Part shown: piece after piece, positions 1 to 57,775 of the stretch | How the letters are laid out: each line of letters opens with the position of its first letter | Position numbering within the stretch: position 1 is the first letter of the stretch | DNA from: an uncultured Verrucomicrobia subdivision 3 bacterium | GTDB taxonomy: Bacteria; Verrucomicrobiota; Verrucomicrobiia; Limisphaerales; UBA11358 | NCBI GenBank assembly: GCA_903827955.1 | Contig: CAIKKJ010000099.1 | Span: forward strand, 1 to 57,775 | Direction: 5' to 3' | Length of the DNA: 57,775 bases | The notes under the pieces: generated by a model | What the model was told of the DNA's origin: nothing | What the model saw: only the letters and a program-made list of their open reading frames with translations | Database searches by the model: none | Position numbers and translations under genes: made by a program

Positions 1-181
1 GCGATTTCCAAAGTGCGGAAAGACTATGGAAATTAACCGGCGGAAGCCAGCCCGACCCGTAATCCGCTCTTTCATCGCGTCCGCTGGCGTTGCGCAATCC
101 ATTGCGCGTTTTGCCCGGTGACGTTACGCTGGTCGCCGTCGTTGGCCAGTTTGGAAAGGCTGAATCAAATTGCAAACCACC

Positions 182-364
182 ATGCCTACACATCCAGTTC
201 TCATTGCTGGCGAATGGCGCGCGGCCAAAGCCAGCGGAACTTTCTGCGCGGAAAATCCAGCGACCGGCGAAACCCTGCCGGCCGCGCTGCAAAATAAAAA
301 TCCGAACGGAAAAATGTGGCGGCTCATTGATGGCAACTGGACGCATGGCGACATCGCCGGATAA
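182..364 (+). pseudogene. Aldehyde dehydrogenase remnant with the middle deleted
   Basis: The reading frame opens with MPTHPVLIAGEWRAAKASGT and an ENPATGE motif, which is the N-terminus of the alpha-ketoglutarate semialdehyde (2,5-dioxovalerate) dehydrogenase type of aldehyde dehydrogenase. After about 34 residues it passes directly into LQNKNPNGKMWRLIDGNWT, which looks like the normal C-terminal tail of the same family (usually of the form LQDxNPxGIWRxVDG). The intact enzyme is about 500-525 residues; here only about 60 remain, so the cofactor and catalytic domains, with the active-site Cys and Glu, are missing. The frame has no internal stop. ATG at 182 fits the family start; a TTG at 170 is in the same frame. 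The match to the C-terminal tail is from memory of the family and is less certain than the N-terminal one. The product cannot be an active enzyme. Confidence 0.7.
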
Positions 365-388
365 TCTCAAACACAACCCAACTTCATC

Positions 389-2065
389 ATGCGAAATTTT
401 CAGTTCATCACACTATTTGCGGCGCTCACGTCCGCAGCCTTTGCGGATACGGCGACGAACAATTCATTTCCCGTCGCCATCACCGTGGACGCCGGCAGAC
501 CCATCGGCGAGTTGAAGCCCATCTGGCGCATGTTCGGCGCGGATGAACCGAACTACTCCACGATGAATAATGGTCGCAAACTTATCGGCGAGCTGGGCGC
601 GCTGAAGCCGAAGGACGTTTTTTTTCGCACGCACAATCTGCTTTGCACCGGCGACGGCACGCCCGCGCTTAAATGGGGCTCGACCGACGTTTACCACGAG
701 GACGCCGACGGAAATCCGATATATAACTGGAAGATTCTCGATGAAATTTTTGACACCTACATCACGAATGGTGTGCATCCCTACGCGCAGATCGGATTCA
801 TGCCGGAGGCGATGTCCACCCATCCGCAGCCGTATCAGCACAGTTGGAAACCCGGCGCAAAATACAACGAGATCGAAACCGGTTGGGCGTATCCGCCGAA
901 ATCTTACGACAAGTGGCGCGAACTTTCTTATCAATGGGTGAAACATTGTGTGGAGCGTTACGGCAAGGCTGAGGTGGAGACCTGGTATTGGGAAGTCTGG
1001 AACGAGGCGAATGGTTCTTACTGGAAAGGCAAGCCGGCGGATTTCCACAAATTGCAGGATTATGCGGTGGACGGTGTGCGGCGTGCATTACCCACGGCGC
1101 GGGTGGGCGGGCCGGATGCAGCGGGCAGTGGCGGCCAATGGACGCGCGACTTTCTTGAACATTGTCTGCACGGCACGAACTACGCCACGGGCAAGATCGG
1201 CACGCCGATTGACTTCGTCTCGTTCCACGCCAAAGGCTCGCCTACCTACGTTGACGGTCATGTGCGCATGGGCGTGGCCAGCCAGTTGAAGGCGGCGGAT
1301 TCCGGATTCGGCATCGTGGCGTCGTATCCTGAATTGAAAAATATTCCCATCGTCATCGGTGAATCCGATCCCGAAGGCTGCGCGGCCTGCCAGGGGGATC
1401 AAATGGGTTATCGCAACGGCACGATGTATTCCAGCTACACGGCGGCAAGTTTCCCCCGCATCCTGGAATTGGCTCGGCAGCATGGTGTGAATTTGGATGC
1501 GGCGTTGACTTGGGCGTTCACGTTTGAAAACCAGCCGTTCTTCGCCGGCTTTCGTCAACTCGCGAGCGGCGGCCTTGATCTGCCGGTGCTGAATGTGTTT
1601 CGCATGTTCAGCAAAATGTCCGGCCAGCAGCTCACCGTGGGCAGCGACGGCGCGGTTTCGGTGGATGAAATGAAACACAACGGCGTGCGCAATCAGCCGG
1701 ATGTGTCCGCGGTGGCGAGCCTCGACAAGCATAAACTGGCAGTGCTCGTTTGGCATTATCACGAAGACGACGTGCCCGGACCGGATGCAGCCGTGGACTT
1801 GACCTTGAATGGACTACCCTTCGACGGCAAGGCGACGCTGACGCGTTTTGCGATTGATGCCGAGCACAGCAATTCCTATGAGGCGTGGAAAAAAATGGGA
1901 TCGCCCGCACAGCCGACCCCCGTGCAATACGCAGAACTGGAGAAGGCAGGGCAACTCGCGCAAATTGGTTCGCCTGAATCTGTCACGGTCACGAACGGCG
2001 TAACGAAGCTGCATCAGATTATCCCGCGCCAGGCCGTAATGTTGCTGGTGCTCGACCAGGATTGA
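389..2065 (+). CDS. Secreted GH39-like glycoside hydrolase (beta-xylosidase type)
   Basis: This 558-residue protein has a signal peptide (about residues 1-19, ending in AFA) and one TIM-barrel catalytic domain of clan GH-A, closest to family GH39 as I recognise it. The acid/base glutamate lies in WEVWNEAN (about residue 206) and the probable nucleophile glutamate in VIGESDPEG (about residue 325). GH39 enzymes cleave beta-xylosides or alpha-iduronides from non-reducing ends; here a periplasmic or secreted role in xylan or related hemicellulose breakdown is most likely. A small beta-sandwich probably forms the C-terminus (about 440-558). It sits between remnants of an aldehyde dehydrogenase and a GH3 gene, suggesting a pentose-use locus that is partly decaying. 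The gene itself is intact. The exact substrate cannot be read from the sequence. Confidence 0.8.
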   Translation: MRNFQFITLFAALTSAAFADTATNNSFPVAITVDAGRPIGELKPIWRMFGADEPNYSTMNNGRKLIGELGALKPKDVFFRTHNLLCTGDGTPALKWGSTDVYHEDADGNPIYNWKILDEIFDTYITNGVHPYAQIGFMPEAMSTHPQPYQHSWKPGAKYNEIETGWAYPPKSYDKWRELSYQWVKHCVERYGKAEVETWYWEVWNEANGSYWKGKPADFHKLQDYAVDGVRRALPTARVGGPDAAGSGGQWTRDFLEHCLHGTNYATGKIGTPIDFVSFHAKGSPTYVDGHVRMGVASQLKAADSGFGIVASYPELKNIPIVIGESDPEGCAACQGDQMGYRNGTMYSSYTAASFPRILELARQHGVNLDAALTWAFTFENQPFFAGFRQLASGGLDLPVLNVFRMFSKMSGQQLTVGSDGAVSVDEMKHNGVRNQPDVSAVASLDKHKLAVLVWHYHEDDVPGPDAAVDLTLNGLPFDGKATLTRFAIDAEHSNSYEAWKKMGSPAQPTPVQYAELEKAGQLAQIGSPESVTVTNGVTKLHQIIPRQAVMLLVLDQD

Positions 2066-2100
2066 CGGCTTGCGCTAATCCGCCTCAACTCAAAAGTTCC

Positions 2101-2894
2101 ATGAGGAATCGCTTCTATCTATCAGCGCTCAGCCTGCTCCTGGTCGGCCGCATTTACGCTGCGAATACCAATTCGCCCGCCCTGTATCTCGACGTAAATC
2201 TGCCGGTGGATCAGGAAGCGCTGGTCAAATCCGTTCTGGCCGCGAATCCGCGCACCATAGTCGTGCAGATGAGCGCCGGGCCATTGACGGTGCCGTGGAT
2301 CGCTAAAAAAATTCCCGCGTTGCTGCAAGCGTGGTAGGCGGGCGAGGAAGGCGGGCACGCAATCGTCGACGTGCTCTTCGGCGAGGTGAATCCCGCCGGA
2401 CGTTTGCCGCACACGGTCTATGCTTCCGAGGCGCAAGTGCCGCCGCTGGACGAATACGACATCACGAAAGGTTTCACCTACATGTATGTCAACGGCGCGC
2501 CGCTGTTTCCGTTTGGCTACGGTTTGAGTTACACGACTTTCAAATATAACAGCCTGAAATATCGGCGGATAAAATCAAAGCCACTGGCCAAGTGAGTATC
2601 AGTGTGGACATAGAAAACACGGGCAATCGCGCCGGTGACGAAGTCTTGCAACTCTACGTGCATCAAGTGCACAGCAGTGTGAAATGTCCGGCGAAGGAAC
2701 TGCGCGGGTTTCAGCGCTTGAGTTTGCAGGCGGGTGAAACGAAAACCGTCACGTTCACATTATCGGCGGAGAAGCTGGCGTTTTGGGATGAAAAGACCCA
2801 CGGGTTTCTGGTCGAGCCGGGCGCGTATGTGGTGATGGTTGGCTCGTCGTCAGGAGACATTCGCGTGCAACATCACATTGAAATCAGTCGCTAA
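2101..2894 (+). pseudogene. Decayed GH3 glycosidase: signal peptide joined to C-terminal domains, nonsense mutation and frameshift
   Basis: ATG at 2101 gives a signal peptide (ending near YAANTNS) that runs straight into the second GH3 domain (DQEALVKSVLAANPRT) without the ~350-residue N-terminal barrel that carries the nucleophile. Two further lesions follow. TAG at 2335-2337 interrupts the conserved W-Y-x-G-E-E-G-G motif exactly where the Tyr codon belongs (W-stop-A-G-E-E-G-G). A one-base loss in the A-run at about 2557-2560 shifts the frame; adding one A restores ISADKIKATGQVSISVD and leads into the fibronectin III-like domain. The remaining 2592-2894 frame (NTGNRAGDEVLQLYVH) is a normal GH3 C-terminal domain with its natural stop. 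With the barrel missing and two disabling mutations the gene is dead. A complete but shorter GH3 gene lies at 30152-31939. Confidence 0.88.
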
Positions 2895-2901
2895 TGGATG
2901 A

Positions 2902-3126
2902 TTATGGCTGGGCAAGTTGCGCGAGAATTTTTGCGCGCAACTGCGGCGGCGGTTCCGCCAGCGGCAGTGCCCCGGCCAACGCGCCGGTCGCCGTGCTCAA
3001 ACGGGCAACAAACGCCTTGAGCTTGGGGTCGGCTTTCATGGCATTTTTGAATGCATATGCCTCGGCCGGCGAAAGCGCGCCCAAAACATGCAGCGAGGCC
3101 TGCTCTTCCATGCGTTCATCCATCAT
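2902..3126 (-). CDS. Short anti-sigma factor (RskA/ChrR-like N-terminal domain only)
   Basis: The 74-residue protein starts MMDERMEEQASLHVLGALSP, the pattern of the N-terminal sigma-binding domain of the anti-sigma-K (RskA) class: a short acidic helix followed by LxxLGALxPxEAxAF. Its ATG overlaps the stop of the ECF sigma gene by 4 nt (ATGA at 3123-3126), so the two are translationally coupled, as usual for a sigma/anti-sigma pair. Family members normally continue through a linker, one transmembrane helix and a periplasmic domain (about 230-270 residues). Here the frame ends after QLRAKILAQLAQP, with no membrane segment and no zinc-binding HxxxCxxC motif. It may be a natural cytosolic minimal anti-sigma, or truncated. 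The stop is only 8 bp from the end of the convergent GH3 remnant, so loss of the 3' part by the same rearrangement is possible. Confidence 0.7.
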   Translation of the reverse strand: MMDERMEEQASLHVLGALSPAEAYAFKNAMKADPKLKAFVARLSTATGALAGALPLAEPPPQLRAKILAQLAQP

Positions 3127-3692
3127 AACACGCCCTCCAGTTGGTCGCGGAGTTTCAGCAGACCGCGCCGGATGCGCGCCTTGACCGTGCCGAGCGGCTC
3201 CGACAATTTTTTGGAGATCTCATCCTGTGTGAGACCGGAAAAATAGGCGAGTTCAATCGCGCGGCGTTGTTCGGCAGAAAGTGCTGCGATGGCAGATTGA
3301 ATCAATTTCGCCTTGTCGTGGCCGTGGATGGCTTCATTGGCGGTGTCCCGCACTTCACTGGCGATGGCAAATTCCGCCCCGGCCTGCTCAGCCAGCCGAC
3401 CACGTCGTTGCGAAGCGCGGATGCGGTCGATGGACTTGTTGCGAATCATGGTGGCGACCCAGCTTGAAGCCTTGCCGAGTTTGGGATCAAAGTTGCCGGC
3501 CTTTTCCCAAAGCTGCACACAGGTTTCCTGCAAGACATCTTCCGCTTCGCCGGCGTCATTGAGGATTTTGGAAGCCACAGAAAACATCAGCGTGGCATGG
3601 CGGTCGTAGAATTCAGCAAACGCCACCCGATCCTGCTGGCCAATCCGTTGGAGCAGTTCCGCATCTTGGTCTGGTGGTGCCAATTCGATCAT
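3123..3692 (-). CDS. ECF RNA polymerase sigma factor (SigK/RpoE-like)
   Basis: The protein has region 2 (FAEFYDRHATLMFSVASKIL, EAEDVLQETCVQLWEKA, then a WVATMIRNKSIDRIRASQRR DNA-binding stretch) and region 4 (LSAEQRRAIELAYFSGLTQDEI, LSEPLGTVKARIRRGLLKLR), the two conserved parts of group 4 sigma factors. I place the start at ATG 3692 (MIELAPPDQD), giving 189 residues, because the upstream in-frame part from 3782 is Cys-rich and unlike the family. The stop overlaps the anti-sigma gene by 4 nt. Related factors (RpoE-ChrR, SigK-RskA) control oxidative or singlet-oxygen responses and often fatty-acid modification genes. The divergent lipid operon starting at 3924 is therefore the obvious target; this is inference from position. 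A perfect palindrome lies between the two units. Confidence 0.92.
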   Translation of the reverse strand: MIELAPPDQDAELLQRIGQQDRVAFAEFYDRHATLMFSVASKILNDAGEAEDVLQETCVQLWEKAGNFDPKLGKASSWVATMIRNKSIDRIRASQRRGRLAEQAGAEFAIASEVRDTANEAIHGHDKAKLIQSAIAALSAEQRRAIELAYFSGLTQDEISKKLSEPLGTVKARIRRGLLKLRDQLEGVL

Positions 3693-3845
3693 GCGTTCAA
3701 AAAGCAATGGCAACCACCCCATTCGCCACGCATTTGCGGGACGAAAGACGTTGCAAAAAACATTGCATGCACACAGGCTCATATCAAACTGGACGGGCAG
3801 TTACAAGTTGCCTTGTTCCATAGACGAACGCGCGCCCGGACAAAA

Positions 3846-3867
3846 TGGATGCAAAATCTTGCATCCA
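3846..3867. promoter_or_regulatory. Perfect 9-bp inverted repeat between the sigma factor and desaturase genes
   Basis: TGGATGCAA - AATC - TTGCATCCA is a perfect 9-bp inverted repeat with a 4-bp spacer. It lies in the 231-bp non-coding region between the divergent sigma factor (start 3692) and desaturase (start 3924) genes, 57 bp upstream of the latter. Related TGCA-containing words occur nearby on the sigma side (about 3750-3775). Symmetry and position fit an operator for a dimeric repressor or activator; a transcript hairpin is the alternative. I cannot name the regulator. Confidence 0.5.
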
Positions 3868-3923
3868 AAGCCGGACGCCGGGCGAATTAACAACTAAAAG
3901 CTGGAATCAGTTTGTTGACCCAT

Positions 3924-4919
3924 ATGAATAAAAACCACAGTGCGTTGAGACAGAGCGTTGTTTCCCTCGCCCGTTGGTTTGACACCGACTACGGCAACGA
4001 CGATCTCGCCGCCATCCGCGCGAAGCCGGACAAGGTGGAATTCATCCGCGTGCTGCCGTTTGCCATACTGCACCTCGGTTGCCTCGGCATTATTTTTGCC
4101 GGCTGGAGCTGGACGGCGGTGGCGATAGCCGTGGGTTTGTATCTGGTGCGGATGTTTGCCATCACCGGTTTCTATCACCGCTACTTTTCGCACAAGACTT
4201 TTAGCACTTCGCGCCCGGCGCAATTTCTGTTCGCGCTGCTCGGTGCCACTGCGGTGCAACGCGGGCCGCTCTGGTGGAGCTACCAGCATCGCCATCATCA
4301 TAAACACTCGGATGAAGCGGAAGATGTCCACTCGCCCAACGTGCGGGGTTTCTGGTGGTCGCACATCGGTTGGATCACTAGCGCGCGGAATTTCCCCACG
4401 GACTATTCACAAGTGCGCGACCTCGCCAAATTTCCCGAACTGGTTTTTCTTAACCGCTTCGATTCGCTCGTGCCGGCTTTGTTCGCGGTCGCGCTGTTCG
4501 CGCTGGGACATTTTCTTGGCGAATTTTTCCCGGCGCTTGGCGTGACCTCGTGGCAGTTGCTCGTCTGGGGCTTTTTCATCAGCACCACGGTTTTGTTCCA
4601 CGCGACGAGCAGCATCAACTCCCTCGCACACCTGCTCGGCAAGCGCCGTTACGCGACCGAGGACAACAGCCGCAACAGCTTTCTCCTCGCGCTCATCACG
4701 CTCGGCGAAGGCTGGCACAACAACCATCACCGCCACATGAACACCACACGCCAGGGTTTTTACTGGTGGGAGATCGATGTCTCTTACTACCTGCTCAAGG
4801 CACTCTCGTGGACCGGACTCATCTGGAACCTCAAGCCTGTGCCGCGCGCGGCCTATGAAAATTCTGGCCGCATTGTGCAAAATAAAAATTTTGTGGCTGA
4901 CAATTTTCCTCGCGCGTGA
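3924..4919 (+). CDS. Acyl-CoA/acyl-lipid delta-9-type fatty acid desaturase
   Basis: This 331-residue integral-membrane protein carries the three histidine boxes of the stearoyl-CoA/DesC desaturase class: HRYFSH (about residue 84), HRHHHKHSD (about 120) and HNNHHRH (about 270), which bind the di-iron centre. Hydrophobic segments lie around 45-80 and 180-225. The enzyme introduces a cis double bond into a fatty acyl chain, making the substrate that a cyclopropane synthase or related methyltransferase modifies; two such enzymes are encoded downstream. ATG 3924 is preferred over the in-frame TTG at 3912. The last codons overlap the next gene (GTG at 4916 against TGA at 4917-4919), so this is the first gene of a translationally coupled operon. 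It is likely under control of the divergent ECF sigma factor (inference). Confidence 0.9.
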   Translation: MNKNHSALRQSVVSLARWFDTDYGNDDLAAIRAKPDKVEFIRVLPFAILHLGCLGIIFAGWSWTAVAIAVGLYLVRMFAITGFYHRYFSHKTFSTSRPAQFLFALLGATAVQRGPLWWSYQHRHHHKHSDEAEDVHSPNVRGFWWSHIGWITSARNFPTDYSQVRDLAKFPELVFLNRFDSLVPALFAVALFALGHFLGEFFPALGVTSWQLLVWGFFISTTVLFHATSSINSLAHLLGKRRYATEDNSRNSFLLALITLGEGWHNNHHRHMNTTRQGFYWWEIDVSYYLLKALSWTGLIWNLKPVPRAAYENSGRIVQNKNFVADNFPRA

Positions 4920-6187
4920 AACGGGTAGCCATCATTGGAACAGGAATCGCCGGCTTGGGGTGCGCGCATTTTCTGCACCGCCGGTTCGCCCTGACGCTTT
5001 ACGAAAAAAATGATTACACGGGCGGTCACACGAACACGATTTCCATCGTCGAGGAAAACCGTTCCGTCCCGATTGACACTGGTTTCATGGTTTTCAACGA
5101 GGTTACCTATCCGAACCTGATGCGGCTATTCCGTGAACTGGGCGTTGCGATCAAGCCGACCAACATGTCCTTCAGCGTCCAGCACCTGCCGACCGGTTTG
5201 GAATTTTGTGGCACGAGCCTGAACCACATTTTCGGCCAGCGAAAAAATCTTTTCCGTCCGCGCTACTGGAAAATGATTCTTCAGATCAACCGCTTCAACA
5301 CGGAGGCGATTGAGGCTTTGACTTCGCCGCAGTTTCAAAATCACACGCTTGGCGAATACGTCCGCGAACGGAAATACGGTGACGACTTCCTCAATTTCTA
5401 TCTCGTGCCAATGAGTTCCGCCGTCTGGTCCACGCCGCCGGAACTGATGCTGGAATTTCCCGCCGTCACGTTGCTGCGCTTTTTTCATAACCATGGCTTT
5501 CTTGGCCTGCACACGCAGCATCCGTGGCTCACCGTCGTCAATGGCGCGAAATCTTACGTCGAAAAAATCACCGCGCCGTTCCGTGAGAAAATCCAACTGC
5601 GGCGCGGCGCAGCCAGCGTTCGCCGCGAAGGTGACGGCGTGAAAGTTACCGATATTTCCGGCGGCACGGAAATTTATGACCACGTCATTTTCGCCAGCCA
5701 TGCCGATGAAACCCTGAAGTTGCTCGCCGACGCCGATGCACAGGAAAAAAATCTGCTCGGCGAATTCAAATACCAGCCGAACTCTGCGCTGCTGCACACT
5801 GACGCCTCCGTGATGCCGAAAACCAAATTATGCTGGGCTGCCTGGAACTATCGGATGAATCACGGCGCGGATGGAAAAATTTCACCTTCGACGATTTACT
5901 GGATGAACCGTTTGCAAGGCGTTTCCGACCGGCAGAATTATTTCGTCTCCATCAATGGCGAAGATTCCGTGAATCCAAACGCCGTCATCAAGCGTATTCA
6001 ATACGAGCACCCGCTGTTTAGTTTGGGTGCGACCCGGGCGCAACGCGAGTTGCCCAAATTGAACGAGCGCATGAGCAACAACGTATTTTTTTGCGGCAGC
6101 TATTTCCGCTACGGTTTCCACGAGGACGCCTTCACGTCCGCGCTGGAGCTGTGTCGCGTGCTAACGGGGGAAAGGCTATACGCATGA
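4916..6187 (+). CDS. NAD(P)/FAD-dependent oxidoreductase (flavin amine oxidase type)
   Basis: The 423-residue protein opens with a Rossmann dinucleotide-binding motif, VAIIGTGIAGLGCAHFL, then the second ADP-binding part YEKNDYTGGHTNT, as in flavin-containing amine oxidases and phytoene-desaturase-like proteins. It starts at GTG 4916, overlapping the desaturase stop by 4 nt. Members of this family sit next to DUF1365 and CFA-synthase genes in many bacteria; in proteobacterial ECF-controlled clusters they are thought to act on modified fatty acids, but the reaction is not settled. The protein has no signal peptide, so it should be cytosolic or membrane-associated. Its stop overlaps the DUF1365 gene (ATGA at 6184-6187). 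Confidence 0.88.
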   Translation: MKRVAIIGTGIAGLGCAHFLHRRFALTLYEKNDYTGGHTNTISIVEENRSVPIDTGFMVFNEVTYPNLMRLFRELGVAIKPTNMSFSVQHLPTGLEFCGTSLNHIFGQRKNLFRPRYWKMILQINRFNTEAIEALTSPQFQNHTLGEYVRERKYGDDFLNFYLVPMSSAVWSTPPELMLEFPAVTLLRFFHNHGFLGLHTQHPWLTVVNGAKSYVEKITAPFREKIQLRRGAASVRREGDGVKVTDISGGTEIYDHVIFASHADETLKLLADADAQEKNLLGEFKYQPNSALLHTDASVMPKTKLCWAAWNYRMNHGADGKISPSTIYWMNRLQGVSDRQNYFVSINGEDSVNPNAVIKRIQYEHPLFSLGATRAQRELPKLNERMSNNVFFCGSYFRYGFHEDAFTSALELCRVLTGERLYA

Positions 6188-6978
6188 ACTCCTGCCTTTA
6201 CGAATGTTCCGTGATGCATCACCGGCTCGCGCCGAAGGTTCACCATTTCCAGCACGACATCTTCATGTTCTACCTCGACTTGGATGAACTGGATTTCTTC
6301 GCCGACAAAATTCTTTTGTTTAGTCACAACCGTAAAAATCTTTACAGCTTCCGCGACGCCGACCACGAACCCGCTGGGCAAAATCCATTGAAGGAGCGCA
6401 TCGTCATGTTCCTGCGCCGGAACGGGATTGACCTCGGCCCGTTTGGCCGCGTGATGCTGCTGACGCTGCCGCGCGTGCTTGGCTACGTCTTTAATCCCAT
6501 TTCGATCTACTACTGCTTTGATGCCAAAGGTTCGGCCATCTGTTCCGTTGCCGAAGTCGGCAACACGTTTCGTGAGATGAAATTGTTCCTGCTCCGCCGC
6601 GAAGAGCTCAATGCCGGCACAACCTTCGCCAAAATCATCCCGAAACATTTCTACGTCTCGCCGTTTTCAACACTGGACTTGAGTTTCGATTTCAAACTGA
6701 AAATTCCCGGCGACCAGCTGGATATCAAAATTGACGACCGCGACGGCGAAGAAAAAACTTTGATCACCACGCTAACCGGCAAACGCGCCGAACTGACCAA
6801 CCGCAATTTAAACTGGTTTACAATCAAGTATCCGCTCGTCACGCTAAGAGTAATTTTTCTCATCCACTGGCACGCACTCCGGCTTTGGCTCAAGCGTGTT
6901 CCGTTTTATCGCAAGGCCGAAAACGCCGCGCTACAACGCGAAGTCCTGCGTCCGCACTCAACCCTCGCTTCGAAATGA
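6184..6978 (+). CDS. DUF1365 domain protein
   Basis: The 264-residue protein begins MNSCLYECSVMHHRLAPKVH and contains VFNPISIYYCFD, both hallmarks of DUF1365. The function is unknown, but the family almost always lies between a FAD-dependent amine oxidase-like gene and a cyclopropane-fatty-acid synthase gene, as here. ATG 6184 overlaps the upstream stop and the gene's own stop overlaps the next start (ATGA at 6975-6978), so three genes are coupled. A role in modified-lipid synthesis is inferred only from this conserved context. A hydrophobic stretch near residue 220-235 (VTLRVIFLIHWHAL) could be a membrane contact. Confidence 0.88.
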   Translation: MNSCLYECSVMHHRLAPKVHHFQHDIFMFYLDLDELDFFADKILLFSHNRKNLYSFRDADHEPAGQNPLKERIVMFLRRNGIDLGPFGRVMLLTLPRVLGYVFNPISIYYCFDAKGSAICSVAEVGNTFREMKLFLLRREELNAGTTFAKIIPKHFYVSPFSTLDLSFDFKLKIPGDQLDIKIDDRDGEEKTLITTLTGKRAELTNRNLNWFTIKYPLVTLRVIFLIHWHALRLWLKRVPFYRKAENAALQREVLRPHSTLASK

Positions 6979-8291
6979 ATCCATCCACCGCCACTTTGAA
7001 TCCACCGCTCGCCAATTCGCGCGCCGAAAAATCCGGCGGCTTCTACCAACGCGTCATCATGGATACGCTGGCAAAAATGACGCTCGGCTGTCTGCACTTG
7101 GAACTGCCGGATGGCACAAAGAAAATCATCGGCACGCCCGGCGCAAAAATTTCCGCGAACGTGCGCATCGTCCGCGAAAGTTTTTTCAAACGCTGTGTTT
7201 TGTTTGGCGACATCGGCTTTGGCGAGGCGTATGTGGATGGCGAATGGGATACGGACGACATCACCCAGGTCATTTCCTGGTTCATTTTGAACATTGAAAA
7301 TTCGCCCGCGATGTCCGGTTCGCGCGGTAAGAAATTTCTCGTCAACCTCCTTGGCCGTTACAATCGCGTCCTACATTCGCTCCGGCCCAACAGTTTGGAG
7401 ACCAGCCGCCGCAACATTTCCGAACACTATGATTTAGGCAACGATTTCTACAAATTGTTTCTCGACCCGACGATGACGTATTCATCCGCGTTATTTGATG
7501 ATGGTCGGGCAGAGCTGCCACTCTGCCCGGCGACGCAGCAACGTCGCCCTACCTTGCAGGAAGCCCAAATCGCTAAATATGACCGTCTTTGCCGGCAATT
7601 AAAATTGCAGCCCACTGATCACGTTCTCGAAATCGGGAGCGGCTGGGGCGGGTTCAGTTTGCACGCGGCAAAAAATTATGGCTGTAAAATTACGACCGTC
7701 ACGATTTCCGAAGAGCAGTTCAAATATGCGCGCGAACTTTTTCAAAAGGAAAACCTCGCAGACAAAATCGAAATCAAACTGATGGATTATCGCTTGTTGA
7801 CGGGCCAGTTCGACAAAATTGTTTCCATCGAAATGCTCGAAGCCGTCGGTGATGTCTATCTAGAAACGTATTTTGCCAAGTGCCACGAGGTCTTGAGGCC
7901 GGGTGGCTTGCTTGCATTACAGATGATCACCTGTCCAGACTCGCGCCACGATTCGCTGCGCAAGAATGTGGATTGGATTCAGAAACATATTTTTCCCGGC
8001 TCGCTGCTGCTCTCGATTCATCGCGTCAATGAAGCCTTGCGAGCAACCGGGGATTTATTTTTGTATGACTTGAAAGACCTTGGCCTTTCCTACGCCGAGA
8101 CGTTGCGACGCTGGCGCACCGCCTTGAATCAAAATGAATCCGCCGCCCGCGCGCAAAACTTCGACACAAGTTTTCTTCGCAAATGGAACTACTATTTCAG
8201 CTACTGCGAGGCCGCGTTCGCCATGCGGAACATCAGCGTGGTGCAGGCGGTTTATACGCGGCCAAACAATTCCACTTTACAACTACCATGA
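6975..8291 (+). CDS. Cyclopropane-fatty-acyl-phospholipid synthase family methyltransferase
   Basis: The 438-residue protein has an N-terminal lipid-binding region (about 20-130) and a class I SAM methyltransferase domain with motif I VLEIGSGWGGFSLHA (about residue 218). ISEHYDLGNDFYKLFLDPTMTYS is the CFA-synthase signature before the catalytic domain. Such enzymes transfer a methylene or methyl group from SAM to the double bond of membrane phospholipids. The best start is ATG 6975, overlapping the previous stop. Between FDDGRAE and QEAQIAKYDR, where relatives are shorter, about 17 residues are encoded by a palindromic DNA element (7504-7553), which appears to be a repeat inserted in frame into a surface loop. 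The gene otherwise looks intact. It overlaps the next start by 4 nt (ATGA at 8288-8291). Confidence 0.92.
   Translation: MNPSTATLNPPLANSRAEKSGGFYQRVIMDTLAKMTLGCLHLELPDGTKKIIGTPGAKISANVRIVRESFFKRCVLFGDIGFGEAYVDGEWDTDDITQVISWFILNIENSPAMSGSRGKKFLVNLLGRYNRVLHSLRPNSLETSRRNISEHYDLGNDFYKLFLDPTMTYSSALFDDGRAELPLCPATQQRRPTLQEAQIAKYDRLCRQLKLQPTDHVLEIGSGWGGFSLHAAKNYGCKITTVTISEEQFKYARELFQKENLADKIEIKLMDYRLLTGQFDKIVSIEMLEAVGDVYLETYFAKCHEVLRPGGLLALQMITCPDSRHDSLRKNVDWIQKHIFPGSLLLSIHRVNEALRATGDLFLYDLKDLGLSYAETLRRWRTALNQNESAARAQNFDTSFLRKWNYYFSYCEAAFAMRNISVVQAVYTRPNNSTLQLP
7504..7553. repeat. Double-hairpin palindromic element inside the CFA synthase gene
   Basis: Two adjacent perfect inverted repeats lie inside the coding sequence: CGGGCAGAG - CTGCCA - CTCTGCCCG (7506-7529) and GGCGACG - CAGCAA - CGTCGCC (7529-7548), bordered by GGT and a near-symmetric ACC. 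The length keeps the frame open. The encoded residues fall between conserved CFA-synthase blocks, where the family has no such insert. This looks like a member of a dispersed REP-like family rather than a random feature; I infer this from structure only. Confidence 0.7.
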
Positions 8292-8623
8292 TTATTTTTC
8301 TCCGCATCGCGTTCACCTTCGTTCTCGTCACAATGCTCTGCGCGACGAGTTGGGCCAGCTACCAGTGTGCCCTTTGGAAAACGCCGCAGGCGCTGGTCAC
8401 ACATCCGTGGTTCATCGCCACGCTGTTCGATTGCTATTTCGGCTTCCTCACGTTTTATGTCTGGCTGGCTTACAAGGAAACCGGCTGGTTCGCGCGCGTC
8501 GCTTGGCTCATCGCCATCTTGCTGCTCGGCAACATTGCGATGTCTGCCTACATGCTCATCACACTTTTCCGCCTGCCGACGGGCGCATCGGTCGAAGAAG
8601 TTTTACTGCGAACGAAAAAATGA
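8288..8623 (+). CDS. Small membrane protein, DUF1475-like
   Basis: The 111-residue protein has three hydrophobic segments (about 3-22, 40-60 and 66-92: FARVAWLIAILLLGNIAMSAYML) and resembles DUF1475 proteins, which occur near CFA synthase genes; this assignment is from context and general look. ATG 8288 overlaps the CFA gene stop, and the stop overlaps the following ATG at 8620, so it is embedded in the coupled operon. Its length and hydropathy argue for an inner-membrane partner of the lipid-modifying enzymes. No catalytic motif is visible. Confidence 0.8.
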   Translation: MIIFLRIAFTFVLVTMLCATSWASYQCALWKTPQALVTHPWFIATLFDCYFGFLTFYVWLAYKETGWFARVAWLIAILLLGNIAMSAYMLITLFRLPTGASVEEVLLRTKK

Positions 8624-9126
8624 ACTTGTCCGTCATGCCACAAACAGAAACTTCATCGCGCCTGAAAAAATTCTGGTCGGAGCGCGTCGTGGGTTTGGTT
8701 GCGACGCAATTCACGCAGGGTTTCACACCGCAGAAAATTTCCCTGACCATCACGCTTGGCGTGACGCTGGGAATTTTCCCCATCCTTGGCGCCACCACCA
8801 CCCTCTGCGCCCTCGCCGCACTGTGGCTCCGGCTCAATCAACCGGTCATCCAACTCGTAAATTATCTTTTTTCCGCCGTGCAGTTGGCGTTGGTTTTGGT
8901 TTTCGTCCGCCTCGGCGAATGGATGGTTCACGCGCCGCCGGTGAGTTTTTCCATTCCCGAACTGATCCGCAAATTTCACGAGTCGCCGTCAAAGTTCATG
9001 CACGAATTTGGCATGACCGGGCTGCACGGCATCATCGCCTGGCTGGCCATCGCGCCATTTCTGACGGCGTTGCTTTATTTTCTGCTGCTGCCGCCGCTGA
9101 AAAAACTGGCGGCGATTAAAAAGTAA
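8620..9126 (+). CDS. DUF2062 domain membrane protein
   Basis: This 168-residue protein has the DUF2062 pattern: SPxxIALTIALGVxIGxFPxxG is represented here by TPQKISLTITLGVTLGIFPI, followed by a hydrophobic region with LNQPVIQLVNYL and a C-terminal membrane helix (about 135-160). The function is unknown; DUF2062 proteins are small inner-membrane proteins often encoded with lipid or glycosyl-transfer genes. The start at 8620 overlaps the previous stop (ATGA). The next gene begins 1 nt after its stop, so it belongs to the same operon. Confidence 0.85.
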   Translation: MNLSVMPQTETSSRLKKFWSERVVGLVATQFTQGFTPQKISLTITLGVTLGIFPILGATTTLCALAALWLRLNQPVIQLVNYLFSAVQLALVLVFVRLGEWMVHAPPVSFSIPELIRKFHESPSKFMHEFGMTGLHGIIAWLAIAPFLTALLYFLLLPPLKKLAAIKK

Positions 9127-9127
9127 T

Positions 9128-9919
9128 ATGCCAAGCGAATTTCTCAACGCCTTGTGGCCGGTGTGCGTTTTCGCCATCGTTTTAATGCTGGTGATCTGGT
9201 GGCTCGCGTTGCGAGTCAACAATCTTGGCATCGTAGACATCGCGTGGTCGGCCGCGTTCGCGCCCGTGGCAATTTTTTATGCCGCGACCACACACGGTGA
9301 TCCCGCTCGGCGCTGGCTCATCGCGGGCATGGCGACGTTCTGGAGCTTGCGGCTGGGAGCGCATTTGTTTTTTCGCGTGACGAGCCATCATCCACAGGAG
9401 GACGTGCGTTACGCAAAAATGCGCGAGCAGTGGGGCAAGCGTTTGAAATCGCAGACGCTGGTTTTTTTTCAACTGCAAGCCGTGTTGATTGTGCTGCTTT
9501 CAATTCCATTTCTCATTGCCTGTCAAAATGCCCGCCCCGGAATCTCCTCGTTGGAATGGCTGGGCGTGGCGATCTGGTTTGTGGCCGTGGCTGGTGAAGG
9601 CGTGGCTGATTGGCAGCTGAAACAATTCCGCTCACATTCTGAAAATAAAGGCAAGATTTGTCAGGCCGGTCTGTGGAACCATTCGCGCCATCCGAATTAT
9701 TTTTTCGAGTGGCTCGTGTGGGTGGGATTTTTTGTTTTCGCCCTCGGTTCGCCCCTCGGTTGCGCGACAATCTATTGCCCGGCGCTGATGCTTTTCTTTT
9801 TGCTGCGTGTCACGGGCATCCCACTAACGGAGGAGCTTTCTGTAAAAAGCAAAGGTGATGCCTATCGTGAATACCAACGGACGACGAGTGCGTTCGTGCC
9901 GTGGTTCAAAAAAATCTAA
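9128..9919 (+). CDS. DUF1295 (steroid 5-alpha-reductase-like) membrane protein
   Basis: The 263-residue protein has about six or seven membrane segments and the C-terminal motif of the DUF1295/steroid 5-alpha-reductase superfamily: GLWNHSRHPNYFFEWLVWVG (about residues 178-197), then GIPLTEELSVKSKGDAYREY. In this superfamily the conserved HPN/Y and E residues form the NADPH site of membrane reductases or isoprenyl-cysteine-type methyltransferases. DUF1295 genes accompany CFA-type genes in several bacteria. I infer reduction or modification of an unsaturated lipid intermediate; the substrate is unknown. It starts 1 nt after the DUF2062 gene and ends 6 nt before the next ATG. Confidence 0.88.
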   Translation: MPSEFLNALWPVCVFAIVLMLVIWWLALRVNNLGIVDIAWSAAFAPVAIFYAATTHGDPARRWLIAGMATFWSLRLGAHLFFRVTSHHPQEDVRYAKMREQWGKRLKSQTLVFFQLQAVLIVLLSIPFLIACQNARPGISSLEWLGVAIWFVAVAGEGVADWQLKQFRSHSENKGKICQAGLWNHSRHPNYFFEWLVWVGFFVFALGSPLGCATIYCPALMLFFLLRVTGIPLTEELSVKSKGDAYREYQRTTSAFVPWFKKI

Positions 9920-9925
9920 AAATTT

Positions 9926-11032
9926 ATGAGTGCTGAAGAAACTTTGACGCTGAAATCGGTAGCGACCGTCAACCACCTCGCGTTGCCAAAGCCAACGTTG
10001 CTCCTCGACCGGTTGCTGGAAAAAAATCTATTGCCGGACTGGCTCATCCGCATCGGCATCCGACGGTTATTGCACGAGCGGTTGCGCGAGGAAGATCAGG
10101 GCAGCCCGGTGGCGCAACAGGCGCATTTGCTCAAGCTCGTGGAGGAGCTAAAACAAAGCCCCATCGCCATCGAAACGCACGCCGCCAATGAACAGCATTA
10201 TGAAGTTCCCACGCGGTTTTATCAGCTCTGTCTCGGGGCGCGGTTGAAATACAGCGGCGCGCTTTGGCCAGACGGCGTGACGACGCTCCATGATGCCGAG
10301 GAAGCGATGCTTAAGTTGACTTGCAAGCGCGCGCAGCTTGCCGATGGGCAAAATATTTTGGAGCTAGGCTGCGGCTGGGGTTCGCTGTCGCTGTGGCTGG
10401 CGGAAAATTTTCCGAATTCAAAAATCACCGGTGTTTCCAATTCCGCGACACAGAAGCAGCACATTGACGCCGAGGCGCAGCAGCGCGGGTTGAAAAACCT
10501 GCGTATCATCACCTGCGACATGAACCGGTTCGACATCGCGGAAAAATTCGACCGCGTCGTTTCCGTGGAGATGTTCGAGCACATGAAAAATTACGAGCGG
10601 CTGATGGCCAACATTTCGCGCTGGCTCAAGCCGGAGGGGAAATTGTTCGTCCACATCTTCACGCACAAAACGTTTGCCTACCATTTTGTCGCGCGCGATG
10701 AATCAGACTGGATGGCGCGGTATTTTTTTGCCGGCGGTATCATGCCGAGTGATGATTTGCTCCTTTATTTTCAGCGTGATTTGACAATAGAAAACCACTG
10801 GCGCGTCAATGGCACGCACTACCAAAAAACCGCCGAGGCGTGGCTGGCGAACATGGACGCGCACGAAAAAGAAATTCGCCCGCTCTTCGCGCAGACCTAC
10901 GGCGCAGAAAATGAAACGCGTTGGTGGGTTTATTGGCGCGTATTTTATCTGGCATGTGCGGAGCTATGGGGGTTTCGTGACGGCGAGGAATGGTTGGTAT
11001 CACATTATTTGTTCCGCAACCAATCGGTCTGA
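9926..11032 (+). CDS. SAM-dependent methyltransferase, CFA-synthase-like (second copy, different subfamily)
   Basis: The 368-residue protein has the CFA-related methyltransferase core: [20 protein letters not shown], motif [18 protein letters not shown] (about residue 143), and [13 protein letters not shown]. It lacks the long N-terminal domain of the first CFA synthase and resembles the shorter coclaurine-N-methyltransferase/UfaM-like branch. In Rhodobacter a CFA-type methyltransferase outside classical CFA synthesis takes part in furan fatty acid production; a similar role here is possible but unproven. It starts 6 nt after the DUF1295 stop. The two methyltransferases are too different to be a recent duplication. 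Confidence 0.88.
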
Positions 11033-11041
11033 ATTCGCTTC

Positions 11042-11848
11042 ATGATTTCTCCTAGGCACAACTTGTTTTTGGGCGGGTGCAGGTTTCGCAGCGCCGTCGT
11101 TCTGGTTTTGGGTCTGCGGCTTTCAGTCTTCGGTGTGCAGGCTGAACCAGCCGCATTCAGCAATTTTTTGGCTCAGGGCGAAGCGGCCCAGCAACGCGGG
11201 GATGTGCTGGGCGCGCTGAAATTTTATTCTGCCGCCGACCATTTGATGCCCACAAACTGCGCCGATTTGTGCGGATTGACGAAACACTACTGCGACCTGA
11301 TGCACGACGCGAGTTCGCCGGACATGCAAAAGACCTTGGCCGAATATGCGCTCGCAGCGGCCCGGCGAGCGGTGCAGGCCGATCCTCAAAGCGCCACAGC
11401 GCATCTCTGCGTTGCGGTGAGCTATGCCAAAAATTTTCCGTTTGTGGATAATCGCACCAAGGTAAACTGGTCCAGACAGCTCAAGGCCGAATGTGAAACT
11501 GCCATCGCACTTGATCCCCGGCAGGATGTGGGCCATTACCTGCTCGGACGTTGGCATTTTGGCGTGGCCAACATGAATTTTTTTCTCAAAGGCTTGGTGA
11601 TGGTCGTGTATGGCGGCCTGCCCAAGGCGAGCAATGCGGAGGCGATAAAACATTTCAAGCAGGCCATCACCTTGAATCCAAACCGCATCATTCATCACTT
11701 TGAATTAGCCAGCGTTTATACCGCTACCGGTGAAACCAAGCTCGCGCGGGTGGAACTCGAAAAATGCCAGATTTTGAAACCGTTCGATCGTGATGACGAA
11801 GCCGCGCAGCGCGACGCCAAGACATCGCTGGCGAACCTGGGTCTTTAA
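11042..11848 (+). CDS. Secreted TPR-like protein (RMD1/FAM82-type)
   Basis: The 268-residue protein has an N-terminal hydrophobic signal (about residues 15-35, ending VQAEP) and helical repeats of TPR type through the rest, e.g. FLAQGEAAQQRGDVLGALKF and AIKHFKQAITLNPNRIIHHF. The block YAKNFPFVDNRTKVNWSRQL and the stretch around LGRWHFGVANMNFF are characteristic of bacterial relatives of the regulator-of-microtubule-dynamics TPR family. It is probably periplasmic. It lies 9 nt downstream of the methyltransferase gene and 71 nt upstream of the lipocalin gene, so it is likely a late gene of the lipid operon. It may scaffold envelope lipid proteins, but this is a guess. Confidence 0.8.
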   Translation: MISPRHNLFLGGCRFRSAVVLVLGLRLSVFGVQAEPAAFSNFLAQGEAAQQRGDVLGALKFYSAADHLMPTNCADLCGLTKHYCDLMHDASSPDMQKTLAEYALAAARRAVQADPQSATAHLCVAVSYAKNFPFVDNRTKVNWSRQLKAECETAIALDPRQDVGHYLLGRWHFGVANMNFFLKGLVMVVYGGLPKASNAEAIKHFKQAITLNPNRIIHHFELASVYTATGETKLARVELEKCQILKPFDRDDEAAQRDAKTSLANLGL

Positions 11849-11919
11849 TTTTTACATATACAATTTACATGAATTTTCACCATAAAAACCAAGTCCCAAG
11901 CCTAATCCAGCAATTTTCC

Positions 11920-12456
11920 ATGACGCACTTCACGCGCTGGTGTTCGCTCGTGCTGGTCGCCTTCAGCCTCACCGGTTGTGCGACATCGCCTGCACCGTTG
12001 CGCACCGTGCCGCGCGTGGATTTGAACCGTTATCTTGGCAACTGGTATGTCATTGCCAACATTCCGTATGTCTTGGAAAACGGAAAAGTCGCCAGCTATG
12101 ACACCTATTCGATGCGGCCGGATGGACGCATGAACAATGTTTTCACCTTCCGCAAAGGCTCGTTCGATGCGCCGGAAAAAAGCTGGCACGGTGTCGCCTG
12201 GGTGGTGAACCGCGAATCCAACGCCGAGTGGCGCGTCCGTTTCCTCTGGCCACTTTACTCGACATATCTCGTGCTGGAACTCGATCCCGACTACCGCTGG
12301 GCCGTCGTCGCCACGCCGGGCCACAAATTGCTCTGGGTGCTCGCACGCACGCGCCACCTCGACGACGCGACCTATGCGGAAATCCTCAAACGCATCGCGG
12401 CGCAAGGTTACGATCCCAATCGGGTCGCCAAAGTGCCGCAGCCGGCGGAGCTTTGA
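11920..12456 (+). CDS. blc: Outer-membrane lipocalin lipoprotein (Blc-like)
   Basis: ATG 11920 gives a 178-residue lipoprotein with lipobox FSLTGC, so residue 20 or so is the lipidated Cys. The mature part has the lipocalin signature RYLGNWYVIANIPYVLENG, then the typical Blc-type segments and the end WVLARTRHLDDATYAEIL. Blc lipocalins bind lysophospholipids or fatty acids at the outer membrane and are stress-induced in E. coli; they are often linked to CFA-type gene sets under ECF sigma factors. An upstream in-frame ATG at 11869 would lengthen the N-terminus but spoil the signal peptide. The gene lies between the lipid operon and the ABC transporter set. Confidence 0.9.
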   Translation: MTHFTRWCSLVLVAFSLTGCATSPAPLRTVPRVDLNRYLGNWYVIANIPYVLENGKVASYDTYSMRPDGRMNNVFTFRKGSFDAPEKSWHGVAWVVNRESNAEWRVRFLWPLYSTYLVLELDPDYRWAVVATPGHKLLWVLARTRHLDDATYAEILKRIAAQGYDPNRVAKVPQPAEL

Positions 12457-12528
12457 TGGGCGAATCCGTCTATTTGCCGCCAATAATTTTTCCCATCCGT
12501 TAATTTAACGCGGACGAGGTTCTCCCCA

Positions 12529-13242
12529 ATGAGTCAAAAAAATATTTCTCCCGGACAATTCGCGCTCGCGCCGGTGCTGACCGCCACCAAGGTTACCAAG
12601 GCTTACGCGGACCGGACCGTGCTGCGCGGCGTGTCACTGGAGTTGCGGGCGGGCGAGCGGCTCGCGTTGACCGGCGCCTCGGGCAGCGGCAAGTCCACGC
12701 TGCTGAATTGTCTCGGCGGCGTGGATCGCGCGGATTCCGGCAGCATTCGATTCAAAAACATTTCACTTGAAACCCTCGATGCCGATGGTCTCACTGAAGT
12801 GCGCCGACGCGACATCGGCACCATCTTTCAATTTTTCCATCTGCTGCCAACACTGACTGCGGCGGAAAACATCGAGCTACCATTGCAATTAAACGGCGTC
12901 GCCGCCAAGGAACGCGGCGAGCGCGTGCGCTCACTTTTAGATCGTGTCGGCGTGGCGGGCCGCGCGGACGCTCTGCCCGGCCAGCTTTCCGGCGGTGAGA
13001 TGCAACGCGTCGCCATCGCCCGCGCGCTCGCGCACAAACCGTCCGTGCTGCTGGCCGACGAGCCGACCGGCAATCTCGATTCGCGGAACGGTGCGGTCAT
13101 TCTTGAATTACTCCGCGAACTTTCCGACGAAACCGGCACCGCGCTGCTGCTCGTCACGCACAGCGGCGCGGCGGCGCAGATTTGCCACCGGGAAATACAC
13201 CTGCGCGATGGCGAAATCGGCGGCGAGCGCGAAAAAGATTGA
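12529..13242 (+). CDS. ABC transporter ATP-binding protein (LolD/AttE-like)
   Basis: The 237-residue protein has Walker A GASGSGKST (about residue 49), the Q-loop region IFQFFHLLPTLTA, ABC signature LSGGEMQR, Walker B VLLADEPTGNLDS and a switch histidine (VTHSG). It is the class that partners with FtsX/MacB-type permeases that act on periplasmic substrates or lipids by mechanotransmission. It starts 72 nt after the lipocalin gene, and the permease starts 2 nt after its stop. With the permease and the CrtC/AttH-like protein that follow, it forms an AttEFGH-like set. Confidence 0.93.
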   Translation: MSQKNISPGQFALAPVLTATKVTKAYADRTVLRGVSLELRAGERLALTGASGSGKSTLLNCLGGVDRADSGSIRFKNISLETLDADGLTEVRRRDIGTIFQFFHLLPTLTAAENIELPLQLNGVAAKERGERVRSLLDRVGVAGRADALPGQLSGGEMQRVAIARALAHKPSVLLADEPTGNLDSRNGAVILELLRELSDETGTALLLVTHSGAAAQICHREIHLRDGEIGGEREKD

Positions 13243-13244
13243 GC

Positions 13245-15899
13245 ATGGTCGCCTCAAACAACACCGTGCTGCGGATCCTATGGTCGCGCTTCGCGTGGCG
13301 CCACTGGCGGCTGTCGCCCGTTTCGTCCTTGCTGTTATTGATGATTCTCGCGGTCGGTGTCGCGGCGTTTTTCTCCATCCGCCTCGCCAACCGCGCTGCC
13401 GTCGCGAGCTTCCAGAATTTTACCGACCTCATCACCTCGCAAAGCGACGGCCTCCTCGCCGCGCCCGTTGGTGATTTATCGGAAAATATTTTGCCCGAAC
13501 TGCGCCAACTGCTCGGCGACGAACCGGTCAACCTCGTGCCGGTTTTGGAAAGCACCGCCGTGCCGCCGCGCCGCGAAGAAAACGAGGCGCTGCTCTCGCG
13601 TCCGACGTTTCAATTGCTCGGCCTGGATTTGCCCGCGCTCGTAAATCTTGGGAGCCAGCAGGACAACGGCAAAGGCTGGTTCGGCTCTGCCGGTTCAACC
13701 AACGATTCCGAAAAAGGTTTTTCGCCCGTGCTGCGAAATCAACTTTCCGTTTTCATCAGCGACACGCTCGCGAAACGCGACCAACTGAAAATCGGTTCGC
13801 CGCTCTCGCTCATTATCAACGAACATCCGGTCACGTTGCGGGTCGTTGGCATCATTCCGAACGACCCGAAGCAACCGGCGGCTCCGGCCAATCTGCTCAT
13901 CATGGATTTGCCTGCGTTACAACAATTAACCGACAAAGCCGGACGGCTCGATCGCGTCGAACTGGTGCTTGAAGAAAGTCCGCGTCGCGCCGAGCGCTGG
14001 GCCGCGATGAAGAAAAAATTGGAGGCGGCGAATCCGCCCAACGCCCCGCGCTGGCTCGTGAGTTCGCCCGCTGACCGTCGCGAATCCGCCTCGATGATGA
14101 CACAGGCGTTTCGTCTGAATCTCACGCTGCTTTCGATGCTCGCCTTGCTCGTCGGACTTTATTTGGTTTTTCAAGGACTCGATGGCGCGGTTGTTCGCCG
14201 TCGAAATGAAATCGCTGTGTTGCGTTCGCTCGGCGTCACGTCGCGGCAGATTCAAACTGCGTGGCTCGTTGAAGCTGCCGCCATCGGCCTCGTCGGCTGC
14301 TTGCTCGGCCTCGGCCTCGGCTGGCTTGGCGCGCAAGCTGCCGTGAAAATGGTCGGCAAAACCGTCAACGCGCTTTACTACGCGAACTCGGTGGATTCCG
14401 CTGCATTTAATTTTGGCGAAGCCGCCGTCGCCCTGATTCTCGCAGTCATCGCCAGCACGCTCGCTGGCTGGCGGCCGGCACAAATCGCCGCCAACACGCC
14501 GCCCGCACAGGTCGCCTCGCGTGCGGGCACGACGAATTATCCCGGTGGAAAATTGTTAAGCAGCGCCAGCCTCGGCCTCGCGCTCATCGTGGTAGGAATT
14601 GTTTTAACTTGGCTCCCGCCGTTGCGTCTGGCGGGCGGCGCGCGTTTGCCGGTGGCGGCTTACGTCACGGCGTTGTGCTGGATTTTTGGCGCGGGAATTT
14701 TTGCGGGAAATACTTTGGCTGGAATCGGAAAATTTTTCCACGCGCTTAAAATTAATTCACTGACGCTCCGGCTCGCAGGCAGTCATCTCCGCGCACCGAG
14801 CGGACGCCATCGCCTTGCGGTTGCTGGCTTGGTTTGCGCCGTGGGCATGACAGCGGGCATGGCGATTCTCGTCGGCAGCTTCGACAAAACAATGCGCGGC
14901 TGGATTGACCGCACGTTCCAGGCCGACCTTTATATTTCGAGTGACGGCGCGCAAACCGCGTCATCGTCCAGCCGCATTTCACCGGCAACATGGAAAGCGG
15001 TCGTGGCGAATCCGGCGTTGAAGGAAGCGAACGTGATTCAATTTTTGGAAATTAAACTCGGCGACACCACGACGCTGCTCGTCGGCAACCATCTCGCGTT
15101 TTTCCGCGACTACGCGAAACCCGCGTGGTTGAGCACGCCGCTGAATGACGACATTTTTAATCCCAATCGTAATGCAAAACTCGCGCTCGTGAGCGAGGCG
15201 TTTGCCGAACGCTTTCGCGTGCAGCGCGGCGACGAAATAAAAATTCCCACGCCGGACGGATTTCGTGCCGTGACCATCGCCGGAATATTTTCCGATTACG
15301 GCAACGAACGCGGCTCGCTGCTGATTGAAAGTCAGCAGTTCAAAAATTGGTTCAGCGATGAACTCGCCGCGAGTTTGATTCTCGCGCTCAAGCCGGGCTA
15401 TGATCCTGAAACGTTGCGCGCGGAAATCCGCACGGCACATCCGGGCCTTGGCGTTTTTACCAGCAGCTATCTGCGCGGCGAGGCGCTGCGGATTTTTCGC
15501 CAGACCTTTGCCGTCACTTACGCGCTGGAATTGATTGGCATTATTGTGGCCGTGATTGGACTCGCGTTCACGATGGCGAGTTTGTTGTGGGAACGGCGCA
15601 CGGATTTGAACACGCTGCGCGCGCTCGGCCTGCGCCGAAACGAACTCGCAACGGCGGCGGCGCTCGAAGGCGCGCTCACGGCGACGGCGGGATTGTTGCT
15701 GGGAATTGCGGTGAGTTTCGCCTTGGGCTGGTTGCTGATTTACCGCATTAACAAACAAACCTTTGGCTGGACGCTGCAAACCGACTGGCCGTGGCTGCAA
15801 CTGTCCGCGCTCTCGCTACTCGTGCTGGCGAGCGCGAGTAGCGCGGGATGGTTTGTCGGTCGCTGGGCGGCGCAGCTGCCAGCAGAACGTGAGGAATGA
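13245..15899 (+). CDS. FtsX-like ABC transporter permease, duplicated (LolCE/AttFG-like)
   Basis: The 884-residue protein has an N-terminal membrane helix (about 25-45: LLLLMILAVGVAAFFSIRLA), a large periplasmic domain, a first FtsX domain (about 290-430, with LRSLGVTSRQI), a central helix pair, a second periplasmic domain, and a second FtsX domain at the C-terminus (about 760-884, with LRALGLRRNEL). It thus combines the two permease halves that are separate in AttF/AttG. ATG 13245 is best because it follows the ATPase stop by 2 nt. Its stop overlaps the next ATG (ATGA at 15896-15899). Such permeases extract or deliver lipids or lipoproteins at the membrane surface; the nearby lipid-modifying genes suggest a modified lipid as cargo (inference). 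Confidence 0.9.
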   Translation: MVASNNTVLRILWSRFAWRHWRLSPVSSLLLLMILAVGVAAFFSIRLANRAAVASFQNFTDLITSQSDGLLAAPVGDLSENILPELRQLLGDEPVNLVPVLESTAVPPRREENEALLSRPTFQLLGLDLPALVNLGSQQDNGKGWFGSAGSTNDSEKGFSPVLRNQLSVFISDTLAKRDQLKIGSPLSLIINEHPVTLRVVGIIPNDPKQPAAPANLLIMDLPALQQLTDKAGRLDRVELVLEESPRRAERWAAMKKKLEAANPPNAPRWLVSSPADRRESASMMTQAFRLNLTLLSMLALLVGLYLVFQGLDGAVVRRRNEIAVLRSLGVTSRQIQTAWLVEAAAIGLVGCLLGLGLGWLGAQAAVKMVGKTVNALYYANSVDSAAFNFGEAAVALILAVIASTLAGWRPAQIAANTPPAQVASRAGTTNYPGGKLLSSASLGLALIVVGIVLTWLPPLRLAGGARLPVAAYVTALCWIFGAGIFAGNTLAGIGKFFHALKINSLTLRLAGSHLRAPSGRHRLAVAGLVCAVGMTAGMAILVGSFDKTMRGWIDRTFQADLYISSDGAQTASSSSRISPATWKAVVANPALKEANVIQFLEIKLGDTTTLLVGNHLAFFRDYAKPAWLSTPLNDDIFNPNRNAKLALVSEAFAERFRVQRGDEIKIPTPDGFRAVTIAGIFSDYGNERGSLLIESQQFKNWFSDELAASLILALKPGYDPETLRAEIRTAHPGLGVFTSSYLRGEALRIFRQTFAVTYALELIGIIVAVIGLAFTMASLLWERRTDLNTLRALGLRRNELATAAALEGALTATAGLLLGIAVSFALGWLLIYRINKQTFGWTLQTDWPWLQLSALSLLVLASASSAGWFVGRWAAQLPAEREE

Positions 15900-17074
15900 A
15901 AATTTTGGAAAACAATTTTAACAAGCAAAACTTTCGCTGCGTTTGCGCGCTGTTGTTTTCAATGGTGTTTTTCAGTCGCGCGGACGCGGCGGAATTTCCC
16001 GCCAGCACCGCCGACGGCTATGCGATTCCGCAGCCCGGAAAACAATTTTCGTTCCCACGCGATCATGGCAGCCATCCTGATTTTGCGATTGAATGGTGGT
16101 ATATTACCGGCCATCTATTCGCGACGAATGATGCGCAGTTTGGTTTTCAGGCCACGTTTTTTCGTCGCGCGCTCATGCCGCCGGGCGCGACCAACAGTTC
16201 CGCTTCCACCGCGTTCGGCAACGACCAGATTTATCTCGCGCACGTGGCGCTTGTGGACAAAACGACAGGCAAATTTATTTACCAGGAAAAATTAAATCGC
16301 GCCGGCTGGGATGCGGCATCGGCGACGAATACGCTGGATGTTCGCAACGGAAATTGGTCGCTGCGACTTGCGCCGGAAAAAATCGGCGGGCGCGAAAGAT
16401 TTGAATTGCACGGCACGGTTGGTTTAGATGCCGCGTTCGTTTTGAATCTGTCGCCGAAAAAACCGATGGTGATATTCGGCACGAACGGCGTTTCGCGCAA
16501 GGCGGCAGATGTAAATGCCGCAAGTCATTATTTGACTTATCCACGACTTGCCACCGATGGCACGCTCACGCTCGCCGGAAAAAAACTGGCGGTCACGGGC
16601 GAGGCATGGATGGATCACGAATTCAGCAGCAGTCAATTGGGCGCGGGACAGGTTGGCTGGGATTGGTTGAGTGTGCAACTATTTGACGGACGCGAATTGA
16701 TGGCCTACCGGATGCGCCGCACGGATGGCGCGACCGATCCGTTTTCCACCGTCGCGTGGGTGGATGCGCAAAGCGTCGTGCGCCAAATCGGACCGGATAA
16801 ATTTGATTGGAAAATGTTGGAGCACTGGCACAGCGCGAAATCGAATTCAGATTATCCCTCGCTCGTGGAACTGACGGCGGAAAATCCCGTGACGGGTAAA
16901 AAGGAACATTTCATTGTGCGTCCGTTCGCAGCAGATCAGGAACTCGTCGGTCAAGCTGGCGGCGTGGGTTATTGGGAAGGCGCGTGCCATGTGTGGGATG
17001 AGAGTCAAAAGGAAATCGGCCGGGCCTACCTGGAACTGACCGGCTACAGCGAAAGTCTGAAGGGAAAGCTTTAG
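15896..17074 (+). CDS. Secreted AttH/CrtC-like lipocalin-fold protein
   Basis: The 392-residue protein has a signal peptide (about 1-31, ending ADAAEF) and the AttH/carotenoid 1,2-hydratase (CrtC) family core: DFAIEWWYITGHL near residue 63, WMDHEFSSSQLGAGQVGWDW near residue 240, and the C-terminal ELTGY. The fold is two lipocalin-like barrels. CrtC hydrates carotenoids, but most members, including AttH, are periplasmic partners of FtsX-type ABC transporters, and that role fits here because the gene overlaps the permease by 4 nt. There are no carotenoid biosynthesis genes in the window, so I prefer AttH over CrtC. A hydrophobic ligand such as a modified fatty acid is likely (inference). Confidence 0.88.
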   Translation: MKILENNFNKQNFRCVCALLFSMVFFSRADAAEFPASTADGYAIPQPGKQFSFPRDHGSHPDFAIEWWYITGHLFATNDAQFGFQATFFRRALMPPGATNSSASTAFGNDQIYLAHVALVDKTTGKFIYQEKLNRAGWDAASATNTLDVRNGNWSLRLAPEKIGGRERFELHGTVGLDAAFVLNLSPKKPMVIFGTNGVSRKAADVNAASHYLTYPRLATDGTLTLAGKKLAVTGEAWMDHEFSSSQLGAGQVGWDWLSVQLFDGRELMAYRMRRTDGATDPFSTVAWVDAQSVVRQIGPDKFDWKMLEHWHSAKSNSDYPSLVELTAENPVTGKKEHFIVRPFAADQELVGQAGGVGYWEGACHVWDESQKEIGRAYLELTGYSESLKGKL

Positions 17075-17078
17075 CAAG

Positions 17079-17484
17079 TTAACGGGCGGCAATATTCACA
17101 ATGGTTTTCTTTTTGCGCTGCGTAGCGATTGGCTTTAAGGGTGTTGACCAAAACTTTTTTTGCCAGCGGCTGATCACCCCGGTGGCGACGCCGTTGCCGA
17201 TGACGAGCGCGAGTGTGGAGCCAATCTCAAAATAGAGCAGCGCCTTGAAGCCGAGCGGGCTAAGTTTTTTCAAATCGCCCATCGAGGCGATGCCGTGGAC
17301 GAGGGTGCAGAAGATGCCGGGCGCGATCATCATCTTCACGAGCTTGATGAAACCATCGCCCAGCGGCTTCAGCGATTTGCCGAAATCGGGGAAGAAATGC
17401 CCAACCACGATGACATACGCCACCGCCACCAATACCTGGACGTAAAAGGAAGCGATACCAGGGTTTGCTCGCGGCGGGGTTCAT
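17079..17484 (-). pseudogene. dctA: dctA (C4-dicarboxylate symporter) remnant: N- and C-terminal ends joined, frameshifted
   Basis: On the minus strand, ATG 17484 opens [13 protein letters not shown], and the next frame continues [40 protein letters not shown] and [19 protein letters not shown]: the first ~100 residues of DctA/GltP-type symporters. One extra base in the 4-base run at 17444-17447 (A on the plus strand) breaks the frame; with three bases [15 protein letters not shown] reads normally. After LALVIG the sequence jumps to [15 protein letters not shown], which matches the C-terminal end of DctA (E. coli has NGVATIVVAKW). About 290 central residues with the substrate and sodium sites are missing. 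The remnant lies between the AttH-like gene and the FecR-TPR-barrel gene. Confidence 0.85.
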
Positions 17485-17551
17485 TCAGAGCCGGGAGATG
17501 AGCAACTCGCGTTCGTTCACCAACTCGCGGCCAATGCGCGACAAAATATTT

Positions 17552-20500
17552 TCAAAAATTCAGCCGCAGACTCGCCATAAATGTTCGGCCGTGCGGCAGG
17601 TCAGCGGTCAGATTCAGCGGGTTCAAGCGATAGTCTTCATCCGCAAGGTTCAGGATGCTGGCGCGGATTTCCGCGTGCCGGCGCGCAAACCGCCAGCCGA
17701 CCGTCACGTTGTGCTGCCAGAAATCCGGGTTCGCCACTGCCGACCCGTAGCCGTAATTACTCTGGTGATACCACGACGATTCCCACTGCGCGAACACGCC
17801 GCTCGGATGACTAAAATTCAATGCAAGGGAAACTTGATGCATCACTGCACGGTTGTGCTGCTCCAGTTGGTCGAGTCCGGCGGCAGTGTGCGGGATGTCG
17901 GGAAACTCCGTGGTCAGCTTCGCCTCGCTCAATCGGTAGCGCGTGCTCACGGAAAAATAATCACCGAGCAGTTGCGAAGCATAGACCGAAAGATTGCGCT
18001 CGCGGAAATTCAACTGCTGCCGCGTCGTGCCGGCGTTGTTCGCCTGCAAAATGGGTGCAAAAAATTTGAAATCGCCCGCGTTGCGCTCACCGTCTGACGT
18101 CAGTTGTTCCGTTTCAATCCCGAAAAAAGTCCCACTCTTCAGCGACTGGTCAAAACCGAGGCTGATGGTTTCAAATTGCGAACCCGGCACCAGGCCGGCC
18201 ACGCTTTCCGGCAGCAGGCTGCGATACGCCTGATTGAATCCACCCACCTGCGTCGGCTCCAAGCGCACGCTGTTGTCGAAGTAAAGCCCACCGAGCGACC
18301 GCGTCCACGCCGCGCGGAACAGGCCACGCTCCCACGGCTGGAAAAGTAGTCCAGCTTTTGGCGCGACCAGATCACGTTCTGATTCACCGGCGGTGATCGG
18401 CGGCAGATCCAGATTTTTCGGAAACCGGATGTGGCTGTAGTCCACACCGCCGATGACGCGCAGCTTTCCTGTCATTTGCCACGAGCCGTAGGCATAGGCA
18501 TCGCCGCGCTCTAGATCGCTGCTGATTTTTTGATCGGTCACCGTTTGCGGCAACCCGCCGTTGATGTCCGATAATTGCGAGCTGGTTTCATTATTCCCCG
18601 ACTGCCAGCGACCGCCGACGATGAGTGAAAATTTTTCCGTCTCCCAAATCTGTTGCACATCCGCCGAGTAAAGCGTGAAGCGGCTGTTCAAGTCCGATGT
18701 CAACGGCCCGTTCCCCGCCGGATAAGGATTCAGCGGCCCGTTTTGCACGCTGAGAATGTTGTCGCTGAAAAATCCCGTCTGCAAAAACAGCACGTCCTGA
18801 TTGCCGTTGTGCTGGGCGAACTCATCCTGCAAACGCGAAAACAAAAATAGCGTGTGACTGCGAGGCGACCATGCGTGATGCCAGCCCAGATAAATGTCTG
18901 GCTCCTGTTTTTCTTTCACGCGAAAATTCATTGCGGTGTCCACCGGATTGTAGTGCTGCGCCACGTCGCCCGCTTCGGAATGGAAATCACCAATCTGGAA
19001 ATACAAATCATCATCTGCCGTCACGCGCTGCTTCATTGTCAGCGCAAAGTCCCGCTGCTCACTGTCGTTGTTCGCATGCTGGCCGTTTAGGCTTTGATAA
19101 ACCGTGTCGAACGCGTAGCTAAAGCCGCCGGTCGAACCGAAAACCGTGGCGGTTTCGCTCCAGTCACCGCAGCTGCCGTAGCCGGTAAGCGAACTTACGC
19201 CAAAGGGTTTCTGGTCGAAGAATCGAAGACGTTCTGACTGCGACAAGACTTGTGAAAGATTTCCCGCGCCCGGGGGCGCCAGCAGATTAGCGACGAGCAA
19301 CTCACTTTGCCGCGCGGTTTCGAGACGGAGATCAAAGCGGTTCAAATCCTCCTGCGCTTGATAGCTGTTCGCGAGAAACAGGTGGCCGGAAAAATTCGCG
19401 TAGCTCTCGCTGACCGCGCGGGCGGCGACGTGGCGGCTCACCTCGGTCAAGCCCGCGTCGTCGTAAATCGCCGCGAGGTTCGCGCTGCGCACCGAACGGT
19501 CGCCGTCGAGCAATTCGCGCGAACGGAACGCCGCGCGGTTGTCGTTTTTGTCGGACGATTTCTCGAGATCGCGGATGGCGGCGTTGAGTTTGTTTTCCTG
19601 CGAGAGATGCAGCGCGGAGTAGAGCCATGGCGTCGGGTCGTTCGCATCAAGTTCCTTGGCGAGACGGAATTCTTTTTCCGCCGACTTCGCATCGCCGACT
19701 TCGCTCGCGGCTTTGCCAAGGTAACTGCGGAACAAACTGCGTTGCGGTTCCAGTGCCGCTGCGGCTTGGAACGAGGCGCGGGCTTCGGGAAAATTTTGTT
19801 CGTGCAACAGGCAAAGCCCGCGTCCCAACCAAGCACAGCCCAGCGCGGCGTCTAGTGCGCGGGCCTTGTCAAAATGAATCAACGCGTTGCTTGCATCACC
19901 TTGGTCTAGCAGAATAAAACCCTGCAATGCATAGGCGGAAGCCAGGCGCGGTGAAAACTGATAAGCCAGGTTCAATTCTTCCAACGCGGGGCGGCGATTG
20001 CCGAAGGCGAATTCAATTTCTGCAAGGCGGGCGTGGGCGAAACCAAAATTCGGCGCAAGTTCCACCGCATGTTTGGCGGCGGCGCGGGCGTTCTCCAAAT
20101 CGGCAGCGGCTTGAAGCGCGTAGCTGTGTGCGAGCAACGCGCTGGCGGAACGCCGATCTAAAGATCGGCGTTCCGTCTCACCGCGAACGACGGCAATGAG
20201 TTCGTGCAACGCGCTGGCTGTTGAATTCTCCGGCCGGCCGGCGAGAAGTTTTTCCGCTTTGTTCACGCGACCCACGGCGAGTTCGAGTTGAGCGTGGAGA
20301 ATTTTTGCGCTGTCACTGGAAGAACTCGACGAAGCGGGCCAGGCGGCAAGTGCGGCAAGCAAATCACCGGCGCGATAATTTTTCAGCACTTCAGCGAGCT
20401 CGGATTGTTCGGCAGAATCAAATTGTAGTTCGTCGGGATTGACGATGGCGGGATAATAGAGTGCCCACTGAATTTTGGCGGTGGCGCTGACGAGCGCGGT

Positions 20501-21046
20501 CTTTTGAGCGGGCTTGCCGGTTTCGAGGCGTAAATCTTCGCCGCGTTGCAGGCTAATCTCCTCGGTGGCGGATTTCAGTGAAACTAACCCGTCAATCAGC
20601 GCGAGGTGAACACCTTTCTGGTCGTCGGCTTCCAGTAAAAATTCCGTGCCGCGAATGGCCCCGGCGGCGAGCGGCGTATCAAACTCCACATCGGCAGGTT
20701 TTTCGCGGTTGAAAAAGTAGAGAGCTCCTTGCGAAAGGCCGAAGCGTTTTTTCTCCGCGTTGCGCGGCGGGAGAATTTCCATCGTGGTGAACTCGTCGAG
20801 ACGGATGATGCTGCGGTCGGAGAGCTGGACGGCGGCGCGGCTTTGGGCGCGGGTGCGGACTTTGTCGCCGGGCTGGAGCGCGATGCCGACGGACGCGGCC
20901 TGCCAGTTGGTGGCGGTGGCGGTGAAAAACTCCACCTTTCCGGAGGCCTCGATGAGCGTGCTAGCGGAATTCGTCTGCGCCGCTGCCGCGAATGTCGCAA
21001 GCAGCAGTGCGAGAAAAACGCATCTCAATTTTAGAGCGAGGGTCAT
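17552..21046 (-). CDS. FecR-TPR-outer-membrane beta-barrel chimera
   Basis: The 1164-residue protein has a signal peptide (about 1-23), a FecR domain (about 30-160: GKVEFFTATATNWQAASVG, QPGDKVRTRAQSRAAVQLSD), a long TPR region (about 215-570: ARAAAKHAVELAPNFGFAHA, DASNALIHFDKARALDAA), and a C-terminal part (about 600-1164) of alternating beta-strands like a TonB-dependent-receptor barrel. It ends ASILNLADEDYRLNPLNL...SLRLNF, with the terminal Phe typical of outer-membrane barrels. I see no plug domain and no TonB box. TPR-plus-barrel layout recalls the exopolysaccharide exporters PgaA and PelB, but the barrel reads more like a receptor. A sigma-54 promoter (21072-21086) and palindrome (21158-21177) precede it. 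A palindromic element (20146-20175) is inserted in frame between the TPR blocks. Confidence 0.88.
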   Translation of the reverse strand: MTLALKLRCVFLALLLATFAAAAQTNSASTLIEASGKVEFFTATATNWQAASVGIALQPGDKVRTRAQSRAAVQLSDRSIIRLDEFTTMEILPPRNAEKKRFGLSQGALYFFNREKPADVEFDTPLAAGAIRGTEFLLEADDQKGVHLALIDGLVSLKSATEEISLQRGEDLRLETGKPAQKTALVSATAKIQWALYYPAIVNPDELQFDSAEQSELAEVLKNYRAGDLLAALAAWPASSSSSSDSAKILHAQLELAVGRVNKAEKLLAGRPENSTASALHELIAVVRGETERRSLDRRSASALLAHSYALQAAADLENARAAAKHAVELAPNFGFAHARLAEIEFAFGNRRPALEELNLAYQFSPRLASAYALQGFILLDQGDASNALIHFDKARALDAALGCAWLGRGLCLLHEQNFPEARASFQAAAALEPQRSLFRSYLGKAASEVGDAKSAEKEFRLAKELDANDPTPWLYSALHLSQENKLNAAIRDLEKSSDKNDNRAAFRSRELLDGDRSVRSANLAAIYDDAGLTEVSRHVAARAVSESYANFSGHLFLANSYQAQEDLNRFDLRLETARQSELLVANLLAPPGAGNLSQVLSQSERLRFFDQKPFGVSSLTGYGSCGDWSETATVFGSTGGFSYAFDTVYQSLNGQHANNDSEQRDFALTMKQRVTADDDLYFQIGDFHSEAGDVAQHYNPVDTAMNFRVKEKQEPDIYLGWHHAWSPRSHTLFLFSRLQDEFAQHNGNQDVLFLQTGFFSDNILSVQNGPLNPYPAGNGPLTSDLNSRFTLYSADVQQIWETEKFSLIVGGRWQSGNNETSSQLSDINGGLPQTVTDQKISSDLERGDAYAYGSWQMTGKLRVIGGVDYSHIRFPKNLDLPPITAGESERDLVAPKAGLLFQPWERGLFRAAWTRSLGGLYFDNSVRLEPTQVGGFNQAYRSLLPESVAGLVPGSQFETISLGFDQSLKSGTFFGIETEQLTSDGERNAGDFKFFAPILQANNAGTTRQQLNFRERNLSVYASQLLGDYFSVSTRYRLSEAKLTTEFPDIPHTAAGLDQLEQHNRAVMHQVSLALNFSHPSGVFAQWESSWYHQSNYGYGSAVANPDFWQHNVTVGWRFARRHAEIRASILNLADEDYRLNPLNLTADLPHGRTFMASLRLNF
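20146..20175. repeat. Perfect 14-bp inverted repeat inserted in the FecR-TPR-barrel gene
   Basis: CGGAACGCCGATCT - AA - AGATCGGCGTTCCG is a perfect 14-bp inverted repeat with a 2-bp loop. It falls between TPR units of the minus-strand gene (about residues 290-300) and encodes the low-complexity sequence ERRSLDRRS without breaking the frame. I think it belongs to a dispersed palindromic repeat family, because it is too long and too exact to be a chance feature of coding sequence. Confidence 0.75.
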
Positions 21047-21071
21047 CGGTAATTTTCTTCTGATTTGTTAA

Positions 21072-21086
21072 GCAGCGCGCTTGCCA
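21072..21086 (-). promoter_or_regulatory. Sigma-54 promoter of the FecR-TPR-barrel gene
   Basis: Read on the minus strand, TTGGCAAG-CGCG-CTGCT has the -24 GG and -12 GC separated by exactly 10 bases, as RpoN promoters require (consensus TGGCACG-N4-TTGCW). The expected start of transcription is about 12 nt on, near 21060, leaving about 15 nt before the ATG at 21046. It is the weakest of three such promoters, having CTGC instead of TTGC at -12. Confidence 0.75.
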
Positions 21087-21157
21087 AAGTTTCAGACGGA
21101 CGTTTCAAGTTGAAAAGCCTTTGTTTTTTGCAGGCGGATTCCATTCAGGAATTTTTC

Positions 21158-21177
21158 CTGTTCCGCAACCGGAACAG
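21158..21177. promoter_or_regulatory. Enhancer-type palindrome upstream of the FecR-TPR-barrel gene
   Basis: CTGTTCCG - CAAC - CGGAACAG is a perfect 8-bp inverted repeat with a 4-bp spacer. Its centre is about 95 bp upstream of the -12 element, a usual distance for the binding site of a sigma-54 activator. The same TGTTCCG-N4-CGGAACA core occurs at 23102-23119. It also lies just before the start of the region downstream of the Ig-like gene. Confidence 0.75.
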
Positions 21178-21178
21178 C

Positions 21179-22969
21179 TCACTCAATCCGCACACGGAAA
21201 AATTTCGTTCCCGGCCCGGCGATGTTCGTTGAATAGCTCTGGCCGTCGCCGAAGAACGGCGTCGCCCATTGTGTCCACGGGCCGGTGAGGTTGGTGGCCG
21301 AGAGAATGGTGTAGCGGAAATTCGCCGCAGTCGGAAAAGCGAGGTTGAAGTTGCTGCCGCTCCGGTTGACGGAGCAGTTCATCGGCGTGACGACGTGCAG
21401 CAGGTTGCTGACGGTGATGGTGCCGAGGTCGTTCGTTACCGTGAGCGTGTAAGTTCCGGTGCTAGCACTGGTGACGTTCGTGAGTTGCAAAACAGGAATC
21501 GTCACGCTGGCGATGTTCGTGCCGTTCTTTTTCCACGAATAGACGAGCGGCAACGCACCGGTGATGGATGGAGCGAGCGTGACAGTGCTGCCCGTAAAAA
21601 CCGTCTGCGTCACGACGAGGCTCGAAGCCGAAGGTGGTTGCGCCGGCTGGTTGGTGTTGAGCGCGTAGTTCAGCCAGGCCGTGCCGCGCGCGGCATTCAC
21701 GCCGTCCACGACGACGACGTATTGCCGCGTCTTCACGGCCTGAAACGAGACTCGCGCCGCGCCGTGCAGAGCCACACTGTCATTATCGCAGCCGACGGAA
21801 ATCAAATCGCCATAGCCAGTGAGCGTGCCATTGTAGGTATAAAATTCCATCACGGTATCGTAGGAACTGCCGACAGTGTCGAGCGTCATCGTGCCGTTCG
21901 TCGGCGGCTGGTATTGCAGCCAATACGAGGCACCGCCGGTCACGCCGCAGTGCGGCGGTTCAGCAGGGTCAGTGGTGGCGAAGGTGGTGTTAAAAACCTG
22001 GCTGCCATTGTAGCCGCGCACGACGCCGATATTTGGAGTCAGCGGGCCGCCGCCAAATCCGCCGGGGCGAATCGCGACTTTGGAAACAATGACGTGACCG
22101 GTGTTTGTCCCGCCGCCATCATCGCCTATCAGCGCGGTCGAGGGTGAATCCAACAATTTATCTTCCGCCAGCGTGTTGGTGGAGCCGTCGGAGTTGATTT
22201 GCAATTCCACCGGCGTGGTAAAAAAGCGCACGCGGTTATTGCCGTTGCCCACAGTTACTCGCAGTTGATAGCGACCGACGTTCGTATCTTGCAAGCTGGT
22301 GATGACGATGTTTGTGCTGGTCTGATTAGTCGCTTCGTTGCCGTTGAAAAACCACTGGAACTGCGCGCCGCCGGTGGCGGTCATGTTCACCGTGAGCGTC
22401 ACTGGGTCGCCCTGTTTGGCGGCAAGGTCGTTCGGCGTGCTGACGATGATGGGCGGTGGTGAGGCGGCGGGCAGAAAACTCCAGTTCAACACCACCGTGC
22501 CGGTCGCGCCCTGATAACCATCCACAGCGATTTCGTAACTGCGTCCGGCGATAGCGCCAATCTGAATCAAGCTGGTCGGCGGCGCGGCGGGGTCGTCGTC
22601 GTTGCGCGCCTCTTCGTGAAGCTGCGTGACTTGTGTGCCGTTGGTCGTGTAAGCCGAGAGCAATGTGTCGAAGCTGCTGCCGTGCGTATCGAACGTCGCC
22701 ACGCCGTTCGTCGGTGCGACCCAGGAAATCCACAGCGAATGACCGCCAGGTTTGCCACCATGTTTTGGCTCGCCGGTTTCGACCGTCGCGGCGGAATTGT
22801 CACCCACCAAAGTTCCGTTCGTGGTGAAGATCGTTTCGCGGTTCGTGAAGTAATCTTGAAAGTTTGCCGCCTGCGCGTCGGCCATCACCGCAAACACGCA
22901 AAAAACCAATGCCGTCGCCGCGCCACGGAGGACGCCACTGCCCAACCAGATTTTCAGGCCGCACTTCAT
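21179..22969 (-). CDS. Secreted protein with PPC-like and Ig-like domains
   Basis: ATG 22969 gives 596 residues with a signal peptide (about 1-35, ending ADAQA); an in-frame ATG at 22990 is also possible. The order is: pre-peptidase C-terminal (PPC)-like domain (LWISWVAPTNGVATFDTHGS, FDTLLSAYTTNG, about 60-165), Ig-like domain (KQGDPVTLTVNMTATGGAQF, about 175-260), a second PPC-like domain (YWLQYQPPTNGTMTLDTVGS, about 330-440), a second Ig-like domain (about 445-530), and a C-terminal motif YTILSATNLTGPWTQW ending FFRVRIE. No catalytic motif is visible, so it is a structural or binding protein of the surface or periplasm. It has a sigma-54 promoter (23026-23041) and palindrome (23102-23119), linking it to the adjacent regulator. 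Confidence 0.85.
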   Translation of the reverse strand: MKCGLKIWLGSGVLRGAATALVFCVFAVMADAQAANFQDYFTNRETIFTTNGTLVGDNSAATVETGEPKHGGKPGGHSLWISWVAPTNGVATFDTHGSSFDTLLSAYTTNGTQVTQLHEEARNDDDPAAPPTSLIQIGAIAGRSYEIAVDGYQGATGTVVLNWSFLPAASPPPIIVSTPNDLAAKQGDPVTLTVNMTATGGAQFQWFFNGNEATNQTSTNIVITSLQDTNVGRYQLRVTVGNGNNRVRFFTTPVELQINSDGSTNTLAEDKLLDSPSTALIGDDGGGTNTGHVIVSKVAIRPGGFGGGPLTPNIGVVRGYNGSQVFNTTFATTDPAEPPHCGVTGGASYWLQYQPPTNGTMTLDTVGSSYDTVMEFYTYNGTLTGYGDLISVGCDNDSVALHGAARVSFQAVKTRQYVVVVDGVNAARGTAWLNYALNTNQPAQPPSASSLVVTQTVFTGSTVTLAPSITGALPLVYSWKKNGTNIASVTIPVLQLTNVTSASTGTYTLTVTNDLGTITVSNLLHVVTPMNCSVNRSGSNFNLAFPTAANFRYTILSATNLTGPWTQWATPFFGDGQSYSTNIAGPGTKFFRVRIE

Positions 22970-23025
22970 GAATTGCGCACAGTATTGCATAACTACCGGA
23001 ACGCGTCCGGCAAATTTTATGTTTA

Positions 23026-23041
23026 GCAATCCCGTTGCCAA
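23026..23041 (-). promoter_or_regulatory. Sigma-54 promoter of the PPC/Ig-like protein gene
   Basis: On the minus strand, TTGGCAAC-GGGA-TTGCT matches the RpoN consensus with GG and GC exactly 10 bases apart. Transcription should start near 23014, giving a leader of about 45 nt to the ATG at 22969 or 24 nt to the one at 22990. The site lies in the 152-bp gap between this gene and the response regulator gene. Confidence 0.82.
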
Positions 23042-23101
23042 TGTGAATTCCTGCAAATTTGCAGGCGAAATACGCAGGTGAGAGGAACAAACTGATGCCG
23101 A

Positions 23102-23119
23102 TGTTCCGGTAGCGGAACA
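23102..23119. promoter_or_regulatory. Enhancer-type palindrome upstream of the PPC/Ig-like gene
   Basis: TGTTCCG - GTAG - CGGAACA is a perfect 7-bp inverted repeat with a 4-bp spacer, just after the response regulator stop codon (23122-23124). Its centre is about 84 bp upstream of the -12 element, that is about eight helical turns. The core is the same as at 21158-21177, so both are probably bound by one dimeric factor, most simply the adjacent Fis-type regulator. Confidence 0.78.
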
Positions 23120-23121
23120 GA

Positions 23122-24528
23122 CTAATCTTTTTCCACGCGGAGTTCCGGCCACTTTTCAAGTCGGCGTAACAGCGCCTGCGGCGACATGCCGAGTTTGGTC
23201 GCCGCGCGGCGGATGCCGCCGTTCGCCTCGCGCAACGTATCGCGGATGAGCCGATATTCTTGCGCGTCGATTGGAGAAAGATTTCGTTCGCCGGGCAATG
23301 GCTCGGCGGCGGTTACTGGTGCAGCCGCAGAAACGGAAGTCGCAACCGGTGTCGGTGAAGAACCACGATTCAGCCAGTTCGCATCCAGCGTGAGCCACTT
23401 CGCGTCGTCGGCAGTTTTCAGCAGGGAACGCTCCAGCACGTTGCGCAGCTCGCGGACGTTGCCGGGAAAATCATGCGCGGAAAGTTTTGCCAGATCTTCC
23501 GGCGTGAGCAGCGGCTTGGTGCGTCCGTATTTTTGCGCAAGTTGGGCAAGCAACAATTCCGCGAGGCCAGGAATTTCTCCGCGCCGACGGCGCAGCGGCG
23601 GCAATTCGATGCTGAACACGTCAAAACGATACAGCAAATCTTCCCGGAAACGCCCCGCCTTCACTTCGTCCATCAAATTTTTATTCGTCGCCGCCACGAA
23701 GCGTCCCGTGAACGGCTGCGCCTCCGTGCTGCCGAGCGCGCGATACTCGCGAGCCTCCAGCAACCGCAGCAGCTTGGCTTGCAACGCCAGCGGCACTTCG
23801 CCGATTTCGTCGAGGAATAGCGTGCCGTTCGCCGCCGCCGCCACGAGGCCGCCGCGTTTTTTGTCCGCGCCGGTGAACGCTCCGCGTTCTGCGCCGAATA
23901 ATTCCGATTCAAACATCTCGCCCGGCAGCGCCGCGCAGTTCACCGCGATGAATGGCGCTTTGCCATCGGGAAAACTCAACTGGTGCAGCACGCGCGCCGC
24001 GAGATCTTTGCCCGCACCGGTTTCGCCCGTGAGCAACACCGTGCTGGCCGCGTGCTTCGCCGCCTGCTTGAGCTGTTGCAACACGTCGCGCATCGCCGCC
24101 GATTCGCCGAACATTTCTGTTGCCGTTGCTGGCGTCGCGCGCGTCTGCATCCGCAGCTTGGCGCGCTCCAGCGCCGCCGCGAGCGCATCCACGGAAATCG
24201 GCTTGGTGAGATATTCGAACAGCCCGTTGCGCGTGAGCGACACCGCCTCGCTCAAATCCGGCGCGCCCGTGATCATCACGATGGGCGCATCGGGGTTGCG
24301 ACGGGAAACCTGGTTGAAAAAATCGTAGCCCTTGCCGTCCGGCAGATGATTGTCCAGCAGGATGAGGTCGAAATTTTTCGCGGCGGAAATTTCTTGCGCG
24401 ACCGCCAGCGTGTGGGCCAGCGTCACTTTTCCGCCCGCCTCGCCAACGACACTCGCCGCCATCGTCGCGAACGACACGTCGTCATCCACGATGAAGCAGG
24501 AGAAATTATTTGCGGATTTGCCGTTCAC
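23122..24528 (-). CDS. Sigma-54-dependent response regulator (NtrC family)
   Basis: The 468-residue protein has a receiver domain (about 10-120, phospho-acceptor Asp in LILLDNHLPDG near residue 61, Lys in YLTKPIS), an AAA+ sigma-54 activation domain (about 140-370) with Walker A GETGAGKD, the GAFTGA loop that contacts sigma-54, and Walker B GTLFLDEIGE, and a C-terminal Fis-type helix-turn-helix (about 425-468: GIRRAATKLGMSPQALLRRL). All residues needed for ATP-driven promoter opening are present. It follows the CHASE2 histidine kinase gene by 33 nt on the same strand, so the two form a two-component pair. Three sigma-54 promoters with a common palindrome nearby are its likely targets. Confidence 0.96.
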   Translation of the reverse strand: MNGKSANNFSCFIVDDDVSFATMAASVVGEAGGKVTLAHTLAVAQEISAAKNFDLILLDNHLPDGKGYDFFNQVSRRNPDAPIVMITGAPDLSEAVSLTRNGLFEYLTKPISVDALAAALERAKLRMQTRATPATATEMFGESAAMRDVLQQLKQAAKHAASTVLLTGETGAGKDLAARVLHQLSFPDGKAPFIAVNCAALPGEMFESELFGAERGAFTGADKKRGGLVAAAANGTLFLDEIGEVPLALQAKLLRLLEAREYRALGSTEAQPFTGRFVAATNKNLMDEVKAGRFREDLLYRFDVFSIELPPLRRRRGEIPGLAELLLAQLAQKYGRTKPLLTPEDLAKLSAHDFPGNVRELRNVLERSLLKTADDAKWLTLDANWLNRGSSPTPVATSVSAAAPVTAAEPLPGERNLSPIDAQEYRLIRDTLREANGGIRRAATKLGMSPQALLRRLEKWPELRVEKD

Positions 24529-24561
24529 AATTTGATGGCGGCAGTGTAGTGAAACCCCGCG

Positions 24562-27258
24562 TCACTTCAAGCTGCGGCTTACGGTGTTCAGCAACTCCGC
24601 CAAGGCAAATGGCTTTTCCAATTGCGCAACGTTCGCAATGTCCGCGCCGGATTCGCCGCTCGCGAGAATCATCGGCAGGCCGGGCTTCAGCTTCCGGATT
24701 TCTGCGATGGCTTGCGGGCCGGTCAGCACAGGCATGGAGTTGTCCGTGATGAGCAGACGCACTTCGTCCGCGTGCTGCTTGAAAAGCGTGACCGCTTCCG
24801 CGCCGTTCGCCGCCGTGATCACACGGTAGCCAAACTCCGTTAGCTCCGCCGCGACGAGTTCGCACAATGCCTGTTCGTCGTCTGCGAGCAGAATTAATTC
24901 GCCATGGCCGCGCGGCAACGCATCTTCCATTTTTTCCGCAGCCGCCGCGGCGAACTCCGGCGCGCACGGGATGAATACTTCAAACGTCGTGCCGTGGCCG
25001 ACCTCGCTCTCCACGCGCAGAAATCCGCCGTGGCTTTTCAGGATGCGCACGACCGTAGCCAGCCCGATGCCTGTGCCTTTGCCTTCGCCCTTCGTCGTAA
25101 AAAACGGCTCAAAAATTTTTGCCTGCACTTCCGGCGGCATGCCTGTGCCCGTGTCGGACACGGCGAGCGAAATAAACTTGCCCGGCTGGCCGTCGGGGAT
25201 TTCCTTCGCCTCCGCTTCTGCCAGCGTGACGTTATCGGCCACGAAGGAAAGCTTGCCGCCGTCCGGCATCGCGTCGCGGGCGTTCACGCAGAGGTTTAAC
25301 AACACCTGATGTAATTGCGTGAGGTTGCCCTGCACCGGCCAAAGATCACGTGGGATGAACGTCTCCACCGCGATGCTCTTGGGAAAAGTTTCGCGCACCA
25401 TCTTCTCCAGTTCCTTCACCAGCGGACCGAGTTCGAGCCGCTCGAATTCGCCGCCACGCCCGCGCGCGAACAGCAACACCTGCCGCACCATGTCCGCGCC
25501 GCGATTCGCGCTGGTCTCGATCAGTGAAAGCAATTTGCGGTCGTCCTCGCTGACGGTCTTGCGCCGCAGCAACTGTGCGCCGAGCAGCACGGGCGAGAGC
25601 GCGTTGTTCAAGTCGTGCGCCATGCCGCCGGCGAGCGTGCCGATGGTGTTCATGCGCTGCGTGCGGAGAAATTGTTGCTCCAACAATTTCTTTTCCGTGA
25701 TATCGCTGTTGATGAGCAGCAGCCCGCTCGGCTGGCTAACGTCATCGCGGATCAGCGTCCAGCGGCTGTCCACGGTGATGACTTGTCCGGCGCTGGTTTG
25801 CAATTGAAGCTCGCCGTTCCACTCGCCTTCCTTCAAGGCGATGTCGCGCGCCTTGTCAGCATCAGCGGCGGCGGGCAAAAATATTTCGGCGGCAGACTCG
25901 GGCTTAATTTCGGAAAATTTCCAACCATAAAGTTTTTCCGCGCTCGGATTGGCATAGATGATTTTGCCGTTCAAGTCCTGCACGAGAATCGCGTCGTGCG
26001 CTTTATCGAGCAGCGCGGCCTGCTCGCGGATTTTGGCGTCGGCGATGCGTTTAGCGGCTTCCAATTTGCGGCGAGTGAAAAACCATTCCTGAAACTGCCA
26101 CAGCCACGAGCCGAAGAGTGCCGCGGGAATCTGGACGGCGCTGACGATGAGCCATGGAAACCATATTCCCCTAGCAAAACCTGCGAGCGAAAGTATTGGA
26201 ATCAAACTAGCACCAGTGATTGCGAGAATGGTCGCGGGCACGGGGCGGAACCAGAGCAGTCCGCTGCCAAAAATCAGTGCGGTCAGCAATAGGATAAAAT
26301 TTTCCATCCCGTTACCCATTCGTTGTAGCGCATCTTGTCGCAGCAAATTCAACAATTGGGTGGCGTGGACTTCGACCCCGGGAATAAAAAATTCCTTGCT
26401 GCTCCACGCGCCGCGAAAGGGGCTGCGGAATTCATCACGCTGCGCATTTGGCAAACCTTCAATGGGCCGCCCGCCGATGAAAACAATCTTGTCGCGGAAA
26501 AATCCTGAAGGCAGCGCGCCTGGATCCAAGGCTTCGTAATAACTCACCTGCGGAATCGTCAGCGCCGGACCATAGTAGCGAATCCAAAGATTGCCGTTGA
26601 TGACGGTATTTGTTGCGCCAATGAGTCTTGCGGCGGCGAGGCTCAAGCTGGGAATCTGCTCGTTGCCGAATGGCGGCAAGTGGTGACGGACCACAAAATC
26701 ATCATCAATCCAAAGCGAGTCGACTCCCCAGCCGGCCGTCGCGCGGGTAAAACTTTCCTCCGGCAGAATCAGCATTGTGGACCGAGTCCGACTTTCGGTG
26801 CTGGAAGTTTCATGGGTGTTTTTATTGTTGTGGCCAGCCGCCAGGATGACACGACCATTTTCTTGAATGGCTGTCGCGAGGGCTACGTCAGCCAAATGGC
26901 TTTCGCTTGGCGTATCGAAGAGGATGTCAAAAACCACGGCGCGTGCGCCATCAGCGGTGAGCCGCTCGACCAATTTTGCATGCAGATCTCGCGGCCACCG
27001 GTTGGCGGGATCTTGATGCTCGTGAAAAAATGAGGCGATATCGAGATAGACGATGACTACCCGCGGATCGTCGAAGGTTTTTTGGTTGAGCGCGGCGAGC
27101 GAATGAAGCGAATCGTAGCTGTCGTTGGTAAAACGATTTTTCAAGGCAATGCCAAGCAACGCCACGCCTGCCGCGAGCACAAGCGCGGCAAATACGCGGG
27201 GCTTGGTTGCCTGCGGAAAAGCCATGTGCCGTTGAGCATATTTAGGGAGCGTGCGCAT
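24562..27258 (-). CDS. CHASE2-PAS hybrid histidine kinase with C-terminal receiver
   Basis: The 898-residue protein has an N-terminal membrane anchor (about 22-40), a periplasmic CHASE2 sensor domain (about 45-305, with DPRVVIVYLDIASFF and GARAVVFDILFDTP), three membrane helices (about 315-395), a PAS domain (about 415-530), a HisKA domain with the phosphorylated His in GGMAHDLNNALSP (about residue 548), a HATPase domain (DTGTGMPP, GKGTGIGLATVV, about 640-770) and a receiver domain (about 785-898, Asp in LLITDNSMP). It should sense a periplasmic or envelope signal and pass phosphate to the adjacent NtrC-type regulator. FecR and CHASE2 proteins are often encoded together in bacteria, matching the FecR domain of the 17552-21046 product. 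An ATG at 27225 is an alternative start. Confidence 0.93.
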   Translation of the reverse strand: MRTLPKYAQRHMAFPQATKPRVFAALVLAAGVALLGIALKNRFTNDSYDSLHSLAALNQKTFDDPRVVIVYLDIASFFHEHQDPANRWPRDLHAKLVERLTADGARAVVFDILFDTPSESHLADVALATAIQENGRVILAAGHNNKNTHETSSTESRTRSTMLILPEESFTRATAGWGVDSLWIDDDFVVRHHLPPFGNEQIPSLSLAAARLIGATNTVINGNLWIRYYGPALTIPQVSYYEALDPGALPSGFFRDKIVFIGGRPIEGLPNAQRDEFRSPFRGAWSSKEFFIPGVEVHATQLLNLLRQDALQRMGNGMENFILLLTALIFGSGLLWFRPVPATILAITGASLIPILSLAGFARGIWFPWLIVSAVQIPAALFGSWLWQFQEWFFTRRKLEAAKRIADAKIREQAALLDKAHDAILVQDLNGKIIYANPSAEKLYGWKFSEIKPESAAEIFLPAAADADKARDIALKEGEWNGELQLQTSAGQVITVDSRWTLIRDDVSQPSGLLLINSDITEKKLLEQQFLRTQRMNTIGTLAGGMAHDLNNALSPVLLGAQLLRRKTVSEDDRKLLSLIETSANRGADMVRQVLLFARGRGGEFERLELGPLVKELEKMVRETFPKSIAVETFIPRDLWPVQGNLTQLHQVLLNLCVNARDAMPDGGKLSFVADNVTLAEAEAKEIPDGQPGKFISLAVSDTGTGMPPEVQAKIFEPFFTTKGEGKGTGIGLATVVRILKSHGGFLRVESEVGHGTTFEVFIPCAPEFAAAAAEKMEDALPRGHGELILLADDEQALCELVAAELTEFGYRVITAANGAEAVTLFKQHADEVRLLITDNSMPVLTGPQAIAEIRKLKPGLPMILASGESGADIANVAQLEKPFALAELLNTVSRSLK

Positions 27259-27280
27259 GGCGAGTTTTCAGTGCGGCAGA

Positions 27281-27312
27281 AAAAGTCCGCCCGCCATTGA
27301 AATGGCGGGCGG
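27281..27312 (-). terminator. Rho-independent terminator after the secreted-protein operon
   Basis: CCGCCCGCCATT - GA - AATGGCGGGCGG is a perfect 12-bp stem. On the minus strand it is followed by ACTTTTTC. It lies between the last small secreted protein gene (ends 27339) and the kinase gene (starts 27258), so it should separate the sigma-54-driven operon from kinase/regulator expression. Confidence 0.85.
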
Positions 27313-27338
27313 GCGTAGATTTTTGGTCTGACTTTACT

Positions 27339-27728
27339 TCACAATTGAAACGGAGTCGTCGGCACGGTGATGCTGCCGCCGGAACTGCTGACGATGACGA
27401 CATAAACCGGGTCATACGACTGGTAAGGCATCACGGTTCCGCCGTAGCGACTGCCGCCACCGTTCTGCACTTCACCGATGAGCGAGCCGTCCGGGCGACA
27501 GGCGAACAGGCGCGCGGTTGGGTCGGAACTGGCGGCCTTGATCAACATTTCACCGCCGGAGTTGATGAAGCATTTGCTGACTTTGATGGAATCAACTTTC
27601 ACTCCGCCACCGCCGCCACTGCCGGAGCCGCCAGAGGCGAAGGCGGGGATGGCGACGCAACCGATGATGAGTGCGAGGAATGCCACGGCGAGAGTTTTCA
27701 GGAACGGGTTTTGGATTTTGGTTTTCAT
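27339..27728 (-). CDS. Small secreted Gly-rich protein
   Basis: ATG 27728 gives 129 residues. A signal peptide (about 1-31, with LAVAFLALIIGCVAIPAFAS) precedes a short Gly/Ser stretch (GGSGSGGGGGVKVDSI) and a mature domain of about 80 residues with two Cys (KCFINS, LFACRPDG). I do not recognise a family. The GGGGVK stretch is shared with the 29281-29793 product, and both have a signal peptide, which suggests the proteins of this group are related in function. It is the last gene before a strong terminator and probably belongs to the sigma-54 unit that begins at 29793. Two hairpins (27756-27815) separate it from the preceding gene. Confidence 0.75.
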   Translation of the reverse strand: MKTKIQNPFLKTLAVAFLALIIGCVAIPAFASGGSGSGGGGGVKVDSIKVSKCFINSGGEMLIKAASSDPTARLFACRPDGSLIGEVQNGGGSRYGGTVMPYQSYDPVYVVIVSSSGGSITVPTTPFQL

Positions 27729-27755
27729 AGTTTTTACGGGTGTGGTTTTGGTGTT

Positions 27756-27815
27756 CAGGTTCCGACGCCGGCACACGATTCACAGCGCCGGAACCTGTTT
27801 TCCCACGCGGGAAAA
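27756..27815 (-). other. Two tandem hairpins between secreted protein genes
   Basis: CAGGTTCCGACGC (27756-27768) pairs with GCGCCGGAACCTG (27785-27797), 12 of 13 bases, and TTTTCCC - ACGC - GGGAAAA (27798-27815) is a second perfect stem. On the minus strand they lie between the 321-residue protein gene and the small Gly-rich protein gene. No clean T-run follows, so partial termination, mRNA stabilisation or processing seems likelier than full termination. Confidence 0.45.
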
Positions 27816-27818
27816 ATT

Positions 27819-28784
27819 TTATTGTTGCTGCAACCGGTAATAGCGCGATGGACGATTGGTGGAATTGTCATCCGTGAAATGCGCGTCGGGACGGTTGGTG
27901 CTGATGGTGGCCACGTTCGTCCAATGGATCATATCTTCGCTGGCCTGCACGACATAGTTGGTTCCCGGCTCGACGGTGAAGTCAGCGGTGTGCCGTCCGT
28001 CGGCCTCGCGATGAACGCCTTGGCCGCGGGCGTGACGGACAGTGTGGGCGGCAGACATGAAATTGCCGATGAGGTTGCCAGAACGTCCGTTGTTGTCGGC
28101 GAAAACCTGAAGCGAAGTCATTACGCTGTCGTTTTCATCGGGACCGGCATTGTCGTCATCGGAAAGACGGTCGCCAGGGCGCAGACGTTTGGGGCGATCA
28201 TCCACGTTTGTGCCGGACATGACGACGGGGTTGTTGGTCATCAAGTCGTCGAGCGTGACGAGGCGGTTGGTGCGAACGGTGATGCGCTGCACCCAAAATG
28301 TGTTGGTGCGGTCGTTGTTGCGGACTTCGCGATGACGGCCACGACCTTCGGGATTCGCCACTGTCGGCGGCGTGGTGACAATGGTCACGATCGGCGCGGG
28401 AAACTGACGGCCAGTGCCGACGTAAGATCCGTTATTCATCCAGGTGTAAAGCACACCGTTGGTCGGGAATGCCGGGAGAATCGCGCCGAAATGCTCGATG
28501 GTGTTGGGCGGTGTGACCGTGTTCGTGTGCGCGGTGTAGTGGACGCGCGTGTGGCCGCCGATGTCGGTGACTTCCGGTGTGCCGTAGTGCGGATTGTAAT
28601 TCCAGGTGCCGTAAAGCTGCGAGGGCACCGTGTTGGAAATGATCAACTCGAACTCGTTGCACGTTTGGCCGGTGTCGTTGTTCAAATCGAAATTGCTCAA
28701 CGCACCGACGACGGAGACGGCGGATGCGGTGGCCACGGTCAATGCAGCCAGGCCAAGTGCGGCAAAATAAATTTTTGTTCTCAT
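27819..28784 (-). CDS. Secreted protein with the C-terminal W-T/YYR motif
   Basis: The 321-residue protein has a signal peptide (about 1-22, ending ATASA) and no enzyme motif I recognise. The N-terminal two thirds are beta-rich, with many Asn/Thr and several His/Arg-rich stretches (RGRHREVRNNDRTN, RPKRLRPGDRLSDDD). The last ~60 residues hold the motif YVVQASEDMIHWTNVATIST ending RYYRLQQQ, also seen in other secreted proteins of this window. The gene starts 23 nt after the stop of the 134-residue protein gene, in the same direction, so it is likely part of the same transcript. It would be a surface or periplasmic component with unknown role. Confidence 0.78.
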   Translation of the reverse strand: MRTKIYFAALGLAALTVATASAVSVVGALSNFDLNNDTGQTCNEFELIISNTVPSQLYGTWNYNPHYGTPEVTDIGGHTRVHYTAHTNTVTPPNTIEHFGAILPAFPTNGVLYTWMNNGSYVGTGRQFPAPIVTIVTTPPTVANPEGRGRHREVRNNDRTNTFWVQRITVRTNRLVTLDDLMTNNPVVMSGTNVDDRPKRLRPGDRLSDDDNAGPDENDSVMTSLQVFADNNGRSGNLIGNFMSAAHTVRHARGQGVHREADGRHTADFTVEPGTNYVVQASEDMIHWTNVATISTNRPDAHFTDDNSTNRPSRYYRLQQQ

Positions 28785-28806
28785 GGTAGCCGATGGGTTT
28801 TATGGT

Positions 28807-29211
28807 TCAGAATTTTCCGGCGAGAATGATTGCACCCGTGTCGGTAACGATGCCAACGAGCGTTCCGGTTTGGATTGCGGGAACTGTCTGGCCAGTTTTG
28901 CTTTTGAGGGATAGCTGGGCCGTGCCGAGCGTGGTCACTGCCATGGTGCCAACCACCGCATCATTTACCGTGACGGCGAGGATGGCACCGGCGAGTTTTT
29001 TGGAAACCTGTGCTTCGACTTCAAATTCCTGTTCCTTGGCGCTGAGTTTTAATTTGGCGGTGCCTTTGGCGGTGGGAAATTCCGGTGCGTGCACCAGGTT
29101 GATTTTTACTTCAATGGCCGGGTTGCCGTTTTTTGCGCGAGCGGCTGGCGTCACAAACGTCAGTGTTAGAATTGCCGCCAAAGCGAGCAGGAGAGCGGAT
29201 TTAATTTTCAT
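28807..29211 (-). CDS. Small secreted protein with C-terminal TGAIILAG motif
   Basis: The 134-residue protein has a signal peptide (about 1-26: MKIKSALLLALAAILTLTFV, ending ARA) and a single beta-rich domain (about 30-134: IEVKINLVHAPEFPTAKGTA, KLKLSAKEQEFEVEAQVSKK). It ends GIVTDTGAIILAGKF. The N-terminus (MKIKS) and the C-terminal VTDxTGxIIxAG motif are like those of the 170-residue protein encoded upstream, so the two may be distant paralogues. I do not recognise a family. It lies between genes for other secreted proteins in what looks like one operon, after a hairpin at 29233-29262. Confidence 0.78.
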   Translation of the reverse strand: MKIKSALLLALAAILTLTFVTPAARAKNGNPAIEVKINLVHAPEFPTAKGTAKLKLSAKEQEFEVEAQVSKKLAGAILAVTVNDAVVGTMAVTTLGTAQLSLKSKTGQTVPAIQTGTLVGIVTDTGAIILAGKF

Positions 29212-29232
29212 GATCTGGTAGTTTAAATTTTA

Positions 29233-29262
29233 GGTGGCGGCCGGTCATCGTCGACCGCCACC
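29233..29262 (-). other. Intercistronic hairpin (possible attenuator)
   Basis: GGTGGCGG and CCGCCACC form a perfect 8-bp stem around a 14-nt loop, in the 69-nt gap between the first and second secreted protein genes. A-T-rich but not T-only sequence follows on the minus strand. It could reduce read-through or protect the upstream mRNA end, so the first gene may be expressed more highly than the rest. Confidence 0.45.
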
Positions 29263-29280
29263 GTTTTCATCGCCTCAATT

Positions 29281-29793
29281 TCAGTTGCCAGCAAAGATGA
29301 TCGTGCCGGTCGCATCCGTCACCGTCACCCCAGCCACACCTGTGCCGAGGTAGATGAAGTAGTGCTGCGAGCTGCTGCACGCGCCGCCGGACACAATCAT
29401 CGGGGCAGTGATGTAGGGATAAACCACCCCACCGGCGGTGCCAACGGCGTTGACGTAGAGCACCGTGCCGTCCGGAACATTGAGCGAGCTGACATTCACA
29501 TTCACCACGAGGTCGAGCAACGTCGGGTAATACGGCAAAATATTGTAGTCACCCGTGCAAGAACCGCTGGCGCTGGACGAGAAAGTCAGCGTGCCGCTGG
29601 AGACTGCTGGCAGAGCCGGCGTCGGTGCCGGCGTGGGGCTTTTCACACCACCACCGCCGCTTTTCACACCGCTTTTGCTGGTGCCGGGAATTGGGTCGGT
29701 AGCGCCAGCTTTGGCCAGCACGGATTGTTCAGTGATGAAGCCGCACGCGAGGGTGACAGCGATGAGGGCGAGGAGGTTTGATTTGATTTTCAT
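29281..29793 (-). CDS. Small secreted Ser/Gly/Pro-rich protein, first gene of a sigma-54 operon
   Basis: The 170-residue protein has a signal peptide (about 1-27, MKIKSNLLALIAVTLACGF, ending VLA), a low-complexity linker (about 30-65: SGVKSGGGGVKSPTPAPTPA) and a beta-rich C-terminal domain (about 66-170) with two Cys in GSCTGDY and GACSSSQ. It ends VTDATGTIIFAGN, which resembles the end of the next protein (VTDTGAIILAGKF). No known family is recognised. Its promoter is the best sigma-54 match in the window (29875-29890), about 70 nt upstream of the expected leader start, with two candidate activator sites behind it. A structural or secreted surface role is likely. Confidence 0.8.
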   Translation of the reverse strand: MKIKSNLLALIAVTLACGFITEQSVLAKAGATDPIPGTSKSGVKSGGGGVKSPTPAPTPALPAVSSGTLTFSSSASGSCTGDYNILPYYPTLLDLVVNVNVSSLNVPDGTVLYVNAVGTAGGVVYPYITAPMIVSGGACSSSQHYFIYLGTGVAGVTVTDATGTIIFAGN

Positions 29794-29874
29794 AATTTTG
29801 ATTTGTTGTCGTTGTTTTTTTTGCGAACACAGTCCGCTTGAGTGCGGAACGATTCGTTGCTGTGACCTCCTTTA

Positions 29875-29890
29875 GCAACGGTCGTGCCAG
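29875..29890 (-). promoter_or_regulatory. Near-perfect sigma-54 promoter of the secreted-protein operon
   Basis: On the minus strand CTGGCACG-ACCG-TTGCT fits the RpoN consensus TGGCACG-N4-TTGCW at every defined position, with GG and GC 10 bases apart. Transcription should start near 29863, about 70 nt before the ATG at 29793. The leader contains a small hairpin with TCCGC/GCGGA arms (29833-29848). Confidence 0.88.
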
Positions 29891-29960
29891 CGGAAGGGGA
29901 TGATGAAAACACCCGTTTTTACAGGGGAAAAGTGGCGGGAAGAATTTTTTCTGCGGAGTT

Positions 29961-29978
29961 TGTTCCGCTTCCGAAAGT
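29961..29978. promoter_or_regulatory. Degenerate enhancer half-palindrome
   Basis: TGTTCCG - CTTC - CGAAAGT keeps one full arm of the TGTTCCG-N4-CGGAACA core and part of the other. The centre is about 94 bp upstream of the -12 element of the 29875-29890 promoter and 30 bp (about three helical turns) from the perfect site at 29987-30012. NtrC-type activators often bind two such sites with that spacing. Confidence 0.5.
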
Positions 29979-29986
29979 CAAAAAAC

Positions 29987-30012
29987 AAACCGTTCCGCGA
30001 GCGGAACGGTTT
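29987..30012. promoter_or_regulatory. Strong enhancer-type palindrome upstream of the secreted-protein operon
   Basis: AAACCGTTCCG - CGAG - CGGAACGGTTT is a perfect 11-bp inverted repeat with a 4-bp spacer. It shares GTTCCG-N4-CGGAAC with the sites at 21158 and 23102. Its centre is about 124 bp upstream of the -12 element. The gap 29794-30151 (358 bp) contains no gene; it holds this site, the degenerate site, the sigma-54 promoter and a GC-rich hairpin. Confidence 0.72.
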
Positions 30013-30071
30013 CTCGTCCCCGAATCGCAAATGGCGCGGGCGATGAGGCCGCTTTGAAGAAATTAATGCGC

Positions 30072-30115
30072 GGGTCGGCGCGCCCGGAACAGTGCGGCGC
30101 GCGGCGCGGCGACCC
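30072..30115 (-). terminator. GC-rich hairpin after the GH3 gene (possible terminator)
   Basis: GGGTCG...CGACCC with inner GCGCGC...GCGCGC can fold into an imperfect GC-rich stem, about 40 nt downstream of the stop of the minus-strand GH3 gene. The sequence after it on that strand (GCGCATTAATTTCTTC) has few T in a row, so termination is uncertain. Confidence 0.4.
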
Positions 30116-30151
30116 AATCCTAGTTATCTCCAAGCTACCGCACCGTGCGGC

Positions 30152-31939
30152 TTAATGTTTCAGGCCATAACCGAATTGGAACTGTGGCGTGGCGGATTTG
30201 TCCGCGCTCGCTGGCCAGTTGCGCGGCAGTTTGCCGGTGAATTTGTGGTCGCCGAACAAAACATCCGTCAGGCCCAAACCTTCCGTGCCCGGCAGCCACG
30301 CGGCGACGAAGGAGGTGCTGTCGGCGAGCGCGGAGTTCAGGAGGAGCGGACGGCCGGAAAATAAAATGGTCACGACCGGCGCCCCGCTGGCCTTGGCTTT
30401 CGCAATCAAGGCGCAATCTTCCGCCGATAAATTTAATTCCACGCGGTCACCTTTCATTTCGGCGTAGGGATGTTCGCCCACGACCGCGATGACTGCATCG
30501 GCATTTTTCAAATCGCCCGCGTCAGGTGAAAAAATAATTTTCGTTTCCGGCGAAACGGTTTGCTTGATGGCCGCGAGCAGCGTCGTGCCGCCATGAGTCA
30601 CGTTGCCGCGACCGCCTTGCCAATCAATCGTCCAGCCGCCGCATTGCATTCCGAGATCATCCGCGCCGGCACCGACGACGGCGAGCGTCCTGATTTTTTT
30701 CGAGAGCGGCAAAATATTTTTTTGATTTTTCAGCAACACGAGCGATTTGCGCACGCACTCGCGCGCGACGGCGCGATGCTCCGGCGAACCAATGGAAGCG
30801 GTGAGTTTGGAATCGGTCGCGGTGCTTTCAAAAATGCCGAGCGCAAATTTGATCCGCAAGATGCGCGTAACCGCGTCGTCAATACGCGCCTGCGAAACTT
30901 TTCCTTCCGCGACGAGCGACTTCAAATCGCCAATGAACTCAATGTAATTATTGGTTTTGCCCGCGCCGTTCGGGATCATGATCATGTCTAGTCCGGCGTT
31001 GATGGAACGCTCGACAGAATTTTTGTAGTCGTTGGTGTTGATCTGATCAATCGCCGCCCAATCGGAGACAAGGAAGCCTTGAAAACCGAGTTCGCCTTTC
31101 AGCACGTCCGTCAAAAGATGTTTTTGGCCGTGCATTTTTTCGCCGTTCCAGCTGTTGTAGGAAACCATGATGGAGCCGACGCCCGCCTTAATCGCGGCAA
31201 TGTAAGGCGGGAGATATTTTTCGCGCAACGTCGCCTCGTTGCAAACCGTGTTGCCTTGATCAATACCGTCGGTCGTGCCGCCGTCGCCGATGAAATGTTT
31301 GGCGCACGCAAGCACGAACGTTGGCTCGGTGGAAATTTTTTTGCGTTGTAATCCAATCGTCGCGGCGACGGCGAACTGGGATACGAGTTCGGTGTCATCA
31401 CTGAAACCTTCATAGGTGCGGCCCCAGTGCGCGTCCTGCGGCACGGTGATGCACGGCGCGAAGGCCCACCGGATGCCGGTGCCGGCGACCTCTTCGGCAG
31501 TGACGCGTTCGGCGCGTCGGACGAGATCCAAATCCCGGGTCGCTCCCAAACCGATGTTGTGTGGGAAAACCGTCGCGCCATCAACGTTGTTGTGGCCGTG
31601 AACGGCATCAATGCCGTAAAGCAATGGGATTTTCAATCGTGTTGAAAGCGCCTGCTCTTGAAATTCTGTGACGAACTTGAGCCACGACTGGACGGAATTC
31701 CCGTCCGCTGGATCCGATGTGCCGCCGCTCAGGACGGAGCCGAGAAAATACTTTTGCACATCGGTCGTGTCCTTGAGCGCGCTGGAATCCACCTGCACCA
31801 TCTGGCCGATTTTTTCATCGAGCGTCATCTGCGCGAGCAAGGTGTCAACTTGTTTGTCGTGTTCGGAAAACAGCAGGGCGGCGTGGCTCATGGTGGCAGC
31901 GAGTAAAATTCCGGCGGCGATGGTGATGGTGTTTTTCAT
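30152..31939 (-). CDS. Secreted GH3 beta-glucosidase/exo-glucanase
   Basis: The 595-residue protein has a signal peptide (about 1-20, ending SHA), the GH3 N-terminal barrel (about 30-360) with the substrate-binding KHFIGDGGT and the nucleophile Asp in GFLVSDWAAI (about residue 290), and the second alpha/beta domain (about 380-595) with SLVLLKNQKNILPL, GEHPYAE and AAWLPGTEGLGLTDVLFG. It ends FQFGYGLKH without a fibronectin III domain, as in ExoP/cellodextrinase-type enzymes. It probably removes glucose from cello- or mixed-linkage glucan oligosaccharides in the periplasm. Its start overlaps the SGNH esterase gene stop by 4 nt (31936-31939), so the esterase and the glucosidase are co-expressed and may act together on acylated plant polysaccharides. 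Confidence 0.92.
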   Translation of the reverse strand: MKNTITIAAGILLAATMSHAALLFSEHDKQVDTLLAQMTLDEKIGQMVQVDSSALKDTTDVQKYFLGSVLSGGTSDPADGNSVQSWLKFVTEFQEQALSTRLKIPLLYGIDAVHGHNNVDGATVFPHNIGLGATRDLDLVRRAERVTAEEVAGTGIRWAFAPCITVPQDAHWGRTYEGFSDDTELVSQFAVAATIGLQRKKISTEPTFVLACAKHFIGDGGTTDGIDQGNTVCNEATLREKYLPPYIAAIKAGVGSIMVSYNSWNGEKMHGQKHLLTDVLKGELGFQGFLVSDWAAIDQINTNDYKNSVERSINAGLDMIMIPNGAGKTNNYIEFIGDLKSLVAEGKVSQARIDDAVTRILRIKFALGIFESTATDSKLTASIGSPEHRAVARECVRKSLVLLKNQKNILPLSKKIRTLAVVGAGADDLGMQCGGWTIDWQGGRGNVTHGGTTLLAAIKQTVSPETKIIFSPDAGDLKNADAVIAVVGEHPYAEMKGDRVELNLSAEDCALIAKAKASGAPVVTILFSGRPLLLNSALADSTSFVAAWLPGTEGLGLTDVLFGDHKFTGKLPRNWPASADKSATPQFQFGYGLKH

Positions 31940-33069
31940 TTTTCAGATTTCAAAAGTGGTTCAAGGACTTTGGCGAAAACTTCGGACTGGCGCATGAAGC
32001 CCAGGTCGTTCGGATGCGAACCGTCCGTCGTGCCCTCGCCATCATCGCCGAGCAGCTGTTCGCCGGGAATATAAAAAAGATTTTTCATGCCGTCTTTTTG
32101 CAGGTGGTCAAACGCAGTCTTCAATTCCGCGCGGTCTTTCAAATGATACCATTCCATCTGGCCTTGCGTGAGAAACGCGCCCTGCAACGTGCGATCCTCG
32201 ACGAGCACAATCGGCACGTCGGGGTGCGCGGCGCGAAGTTTTTTTACGAGCGGCTCGACACGCTGCTTGATTTCATCCGCGATCATGTTGGGCAGGCAAT
32301 CAATGACGTAAATCGCCGGATCAAGTTCCGCAAGCAAGTCGGCCGTTTCGGGCTCCATTTTTCCGTTGCCGGAAAACCCGAGGTTGATGATGGGCCAATT
32401 AAATTTTCGCTGGAGCATTGCGCTGTGAACCATGCCGGGACGTGAGGCGGACGCGCCTTGCAAAATGGAAGTGCCGTAAAAAACGATGGGCTTGCGTTCG
32501 CCTGCGCCCCACGCGGGAGCCGGCTCAATCATGTTCGTTTCGGAAATTCCGAGTTCGACAAATTTAGTTCCGTTGTAGAGCGGCAGATACAAAAGATATT
32601 CGCGCTTGCCGGGGATCAAATCTTTGGCGAGTAGGATTTCGTTCGTCTGATTTTGCGGCGCACCGACGGCGAGCCAGCGCCAGCCTTTCTCGGTTTTTAC
32701 ATACAAGTCCAAACCGCTTTTTCCAATCGCCGTCATGTTTGCGAGGTAGAGCCACGATTCGGTGAGTGCCCAGCGCGCGTGAATCGTGGTGGCGTCGGTG
32801 ACGAAGCGCACACACATCCCGGCGGAGTTGCGCGACAAATCCCAGACGGGTTTGCGGACGACGCCCTCGGCCTTCGCGGGCAGCCGGTCATAAAAACTTT
32901 TGGTGTTTGTCCAGCCGCGGCCCTCGACGCCGAATTGTTTGATGTCTGACCAGAGGATTTTGACCGGGATGGTATTTGACGTTGGCTGGGCGACGGCGGA
33001 AAGTCTGGCATTCACCAGCAGCACTGACAGCAAGGCAACGATGCGGACAATATAAATGGGTTGGTGCAT
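31936..33069 (-). CDS. Secreted SGNH/GDSL-type esterase
   Basis: The 377-residue protein has a signal peptide (about 1-27), an N-terminal beta-sandwich domain (about 30-180) and an SGNH hydrolase domain (about 185-377). The nucleophile Ser lies in VFYGTSILQGASAS (about residue 205), and the C-terminal Asp-His pair in DGSHPNDLG (about residue 350); block II is seen as NLGFSGNGKMEPE, and VIDCLPNM is typical of the group. Homologues with this two-domain form act on acetylated or other acylated sugars. The overlap with the GH3 gene suggests they work on the same oligosaccharides. It diverges from a small lipoprotein gene at 33255. Confidence 0.85.
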   Translation of the reverse strand: MHQPIYIVRIVALLSVLLVNARLSAVAQPTSNTIPVKILWSDIKQFGVEGRGWTNTKSFYDRLPAKAEGVVRKPVWDLSRNSAGMCVRFVTDATTIHARWALTESWLYLANMTAIGKSGLDLYVKTEKGWRWLAVGAPQNQTNEILLAKDLIPGKREYLLYLPLYNGTKFVELGISETNMIEPAPAWGAGERKPIVFYGTSILQGASASRPGMVHSAMLQRKFNWPIINLGFSGNGKMEPETADLLAELDPAIYVIDCLPNMIADEIKQRVEPLVKKLRAAHPDVPIVLVEDRTLQGAFLTQGQMEWYHLKDRAELKTAFDHLQKDGMKNLFYIPGEQLLGDDGEGTTDGSHPNDLGFMRQSEVFAKVLEPLLKSEK

Positions 33070-33254
33070 TTTTGGCGGTTAATCGTGGTGAGGATAGACG
33101 GCGGGCGAAAAACCGCCTGTCCCTTTTTTTGAGGACATTGCAGTGGGGCTGGTTTGGTGTAAGTTCAACCCATCAGCCAAAACTATGACAATCATGTCGT
33201 GTGTGCCGTCCTGTGGGCGAGCCATGTTGCCGCTGGTGTTTGCGTGAATAAAAT

Positions 33255-33632
33255 ATGAATTTTTCCAAGACCTTGGCCGTGGCGTCCATCTCAGCCGCCG
33301 CTATTTTAATTTGCGGTTGCGGCAAAAAAAATCCTCCGGCGGTAGCGGCTCCAGCGTCTATGCCGGAAACCGCCGGCCAGCCCGCACCGGCGGCCAAGCC
33401 AGCGGCACCGCAGGCGAATCAGGCGCCGGGCGCGACGTTGACGCAGCCGGACGGCGCGGTGGATATGCCGGAACTGCAACGCACGGTTATCCGCTGGGTG
33501 GTATCCAACCGACGCCGGCCGAACAGCTTTGAAGATTTTGCGGCCACGGCGGGAGTGCCCATTCCGCCGCCGCCGGCCGGAAAAAAATACATCCTCACCA
33601 GAGATTTGCACGTCCAGTTGGTCAACCGCTAA
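33255..33632 (+). CDS. Small proline/alanine-rich lipoprotein
   Basis: The 125-residue protein has a lipoprotein signal with lipobox ILICGC (lipidated Cys about residue 22), an Ala/Pro-rich linker (about 28-65: PAAPQANQAPG), and a short C-terminal domain (about 66-125: DMPELQRTVIRWVVSNRRRP, PPPAGKKYILTRDLHVQLVN). It ends 6 nt before a DUF1559-type prepilin gene, so the two are probably co-transcribed. The C-terminal block resembles small lipoproteins encoded next to such prepilins in Verrucomicrobiota, with no known function. Confidence 0.82.
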   Translation: MNFSKTLAVASISAAAILICGCGKKNPPAVAAPASMPETAGQPAPAAKPAAPQANQAPGATLTQPDGAVDMPELQRTVIRWVVSNRRRPNSFEDFAATAGVPIPPPPAGKKYILTRDLHVQLVNR

Positions 33633-33638
33633 AAACTT

Positions 33639-34565
33639 ATGAATCCCAGACTCATTTCCTCGCGTCGGTTCCGGATGGCCGGATTTACCTTGATTGAATT
33701 GCTCGTTGTCATTGCCATCATTGCGATTCTAGCGGCGATGTTGTTGCCGGCGCTGGCGAGTGCCAAGGCGAAGGCCAAGCGCATCCAGTGTTTGTCAGGC
33801 GTCAAGCAGCTGGCGCTGGGGCTGACTTTGTTTCCGGTGGATAACAATGATATGTATCCGCCCGCCGGGTGGGCCAATGGTTCGGCGACATCTCCGCTAT
33901 ATCAGATTTCTTGGGACTCCTGGATCAATACTTATATTGGTGGCCATGCGTCGCAGGCAAATATGCAGGTGGGTTACCAATTGGTCGGTGATGCGCCGAA
34001 AGTTCTCGTCTGTCCCTTGGATACGTTTCCTAAAGTAAGCTGGATGGGCGGCGCTGATCCATATTTCGCAATGCGTTCGTATGCCATGAATGCCGTTGGG
34101 CCGAACTGGTCTTCGCAATATCAGGTGGATGACAAGGGGCGGTCGTATCCGCTTCCGCCGATTCAAAACGGCGTTGGTATCTATTGGCTGGATTCGGCGC
34201 TGGTGGCTGATTGGAATGCCCGGGGCTATCGCACCAGTGCGGTGCGCGATTCTGCTGGAACCATCATGCTGGCAGAAAACACCCACGGCCAGCAATGTGC
34301 GGGCAACATCTGGACTTGTGTTTGCATTGGACCGCAATCCTCTACCGCCAATGAATTGTATCAAACCGATTCCAGCTACACGCTGCAGGATGCGAATTCA
34401 GGCAGCTCCGTCAGCCAAGGCAATGTTTTTTACAAGTCGCACAAAGGACGCTTCAATTATTCCTTCTGCGATGGCCATGTGGAATCGCTGAAACTCGAGC
34501 AAACGGTTGGCAGCGGCACGTTGGCTAATCCAAAAGGAATGTGGACGACCACCATGGGGGATTAA
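33639..34565 (+). CDS. Prepilin-like protein (type II secretion/DUF1559 type)
   Basis: The 308-residue protein has a type IV prepilin leader, [18 protein letters not shown], with the hydrophobic N-terminal helix (about residues 10-35) processed by a prepilin peptidase before Phe. The C-terminal region contains the H-X9-DG motif ([17 protein letters not shown], about residues 265-285) of DUF1559 proteins. These are abundant in planctomycetes and verrucomicrobia, presumed to be pseudopilins or minor pilins on the cell surface. The gene starts 6 nt after the lipoprotein gene. A second member lies at 36844-37752 and a long secreted protein between them. Confidence 0.92.
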
Positions 34566-34740
34566 ATAAAGAATCATTAATGGAACAGACGTTTTTCCCG
34601 CTTGTAATGCATTTTGGTGACATGAATTAAACTGAAACGACTGTATAGTGCATTCATTCCAAACGAACACCATTGACCCCGCGTCGCGCCCATCAATTTG
34701 CAGTAGACCTATTGGCATAACTCAAACCACCCACAAACAC

Positions 34741-36732
34741 ATGAAACAAACTAGAATGAAAACCCTGGGGCTGTCCTTTGCGGCAGCCACCGTTTTGCTC
34801 GGCCTGACCACGGGTCAGGCGCAAACGTTCATCACGGACTCATACACCAACAGCTTCGACCTAGGCGGCAACACCGCTGATTTCTCGGGCAGTGGCAGCG
34901 TGGCTTCGTGGATCCGCTGGTATGACTACGGTGGCAACATTACTTGCAAATATGGCTTGGATGCCAATAACCAAACCGCCACGTCCGGCTGTCTGCAGAT
35001 TGACAGTCCGTTTGGTGCTGGCGGCAATCAAAACGTGTTTTTCGGAACTTTTGCCAACCGGTGGGGCTATGATTTTGACAAGCGGCTCAACATGGTGAAT
35101 TACACCAACATCACCTTTGATGTGATGATGGCTCCGGGCACTCAGCCCCGCACCAACGGTTCCGGCGTGGCGCTGGACTTCGGTAACATCAACGTGGGTA
35201 TCATCAATGCTGGCTATGGTTACCAGGGAATGGGTGACGTGACGATTCCGCTGGCGGCCTCCAACAGTTGGGTGCATTTGAGCCAGCCCGTGGATATCAC
35301 GCAGAACAACTTGGCGAACGTGCCTGGCATCGCCATGAAGTATGCCAACTATGGCGGTTATCCGCACTTCGCCACCACCTTCTATCTGGACAACCTGCAG
35401 GTTCATCTGACCCCGGTAAAAACTCCGCCGCCCACACTTTCGGCAAATTTACGCCCGGCGGCGCCCGGTTTGCACGCGATTGACGTGTCCAGCACAGCAC
35501 AATATGACCGCGATCAGGTGGCCACGGTGAACCCCTCCGGCTATACGTTTGTGGGTCAAAATTCGGTGACGTATTCATGGAACATCGCTTCGTTCCCGGG
35601 CGGAACCGGCGGGAGTTATCAGCAACATCTCTTCATCGTGTCTGACCCGACGAAGACTGCGCCCGGACCTTACGATCAGGCGGCGGATTACAATCTTGCC
35701 AACTGTATCTTCATCACCGTGCAGCAGAATGATGCCGGGGTGGCCACGATGAACTTCCGTTACAAAACCAACCAGCCCGCTGGCAATGGTATGCTCTTCA
35801 ACGGCACTGATCCGACGAACACGGCTTCCAATCCCAACGGCTGGCCGATCATGCCCGTCTCTCATATCGCTGCTGCCACTGGTGCGGTGGGCACTTGGAG
35901 CGTGACGTTCGCCAACAGCACCAACGTGACCCTCACCGCCCCCGGCGGCGCGACCACGAACTTTGTGATGGACGCTAATTCCGCTGCGCTCTTTGCGGAT
36001 CCGGCTACGCTCATCCTGGGCGGTCAGGCCAACAACGTCAACGGCGCTGGCAGAGCGGTGGTCTATGGCAGCTTCTCCGCCACTGGCTGTGCCACGCCCA
36101 TCAGCGAAAACTTCGCCACGGAATCCGGTTTGGACACGAACACTTGGAAAAACTTTTCCAACGATCCCAACGCCATCGCGTTTGTGCCGCTGGGTTCGGC
36201 CTACTGGCTGAACTGGTCAGTGCCGGACGGCGGTTTCAGCCTGCAAGCTGCAGCCAAGGTCAATGCCACGGCAACCAACTGGGCGGATTTGACGCCGCCA
36301 CTGTTGCTCAGCGCCGGCAAACGCCAGGCGCTGATTGCTGGTTCTTCCTTGCCGGCTGGCAATGCCGGGTTCTTCCGCTTGATTCAGCGCACCTTCAGCC
36401 AATTGCAGGTTTTGTTCCCGGGTGAATCGAACGCGCCCAACACGCCGTCCGGCAAGTCCGGCACGCCTTCGACCATCACTTCTGGCGACACTGTCACCTT
36501 GACGGTCAATGCGGTGGACAACACCTTCCACATCATTCCCGGGGCGGTGGACAACATCCACATCACCAGCTCCGACGGTGCGGCTATCTACGGACTGGAC
36601 GGAAGTCTCGTGAATGGCACGGGAACTTATTTGATCCAGTTCAACACCACTGGTTCACAGACGGCTTCCGCCACGGACACCACCAGCACGAACATTCCGA
36701 CGGCTATCAGCACGACGGTGAACATTCAGTAA
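34741..36732 (+). CDS. Large secreted Thr/Asn-rich protein
   Basis: ATG 34741 gives 663 residues with a signal peptide (about 1-28, ending GQAQT). Residues about 30-230 resemble a carbohydrate-binding/jelly-roll domain (FDLGGNTADFSGSGSVASWI, FATTFYLDNLQVHLTP). The middle is rich in Asn/Thr and Gly. Near residues 560-575 is the motif AGNAGFFRLIQRTFS, related to the C-terminal FYR motif of other secreted proteins here, and a further beta-rich Thr-rich region ends in TAISTTVNIQ. I do not assign a family. It lies between two prepilin-like genes on the same strand and may be exported or displayed together with them (inference). A terminator follows at 36759-36794. Confidence 0.8.
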   Translation: MKQTRMKTLGLSFAAATVLLGLTTGQAQTFITDSYTNSFDLGGNTADFSGSGSVASWIRWYDYGGNITCKYGLDANNQTATSGCLQIDSPFGAGGNQNVFFGTFANRWGYDFDKRLNMVNYTNITFDVMMAPGTQPRTNGSGVALDFGNINVGIINAGYGYQGMGDVTIPLAASNSWVHLSQPVDITQNNLANVPGIAMKYANYGGYPHFATTFYLDNLQVHLTPVKTPPPTLSANLRPAAPGLHAIDVSSTAQYDRDQVATVNPSGYTFVGQNSVTYSWNIASFPGGTGGSYQQHLFIVSDPTKTAPGPYDQAADYNLANCIFITVQQNDAGVATMNFRYKTNQPAGNGMLFNGTDPTNTASNPNGWPIMPVSHIAAATGAVGTWSVTFANSTNVTLTAPGGATTNFVMDANSAALFADPATLILGGQANNVNGAGRAVVYGSFSATGCATPISENFATESGLDTNTWKNFSNDPNAIAFVPLGSAYWLNWSVPDGGFSLQAAAKVNATATNWADLTPPLLLSAGKRQALIAGSSLPAGNAGFFRLIQRTFSQLQVLFPGESNAPNTPSGKSGTPSTITSGDTVTLTVNAVDNTFHIIPGAVDNIHITSSDGAAIYGLDGSLVNGTGTYLIQFNTTGSQTASATDTTSTNIPTAISTTVNIQ

Positions 36733-36758
36733 AAATAATCATCCAGTCAGTTTACAGG

Positions 36759-36794
36759 CGCGGGTGTCGATATTGGATCGGCACCCGCGTTTTT
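36759..36794 (+). terminator. Rho-independent terminator
   Basis: CGCGGGTGTCGAT pairs with ATCGGCACCCGCG (12 of 13 bases) across a 5-nt loop, followed by TTTTT. It lies 26 bp after the stop of the large secreted protein gene and before the next prepilin gene. Confidence 0.88.
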
Positions 36795-36843
36795 CCAGCG
36801 GGCTTTGGTAAATATCCTCGGCGCCACAACTCGATACATTGTC

Positions 36844-37752
36844 ATGAATAATAACGTTTGGATTTCTCGTCGCCATCCTCGGAAAACTGGATTTACTCTG
36901 ATTGAATTGCTGGTGGTCATCGCCATCATTGCCATTTTGGCCGCGATGCTGCTGCCAGCGCTGACCTTGGCCAAGCAGAAGGCTCAGTCCATCGCCTGCA
37001 TGAATAACAACAAGCAGCTAACGCTGGCTTGGATTATGTATGCCAACGACAACGAAGACCGGCTGGCACCGAATGACTATCCTTACCTGACCGGATTTGC
37101 CAATGCCGCCAACAAAGATTTATTGAAGAGCTGGGTGGTAGGAACGATGGCCGATCCATTTGACCGGTTGAGCGGTCAGAATGGCCAACCCAGCATCATT
37201 ACCTACTCGCAGTCGTTACTTTATACTTACGTAAAGAATGTTGGCGTATATAAATGTCCGGCGGATAACTTGGTTGTGCAAGGCCGGATTGCTGGTCGAG
37301 ATTTTTCCATGAACAATGCCGTGGGCACACGCTGGTTTTCTTCACCAATCGGGACACCCGTCGGCGGTGGCTGGCTATCGGGGAGTTATTCCGACCCCGA
37401 TCCGAATTACGTTACCTTCGGCAAACTTGGTTCCATGAATCGTCTAGGTCAATCCGGCACTTGGGTGTTGATTGACGAGAATCCGCTGACCATCAACGAT
37501 GGCTTGTTTGCAGTGGCGATGACTGATGGCGCCAGCCTGAGCACTGCCAAGCTGGTGGATTATCCGGCCAGCAGTCATGGCAAATCAGCGGGCATTTCTT
37601 TTGCCGATGGACATACGGAGATCCACAAATGGAAAGACCCTCGCACTTATACTCCGCCAGCGGGTCAACTCCCCGGACAAGTTACCAGCGCCTCTTCTTC
37701 GGGCAACGTTGACGTGCTGTGGCTGTCCGAACGAACCTCGGTGCATAAATAA
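36844..37752 (+). CDS. Prepilin-like protein (DUF1559 type), second copy
   Basis: ATG 36844 gives 302 residues. The N-terminus is a prepilin leader, [18 protein letters not shown], with the usual hydrophobic helix. The C-terminal part carries the H-X9-DG motif ([20 protein letters not shown], about residues 253-272). It is a clear relative of the 33639-34565 product but not a near-identical copy. Such pairs may form different minor pseudopilins. An upstream in-frame ATG at 36805 exists but the family start fits 36844 better. It follows a terminator, so it probably has its own promoter. Confidence 0.92.
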
Positions 37753-37823
37753 AATTTCTCGGTGGCAGGGGAGAACACTGCTATTTGCTGCCGCCAAAAA
37801 AGCGGCGGGACTTTGATCTTCGT

Positions 37824-37831
37824 GGTATAAT
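37824..37831 (+). promoter_or_regulatory. Extended -10 promoter giving a likely leaderless mRNA
   Basis: TGGTATAAT (TATAAT at 37826-37831 with the upstream TG) is a perfect extended -10 element, and transcription would start about 37837-37839, only one to three bases before the ATG at 37840. No convincing -35 box is seen, which extended -10 promoters do not need. The mRNA would be leaderless or nearly so. Confidence 0.5.
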
Positions 37832-37839
37832 AAATTCGT

Positions 37840-39975
37840 ATGGCGCGCAAATTTCCGATCATCCTACTGCTGTCTTTTCTTCTGGCTGACCGCACTGCCA
37901 CGGCGCAAACCGCTTTGGTCATCTATGCCGACAGCCTCGTCAACGGCTTTCAAGACTGGAGTTGGACGCAGGTGCATGATTTCGCTAGCACCGGGACGGT
38001 TCATTCAGGTGCCAATTCCATCGGCATTTATGGAACCAACTATCAGGGCGTTTCGTTTCATCACGCGGATTTTGACACGTCCACTTACGCCAGCCTCACC
38101 TTCTGGGCGCACGGCGGTTTGCTGGGCGGTCAGCGCCTGCAAATTTATTGTGACTTTGGCTCCGGCCCCAGCAGCGCGGCGTATGCATTGCCCGGCGCGC
38201 TGGTTGCTAACACTTGGACGCAGTTCACCATTCCTCTCACCACGCTTGGCGTTGCCAACCGCACGAATTTGAGCCGCATCAACCTCCAGTTGCTTCCCGC
38301 CGGCACCACAAATTATTTTTATCTCGACGACCTCCAACTAAACGCCAACCCGCCGCCCGCGCTCGTCCATCTCGGTGTGAATGTCACCAATACCATCCGC
38401 GCCGCCGATGCGCGCTGGTTCGGCTTGAACACCGCCATTTGGGACAATTATTTTGACACAACGAACACCGCTATCGGCTTGAAGGAAATCGGCACAACCA
38501 TCCTGCGGTTTCCCGGTGGTTCGGCCTCGGATGATTACCATTGGGCCACCGGCAAATCTGGCACCAACACTTGGGCTTGGGCAACGGCCTTCAACAACTT
38601 CATTCACATCGCCACGAACGTCGGTGTGCAAGGCATGATCACAGTGAACTACGGCGGCAGCTTCACCAACGAAGCCGCCAGTTGGGTGCGCCACGCGAAT
38701 GCAACGAATCATTACGCCATCAAATATTGGGAAGTGGGTAACGAAAACTACGGCACTTGGGAAAACGATACGAACGCCTTGGCGCACGATCCCTACACTT
38801 ACGCCACTCGCGCTGCCCAATACATCACGCAGATGAAGGCCGCTGATCCCACCATCAAGATTGGCGTGCCCGTCGTCACTGGCGAGGACAACAACGCCAA
38901 CGGCTACTCCGCCCATCCCGCGCTGAATTCCCGCACCAGTGTTTCGCACAACGGCTGGACGCCCGTGGTGCTGGCCACCATGAAATCGCTCGGCGTCACG
39001 CCCGATTTTATTGTGCACCACGTCTATCCCGAGTATCTCAGCGACAGCGACTCGACCTTGCTGCAAGCCTCGGCCAACTGGGCGACCGACGCCGCGAACC
39101 TGCGCCAGATGATTACCGATTACGTTGGCACGGGCGGAACCAATATCGAAATTCTTTGCACGGAAAATAATGCCGACGCCGGCACGCAAGGCCGTCAATC
39201 CACCAGCATCGTCAACGGCCTTTACCTTGCCGACAGCCTCGCGCAACTGATGAAGACGGAAATCAATTCCTTCATCTGGTGGGATCTGCGGAATGGCCAG
39301 GACGCCCAAGGCGCGGGCGGTGATTTTAATTCCTCACTCTACGGCTGGCGCACTTACGGCGACCTCGGCATCATCGGCAACGCCAACACACGCTACCCCA
39401 CATTTTACGGCTTCAAGCTCATGCAGTTTTTTGCGCGCTCCGGCGACACTGTGCTGAACGCTTCGAGCGACTATAACCTGCTTTCCAGCTACGCTTCACG
39501 CAAAGCCAACGGCGCGCTTACCTTGCTCATCATCAACAAAAATCTCGCCACCAACCTGACCGCGCAGATTGTCCTCACAAATTTTTCCCCGTCCGCCACC
39601 GCCACCGTGCGCTCCTTCGGCATCGCCCAGGACGAAGCCACGCGCACCAATTCCGTCATCCCCGGCGCGCAGGATATCGCCACGAATTTTCTCACCACGG
39701 CCAGCATCAATTTTACAAACGTCTTTCCGCCATATTCCATGACGCTCTTCACCTTCGCCCCCGCCGCGCCAAAAATGCAAGGCGTAGGCATGAGTGGCGG
39801 CAATTTTGTTTTTCAACTGCAAGGCCAGTCCGGTGTGCCGTATCAAATTCAAAGTTCAACCAACTTATCCGCGTGGGCTTCCAATGCCACCATCACCATT
39901 TCCAACGCAACGTGGAATGTGACCAATGCCGCTTCTTCCGGCGCAAAATTCTGGCGCGCCGTCTGGCTGCCGTGA
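37840..39975 (+). CDS. Secreted clan GH-A glycosidase, alpha-L-arabinofuranosidase-like
   Basis: The 711-residue protein has a signal peptide (about 1-22, ending TATAQ), an N-terminal carbohydrate-binding jelly roll (about 25-165), a catalytic barrel (about 175-530) and a C-terminal beta-sandwich plus a short W/FWR motif end. The acid/base Glu lies in YWEVGNENYG (about residue 303) and the nucleophile Glu in EILCTENNAD (about residue 443), as in clan GH-A. The barrel entry FGLNTAIWDN and FPGGSASDDYHW resemble GH51/GH39 arabinofuranosidases. It probably removes arabinose or similar side chains from hemicellulose. The C-terminus (YQIQSSTNLSAW, KFWRAVWLP) carries the motif shared with other secreted proteins. 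The exact family would need a profile search. Confidence 0.82.
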   Translation: MARKFPIILLLSFLLADRTATAQTALVIYADSLVNGFQDWSWTQVHDFASTGTVHSGANSIGIYGTNYQGVSFHHADFDTSTYASLTFWAHGGLLGGQRLQIYCDFGSGPSSAAYALPGALVANTWTQFTIPLTTLGVANRTNLSRINLQLLPAGTTNYFYLDDLQLNANPPPALVHLGVNVTNTIRAADARWFGLNTAIWDNYFDTTNTAIGLKEIGTTILRFPGGSASDDYHWATGKSGTNTWAWATAFNNFIHIATNVGVQGMITVNYGGSFTNEAASWVRHANATNHYAIKYWEVGNENYGTWENDTNALAHDPYTYATRAAQYITQMKAADPTIKIGVPVVTGEDNNANGYSAHPALNSRTSVSHNGWTPVVLATMKSLGVTPDFIVHHVYPEYLSDSDSTLLQASANWATDAANLRQMITDYVGTGGTNIEILCTENNADAGTQGRQSTSIVNGLYLADSLAQLMKTEINSFIWWDLRNGQDAQGAGGDFNSSLYGWRTYGDLGIIGNANTRYPTFYGFKLMQFFARSGDTVLNASSDYNLLSSYASRKANGALTLLIINKNLATNLTAQIVLTNFSPSATATVRSFGIAQDEATRTNSVIPGAQDIATNFLTTASINFTNVFPPYSMTLFTFAPAAPKMQGVGMSGGNFVFQLQGQSGVPYQIQSSTNLSAWASNATITISNATWNVTNAASSGAKFWRAVWLP

Positions 39976-40025
39976 ATCTGCTCGCGGCGCGATTTTAATT
40001 TGCATGCGTTCCAACTGGCCACCGG

Positions 40026-40193
40026 ATGAAACTTAAAAAACAAAAAACGCCGCCCATCAAAAAACTGATTGCCGACGACGTAAAATCGCTTTTCACTTTG
40101 ACGCTGTGCCCGCCGCCGGTAAAGTGCGGATACGCAATGAATCCAACTGAAACGCCGGTTTCCCGGCTTCTCGCGATCACAGCCTGCCGATGA
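40026..40193 (+). CDS. Possible 55-residue Lys-rich protein
   Basis: The frame from ATG 40026 reads 55 residues (MKLKKQKTPPIKKLIADDVK, then LCPPPVKCGYAMNPTETPVS). Its TGA at 40191-40193 overlaps the ATG of the next gene by 4 nt, the same ATGA coupling seen in true operons of the window. The N-terminus is Lys-rich and there are three Cys (CPPPVKC plus the C-terminal ACR). No family is recognised. The length is short enough that chance remains possible. Confidence 0.35.
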   Translation: MKLKKQKTPPIKKLIADDVKSLFTLTLCPPPVKCGYAMNPTETPVSRLLAITACR

Positions 40194-42112
40194 GTTTACG
40201 AGCCACCAGCAAAAATACACCGGGGCCACAGACGCGCAACGCACTGGCTCTGCCGTTCGTATTGACGGGCGTGTTTTTGGCGCTCGGGTTTTTTTTCCGG
40301 GCGCGGACCAATCACCATCTGGCGTTGACCTACGCGGGGCTGGCGGCTTGCTTGTTGTGTTGGCAGTTGGTGCTTTTTCTCCGGTCAGGGCGGACGGGAT
40401 TCGCGTTGGAGTTCGTGCCGGTGCGCTCGCATTATGTGCAGGCGCTGGTGCAGTTCAGCATCTATGTTTATTGGGGGTGGTATTGGCGGGAGGTTTATGC
40501 GGAAGCGCCGCTGATTCTTTCGCAAGTGGTGTTTCTGTATATCTTTGACGCCTTGCTGACGTGGTCACGCGGGCAGACTTGGCGGCTGGGCTTTGGCGCG
40601 TTACCGATTGTTTTTAGCACGAACCTGTTCATGTGGTTTCACGATGACTGGTTTGTGTTTCAGTTCCTGATGGTGGCGCTGGGCGTGCTGTGCAAGCAAT
40701 TCATCCGCTGGGAACGTGGCGGAAAGCTGACTCACATTTTCAATCCGTCGGCGTTCGCGCTGACGACCGTTTCGCTGATTTTAATTTTCACGGGAACCAC
40801 TGGCCACACTTGGGGGGAACAGATCGCCATCAACCAGGGCCTACCGCCGCATCTTTACACGGAAATTTTTTTGTGCGGCCTCGTGGTGCAGTATTTTTTC
40901 GGGGTCACACTACTGACCTTCTCGGCCGCGGCCATACTTGGCCTGCTGACGCTGATTTACACGCAGTTGACGGGCGTCTATTTGTTCATCGACTCAAACA
41001 TTCCCATCGCGGTTTTTCTCGGGCTGCACCTGCTGATGACTGATCCAGCCACCACGCCGCGCAGCAGCCTGGGGAAAATCATGTTTGGCAGCCTGTATGG
41101 CATCGGGGTGTTTGTGGGCTTCATGGTTCTCGAGGCTTTTGGAGTGCCAAGTTTCTACGACAAACTGGTGGTAGTTCCACTGCTGAATCTGCTGACCCCG
41201 CTGCTGGATCGTGTGGCGGCCGCCGGCGTGGCGGGGAAATTTGGCCGCTGGGAAAATCTGGTCGGCGTGCGCAAGATGAATTTCGCCTTCATGGGCGGCT
41301 GGATCGCCCTGTTTTTAACCATGCTGGGCACTGGTTTTGTGGAGGCGCCACATCCGGGCTCGACCATTGGATTCTGGAAAAAGGCGGCGGAAGAAAATCG
41401 CCCCCACGCCGTGCAAAATTTACGCTATTTCCTCGATGATTTTTCGCAGCGGGACATTGACAACGTGACCGAAAGCGTGAGTGGCACCGAGGGCAGCGGT
41501 TCGCAGAGTCGGGAACAATTGCTGGGCATCTTGTGCAATCAAGTGGCCTCGATTTACGCCGAGGGCAAACTCGTCCCGGCTGACCCGGCCAAGGCTGTCC
41601 GCTATTTTCAAAAGGCCGCCGAACTCGGCAACTTGGACGGCTCCGCCAATCTCGTCATGGAATTTTTACGCACCAATCTGCCTGGCACCCAGATTGACAT
41701 CAGCCGGACGTTGTCTGCGCTGGAACAAAACCCTGCCGCCACGAACAACGGGCGGATTTGTTATCTCATCGGTTTTGCCAGCGATAGCGGGCGCGGCGGC
41801 CCGATGGACAAGGCCAAGGCGCGGCAATTCTACGAAAAAGGTGCGGTGCTGGGCGACCTGGCAGCGTGGAAAAGTCTGGCTCGGATGCAACTTGCCGGCG
41901 AGGGCGGCCCGCCTGATCACGCGGCGGCGGCGCTCTGGTTGCAGAAGGCGGCTGACGCTCAGGACGGCCTGAGCTGCCTGTATCTCGCCCGGCTGTATCA
42001 TACCGGTGATGGCGTGCCGCAGGATGAGCAACGAGCGGTCGCACTGTTGAAAAAAGCCCGCGATCTGGGCGTAGAACCGGCGCGCGTGTTGTTGCAGCAG
42101 ATGCAGCAGTAA
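40190..42112 (+). CDS. RnfD/NqrB-like membrane protein fused to Sel1 repeats
   Basis: The 640-residue protein has about nine or ten membrane segments in residues 20-365. The block HIFNPSAFALTTVSL, the FSAAAILGLLTLIYT segment and LHLLMTDPATTPRSSLGKIM are typical of the RnfD/NqrB family of redox-driven sodium or proton pumps, in which the Thr-containing motif holds a covalently bound FMN. The FMN motif itself (SGAT/SMAT) is not obvious here, so it may not carry the cofactor. From about residue 390 there are Sel1/TPR-like repeats (ADPAKAVRYFQKAAELGNLD, MDKAKARQFYEKGAVLGDLA). No other Rnf/Nqr subunits are encoded nearby, so it is probably an independent membrane protein. The gene converges on the GH130 gene 28 bp away. 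Confidence 0.82.
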   Translation: MSLRATSKNTPGPQTRNALALPFVLTGVFLALGFFFRARTNHHLALTYAGLAACLLCWQLVLFLRSGRTGFALEFVPVRSHYVQALVQFSIYVYWGWYWREVYAEAPLILSQVVFLYIFDALLTWSRGQTWRLGFGALPIVFSTNLFMWFHDDWFVFQFLMVALGVLCKQFIRWERGGKLTHIFNPSAFALTTVSLILIFTGTTGHTWGEQIAINQGLPPHLYTEIFLCGLVVQYFFGVTLLTFSAAAILGLLTLIYTQLTGVYLFIDSNIPIAVFLGLHLLMTDPATTPRSSLGKIMFGSLYGIGVFVGFMVLEAFGVPSFYDKLVVVPLLNLLTPLLDRVAAAGVAGKFGRWENLVGVRKMNFAFMGGWIALFLTMLGTGFVEAPHPGSTIGFWKKAAEENRPHAVQNLRYFLDDFSQRDIDNVTESVSGTEGSGSQSREQLLGILCNQVASIYAEGKLVPADPAKAVRYFQKAAELGNLDGSANLVMEFLRTNLPGTQIDISRTLSALEQNPAATNNGRICYLIGFASDSGRGGPMDKAKARQFYEKGAVLGDLAAWKSLARMQLAGEGGPPDHAAAALWLQKAADAQDGLSCLYLARLYHTGDGVPQDEQRAVALLKKARDLGVEPARVLLQQMQQ

Positions 42113-42139
42113 CAGTTCTTCAGAGCATATTTCGCCGGT

Positions 42140-43324
42140 TCAACGTGCAACTTTCTGCCGCAAATTTTTTTCAATGAGCTTGCACCGTTGCTCCACGCAC
42201 AACTTAGAGCGCCGCGCGTCCGGCGGCGTGTTCGTGACGTAGTCCAAAAGTTTTTCCACCGTCGTCGTCGCGACGTGCGTGCGCGTATCGGATGAACCGT
42301 AGTAAATAAAAACATCGCCGTTCTTGCGCGCCACCCAGCCGTTCGCGAACACCACGTTTGACACGTCGCCCACGCGCTCGTCATTTTCCGGCCCCATGAA
42401 ATGCCCGCCCGGCGCGGCGATTTGCTTCGACGGATCTTTTAGGTCGCACAGGAAAACGTAGAGGACGTAACGCATCCCCGCCGCTGTGTTGCGGACGCCA
42501 TGCGCGAGATGCAGCCAGCCTTTTTCCGTCTTGATCGGCGCGGGGCCGAGACCGTTTTTGCCTTCTTTGATCGAATGATAAAAACGCGGATCAATGATGC
42601 TCTCTTTTTTTACCACCGCATTTGTGATGTCGTCCACAAGTCCCCAGCCGATGCCGTCGCCGGAACCGGTCGCGGCAAAATCATTCATTGGGCGGGTGTA
42701 AAAAGCGTATTTGCCGTTCACGAATTCGGGATGCAAAACACAATTCCGCTGATGCAGCGCGGGCGTTTTCAAATCCGGCAGTCGCTCCCATTTCATCAAA
42801 TCTTTGGTGCGCGCGATACCGCCGCGCGCGATCGCTGCCGACAAATCATGCGGCTTCGCGTCGTCGTGCCGTTCCGCGCAAAATAATCCATAAATCCAGC
42901 CGTCCGCGTGGCGCACGAGCCGCATGTCGTAAAGGTTCGTCTCCTTGGCTTCGAGCTCCGGCATGCGCACCGGGTAATCCCAGAATTGAAAATTATCCAC
43001 GCCGTTCTTGCTCTCTGCGACGGCGAAAAATGATTTGCGATCCCAGCTCTCGACGCGCGCCATCAAAATATTTTTACCGTCAAACTCCATCGCGCCGACG
43101 TTGAACACGCAGTTCACGCCCAGCCGCGTCATCAAATGCGGATTGCTCGCGGGGTCAAAATCGTAGCGCCATGTCAGCGGCGTGTGTTCCGCCGTCAGCA
43201 CCGGGTTTTCATGGCGATCAAAAATCCCATTGCCATTTTTCTGCGGGCGGTTTTTGCGGCGGATGAGCTGCGCGTGGGTCTGCTGGAGCGATTTAAGTTT
43301 TTTGGCAAAGGCGGTCTTGGTCAT
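42140..43324 (-). CDS. 4-O-beta-D-mannosyl-D-glucose phosphorylase (GH130)
   Basis: The 394-residue cytosolic protein has the GH130 five-bladed propeller throughout: [78 protein letters not shown]. It is very similar in motif order to the mannosylglucose phosphorylase of Bacteroides fragilis (GH130 subfamily 1). The enzyme splits 4-O-beta-mannosyl-glucose with phosphate into alpha-mannose-1-phosphate and glucose. ATG 43324 ([20 protein letters not shown]) fits the family N-terminus; an in-frame ATG at 43354 is less likely. With the cellobiose 2-epimerase at 51409 it makes a complete mannobiose pathway. Confidence 0.9.
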
Positions 43325-43531
43325 AAGGTTGATGCGTCGAAAATGATTAGCCATTGTAGCCAGCCGAGAGTGAAAACCATGTCATCAAAATGCGTGACAA
43401 TTACCAGTCTTTTCTCGGGGGTGATTCAGGTTAGAATGATGTGATTTCATGGCGACTGTCAGATGGATAAATAATTTGCTGACCGGGCGGATGCGCTGGT
43501 TCCGGCTCTGGGCGAGGTGCTGAAATAGTTT

Positions 43532-44623
43532 ATGGCTGTTAAAAAAATTATTTTTAGTTTTGCTGGGCTGGCCTTTGTGGTCTGCATGGCTGGCTGTGCG
43601 CGTTTGCCTGTGAGGCATGACGCCACCGCGCCCCTGCCGTTGAAAATTGTCGGGACAAAAATTCTGAATAGCAAAGGCAAACCCGTCCTGTTGCGCGGTG
43701 TCAACGCGGCCAGCCTGGAATGGTCAAGCGACGGACAGGGGCAGATTCTTCGGAGCGTTAGCACGGCCATTCACGACTGGCACGTCAACATCATCCGCCT
43801 GCCGCTCTCGCAAGACCGCTGGTTTGGCAAGGCGCCGGAACAAGTTGATGGCGGCGCCGCCTATCGCCAGTTAATCCATGAAGTTGTGGATGCCTGCGCG
43901 ACCAATCAGTGTTACATCATTCTCGATTTGCACTGGTCAGATTGCAACGAATGGCGGGTAAATATTGGCCAGCATTCGATGCCGGATTCAAACAGTGTGG
44001 CCTTCTGGAAAGATTTCGCGCCGGTCTATGCGAACCATCCGGCGGTGATTTTTGATTTGTATAACGAGCCGCATGACGTCTCGTGGGACGTCTGGCTGCA
44101 CGGCGGAACCATCACCGACAAACCGAATAACCGCCGGCAAATGCGCAATCCAAAAACATTTGAGGCCGTGGGGATGCAGGCCTTGCTCGACACCGTGCGC
44201 GGGACCGGCGCAAAGAATGTCGTCATCGCGGGCGGGCTGGACTGGGCGTATGATTTTTCGGGAATTCTGGATGGCCGACAACTTTCGGACCCGCACGGTA
44301 ACGGCGTGATCTACGCCAACCACTGCTACGACAACAAAAACGAAAGCGTGGACGCGTGGATTGTGCGGATGGAAACCGCCTCGGCAAAATTGCCGGTGAT
44401 CGTCAGTGAATTTGGCGGCCATGCCGGGCCGGGCAAGGTTAATCCCTCGGACAACTGGCTGCTGCACGTCATGAAAGCACTGGATGAACATCGCTGGTCT
44501 TGGACGGCTTGGGATCTGCATCCCGGAGCCGGGCCGACTTTGATTTCTGACTGGAATTATACACCCACGCCCGACTTTGGCGTGCATGTTAAAAAAGCCT
44601 TGGAACCACGGCCAGCAGGGTGA
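43532..44623 (+). CDS. GH5 endoglycanase lipoprotein
   Basis: The 363-residue protein has a lipoprotein signal (lipobox CMAGC, lipidated Cys about residue 22) and a GH5 barrel. Motifs are LRGVNAASLEW, IILDLHWSDCNEW, FDLYNEPHD with the acid/base Glu (about residue 177), and LPVIVSEFGGHAG with the nucleophile Glu (about residue 291). GH5 includes endo-beta-1,4-glucanases and mannanases; the substrate is not certain, but the divergent GH130 gene and the downstream mannan genes favour mannan or glucomannan. It is anchored at the outer membrane or its inner leaflet. It diverges from the GH130 gene over a 207-bp region. Confidence 0.9.
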   Translation: MAVKKIIFSFAGLAFVVCMAGCARLPVRHDATAPLPLKIVGTKILNSKGKPVLLRGVNAASLEWSSDGQGQILRSVSTAIHDWHVNIIRLPLSQDRWFGKAPEQVDGGAAYRQLIHEVVDACATNQCYIILDLHWSDCNEWRVNIGQHSMPDSNSVAFWKDFAPVYANHPAVIFDLYNEPHDVSWDVWLHGGTITDKPNNRRQMRNPKTFEAVGMQALLDTVRGTGAKNVVIAGGLDWAYDFSGILDGRQLSDPHGNGVIYANHCYDNKNESVDAWIVRMETASAKLPVIVSEFGGHAGPGKVNPSDNWLLHVMKALDEHRWSWTAWDLHPGAGPTLISDWNYTPTPDFGVHVKKALEPRPAG

Positions 44624-44832
44624 AAATAAATTGTGCTGGAACGCCGCCTTGCTTAGCCGAAAAAAGACCAAGACAGCGTTTGAGAAAAAGGTTTTCTAAC
44701 CGAATCGCTTTTACACACTTGACCGCTCACGCAGATGGGTCCCCCTTTATGCCCCCTGTCGTGATCTGCGAGGCATAGCTCTGACACTGATATTTTTAAG
44801 GTTGAGCTCACGCCAAAACTCCCCACAAAGAA

Positions 44833-44864
44833 GAAAGAGGCCAATATTGATATTGACCTCTTTC
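44833..44864. terminator. Bidirectional hairpin terminator
   Basis: GAAAGAGGCCAATAT pairs with ATATTGACCTCTTTC (14 of 15 bases) over a 2-nt loop, with A/T-rich ends on both sides (CCTCTTTC and, on the other strand, GGCCTCTTTCTTCTTTG). It sits between the GH5 lipoprotein gene (plus) and the convergent secreted protein gene (minus) and could end both. The rest of 44624-44892 holds no convincing gene. Confidence 0.75.
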
Positions 44865-44892
44865 CATGTGCAGCCTGTTATTCCGCCACTTA

Positions 44893-47271
44893 TTACTTAT
44901 GCCGGATGCGGTAGAACTGGATGTTGCCGGACTTGGGAACGGTGGCTTGGAATACGCCGGTGGCCGACTGCGTGATGACCGGTTGTGGGGCCAGATCCGT
45001 GTAAGTGCCGCCCACGCCGCTGCTGCTCTGGACCGCGAAAGACGTTGTGGTGTCCGTGCCGTCGGTGGTGGTAAAGTTCAGCGATACGTTGCTGCCGGCA
45101 GTGATGCCGGTAATCTTCGGCCCGGCGAGCCGGACGACGCGAAGGTTGGAGTAATACACGGCGGCATCCGCGCTGCCGATGGAGTTATACGGATCGCTGT
45201 AGCCGAGCATCAGGTAACCATTCGTCCATACGGTCACGTTGGTATAAACTAGGATGGGATTTTTGTTGATGGAAAAAGTGACGACGTTTTTGACCTGCTT
45301 GATTTCCACTGCTGACCACGCGCTGGCGTCGTTCCCGAGAAGTGGCGTATTATTAGCCGCCAATCCTGCGCCCCCGCTCGTGGAATAGGGAGCGGGATTT
45401 TTCAAGACACCAGCGAAGGATGATTTGATGCGTGAGGCGAGCCGCAGGGTGTTCGTGTTGGGCGAACCAGTGCCAGTGAAGCTGATGTAATCGCCACCAC
45501 CCGCGCCGCCATCGGCGCTGACCCAATACCAGATGCCGTCGCCAGCCCACGGGCCTTGGCTAATAATGCTGCTGCCGCTCCACCAGTTGGTGAGGTTGCC
45601 GGAATGGTTGATGCCAAACAACGCGCCCTCGGTGGTGTAGCTGGGGTTGCTGCCTTCGATCAGGTTCATATCAAACCGCACCGCGAAGTCGCCGCTCAAG
45701 ACGACGTTGGTGAGGTAGAGATTTACCGCGGCGGCGGCACCGGAATTTTTGTTCACCGTGAGACGCAAGGCATTGGTCGCACCGCTCGGCGGCGCGGGAA
45801 TTACGCCGTAGGTGGAGCTGTTGGGATTGTTCGCCGTGAGGTCGTTGCCGAAATCCACGGTGGAATCCGGGGCCACGGAGTCAAGGTTGTTGTTGGCCGC
45901 CGTGATGTTCCAGTTAGTGGCGTCATCCGCGCTGGTGAGTGAATTGGAGTAGAGCAAGCTGGCCACGGGATTGGCGGCGTCCACGATGGTCAAGGTCGTG
46001 GTGTTGGTGGCGGCCGTGTAGCCGCCGGAGCTGGTGAGACCCACAACAATGGTCTTGTTGCCGACGTAACTGGTGGTCGGACGCAACGGCGTGACTTTGG
46101 CGGAAACCGTGACATCGCCGGGGTTGATGATGAGCGCCGCTGCTGGAACGAAATGAGTGTTCGCCGTGGCCGTCCCCGAATAGGTGAAGGAGTTGACGGA
46201 GTAGGCCGCCGCGTTGGTATTGCCCCAGCGGGTGAGGGTGACGGAGGCGTAGTCATTCGTCAGGCCGTTATACATGGAAGATTGGTCGGCGGAGACAATG
46301 AGCAATTGCGGGCCCGTGTTCTGAATGGAAACGGTATCCGATGACGGCGCGTTGGGCGCGTAGCCAGTGCCGCGAATCACCGAGAGCAGCACCGTGGTGG
46401 TTGGACGGGAGATGCTGTTCACGACCGGGTTGATGGTGATGTTGGTGGAAAGCTGGCCAGCCGCAATGGTCACGGTATTGGTCGCCGCCGCCGTGATGCC
46501 GCCGGGAGCGCAAGTATAAACGCCGTTGGTGGCCGTGCCGCTGAGGACAAACTTGACCGGGAGCGCGGTGCTGTAGTCACTATTCACGTTTGCGCGCGTG
46601 AGGGTGAAAACGCCCGGGGTCGGCCCGGCTTGCGAGGCGTTCGGCGTGGTGGCTACCACGCTGACGGTGGTGGAGGGAACCGAGGCCTTGGAGGAAACAT
46701 AAAAGTTGCCAACCGTGGCAAAATTCGCGGAAGGACTCACCGTCAAATAACTAATGGGGGTGTCCGACGAGATGCCAAAAAAGCCAAAGGACGTTGTGGA
46801 CGTGGTGCTGGTCACCGTGCCGCTTGCGGAGGTGCTGTCCGTGAAATAGGCGGTCACCGTAACGGAGCCGGCATAAGGGTTGCCGTTGAAATCCGTCAGA
46901 AAAAATTCCGCCCCGACCGTCACCACATTTGTCGTTGTGAAGGTCACGACGATTGTGGCATTGGGCGACCAAGTGCTGGCACAGTTGATGGGATAATCGG
47001 TGAAAAAATTTCCGCCGCCTGGCTCCAACTCATACCCCACTGCGGGCGAGCCATTCGTGAAACCTACATTATGGTAGGGAGTGTTGAAATCGTTCTGCGC
47101 CACGCCCGACGGCAAAACGGAGAAGTCGTTCAAAAAATATCCAGACTGCAAGTCGGCCGTGAAAGACGACTTGGTGGCGTAGGTGAGCACGTTGGCGGCA
47201 AAAACCGGCAGTTGCAGGAGGGCCGCTAAGGCCGCTACGATAACGAACATGGGAATACGAATAGGCTTCAT
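44893..47271 (-). CDS. Large secreted beta-sandwich protein with Calx-beta-like repeats
   Basis: The 792-residue protein has a signal peptide (about 1-25, ending PVFAA). The N-terminal ~200 residues (SSFTADLQSGYFLNDFSVLP, TVGAEFFLTDFNGNPYAGSV) resemble secreted proteins with a jelly-roll fold. Two Calx-beta-like stretches follow (about 205-320 and 325-440: FVLSGTATNGVYTCAPGGIT, NDYASVTLTRWGNTNAAAYS), then a lectin/laminin G-like domain (about 460-690: NTNTLRLASRIKS, FSINKNPILVYTNVTVWTNG). The end SFAVQSSSGVGGTYTDL...FYRIRHK is the C-terminal motif shared with other secreted proteins. It is probably a surface adhesin or binding protein. It starts 411 bp from the symporter gene, on the other strand. 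Confidence 0.82.
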   Translation of the reverse strand: MKPIRIPMFVIVAALAALLQLPVFAANVLTYATKSSFTADLQSGYFLNDFSVLPSGVAQNDFNTPYHNVGFTNGSPAVGYELEPGGGNFFTDYPINCASTWSPNATIVVTFTTTNVVTVGAEFFLTDFNGNPYAGSVTVTAYFTDSTSASGTVTSTTSTTSFGFFGISSDTPISYLTVSPSANFATVGNFYVSSKASVPSTTVSVVATTPNASQAGPTPGVFTLTRANVNSDYSTALPVKFVLSGTATNGVYTCAPGGITAAATNTVTIAAGQLSTNITINPVVNSISRPTTTVLLSVIRGTGYAPNAPSSDTVSIQNTGPQLLIVSADQSSMYNGLTNDYASVTLTRWGNTNAAAYSVNSFTYSGTATANTHFVPAAALIINPGDVTVSAKVTPLRPTTSYVGNKTIVVGLTSSGGYTAATNTTTLTIVDAANPVASLLYSNSLTSADDATNWNITAANNNLDSVAPDSTVDFGNDLTANNPNSSTYGVIPAPPSGATNALRLTVNKNSGAAAAVNLYLTNVVLSGDFAVRFDMNLIEGSNPSYTTEGALFGINHSGNLTNWWSGSSIISQGPWAGDGIWYWVSADGGAGGGDYISFTGTGSPNTNTLRLASRIKSSFAGVLKNPAPYSTSGGAGLAANNTPLLGNDASAWSAVEIKQVKNVVTFSINKNPILVYTNVTVWTNGYLMLGYSDPYNSIGSADAAVYYSNLRVVRLAGPKITGITAGSNVSLNFTTTDGTDTTTSFAVQSSSGVGGTYTDLAPQPVITQSATGVFQATVPKSGNIQFYRIRHK

Positions 47272-47682
47272 AATTGTTTGGGGTTATTTGGAATAGGTTT
47301 ATTGAAAACTGATACGGTTGCTTTGGTGTTCCTTGAAAACTTCCTCAGCAGAACAAATGAGGCAACCAAAAACCCAAAACCAGAATATTGTATCATTTCT
47401 TGCGTAAAAATTGCTCAAGCGCGTCCGCACGGTCGCGTTTTAAATAGCCGATACGTCGTCAACGAGAGCTTCGGTGCCGACGGCGGCCTTTGCTAAGCGG
47501 GTAGCGATAGCAAGATCGAGGACGCGGGCCGAGTTTGGCGTGAATATCAAACAGACTTTGGCGGAAACTCCACCGCCTGCAACATGAAATTTATCGAAAC
47601 GGCAACAACGCATGTCATCAAAATTCACTACGGACTTTCGCCTCGAATAATCAGTGCCGCGACCACACGCTAATCGTCATCC
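47272..47682. other. Non-coding stretch between divergent genes
   Basis: This 411-bp stretch separates the minus-strand secreted protein gene and the plus-strand symporter gene. I see no gene in it. A short minus-strand frame (47440-47628) with FTPNSARVLDLAIATRLAKA lacks a signal, family motif or partner and may be a remnant or chance. Both promoters probably lie here, but no clear -35/-10 or sigma-54 element is visible. Confidence 0.6.
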
Positions 47683-49515
47683 ATGAAATTGCATACCCTT
47701 GACCTCGCCATCATCGTCGTCTACTTCGTGGCCGTAATCCTCACCGGCCTTTGGGTTTCGCGGCGTGGCTCGAAGGATTTGAATTCCTATTTTCTCGGCG
47801 GAAAAAGTTTACCGTGGTATCTGCTTGGCATCTCCGACGCGTCCGGGATGTTCGACATCAGCGGCACGATGTGGCTCGTTTACATCCTGTTCGTCTATGG
47901 TTTGAAAAGTCTGTGGCTGCCGTGGCTCTGGCCGGTGTTCAACCAGATTTTCCTGATGATGTTTCTGAGCGCGTGGCTGCGGCGCTCGAACGTGCTGACC
48001 GGCGCGGAATGGATTCAGACGCGCTTCGGTCGCGAGCGCGGCGCAAACTTGGCGCACTTGAGTGTCGTATTCTTTGCCCTCGTCAGCGTGGTGGCGTTCT
48101 TGGCCTACGCGTTCAAGGGCATTGGCAAGTTCGCCTCGGTCATGTTGCCGTGGCATTTCACCAGCAACACCACCGGCCTCGTTACCGACGCGAACATCTA
48201 CGCGCTCATCATCATGGGGTTGACGTCGCTCTACGCTATCAAAGGCGGCATGATTTCCGTCGTCATCACCGAAGTCATGCAGTTCACGATTCTCACGGTG
48301 ACGTCCGTGGCCATCGGCATCATCGCGATTTGGAAAGTGTCGCCGGAAATGATTCACAAGGCCGTTCCCGCCGGTTGGATGAATCCGTTCTTCGGCTGGA
48401 AACTCGATTTGAACTGGACCGGAATTCTCGACCAGGTCAACGCCGCCATCAAATCCGACGGCAACGAAATGTTCGGCATCATTTTCGGCCTGATGTTTTT
48501 CAAGGGCATCCTTGCCAGCCTCGCCGGGCCGGCACCGAACTACGACATGCAGCGCATCCTCGCCACGCGCAATCCGCGCGAAGCCTGCATGATGAACGGC
48601 ATGGTGAATCTCTCGCTGTATTTTCCGCGCTACCTGATGATCACCGGCATCACCGTGCTGGCGCTGGCGTTTTGCATGCCGCAGCTCGGCGCGATGGAGA
48701 AACCGGACTTTGAGCTGATTCTACCAATCGTTTTGCGCGATTACATTCCCACGGGCGTTGTCGGCCTGCTGCTCGCCGGCTTGCTCGCTGCACTGATGTC
48801 GAACTTCGCCGCGACGCTCAACGCCGCGCCGGCCTACGTCGTGAACGACATCTACAAACGTTTTTTCAATCCGAACATGACGCCGAAATCGCAAGTGCGC
48901 TGGAGCCGCATCGCCTCGTTCGTTGCGCTGGTCGTTGGCGTTTTGTTTGGCGCGTTCATGACCAGCATCACCGAAGTGATGATGTGGATCGTGGGTGGAC
49001 TCTACGGTGGCTACGTCATGGCGAACGTGCTGAAATGGTATTGGTGGCGCTTCAACGGCTACGGTTATTTCTGGGGTATGATGGCGGGCTTGTTGAGCGC
49101 GATGTTCGTGCCATCGCTCGCGGCGTTGCTGCATATCGAAGTCGCGAACACGCTTTATCTTTTTCCAATCATCCTCGGTTGCTCCATTGCTGGCTGTCTT
49201 CTCGGCACGTTGCTGACGAAGCCGGAGGACGACGCGGTGCTGATGAATTTTTATTCCACGGTGAATCCATGGGGGGCGTGGGGGCCAATCCGCGAAAAGG
49301 TGATGAAACAAAATTCTTCTTTCCGTCCCAATCCCGATTTCACCAAGGACGCGGTGAACGTCATCGTCGGCATCGTCTGGCAACTGTGCCTCACGGCGCT
49401 GCCGATTTACCTCGTGCTGCGCGAATGGTCTTGGGCCGGCGGCATCGCCGTGACGCTCGTGGTCACCAGCGTGTTCTTGAAAATCAACTGGTATGACAAA
49501 CTGGAGAAAGCTTGA
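47683..49515 (+). CDS. Sodium:solute (sugar) symporter, SSS family
   Basis: The 610-residue protein has about 14 membrane segments with the LeuT-fold sodium:solute symporter pattern. Typical motifs are RRGSKDLNSYFLGGKSLPWY near the N-terminus, TAEWIQ-like TGAEWIQTRFGRERGANLAH, and GLLLAGLLAALMSNFAATLN (about residues 357-376). SSS transporters carry mannobiose, glucose, galactose, other sugars or organic acids with sodium. The next genes are a GH5 mannanase and a cellobiose 2-epimerase, so uptake of beta-mannobiose is likely: the same transporter/epimerase order is known from the Bacteroides fragilis mannan operon. It ends one nucleotide before the next start. Confidence 0.93.
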   Translation: MKLHTLDLAIIVVYFVAVILTGLWVSRRGSKDLNSYFLGGKSLPWYLLGISDASGMFDISGTMWLVYILFVYGLKSLWLPWLWPVFNQIFLMMFLSAWLRRSNVLTGAEWIQTRFGRERGANLAHLSVVFFALVSVVAFLAYAFKGIGKFASVMLPWHFTSNTTGLVTDANIYALIIMGLTSLYAIKGGMISVVITEVMQFTILTVTSVAIGIIAIWKVSPEMIHKAVPAGWMNPFFGWKLDLNWTGILDQVNAAIKSDGNEMFGIIFGLMFFKGILASLAGPAPNYDMQRILATRNPREACMMNGMVNLSLYFPRYLMITGITVLALAFCMPQLGAMEKPDFELILPIVLRDYIPTGVVGLLLAGLLAALMSNFAATLNAAPAYVVNDIYKRFFNPNMTPKSQVRWSRIASFVALVVGVLFGAFMTSITEVMMWIVGGLYGGYVMANVLKWYWWRFNGYGYFWGMMAGLLSAMFVPSLAALLHIEVANTLYLFPIILGCSIAGCLLGTLLTKPEDDAVLMNFYSTVNPWGAWGPIREKVMKQNSSFRPNPDFTKDAVNVIVGIVWQLCLTALPIYLVLREWSWAGGIAVTLVVTSVFLKINWYDKLEKA

Positions 49516-49516
49516 T

Positions 49517-51412
49517 ATGGGACAAATGAGACACATAAGACTTCTTTCGACCACATTCGTCCTTTTGGTCACATTCGTCCCTTGGCTGCAAGCCGAAACG
49601 CGCTTGCAAAATTTCATTTCCGCACGCGACGGCAAATTGTTCGACGGCACTAACGAGTTCCGCTTCCTCTCGCTGAACATCCCTAACCTGTTGGTCGTGG
49701 AGGACAACGTGCCGTTCGCCGAAGAAAATCCGTGGCGGCTGCCGGACAAATTCGAAATCAACGACGCGCTGGAAACCTTGCAATCATTAGGCGGAACCGT
49801 CACGCGCAGCTACGTCATCACCGTCGTGAAGACGAACGATCTGCCCGGCACACCGCGCCACGTTCTCGCACCGGGGAAATTTAACGAGGATGCCTTCCGC
49901 ACGCTCGATGAAATTCTGGCCGCTGCGAACCGCACTGGCTTCCGTGTGGTGATTCCGTTCGTGGACAACTGGGCGTGGCAGGGCGGACGCGCGGAATACG
50001 CGGCGTGGCGCGGCAAAACCAAGGACGATTTCTGGACCGATCCGCAGCTCATCGCCGATTTCAAAGAGACCATCCGTTTTATTTTGACGCGCACCAACAC
50101 CGTCACCGGCGTGCGTTATGCCGATGACAAATCTGTTCTCTGCTGGGAAACCGGAAATGAAATCGCCTCGCCGCCCGCATGGACACAGGAGATCGCGCAC
50201 TACATCAAATCCCTCGATACGAACCATCTCGAGATGGATGGCTTCAACACCGCCGTGTTGCGCCGCGAATCGCTGGAGATTTCCGACGTGGACATCGTCA
50301 CCACGCATCATTATCCCGGAAATAAAAAATCGTTTGCCGAACTCATACGCGCCAACGCGGAAATGGCGAAAGGCAAAAAACCCTACATCGTCGGCGAATT
50401 TGGTTTTGTGACCACAGACAAAATGGCCGGGGCCATTCATGCGATTGTGGACACGAGTTGTTCCGGCGGAATGTTGTGGAGCCTCCGCTTCCGCAATCGC
50501 GATGGCGGCTTTTACTGGCACAGCGAACCCGGTCTCGGCGGCAATCTCTACAAGGCATTTCACTGGCCGAGTTCCGTGATGGGCGGTGATTACGATGAAA
50601 TTAATTTGCTCGCGATGGTTCGGTCCAACGCGTTTGCGATTCGGGGAATTCCCGCGCCGCCAATCGCCGTTCCCGCGCCGCCCAAACTGTTGCCGATTGC
50701 CGATGCGTCGGCGATTTCGTGGCAGGGTTCCGTTGGCGCGAGCAGCTATCAAGTGGAGCGCGGTGCAGAAATGACGCGCAATTTGAGCCTACCAAGTTTT
50801 GACGGCGGAGCGCACGCAATTGGCGGCAACTGGCAAATTGTTTCGTCCAATGTTGATGAGGCTTTCACGCAGTATCGTCCCCAGTTCGCGGATGAAAATG
50901 TTCCGGCTGGCCGCTGGTATTACCGCGTCCGCGCCAGAAATGAATCGGGAATTTCCGAGCCATCCAACGTCGTCGGCCCAGTGGTTGTGGAAAGTGCGAC
51001 GCTTGTGGATGAACTCGCGGATTTTGCCAAAACCATTTCGCAAACCGGCGGCTGGAAACTCGCCACGCACGACAGCCGCGCCGCGAAGGAAGACGCGCAT
51101 CGTATTGCCGGCACGGCGGGCGAGGTTTTAGTTTACCAGTTGCCAAACGAAGTGCAGAGTTTCCGCGTGTTTGCCATTTTTCCAAAGGACGTGAGCGATG
51201 TGAAATTTTCCGTTTCCGACGATGGTAAAGAATTTCATAGCGTGACCGCGCAGAAGGAAATTTATTTCCACGGCGCGGGCGAATATGGCTACTGGAAGCC
51301 GGTGCTGTTCCATGCGGAAAAAAATATCGACGGAAAACTTTTGAAACTGGAACTCACCGGCGAAACCCAAATTGGCCGCGTGGAGATTTCGCATCCGGCG
51401 TTGTCCAAATGA
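49517..51412 (+). CDS. Secreted GH5 beta-mannanase
   Basis: ATG 49517 gives 631 residues with a signal peptide (about 1-26, ending WLQAE). The GH5 barrel (about 28-370) has the subfamily 7-type motifs LSLNIPNLLV, TRSYVITVV, SVLCWETGNEIASP with the acid/base Glu (about residue 217) and KPYIVGEFGFV with the nucleophile Glu (about residue 297). A fibronectin-type domain (about 390-495: ISWQGSVGASSYQVERGAEM, RWYYRVRARNESG) and a C-terminal beta-sandwich (about 500-631) follow. These enzymes cut beta-1,4-mannan or glucomannan into short oligosaccharides. The gene starts one base after the symporter stop and overlaps the epimerase start by 4 nt (51409-51412), forming one operon. Confidence 0.9.
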   Translation: MGQMRHIRLLSTTFVLLVTFVPWLQAETRLQNFISARDGKLFDGTNEFRFLSLNIPNLLVVEDNVPFAEENPWRLPDKFEINDALETLQSLGGTVTRSYVITVVKTNDLPGTPRHVLAPGKFNEDAFRTLDEILAAANRTGFRVVIPFVDNWAWQGGRAEYAAWRGKTKDDFWTDPQLIADFKETIRFILTRTNTVTGVRYADDKSVLCWETGNEIASPPAWTQEIAHYIKSLDTNHLEMDGFNTAVLRRESLEISDVDIVTTHHYPGNKKSFAELIRANAEMAKGKKPYIVGEFGFVTTDKMAGAIHAIVDTSCSGGMLWSLRFRNRDGGFYWHSEPGLGGNLYKAFHWPSSVMGGDYDEINLLAMVRSNAFAIRGIPAPPIAVPAPPKLLPIADASAISWQGSVGASSYQVERGAEMTRNLSLPSFDGGAHAIGGNWQIVSSNVDEAFTQYRPQFADENVPAGRWYYRVRARNESGISEPSNVVGPVVVESATLVDELADFAKTISQTGGWKLATHDSRAAKEDAHRIAGTAGEVLVYQLPNEVQSFRVFAIFPKDVSDVKFSVSDDGKEFHSVTAQKEIYFHGAGEYGYWKPVLFHAEKNIDGKLLKLELTGETQIGRVEISHPALSK

Positions 51413-52617
51413 TTCCCACCGCCGAACTTAATTTTTTTTCCGCCGAAGTCAGTGAACATCTCTTCGGGCACTATCTCCCGTTCTGGTGCGGCCCCGCGCT
51501 TGATGAAAAAAACGGTGGCTGGATGGCGTGGCTGTCAAATGATCTAATACCCGACCGTTCGCAGCCGAAGGGGCTGATTGTAAACGCGCGGATTTTATGG
51601 GCGTTTTCTGCCGTGCATCGTGTGAAGCCGGATCCGCTGTTCAAGCAGATGGCTGAACGCGCGTTTGATTTTGTGATGAACAAATTCTGGGACGCCCAAC
51701 ACGGCGGCGCGTTCTGGCGGCTGGATGACACGGGCAAGGTCATTGACGACTCGAAGAAAACCTACGGCCAGGCGTTTTACATTTATGCGCTGACGGAATT
51801 TCATCTGGCGTTTGGAAATCAAGCCGCGCTGACTCGCGCGCAGGAGTTGTTTGAACTTATCGAGCGCCACGCGCACGACAAAACTTTTGGCGGTTATATC
51901 GAGGTTTGCAAGCGCAACTGGTCGGAGGCCGGCAGCGAGGCGCGGTTGAGCGAGAAAGACATGAACGAAAAAAAGTCCATGAACAATCAGCTTCATGTGC
52001 TGGAAGCCTACACGAATCTTTTTCGCGTCTGGAAAAATCCGCGCGTGGCGGAGCGGCTGCGCGAGTTGGTCGAAATTTTTCTAACGCGCATCCTCGACGC
52101 GCGCACCAAACATCTGCACCATTTTTTCAACGAGCAGTGGGAGGTGCGCTCGGACACCTACACGTTCGGCCACGACATTGAGGCGAGCTGGCTGCTCTGC
52201 GAAGCGGCGGAGGAATTGGGCGATAAAAAATTATTTGAGCGCGTCCGCGCCGTCGCGGTGGAGATTGCGAAGGTGATTTTCAACGAGGGCTTCGCGGCGG
52301 ACGGCGGACTGTGCTACGAAGGTGCCGATGGAAAAATCATTGATACGGGCCGCGAATGCTGGCCGCAGGCAGAAGCGCTGGTCGGGTTTTTGAACGCGTT
52401 TGAAATTTCCAGCGACAAAATGTTTTTTGCCGCCGCCGAGCAAACTTGGAATTACATCAACCAACATCTCGTGGATCGCGTTCACGGCGAATGGTTCTGG
52501 CGCATCAATCCCGACGGCCAGCCCGATAAAAATTTGCCGAAGGTCAGCGAATGGAAAGGTCCGTATCACGCGACGCGTGCGTGCCTGGAAACGTTGAAAC
52601 GTCTGCGCGGTCTCTAG
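51409..52617 (+). CDS. Cellobiose 2-epimerase (AGE family)
   Basis: The 402-residue cytosolic protein belongs to the N-acylglucosamine 2-epimerase/cellobiose 2-epimerase family with an (alpha/alpha)6 barrel. Family motifs visible are LPFWCGPALDEKNGGWMAWL, KTYGQAFYIYALTEFHLA, KKSMNNQLHVLEAYTNLF, FGHDIEASWLLCEAAE with the conserved catalytic His, and ECWPQAEALVGFLNAF. It converts beta-1,4-mannobiose to 4-O-beta-mannosyl-glucose (and cellobiose similarly). The product is the substrate of the GH130 phosphorylase encoded at 42140-43324. The start overlaps the mannanase stop by 4 nt. Confidence 0.92.
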   Translation: MIPTAELNFFSAEVSEHLFGHYLPFWCGPALDEKNGGWMAWLSNDLIPDRSQPKGLIVNARILWAFSAVHRVKPDPLFKQMAERAFDFVMNKFWDAQHGGAFWRLDDTGKVIDDSKKTYGQAFYIYALTEFHLAFGNQAALTRAQELFELIERHAHDKTFGGYIEVCKRNWSEAGSEARLSEKDMNEKKSMNNQLHVLEAYTNLFRVWKNPRVAERLRELVEIFLTRILDARTKHLHHFFNEQWEVRSDTYTFGHDIEASWLLCEAAEELGDKKLFERVRAVAVEIAKVIFNEGFAADGGLCYEGADGKIIDTGRECWPQAEALVGFLNAFEISSDKMFFAAAEQTWNYINQHLVDRVHGEWFWRINPDGQPDKNLPKVSEWKGPYHATRACLETLKRLRGL

Positions 52618-52644
52618 CGTCCAATCAAAAGCCTGAATCGGTGC

Positions 52645-55170
52645 ATGAACTTGAGGTCATTCATTTTTGCCAGCGGATTGATGGCCGGTTTGTTCGCGAA
52701 CCGGCCAGGGCTGGCGGCTGATTTGACCGCGGCGGACTTCCCCATAAAAATTCAGCCGGTGCTGGAGGAATTTTGTTACGACTGCCACGGTGGCGGCGAG
52801 AAGCGCGGCGGTGTGACGCTGGACAGTTTTAATTCCACGACCAATTTTTCCGCCAGCCGCGATGTGTGGTGGCGCGTGCTGAAAAATCTGCGCGCCGGCC
52901 TGATGCCGCCGGTGAAAAAATTCCAGCCGACGAAGGAGCAGAAGGAATTGATCCAGCATTGGATCAAAGACGTCGTCTTCGAGGTGAATCCGCTCAATCC
53001 CGATCCGGGTCGCGTGACGCTGCGCCGGCTCAATCGCGTGGAATATCAGAACACGATCCGCGATCTGCTCGGCGTTGAGTTTGAGGCCGTGAAAGAATTT
53101 CCGCCGGATGACACCGGCCACGGCTTCGATAACATCGGTGACGTGCTGACGATGTCGCCGATGTTGCTGGAGAAATACATGGTCGCGGCGGAGAAAATTA
53201 TTTCGCAAGCCGTGCCGGTCACGGGCGGCGTGGCGCCGGAACAGGTTGTTCACGGCTGGGAATTTCGCGACGGCACCGACCGGGAAAATCCCGCGTCGCT
53301 GTCATATTACACGCACGCGGCGGTGACGAACATTGTTGATGCGCCGCACGCTGGGCAGTATGAGTTGAATGTGAATCTGCAGGTGAACGAAAAATATGTG
53401 GACGATGTTTTCGACCTCAACAAGTGCGAGTTTGTTTTCCGCGCCGACGGCCATGAGCTGTTGAAAAAGGAGTTCGCGTGGGAAGGCGGCAAGCCGTATC
53501 ACTTCAACTACGCACAGACGTGGACGGCGGGAAAGCATCAACTCGATTTTGAACTGCGTCCGCTCACGCCGGGACTCGCACAGGGGCGGACACTCTCAAT
53601 GCAAATCGTGGACGTGACGGTGCGCGGGCCGCTAGAGAAAGAACATTGGGTAAAGCCGGAGAATTACGCGCGCTTTTTTCCGAAAGATGTTCCCGCCGAT
53701 GTTGCGGCCTGCCGCGACTACGCGCGTGATCTGCTCGGCAATTTTGCACGTCGCGCCTTCCGGCGCCCGGTGGACAAGGAAACGACGGGTCGTTTGGTGA
53801 AGCTGGCGGAAAGTATTTTTAGCCAGCCGGGCAAAACTTTTGAAGCCGGCGTGGCGCAGGCGATGGTTGCGGTGCTGGCGTCGCCGCGATTTATTTTTCG
53901 CGAGGAGAACTTTGAGAATAAGGGCGCCGCGCAGCCTTATGCGTTGGTGGATGAATATGCACTGGCCTCGCGGCTCTCGTATTTTCTGTGGTCCTCCATG
54001 CCGGATGAAGATTTGTTCTCGCAGGCGGCGGCGGGAACTTTGCGTAAAAATCTTTCCGCGCAGGTCAAGCGGATGCTGGCGGACGAACGCGCCCACGCGC
54101 TGGAGAAAAATTTCGTTGGCCAATGGTTGCAGGCGCGTGACATTGACACTGTTCCCATCGAGGCGCGCAGCGTGATGGCGCGGGAGCAGAAATTTGATTC
54201 GCAGTTTGACAAAGCGCGGAAACGCTTCCGCGAGCTGAACGACAAGGCGGATGACAAGCTCACGAAAGAAGAGAAGGAAGAACTGGCGAACATCCGCGCC
54301 ACATTCCGCGCCCGACGGCAAGGGCAGCCGCGCGCCGAACTGACGGACGATCTGCGCCGCGCGATGCGGCAGGAGACGGAAAATGTTTTTGCCTACATCT
54401 TGCGCGAGAACCGCAACTTGCTGGAACTGCTCGACAGCGACTACACGTTTCTCAACGAGCGGCTCGCGCAGCATTACGGCATTCCCAATGTGACCGGCCA
54501 GAAAATGCGGCGCGTGACGTTGCCGGCGGAAAGTCCGCGCGGCGGCATTTTGACGGAGGGCACGGTGCTGGCGGTGACATCCAATCCCACGCGCACCTCG
54601 CCGGTCAAACGCGGGGTGTTCATTCTCGACAACATTCTCGGCACGCCGGCGCTGCCGCCGCCGCCGAACATTCCGCCGCTTGAAGACGCCAATACAAAGC
54701 TGACGAACCGCGCCCCAACGCTGCGCGAAACGCTGGCAAAACATCGCGAAAACGCATTGTGCGCCTCCTGCCACGACCAGATGGATCCCATCGGCCTCGC
54801 GCTGGAAAATTTCAACGCGCTCGGCATGTGGCGCGATCAGGAGTTCAACCAGCCGATTGACGTGTCCGGCAAACTCGTGACAGGCGAAAGTTTTGCGAAC
54901 GTGAGAGAATTAAAACAAATCCTGGTGAAAAATCACGCCGAGGATTTTTACCGGACGCTGACGCAGAAGCTTTTGACATACGCGCTTGGACGCGGTCTGG
55001 ACTATTATGACGTGGAAACCGTGGATCAGATTGTGGCGCAGATCGAGAAATCCGGCGGCAAACCGTCGGCGCTGATCGCGGGCATCGTGGAATCCGCGCC
55101 GTTTCAGAAAACACGCGTGGCGAGACAGGCCAGCAACGCCAGCGGTGTCAACGTGAAAGAAAAATTATGA
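52645..55170 (+). CDS. DUF1592 multidomain cytochrome-like protein
   Basis: The 841-residue protein has a signal peptide (about 1-24, ending GLAAD) and a PSCyt1-type haem-binding motif CYDCHGG (about residue 45). It then has the planctomycete domains in order: DUF1587 (VTLRRLNRVEYQNTIRDLLG), DUF1595/DUF1592 (FARRAFRRPVDKE, ALASRLSYFLWSSMPDEDLF), DUF1588 (NLLELLDSDYTFLNERLAQH, RGGILTEGTVLAVTSNPTRT) and DUF1585 (TYALGRGLDYYD). A second haem motif CASCHDQMDP is present near residue 710. Proteins of this type are paired with DUF1552 proteins and have been thought to take part in electron transfer or polysaccharide or sulfated-sugar use, without proof. It starts 27 nt after the epimerase and overlaps the DUF1552 start by 4 nt (55167-55170). 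Confidence 0.93.
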   Translation: MNLRSFIFASGLMAGLFANRPGLAADLTAADFPIKIQPVLEEFCYDCHGGGEKRGGVTLDSFNSTTNFSASRDVWWRVLKNLRAGLMPPVKKFQPTKEQKELIQHWIKDVVFEVNPLNPDPGRVTLRRLNRVEYQNTIRDLLGVEFEAVKEFPPDDTGHGFDNIGDVLTMSPMLLEKYMVAAEKIISQAVPVTGGVAPEQVVHGWEFRDGTDRENPASLSYYTHAAVTNIVDAPHAGQYELNVNLQVNEKYVDDVFDLNKCEFVFRADGHELLKKEFAWEGGKPYHFNYAQTWTAGKHQLDFELRPLTPGLAQGRTLSMQIVDVTVRGPLEKEHWVKPENYARFFPKDVPADVAACRDYARDLLGNFARRAFRRPVDKETTGRLVKLAESIFSQPGKTFEAGVAQAMVAVLASPRFIFREENFENKGAAQPYALVDEYALASRLSYFLWSSMPDEDLFSQAAAGTLRKNLSAQVKRMLADERAHALEKNFVGQWLQARDIDTVPIEARSVMAREQKFDSQFDKARKRFRELNDKADDKLTKEEKEELANIRATFRARRQGQPRAELTDDLRRAMRQETENVFAYILRENRNLLELLDSDYTFLNERLAQHYGIPNVTGQKMRRVTLPAESPRGGILTEGTVLAVTSNPTRTSPVKRGVFILDNILGTPALPPPPNIPPLEDANTKLTNRAPTLRETLAKHRENALCASCHDQMDPIGLALENFNALGMWRDQEFNQPIDVSGKLVTGESFANVRELKQILVKNHAEDFYRTLTQKLLTYALGRGLDYYDVETVDQIVAQIEKSGGKPSALIAGIVESAPFQKTRVARQASNASGVNVKEKL

Positions 55171-56564
55171 AAACCAACGCCGCCAAAAATCTCGCCGCCC
55201 AGCGTCGCGCCAGTTTCAGCCGCCGACATTTCTTGCGCGGCCTCGGCGCGTGTGTCGCGCTGCCCGCGTTCGAGTCGTTGTTGCCGACGAAATTGCTCGC
55301 CGCCACTGCGACCGAGGGCGGTCTCGGCACAACCGCCACGGGCGTGCCGTTGCGCACGGCGTTCGTTTATTTTCCGAACGGCGCGATTCCCGCCGCGTGG
55401 TGGCCGACACAGGAAGGAAATAATTTCGACTTGAGCCGCACGCTCAAGCCGCTCGCGTCCGCGCAGAAAGAAATTCAAGTCGTCGGCGGCCTCGACCACA
55501 TGAACGCCACGGCGGGCATGGACGGCGGCGGCGACCACGCCCGCGCCAACGGCACGTTTCTCACCGGCGTGCGCGTGAAAAAAAGCGCCACGGACATTCA
55601 CGCCGGGATTTCCATTGACCAGGCCATTGCGCGGCAGGTCGGCCATCTCACGCGGTTTCCGTCGCTCGAACTTACCTGCGACAACGGCCACAACGCCGGC
55701 AACTGCGACTCCGGCTATTCCTGCGCCTATCTCTACAACCTCGCGTGGAGTTCGCCCAACACGCCGATGACGCCGGAGGGAAATCCGCGCCAGGTTTTCG
55801 AGCGGCTCTTCGGTGCGGGCGCGCCCGGCGAACGCGTGGACAACGCCCGCCGCCGCCGTCAGGAACAGCGTTCCATCCTTGATTTCGTCATGCAGGACGC
55901 GCGTTCCATGCAGCAACGGCTCGGCGCGCGCGATTCGGAAAAATTGGATCAATACCTCACCGGCATCCGCGAACTCGAGACGCGCATCCAGAAGGCCGAA
56001 CATTTCGGCGACGTGAAAGACCCGATGGTGCCGACGCCCGCCGGGATTCCCGCCGAATACGGCCAGCACATTGCGCTCATGTATGACATCATGCTGCTCG
56101 CGTTTCAGACCGATTCCACACGCGTCGCCACGATGCTGCTCGCGCACGACGGCAGCAACCGTTCTTTCGCGGACATCGGCGTGCCGGAAGGTCATCACGA
56201 CCTCTCGCATCATCAGGAAAATCCCGACAAGATCGAAAAAATCACCGAGATAGATTTGTGGTATGTGCAGCAGTTCGGAAAATTTCTCGAAAAAATGTCC
56301 GCGACCAAAGACGTGGACGGCAATTCGCTCCTGCACAATTCCATGATCGTCTATGGCGGCGGCAATGCGGACGGCAACCGCCACACGCACTCGAACCTGC
56401 CGATCCTGCTGGCGGGCGCGGGCGGCGGCACGGTGACGCCGGGCCGTTTCGTGAAGCACGGCGGCAAACCCGCGACGAATTTATTTTTAAGCATGGCCGA
56501 CCGCATGGGCGTGAAAAATCTGGAACGGTTTGGGGATTCGACGGGAAGATTGGAAAATGTTTAA
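55167..56564 (+). CDS. DUF1552 protein with Tat-like signal
   Basis: The 465-residue protein has a twin-arginine-like signal (SRRHFLRGLGACVALPAF, residues about 18-35). It matches DUF1552: PLRTAFVYFPNGAIPAAWWP, GGLDHMNATAGMDGGGDHAR, GTFLTGVRVKKSA, SLELTCDNGHNAGNCDSGYS, LLAHDGSNRSFADIGVPEGHHDLSHH and VYGGGNADGNRHTHSNLPIL. These carry conserved His and Asp residues as in metal-dependent (alkaline phosphatase/sulfatase-fold) enzymes, but the reaction is unknown. Pairs with DUF1592 proteins are a hallmark of planctomycetes and verrucomicrobia. Its start overlaps the previous stop, so the two are translated together. Confidence 0.93.
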   Translation: MKTNAAKNLAAQRRASFSRRHFLRGLGACVALPAFESLLPTKLLAATATEGGLGTTATGVPLRTAFVYFPNGAIPAAWWPTQEGNNFDLSRTLKPLASAQKEIQVVGGLDHMNATAGMDGGGDHARANGTFLTGVRVKKSATDIHAGISIDQAIARQVGHLTRFPSLELTCDNGHNAGNCDSGYSCAYLYNLAWSSPNTPMTPEGNPRQVFERLFGAGAPGERVDNARRRRQEQRSILDFVMQDARSMQQRLGARDSEKLDQYLTGIRELETRIQKAEHFGDVKDPMVPTPAGIPAEYGQHIALMYDIMLLAFQTDSTRVATMLLAHDGSNRSFADIGVPEGHHDLSHHQENPDKIEKITEIDLWYVQQFGKFLEKMSATKDVDGNSLLHNSMIVYGGGNADGNRHTHSNLPILLAGAGGGTVTPGRFVKHGGKPATNLFLSMADRMGVKNLERFGDSTGRLENV

Positions 56565-56580
56565 CTGACTGTTAGGTTTT

Positions 56581-56868
56581 ATGAACAGGTGGGCATCCAT
56601 TTTACTGTCATTGGTTACTGTGCTGATTTGCTATCTCTGTTTTGCACATACGCATTTAGTCAGTCGCGGTATTTGTTTTCTCGTCGCCGCCTTTTGGTTG
56701 TTTATTTCTTGGTGGATGTTGTTTGACCGAATCAAACTTGGAAACGAGTGGTTTCAGTCACACACAGGCAAGGCAGGTTTCCCTGGCTCAGTTCGAGCCT
56801 GCATCGTTTCAGGTTTAGCCGCGTTGGGCTTTGCCTGCATTTTCATTCTTTGTGGATTTCGACTTTGA
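56581..56868 (+). CDS. Small membrane protein
   Basis: The 95-residue protein has three hydrophobic segments (about 6-23, 29-48 with GICFLVAAFWLFISWWMLF, and 70-93). It is not recognised as a named family. It starts 16 nt after the DUF1552 gene and its codon use looks somewhat less GC-rich than that of its neighbours. It could be part of the same transcript or an independent small gene. Nothing in its sequence gives a function. Confidence 0.6.
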   Translation: MNRWASILLSLVTVLICYLCFAHTHLVSRGICFLVAAFWLFISWWMLFDRIKLGNEWFQSHTGKAGFPGSVRACIVSGLAALGFACIFILCGFRL

Positions 56869-56906
56869 TTTTACTATGACCGGCAAAGTTTTCAGCGTAG
56901 CCGAGC

Positions 56907-57006
56907 AAAGCGGCAGACGGCTGCCGCAGTCCAAGACGCTTCGCGCGGCACGAGGCGCATGAAACAACGCGCCGCGTCTTGGAGTGCTCCAGCCCTCTGG
57001 AGCTTT
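56907..57006. repeat. Intergenic palindromic repeat cluster with covarying hairpins
   Basis: Two short hairpins, GCGGCAG - ACGG - CTGCCGC (56910-56927) and GCTCCAG - CCCT - CTGGAGC (56986-57003), flank a central inverted repeat CCAAGACGC (56931-56939)/GCGTCTTGG (56974-56982). The two outer hairpins differ in sequence but both keep perfect pairing, so the changes are compensatory. This is the form of a REP/BIME-like mobile repeat. The flanking gap 56869-57082 has no gene. Confidence 0.75.
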
Positions 57007-57082
57007 CCCGCGCTAATCCACATTTGCCAACGTCTAAATGAAACGCGACATCTTGAAAATAATGACGAAATATCAAATTCAC

Positions 57083-57775
57083 ATGAAACTAAAAAAAATA
57101 TTCCTCGCTGCCCTCCTACTGCCAGTAACGTTGCTCGCCGCCGATGCGCCGCAAACCATTCCACTCTGGCCGAACGGCGCGCCCGGTTTTGAAGCGCGCA
57201 AGGACATTCCCGAACAGGCCGCGAGCTATTGGGTAAAGAATATCAACAATCCGTCGCTCACCGTTTTTCTGCCGCCGAAGGAAAAAGCCAACGGCGCGGC
57301 GGTCGTCATCTGTCCCGGCGGCGGTTTCCGTGAACTCGTCTTCGGCGCAGAAGGCGCGGAGCCGGCGAAGTATTTTAATAATCTCGGCGTTACTGCTTTC
57401 GTTCTAAAATACCGTTTGTTCCGCGAAACGAATTCCCCCTACAACTCGGAGAATGCGCGTGAAGACGGCTTGCGCGCAATGCGCGTCGTCCGCAGCCGCG
57501 CAGGCGAATGGGGTGTGGATACGAATCGCATCGGTCTCGTCGGCTATTCGGCGGGCGGCGAAATAGTTTCGCTTGCGGCCTTCACCGAAAACGCCGGCGT
57601 CACGAACGCGCTTGATGCGATTGACCATGCGAGCGCGCGGCCGGATTTCATCGTGGAGATTTATCCCGGCCCACTGGGCGTTCCCGCCGTGCTGCCCGCG
57701 AATGTGCCGCCTGCCTTTCTGCTCTGCGCGGACGACGACCGTTTTCATTCCGTCGTGACGACCGATTTGCTGGAA
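57083..57775 (+). CDS. Secreted alpha/beta-hydrolase esterase (acetylxylan/feruloyl esterase-like), 3' end cut by the window
   Basis: The visible 231 residues begin with a signal peptide (MKLKKIFLAALLLPVTLLAA, ending ADA) from ATG 57083; in-frame ATGs at 57062 and 57038 are less likely because they push the signal inward. The body is an alpha/beta-hydrolase: the oxyanion-hole motif VVICPGGGFRELV (about residue 75), FVLKYRLF, EDGLRAMRVVRSRAGEWGVD, and the nucleophile motif GYSAGGE (GxSxG, about residue 156). The Asp comes in CADDDRFHS near the window edge; the His should follow beyond it. Such enzymes remove acetyl or feruloyl groups from xylan and other plant polysaccharides. This fits the hydrolases elsewhere in the window. 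Confidence 0.88.
   Translation, partial: MKLKKIFLAALLLPVTLLAADAPQTIPLWPNGAPGFEARKDIPEQAASYWVKNINNPSLTVFLPPKEKANGAAVVICPGGGFRELVFGAEGAEPAKYFNNLGVTAFVLKYRLFRETNSPYNSENAREDGLRAMRVVRSRAGEWGVDTNRIGLVGYSAGGEIVSLAAFTENAGVTNALDAIDHASARPDFIVEIYPGPLGVPAVLPANVPPAFLLCADDDRFHSVVTTDLLE

Follow-up and report, generated by a model that had tools for sequence, protein, structure and literature searches.

Known FecR and CHASE2 systems

A FecR-TPR-barrel architecture paired with a CHASE2 protein is already known from the NsrA-CyaK system of Sinorhizobium meliloti. The plant-signal receptor NsrA is a single chain of 1190-1200 aa with the barrel starting at about residue 600, and in the orthologue of strain ml56 a FecR domain at residues 66-160 is followed by TPRs at about 378-590 and a C-terminal barrel. 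The genes nsrA and cyaK are annotated on pSymB (CP140934) and overlap by one base; CyaK is an adenylate cyclase with a CHASE2 domain. PMC7529298 reports that signal perception in S. meliloti requires NsrA and CyaK, and describes the barrel loops of NsrA as its surface-exposed, acidic-rich portion.

FecR and CHASE2 proteins are co-encoded in other systems as well. Clusters of Campylobacterota CHASE2 adenylate cyclases contain a CHASE2 transducer, a FecR outer-membrane protein and a TPR protein, with FecR and TPR described as separate proteins (PMC9239204). The Burkholderia BiofilmReg operon encodes a CHASE2 histidine kinase, a response regulator of the OmpR/CreB type and a FecR-domain protein, in which FecR is joined to LysM and no TPR or barrel is described (PMC5192318). 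The same paper states that it is not known what CHASE2 domains sense.

Two further classes of outer-membrane proteins are relevant for comparison. TonB-dependent receptors such as BtuB, FhuA and FecA carry an N-terminal plug and a 22-strand barrel. Exporters of the PgaA/PelB/BcsC type have periplasmic TPRs followed by a barrel, and the barrels of PgaA-type exporters have 16 strands.

Here we analyze a window, by which we mean the whole 57,775-nucleotide stretch of DNA (CAIKKJ010000099.1 of GCA_903827955.1), from an uncultured Verrucomicrobia subdivision 3 bacterium. It encodes a protein that, by analogy of architecture and gene neighborhood, looks like the verrucomicrobial counterpart of NsrA. 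Three aspects are new relative to NsrA-CyaK: the system occurs in a histidine kinase form, it is spread among Verrucomicrobiota, and a sigma-54 circuit is predicted for it.

Domain layout of the predicted receptor

The FecR-TPR-barrel (FTB) receptor gene lies at 17552-21046 on the minus strand and encodes 1164 aa in an uninterrupted frame, from an ATG at 21046 to the stop at 17552. Pfam searches found FecR at residues 61-155 (20582-20866; E 5.6e-13), several TPR families at residues ~300-510 and a weak TonB_dep_Rec_b-barrel match at residues 685-1134 (E 7.8e-5). This last match is slightly below the family cut-off, which is passed by five of eight relatives. The C-terminal residues are SLRLNF. 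An AlphaFold2 model based on a 75-sequence alignment (mean pLDDT 88.6, pTM 0.85) consists of a signal-peptide helix at residues 2-22, a FecR-containing periplasmic beta domain at 29-184 (20495-20962, minus strand), a TPR helical array at 211-589 (19280-20416, minus strand) and barrel strands at 615-1163, within an outer-membrane barrel domain of residues 615-1164 (17555-19204, minus strand). The sequence-only reading of this DNA had placed FecR, TPR and barrel in one polypeptide, and the frame, the Pfam matches and the model all bear this out.

Relatives were collected in a survey of phylum genomes and genome contigs that called ORFs by length. About 85 of them are full-length; the 80 named loci are those closest in sequence to the query and carry, with few exceptions, the label Verrucomicrobiota. 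The FecR-TPR-barrel order is retained in the ~85 full-length relatives, and the receptor is therefore neither a chance fusion nor a frame artefact. Residues 510-600, the barrel-proximal part of the TPR array, rank among the best-conserved stretches of the chain.

NsrA was found through FecR and TPR matches in plasmids and then confirmed by annotation and profile comparison; a direct tblastn search of the plasmids with the window protein returned FecR or TPR parts only. When NsrA was compared with the receptor family using hhalign, each part of the profile aligned with its own counterpart and with none of the other parts (FecR, E 6e-26; TPR, 2e-15; barrel, 5.7e-12 over 418 columns reaching the C terminus). 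Identity to NsrA is 26-27% over FecR and TPR. The barrels are 17% identical, and beta-barrels of this class generally look alike, which counts against the NsrA-like reading. The two proteins thus share a single-chain layout with a barrel from about residue 600, and just as cyaK adjoins nsrA, a CHASE2 gene is present in the cluster studied here. We considered filing the locus as an NsrA-CyaK pair proper and rejected this, as the cyclase output is absent: the partner is a hybrid histidine kinase, which makes the locus a variant. It further differs from NsrA-CyaK in encoding a regulator of the NtrC type and an Ig-domain protein, and the receptor itself belongs to its predicted sigma-54 regulon.

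Predicted barrel and the missing plug

In the predicted structure the barrel has 22 strands. We assigned sides by strand parity, taking the chain to enter the barrel from the periplasmic side. With this assignment every predicted periplasmic turn of the window protein is 2-5 residues long and the external loops reach at most 38 residues, while nearly all long or length-variable loops fall on the outer side. In the model this is the pattern expected for a correctly oriented outer-membrane barrel. Foldseek and VIA-align matched the barrel to TonB-dependent receptors, among them PirA, FoxA, Cir, FhuA, BtuB and FecA (lowest E 7e-16; Z about 19-22). A PDB sequence search with the first alignment gave only TPR proteins among the matches listed.

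Within the barrel, it is the external loops that vary. Two long outer-side loops are conserved, at residues 919-956 and 1133-1154; the other long loops are variable in both length and sequence. The first of these connects strands 13 and 14 (18179-18292, minus strand; outer side by strand parity) and has the family consensus LGGxxFDxSxRLEPxQVAGFNQAFRSLIPES. The outer loops are net acidic in 75 of 75 sequences, as the loops of NsrA are reported to be in PMC7529298.

In every one of the 75 sequences, 26 alignment positions separate the last TPR helix from strand 1. This linker is too short to hide a plug, and no plug family was found by Pfam in the nine proteins scanned, so the earlier suspicion that the plug is missing stands. 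No TonB box was seen in the window protein, although this motif is very short and was looked for by eye inspection only. Candidates for sealing the plugless 22-strand barrel are the loop at 919-956 and this linker of 26 positions.

These features bear on whether the protein could be a TonB-coupled nutrient receptor whose plug was lost or is encoded separately, and which also signals in the manner of FecA. The 22-strand barrel has the same fold as TonB-dependent receptors (Z about 20), FecA is among the structural matches, and the PF00593 matches are weak to moderate. Yet the plug is absent in 75 of 75 aligned sequences, the N terminus instead consists of a signal peptide, FecR and TPR, and no FecR gene of this genome adjoins an ECF sigma factor. 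We therefore regard a nutrient receptor as very unlikely.

FecR and CHASE2 pairing

The genome encodes four FecR and four CHASE2 domains, clustered one to one on four contigs (C99, C38, C106 and C170). The other three FecR proteins have no TPR or barrel matches and adjoin CHASE2 cyclases. Across 30 genomes, 38 of 61 FecR domains are within 7 kb of a CHASE2 domain, compared to 0.43 expected; within the genus, the count is 32 of 37. In this genome an ECF sigma factor adjoins none of the four FecR genes. The FecR domain is therefore most likely a CHASE2 partner rather than an anti-sigma domain. The premise of the sequence-only reading, that FecR marks an anti-sigma regulator, does not hold for these genes.

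An alternative would make the receptor a FecR anti-sigma protein that carries a fused outer-membrane part and controls an ECF sigma factor. It has in its favor the FecR domain itself and an ECF sigma gene in the same window, at 3123-3782. This gene, however, is separated from the receptor gene's end by 14 kb; its match at 3150-3305, ~17 kb from the FecR domain, is the sole sigma match on the four FecR contigs, and the contigs carrying the other three FecR genes gave no ECF-type match. Pfam detected no anti-sigma or C-terminal FecR-protein families in the receptor, and its N terminus is a signal peptide followed by FecR, in place of a cytoplasmic anti-sigma part and a membrane helix. An anti-sigma role already fails on this anatomy, and we give it hardly any credence.

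The partnership with CHASE2 is also conserved among relatives of the receptor. A CHASE2 gene is found within the available stretch at 61 of 89 receptor loci, and nearby in 29 of the 33 loci where both flanks extend 4 kb or more. The CHASE2 and receptor genes are co-directional in 59 of the 61 loci and separated by less than 150 bp in 37. These results support the functional tie to the CHASE2 kinase that had been suggested from the sequence. Two observations count the other way: the long-flank relatives L031, L062, L077 and L109 have no CHASE2 gene nearby, and in the window clade the receptor is two genes away from the kinase, while in most relatives the two are adjacent. Secreted neighbors differ by locus, and some relatives lie next to proteins that are very large and probably secreted.

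We assigned CHASE2 and output classes using small profiles built from Pfam-confirmed members, and in several loci Pfam itself confirmed an adenylate/guanylate cyclase, a protein kinase or a histidine kinase. By this assignment the 61 CHASE2 proteins comprise 28 cyclases, 15 Ser/Thr kinases, 13 histidine kinases and 5 unclassed proteins. Output type changes three times on the receptor tree, compared to a mean of 22.2 after shuffling and a least possible number of two. The receptor and CHASE2 therefore stayed paired while the output was swapped only rarely.

It is possible, and we propose it only tentatively, that FecR is a general protein partner of CHASE2 and that the plugless barrel is a pure signal receptor, linked through a TPR arm to interchangeable outputs. 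CHASE2 would then read a FecR domain brought to it by a periplasmic or outer-membrane protein and not a free small molecule. The Campylobacterota and BiofilmReg clusters agree with FecR as a CHASE2 partner. The former co-encode a CHASE2 transducer, FecR and TPR as here, where FecR and TPR are joined in a single chain (PMC9239204); the latter, like the locus studied here, combines a CHASE2 histidine kinase, a response regulator and a FecR-domain protein (PMC5192318).

Kinase, regulator and a predicted sigma-54 circuit

Three minus-strand genes that precede the receptor gene encode a CHASE2-PAS-HisKA-HATPase-REC hybrid histidine kinase (24562-27258; Pfam), an NtrC-type response regulator with REC, AAA+ with GAFTGA, and HTH_8 (23122-24528), and a secreted Ig-domain protein (21179-22969, with an in-frame ATG at 22969 or 22990). 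A fourth gene (29281-29793, minus strand) encodes a small protein of 170 aa whose N terminus resembles a signal peptide and which has no Pfam match. The genome also carries a gene for RpoN (sigma-54).

Exactly two copies of the palindrome TGTTCCG-N4-CGGAACA are present in the 3.86 Mb of this genome, one before the Ig-protein gene (23102-23119) and the other before the receptor gene (21159-21176). Each copy is accompanied by a sigma-54 -24/-12-like element on the minus strand, TTGGCAACGGGATTGCT at 23022-23041 before the Ig-protein gene and TTGGCAAGCGCGCTGCT at 21068-21087 before the receptor gene. The core GTTCCG-N4-CGGAAC has one more copy in the genome, at 29991-30008 before the gene of the small secreted protein, so that all three copies are within 9 kb of the receptor locus. 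This third palindrome is followed by TGGCACGACCGTTGCT (29874-29889, minus strand), which has 0 mismatches to the sigma-54 pattern. The distance from palindrome to -24/-12-like element is 77 to 117 bp at all three sites. All three genes are thus predicted sigma-54 targets.

Similar arrangements were found in related loci. A palindrome of this type and a -24/-12-like site precede the Ig-protein and/or receptor gene in L039, L040, L041, L042, L045 and L074, and precede another gene in L044. The core palindrome has 14 copies in 190 kb of loci of the window clade and 0 in 1.2 Mb of other loci; the partners at loci that lack it are mostly cyclases and Ser/Thr kinases. The general sigma-54 pattern on its own was found 3 times in the window vs 3.26 expected and counts only beside palindromes. 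A reversed control of the core palindrome matches the genome at 2 sites per strand, which makes copy number alone weak, and the evidence therefore consists of the clustering of three sites beside -24/-12-like sites and of the restriction to one clade. This co-occurrence suggests that the NtrC-type regulator binds the GTTCCG-N4-CGGAAC palindromes, and the receptor gene itself appears to be under the control of the kinase circuit.

Co-regulation with secreted proteins may also be explained by export. The sequence-only reading had likened the layout to TPR-barrel exporters, and a PgaA/PelB-like protein could export a polymer or the Ig-domain protein, with the two-component system merely switching the exporter on. 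The TPR array indeed precedes an outer-membrane barrel that has no plug, receptor and secreted-protein genes apparently share a regulon, and large, probably secreted proteins beside some relatives would fit. Against this, the barrel has 22 strands and matches TonB receptors (Z about 20), while the PgaA barrel has 16, and the chain includes FecR. No polymer synthase gene was seen among the scanned window neighbors, and across loci CHASE2 is the constant neighbor whatever its output, while the secreted neighbors change. Our argument is the strand count; PgaA-like chains are missing from the structural match list, an absence we do not count. Since PgaA-type barrels have 16 strands, the analogy rests solely on TPR preceding a barrel and does not extend further, and we consider an exporter unlikely.

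Another explanation is an envelope scaffold which organizes the outer membrane or anchors the Ig-domain protein, with the CHASE2 system only monitoring assembly. Such a role would be in line with the predicted co-regulation with the Ig-domain protein and with conservation, as a barrel loop and the TPR part next to the barrel, rather than the variable loop tips, are among the best-conserved stretches. But relatives with cyclases or Ser/Thr kinases keep the CHASE2 pairing even without the palindrome, and NsrA is reported as a signal receptor (PMC7529298). A scaffold is in our opinion even less likely than an exporter.

Proposed signalling route

We consider it probable that the protein is an NsrA-type trans-envelope receptor whose signal passes through a CHASE2 kinase and an NtrC-type regulator to sigma-54 and feeds back on the receptor. 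Receptor function, a contact between FecR and CHASE2 and the direction of the signal are inferred from the features above. An external ligand would meet the outer loops of the plugless, TonB-receptor-type barrel, which the short linker would join to the periplasmic TPR arm carrying FecR towards the inner membrane. There FecR may engage or release CHASE2, the periplasmic domain of the hybrid kinase, and the kinase would phosphorylate the NtrC-type regulator. The regulator, acting on the palindromes, would in turn activate sigma-54 transcription of the genes for the Ig-domain protein, the small secreted protein and, as feedback, the receptor. Being inside the predicted regulon, the receptor could instead be a product of the pathway and not its sensor.

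The predicted circuit, with three palindromes in this genome, is small and readable, and could be used to report receptor activity. The one-to-one pairing of FecR and CHASE2 in this genome, together with the lasting association of one receptor family with three kinds of CHASE2 output, points to a testable answer to what CHASE2 domains sense, namely that the signal arriving at CHASE2 is a FecR protein. If the receptor acts as proposed, NsrA-type outer-membrane signalling would occur not only in rhizobia but also in a phylum of environmental bacteria.

Gene neighbourhood of the receptor and its relatives

In several relatives, very large or repeat-rich proteins, which are probably secreted, are encoded immediately next to the gene for the FecR-TPR-barrel receptor (loci L030:2608-8001, L031:11466-16901, L059:3464-5485, L062:13422-15443 and L104:5488-9564). 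Their domain content varies between loci and includes FG-GAP/PKD, carboxypeptidase-regulatory-like and NHL repeats. At another receptor locus, L044, one regulon palindrome (L044:6671-6688), the predicted regulator site, lies 3' of the receptor gene rather than 5', and a -24/-12-like site is found past it. Two genes, one for a family 3 glycoside hydrolase and one for a GDSL esterase (window 30152-33069), lie upstream of the third predicted regulon target, the small protein gene of the window, and overlap each other by 4 bases.

The counterpart of cyaK, the CHASE2 adenylate cyclase gene, in Sinorhizobium meliloti ml56 (L127:11904-14373) has no annotated gene and is broken into two frames, one for the CHASE2 part and one for the cyclase part. 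Strain ml28 (L129) has an intact, annotated copy. The split in ml56 could be a sequencing error or mark a pseudogene.

Immediately 3' of the receptor gene in the window is a short minus-strand frame (17079-17432), apparently a symporter remnant, which was judged by eye to be similar to a dicarboxylate/amino-acid symporter over that protein's N-terminal part. An ECF sigma gene (3123-3782) is followed on the opposite strand by a lipid-modification gene set encoding a fatty-acid desaturase, an amine oxidoreductase, two cyclopropane-synthase-like methyltransferases, a DUF1295 protein, ABC and FtsX/MacB proteins and a CrtC-lipocalin. Together, the sigma gene and this set (window 3123-17074) resemble a sigma-controlled membrane-lipid stress operon.

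Follow-up and report, generated by a model that had tools for sequence, protein, structure and literature searches.

The window, by which we mean the entire 57,775-nucleotide stretch of DNA analyzed here, carries on its minus strand two adjacent small open reading frames (ORFs), found where a preliminary description had placed them. The first in the direction of transcription encodes the 170-residue protein A (29281 to 29793; MKIKSNLLALIAV...VTDATGTIIFAGN), with a signal peptide, the peptide GATDPIPGTSKSG, a Gly/Pro-rich linker, and a predicted beta-sandwich, and the second, after a gap of 69 nt, encodes protein B (28807 to 29211; 134 residues, MKIKSALLLALAA...VTDTGAIILAGKF), predicted to be a small secreted beta protein. 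They are followed on the same strand by the genes for a secreted 321-residue protein (27819 to 28784), a small secreted 145-residue protein (27339 to 27776; its start is uncertain and an inner ATG is probable), a CHASE2-PAS-histidine kinase-receiver protein (24562 to 27258), an NtrC-type sigma-54 response regulator with the Fis-type helix SPQALLRRLEKWPELR (23122 to 24528), a secreted Ig-domain protein (21179 to 22990; 603 residues counted from the first ATG past its promoter), and a 1,164-residue FecR-TPR-barrel protein (17552 to 21046). Genes encoding proteins 65% and 50% identical to the 321- and 145-residue proteins, respectively, are present in the corresponding cluster of genome G187.

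Pfam supported the assignment of the kinase and of the FecR-TPR-barrel protein. In the regulator, Response_reg (E = 5.7e-19), Sigma54_activat (1.2e-59), and HTH_8 (4e-07) domains were identified, the architecture of an NtrC-type protein. The FecR domain of the FecR-TPR-barrel protein was recognized at 5.6e-13, and its barrel gave a weak match to TonB_dep_Rec_b-barrel (7.8e-05; 23.1 bits, under the cut-off of 27). Neither Pfam nor NCBIfam contained, at E values up to 10, a family for A or for the 321- or 145-residue protein, and B matched only entries under their cut-offs: Peptidase_C25_C (0.02; 15.1 versus 25 bits), GxPGS_dom (0.075), and bunya_NSm (0.091). In sequence searches of the PDB, the best match of the A profile was a designed cytokine agonist (0.066), which we take to be a chance hit, and B had no match. 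Export by a type IX secretion system (T9SS) was considered and rejected, the best that the Ig-domain protein gave with the tail model of that system being E = 0.085.

The A family has 11 strong members, in the window and in genomes G044, G041, G081, G161, G187, G181, G130, G274, G266, and G194. The window, G044, and G041 members came from 49 genomes of the same genus, and 10 members came from 293 genomes of the order, a search in which G044 is not among the matches listed. That search matched A in 48 genomes at E ≤ 0.1; 38 weak matches (E = 0.0027 or worse), which mostly cover the low-complexity N-terminal and Pro-rich part, were left out. In a draw of 337 genomes from the phylum, the A and B domains had three matches each, the only strong one being to their own genome and the remaining ones being partial (E = 5e-4 to 0.009), so that this draw showed no A gene beyond the order. 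Members of the family share one plan: a signal peptide, GATDPIPGTSKSG, a Gly/Lys/Ser stretch, a Thr/Ala-Pro linker, a domain of ~105 residues, and an [AT]GN end. The peptide GATDPIPGTSKSG (residues 30 to 42; 29668 to 29706, minus strand) lies directly past the signal peptide, as judged by eye from the cleavage site, and is predicted to be disordered (pLDDT below 50); its core, GATDPIPGTSK, is present in 9 of the 11 members and missing in G130 and G194. One member matches the Pfam entry New_glue at E = 0.041. The signal peptides frequently contain a Cys, preceded mostly by Leu; by eye this makes a poor lipobox, and we rejected A as a lipoprotein. Three loci, L056, L057, and L058 (genomes of families f7 and f42), contain the A domain without the upstream palindrome described below, and L058 also lacks GATDPIPGTSK; these genes could possibly be a sub-family under another regulator. 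The B family has three members, in the window, G044, and G092.

The preliminary description had reported a common N-terminal MKIKS and a common C-terminal motif, VTDxTGxIIxAG, in A and B. The first is indeed present in both proteins, but the second does not fit B, in which the residue between VTD and TG is missing, and a gap of one residue is needed to align the tails VTDATGTIIFAGN and VTDTGAIILAGKF. BLASTP of A against B gave as its two best pieces residues 1 to 21 (E = 0.002) and the C-terminal 14 residues (E = 0.15). The similarity of the first 25 residues was equaled by none of 5,000 shuffles of B, while 42 of 5,000 were as good over the last 20 residues and 80 of 5,000 over the last 30. 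MKIKS is not family-wide: other A members start with MKLKS, MKLNS, MKQQI, MKVSY, MSYVL, and others, and the other B proteins start with MKLKS and MTREI. Among the fetched loci, MKxKS opens 7 of the 50 MK-starting ORFs with a hydrophobic region, and 6 of these 7 are A or B members. Over the first 66 nt, the A and B genes have 46 identical positions in G044 and 33 in the window, so one leader may be a copy of the other. The tail is kept within each family, most strongly in A, where 10 of the 11 members end in [AT]GN. A tail pattern built from both families, which missed A of G181, A of G130, and B of G092, occurred in 11 of 1,966 ORFs of at least 80 codons (~0.8 Mb of fetched, partly overlapping loci), and all 11 were A or B members. 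It was absent from the Ig-domain and FecR-barrel genes and all other ORFs of these loci, and by eye no such tail was seen in the other secreted proteins that have a promoter of this kind. The tail thus looks like a feature of the A and B families rather than a general sorting tag.

The AlphaFold model of A, built on a two-row alignment (mean pLDDT, 67.7), contains eight strands between residues 65 and 169 (block pLDDT, 76 to 88), giving a predicted beta-sandwich domain of residues 65 to 170 (29284 to 29601, minus strand). The tail of A (29284 to 29322, minus strand) corresponds in this model to the end of strand 7 and the last strand (residues 165 to 169). The model of B is poor (mean pLDDT, 52.7) and also ends in a strand, residues 126 to 130, within the tail (28810 to 28848, minus strand). 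With VIA-align, the domain of A was closest to superoxide dismutase SOD1 (4bd4_A; Z = 8.8, root mean square deviation [rmsd] 2.6, 91 residues, model range 64 to 170); domains of the gamma-COPI appendage and of GH2 beta-mannosidase scored within one Z unit of this. The low-confidence model of B was closest to 4bd4_F (Z = 9.7, rmsd 2.3, 92 residues, range 31 to 134), and its best 50 rows were Cu,Zn superoxide dismutase (SOD) entries or complexes of SOD with its copper chaperone. Both Z scores are near the level at which the tool warns of a merely common arrangement, and Foldseek returned nothing for the A model at E ≤ 0.001. The predicted sandwich aligns with Cu,Zn SOD over the whole A and B domains, but neither protein has a SOD sequence match (Pfam to E = 10 under the HMMER filters; PDB), and they lack the set of metal ligands, since each holds a single His. 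When the family alignments were compared by hhalign, only the signal peptides aligned; a full path forced on the isolated domains ran in order over 87 columns (E = 0.15), so homology of the two domains is not significant by profile comparison. The models nevertheless predict the same kind of sandwich for both domains, with the tails at the same place, and the shared tail is most likely the last beta-strand of a folded domain.

A sigma-54 -24/-12 element, TGGCACGACCGTTGCT (29874 to 29889, minus strand), lies 96 nt before the ATG of A. It has no mismatches, and nowhere else in the window is the pattern found with one mismatch or none, although 1.24 such places are expected at that laxity. The motif TGGCACN5TTGCTA occurs exactly once in the assembly and, with one mismatch, 10 times versus 29 times for the reversed control; that is, it is rarer than the control. 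Similar elements precede the Ig-domain gene (TGGCAACGGGATTGCT; 23025 to 23040, minus strand) and the FecR-TPR-barrel gene (TGGCAAGCGCGCTGCT; 21071 to 21086, minus strand). In the family, 7 of the 11 A genes have a GG-N10-GC element (at least 9 of 12 positions) 91 to 119 nt before the ATG; the corresponding figure is 3.8% among 522 genes from the fetched loci, a set that includes the A and cassette genes themselves. The A genes without a full element are those of G274 and G266 (-24 half only), G194 (score of 8), and G041 (none). When the regions upstream of A were aligned, the sigma-54 element was the only block that clearly lined up. B of G092 has a sigma-54 element and no operator of the kind described next. 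Elsewhere in the genome of the window, at L065 (C83:8632-8648), the element TGGCACTTGCCCTGCTA stands 95 nt before a 346-residue gene that by eye is glutamine-synthetase-like, glutamine synthetase being a classical sigma-54 target.

The palindrome GTTCCG-N4-CGGAAC, a putative operator, is found upstream of A (29992 to 30007), of the Ig-domain gene (23103 to 23118), and of the FecR-TPR-barrel gene (21160 to 21175), at 102, 62, and 73 bp, respectively, from their sigma-54 elements. The exact 16-bp palindrome has three copies in the 3.86-Mb assembly, all inside the window. The A, Ig-domain, and FecR-TPR-barrel genes share both the sigma-54 element and the palindrome, which supports the claim of common control of A and the barrel protein. 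The word is not enriched as such: with one mismatch, it occurs 26 times in its own genome versus 23 times for the reversed control, and 12 other genomes contain 28 exact copies versus 25. Because of this, the case for an operator rests on position. Ten of the 28 copies are in kinase loci or before A and 18 are elsewhere; of the latter, 4 (one in G016 and three in G181) lie within 300 bp of a sigma-54-like element, and the 14 without one are probably due to chance. Elsewhere in these genomes, the exact word and a sigma-54 element precede genes for exported products in G016 (412 residues) and, less certainly, in G181 (226 and 121 residues).

The kinase loci, 606 kb in all, contain the exact word 18 times, and neither of two control words is found there as an exact copy. 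Each of the 18 exact operators is accompanied at 62 to 181 bp by a sigma-54 element (9 or more of 12 positions), as are 10 of 13 one-mismatch operators within 204 bp, compared with 11.9% of random positions within 204 bp on either side; these counts refer to 15 related loci (the 13 SPQ loci described below, the first taken as the whole window, plus G044 and G231). As to the A genes, those of G044 and G187 have an exact operator, and those of G081, G161, and G181, which are not beside the kinase gene, have a one-mismatch operator with the same spacer and a sigma-54 element; mononucleotide-shuffled upstream regions hold a copy with at most one mismatch, at any spacer from 0 to 9, in 0.9% of cases. 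The operator with spacer 4 is missing in 5 of the 11 A genes: G041, G130 (HQ type, see below), G274, G266, and G194. A one-mismatch copy with spacer 2 downstream of the G130 promoter was left out of the count. In this upstream scan, some of the starts taken for cassette promoters are approximate.

Other genes also stand behind such sites. In L145, L147, L148, and L172, an exported family of ~450 to 490 residues (YTA.E.EY.TE.G..Y.LQG, by eye), unlike A and B, is encoded behind an operator and a sigma-54 element between the Ig-domain and FecR-barrel genes. At L138:11096-11191, 63 bp separate a one-mismatch operator from a 12/12 sigma-54 element that is oriented against the kinase gene; of the ORFs downstream of this element, the longest encodes 404 residues, by eye glycosyltransferase-like and not secreted.

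The operator follows the recognition helix of the regulator. Where the regulator ends in SPQ[AS]LLRRLEKWPELR, the exact operator is present in 12 of 13 loci, G218 being the exception, whereas with HQ in place of PQ (L152, L155, L157, L166, L174, and L175; G181 has both locus types) exact GTTCCG-N4-CGGAAC is present in none of six (Fisher P = 2.6e-4; the genomes are related and the counts are not independent). When every six-base inverted repeat was considered, at spacers of 0 to 8, GTTCCG-N4 ranked first in the SPQ loci (12 of 13), and the runner-up (8 of 13) was the same site shifted one base outward. No exact operator was found in 21 kinase loci for which the stretch shows no regulator of this kind; the comparison of helices excludes these loci as well as G044, where the contig ends within the regulator gene. 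Exact GGTCCG-N4-CGGACC occurs in two of the six HQ loci, which is only suggestive of a changed half-site specificity of the HQ regulators.

Homologues of the kinase, regulator, Ig-domain, and FecR-barrel genes occur together in 13 of 40 fetched stretches (L136, L137, L138, L142, L145, L147, L148, L151, L152, L157, L171, L174, and L175), several of the others being cut by contig ends. A lies beside the kinase gene in 4 of 11 genomes (the window, G044, G187, and G266, the last in convergent order) and away from the kinase or FecR-TPR-barrel locus in another 4 (G041, G081, G161, and G181), as seen over flanks of at least 5 kb (in G041, one flank reaches only 3.1 kb). In G081, G161, and G181, the kinase gene is 32 kb distant or on a different contig, the A tail of G181 being altered to FTTN, and G041 has neither a CHASE2 kinase of this kind nor a promoter box. 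In G130, G274, and G194, a different contig carries the kinase gene and no FecR-TPR-barrel gene is beside A, in a view limited by a contig end within 1 kb. All three B genes are within ~4 kb of the kinase gene. Of the 12 genomes that contain A or B, 11 also encode a kinase orthologue, truncated at a contig end in G092; the twelfth, G041, has none with CHASE2. The CHASE2 region was matched at E ≤ 1e-70 in 40 of the 293 order genomes, as counted from the table, a few just missing the cut. The CHASE2 kinase was present at that level in 9 of 10 A genomes versus 31 of 283 others (Fisher P = 6e-8) and at E ≤ 1e-30 in 9 of 10 versus 108 of 283 (P = 0.0014), figures that are both inflated by relatedness, the stricter cut having been set after the list was seen.

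The observations to be accounted for are thus the anatomy of the locus, the three operator copies, their spacing, their co-variation with the recognition helix, and the co-occurrence of A with the kinase. We propose, with a probability of about 0.7, that the tail of A and B is the closing strand of their domains, that the set headed by A is transcribed by sigma-54 RNA polymerase, and that the CHASE2 kinase and the NtrC-type regulator switch the three promoters through the palindrome. NtrC-type proteins generally act by signal reception, phosphotransfer, binding to a palindrome, and looping to sigma-54 polymerase. In the circuit proposed here, the CHASE2 kinase would sense an envelope signal and phosphorylate the neighboring regulator, which would bind GTTCCG-N4-CGGAAC, loop to the sigma-54 polymerase, and turn on the A, Ig-domain, and FecR-TPR-barrel promoters. 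A, B, and the 321- and 145-residue proteins would be made from the A promoter, presumably on a single transcript. A and B would be small exported proteins with one beta-sandwich domain each, their common start being an ordinary signal peptide that both genes have kept alike, and the exported proteins might, more tentatively, be components or modifiers of the cell surface or matrix. That A is a direct target of the two-component system appears most likely from the sequences, since the operator follows the regulator helix and one-mismatch copies precede three A genes that do not neighbor the kinase gene.

The part of this proposal that concerns the tail has two competitors. In the preliminary description, the shared tail, with the start, was suggested as a possible recognition element for export or assembly machinery such as the barrel protein. 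The conservation of the tail in A, its similarity in B, and the co-control of A with the barrel gene would be in keeping with this, but the tail holds the last strand of the A domain model, the pattern does not occur in the other ORFs of the fetched loci, Ig-domain and FecR-barrel genes included, and similarly tailed A proteins are found away from the kinase and barrel locus in 4 of 11 genomes, a contig end hiding one side in 3 more. We therefore do not adopt a sorting tag as the main reading and regard recognition of the tail as improbable. The expectation that the tail would be confined to this gene context was borne out only in part: within the fetched loci it is restricted to A and B, but A itself also occurs without a FecR-TPR-barrel neighborhood. 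It could also be that A and B are unrelated, merely share an operon, and owe the similar start and tail to chance or composition. This has in its favor the lack of a significant profile match beyond the signal peptide and a tail similarity of only P ~0.01; on the other hand, one and the same SOD-like sandwich is matched by both models along the entire domain, the tails coming at the same end, and the forced profile path is in order from end to end. Such independence of A and B is doubtful, although it has to be taken seriously.

The palindrome, for its part, could be the terminator of the preceding gene rather than an operator. Before A, the arms extend to 11 pairs (a 26-bp palindrome, 29987 to 30012) with a T run behind, and the other two copies in the window start 4 nt past the stop codon of the preceding gene. 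However, only 1 of the 18 exact sites has at least five T residues in the 8 nt behind it, the sequence itself recurs beyond what pairing demands, and every exact site is upstream of a sigma-54 element. We consider termination as the sole role highly improbable, even if the operator before A may also end a glycoside-hydrolase-like gene (by eye; 30152 to 31939). Control of A through GTTCCG-N4-CGGAAC remains our preferred reading. It might extend to a distinct envelope-remodeling regulon of Verrucomicrobiota subdivision 3, in which a CHASE2 kinase, a sigma-54 regulator, and an operator of their own would govern a FecR-TPR-barrel protein of the outer membrane and a changing set of small exported beta-sandwich and Ig-domain proteins that this barrel would display or secrete, and in which the operator would change with the helix (GTTCCG with SPQ and perhaps GGTCCG with HQ) as a readable specificity code; in this full form the idea is speculative and rather unlikely.

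In its original wording, the finding on the tail is a modest one. Traced beyond the two genes, it points to a compact sigma-54 regulon for which an operator can be defined. What was an anonymous gene cluster in an uncultured group becomes a testable circuit of sensor, regulator, operator, promoter, and exported products, and the exact DNA word together with the sigma-54 element can flag targets in relatives. With their different helix and, in part, a different box, the paralogous loci make it possible to test directly how DNA is read by NtrC-type regulators. Our search of the open-access literature found no paper on this circuit.

Two described systems resemble the locus. In the PEP-CTERM-associated Prs system, as described by Haft et al. 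(2006, PMC1569441), a histidine kinase (PrsK), an NtrC-type regulator (PrsR), and a TPR protein (PrsT) accompany exported target proteins encoded behind an upstream motif, a spacer (mean of 62.8 nt; range, 32 to 92), and a sigma-54 element; the box and the regulator share a phylogenetic profile, and the box was seen there only in Proteobacteria. The window has the same layout of box, spacer, and sigma-54 element together with a kinase, a regulator, and a TPR protein. However, its box differs in sequence from Prs motif 1, which ends in TTTACA, its kinase has a CHASE2 domain, and its TPR protein adds FecR and barrel domains. In addition, the regulator scored 263.6 bits against the PrsR model (TIGR02915), the cut-off of which is 502.6, and A and B end without the Pro-Glu-Pro, transmembrane helix, and basic cluster of the PEP-CTERM that Prs targets carry. 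Assignment of the window locus to the PEP-CTERM/Prs system consequently fails. The BiofilmReg operon of Burkholderia contaminans, as presented by Voronina et al. (2016, PMC5192318), combines a CHASE2-PAS kinase, a FecR-domain protein, and a response regulator in one locus, and the window likewise has a CHASE2-PAS kinase and a FecR-domain protein. The BiofilmReg regulator is mostly of the CreB winged-helix type, whereas that of the window is of the sigma-54 type, and the BiofilmReg FecR protein carries LysM, for which the FecR-TPR-barrel protein had no Pfam match; sigma-54 is nowhere mentioned for BiofilmReg, and it includes no A or B. An insertion in the BiofilmReg regulator abolished biofilm formation, the authors stating that transcription of all four genes had stopped (PMC5192318), and by analogy only, a surface or matrix role could be envisaged for the A, B, Ig-domain, and barrel proteins. 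The combination of a FecR-domain protein and a CHASE2 kinase, linked to biofilm in Burkholderia, thus recurs here beside a sigma-54 regulator in another phylum.
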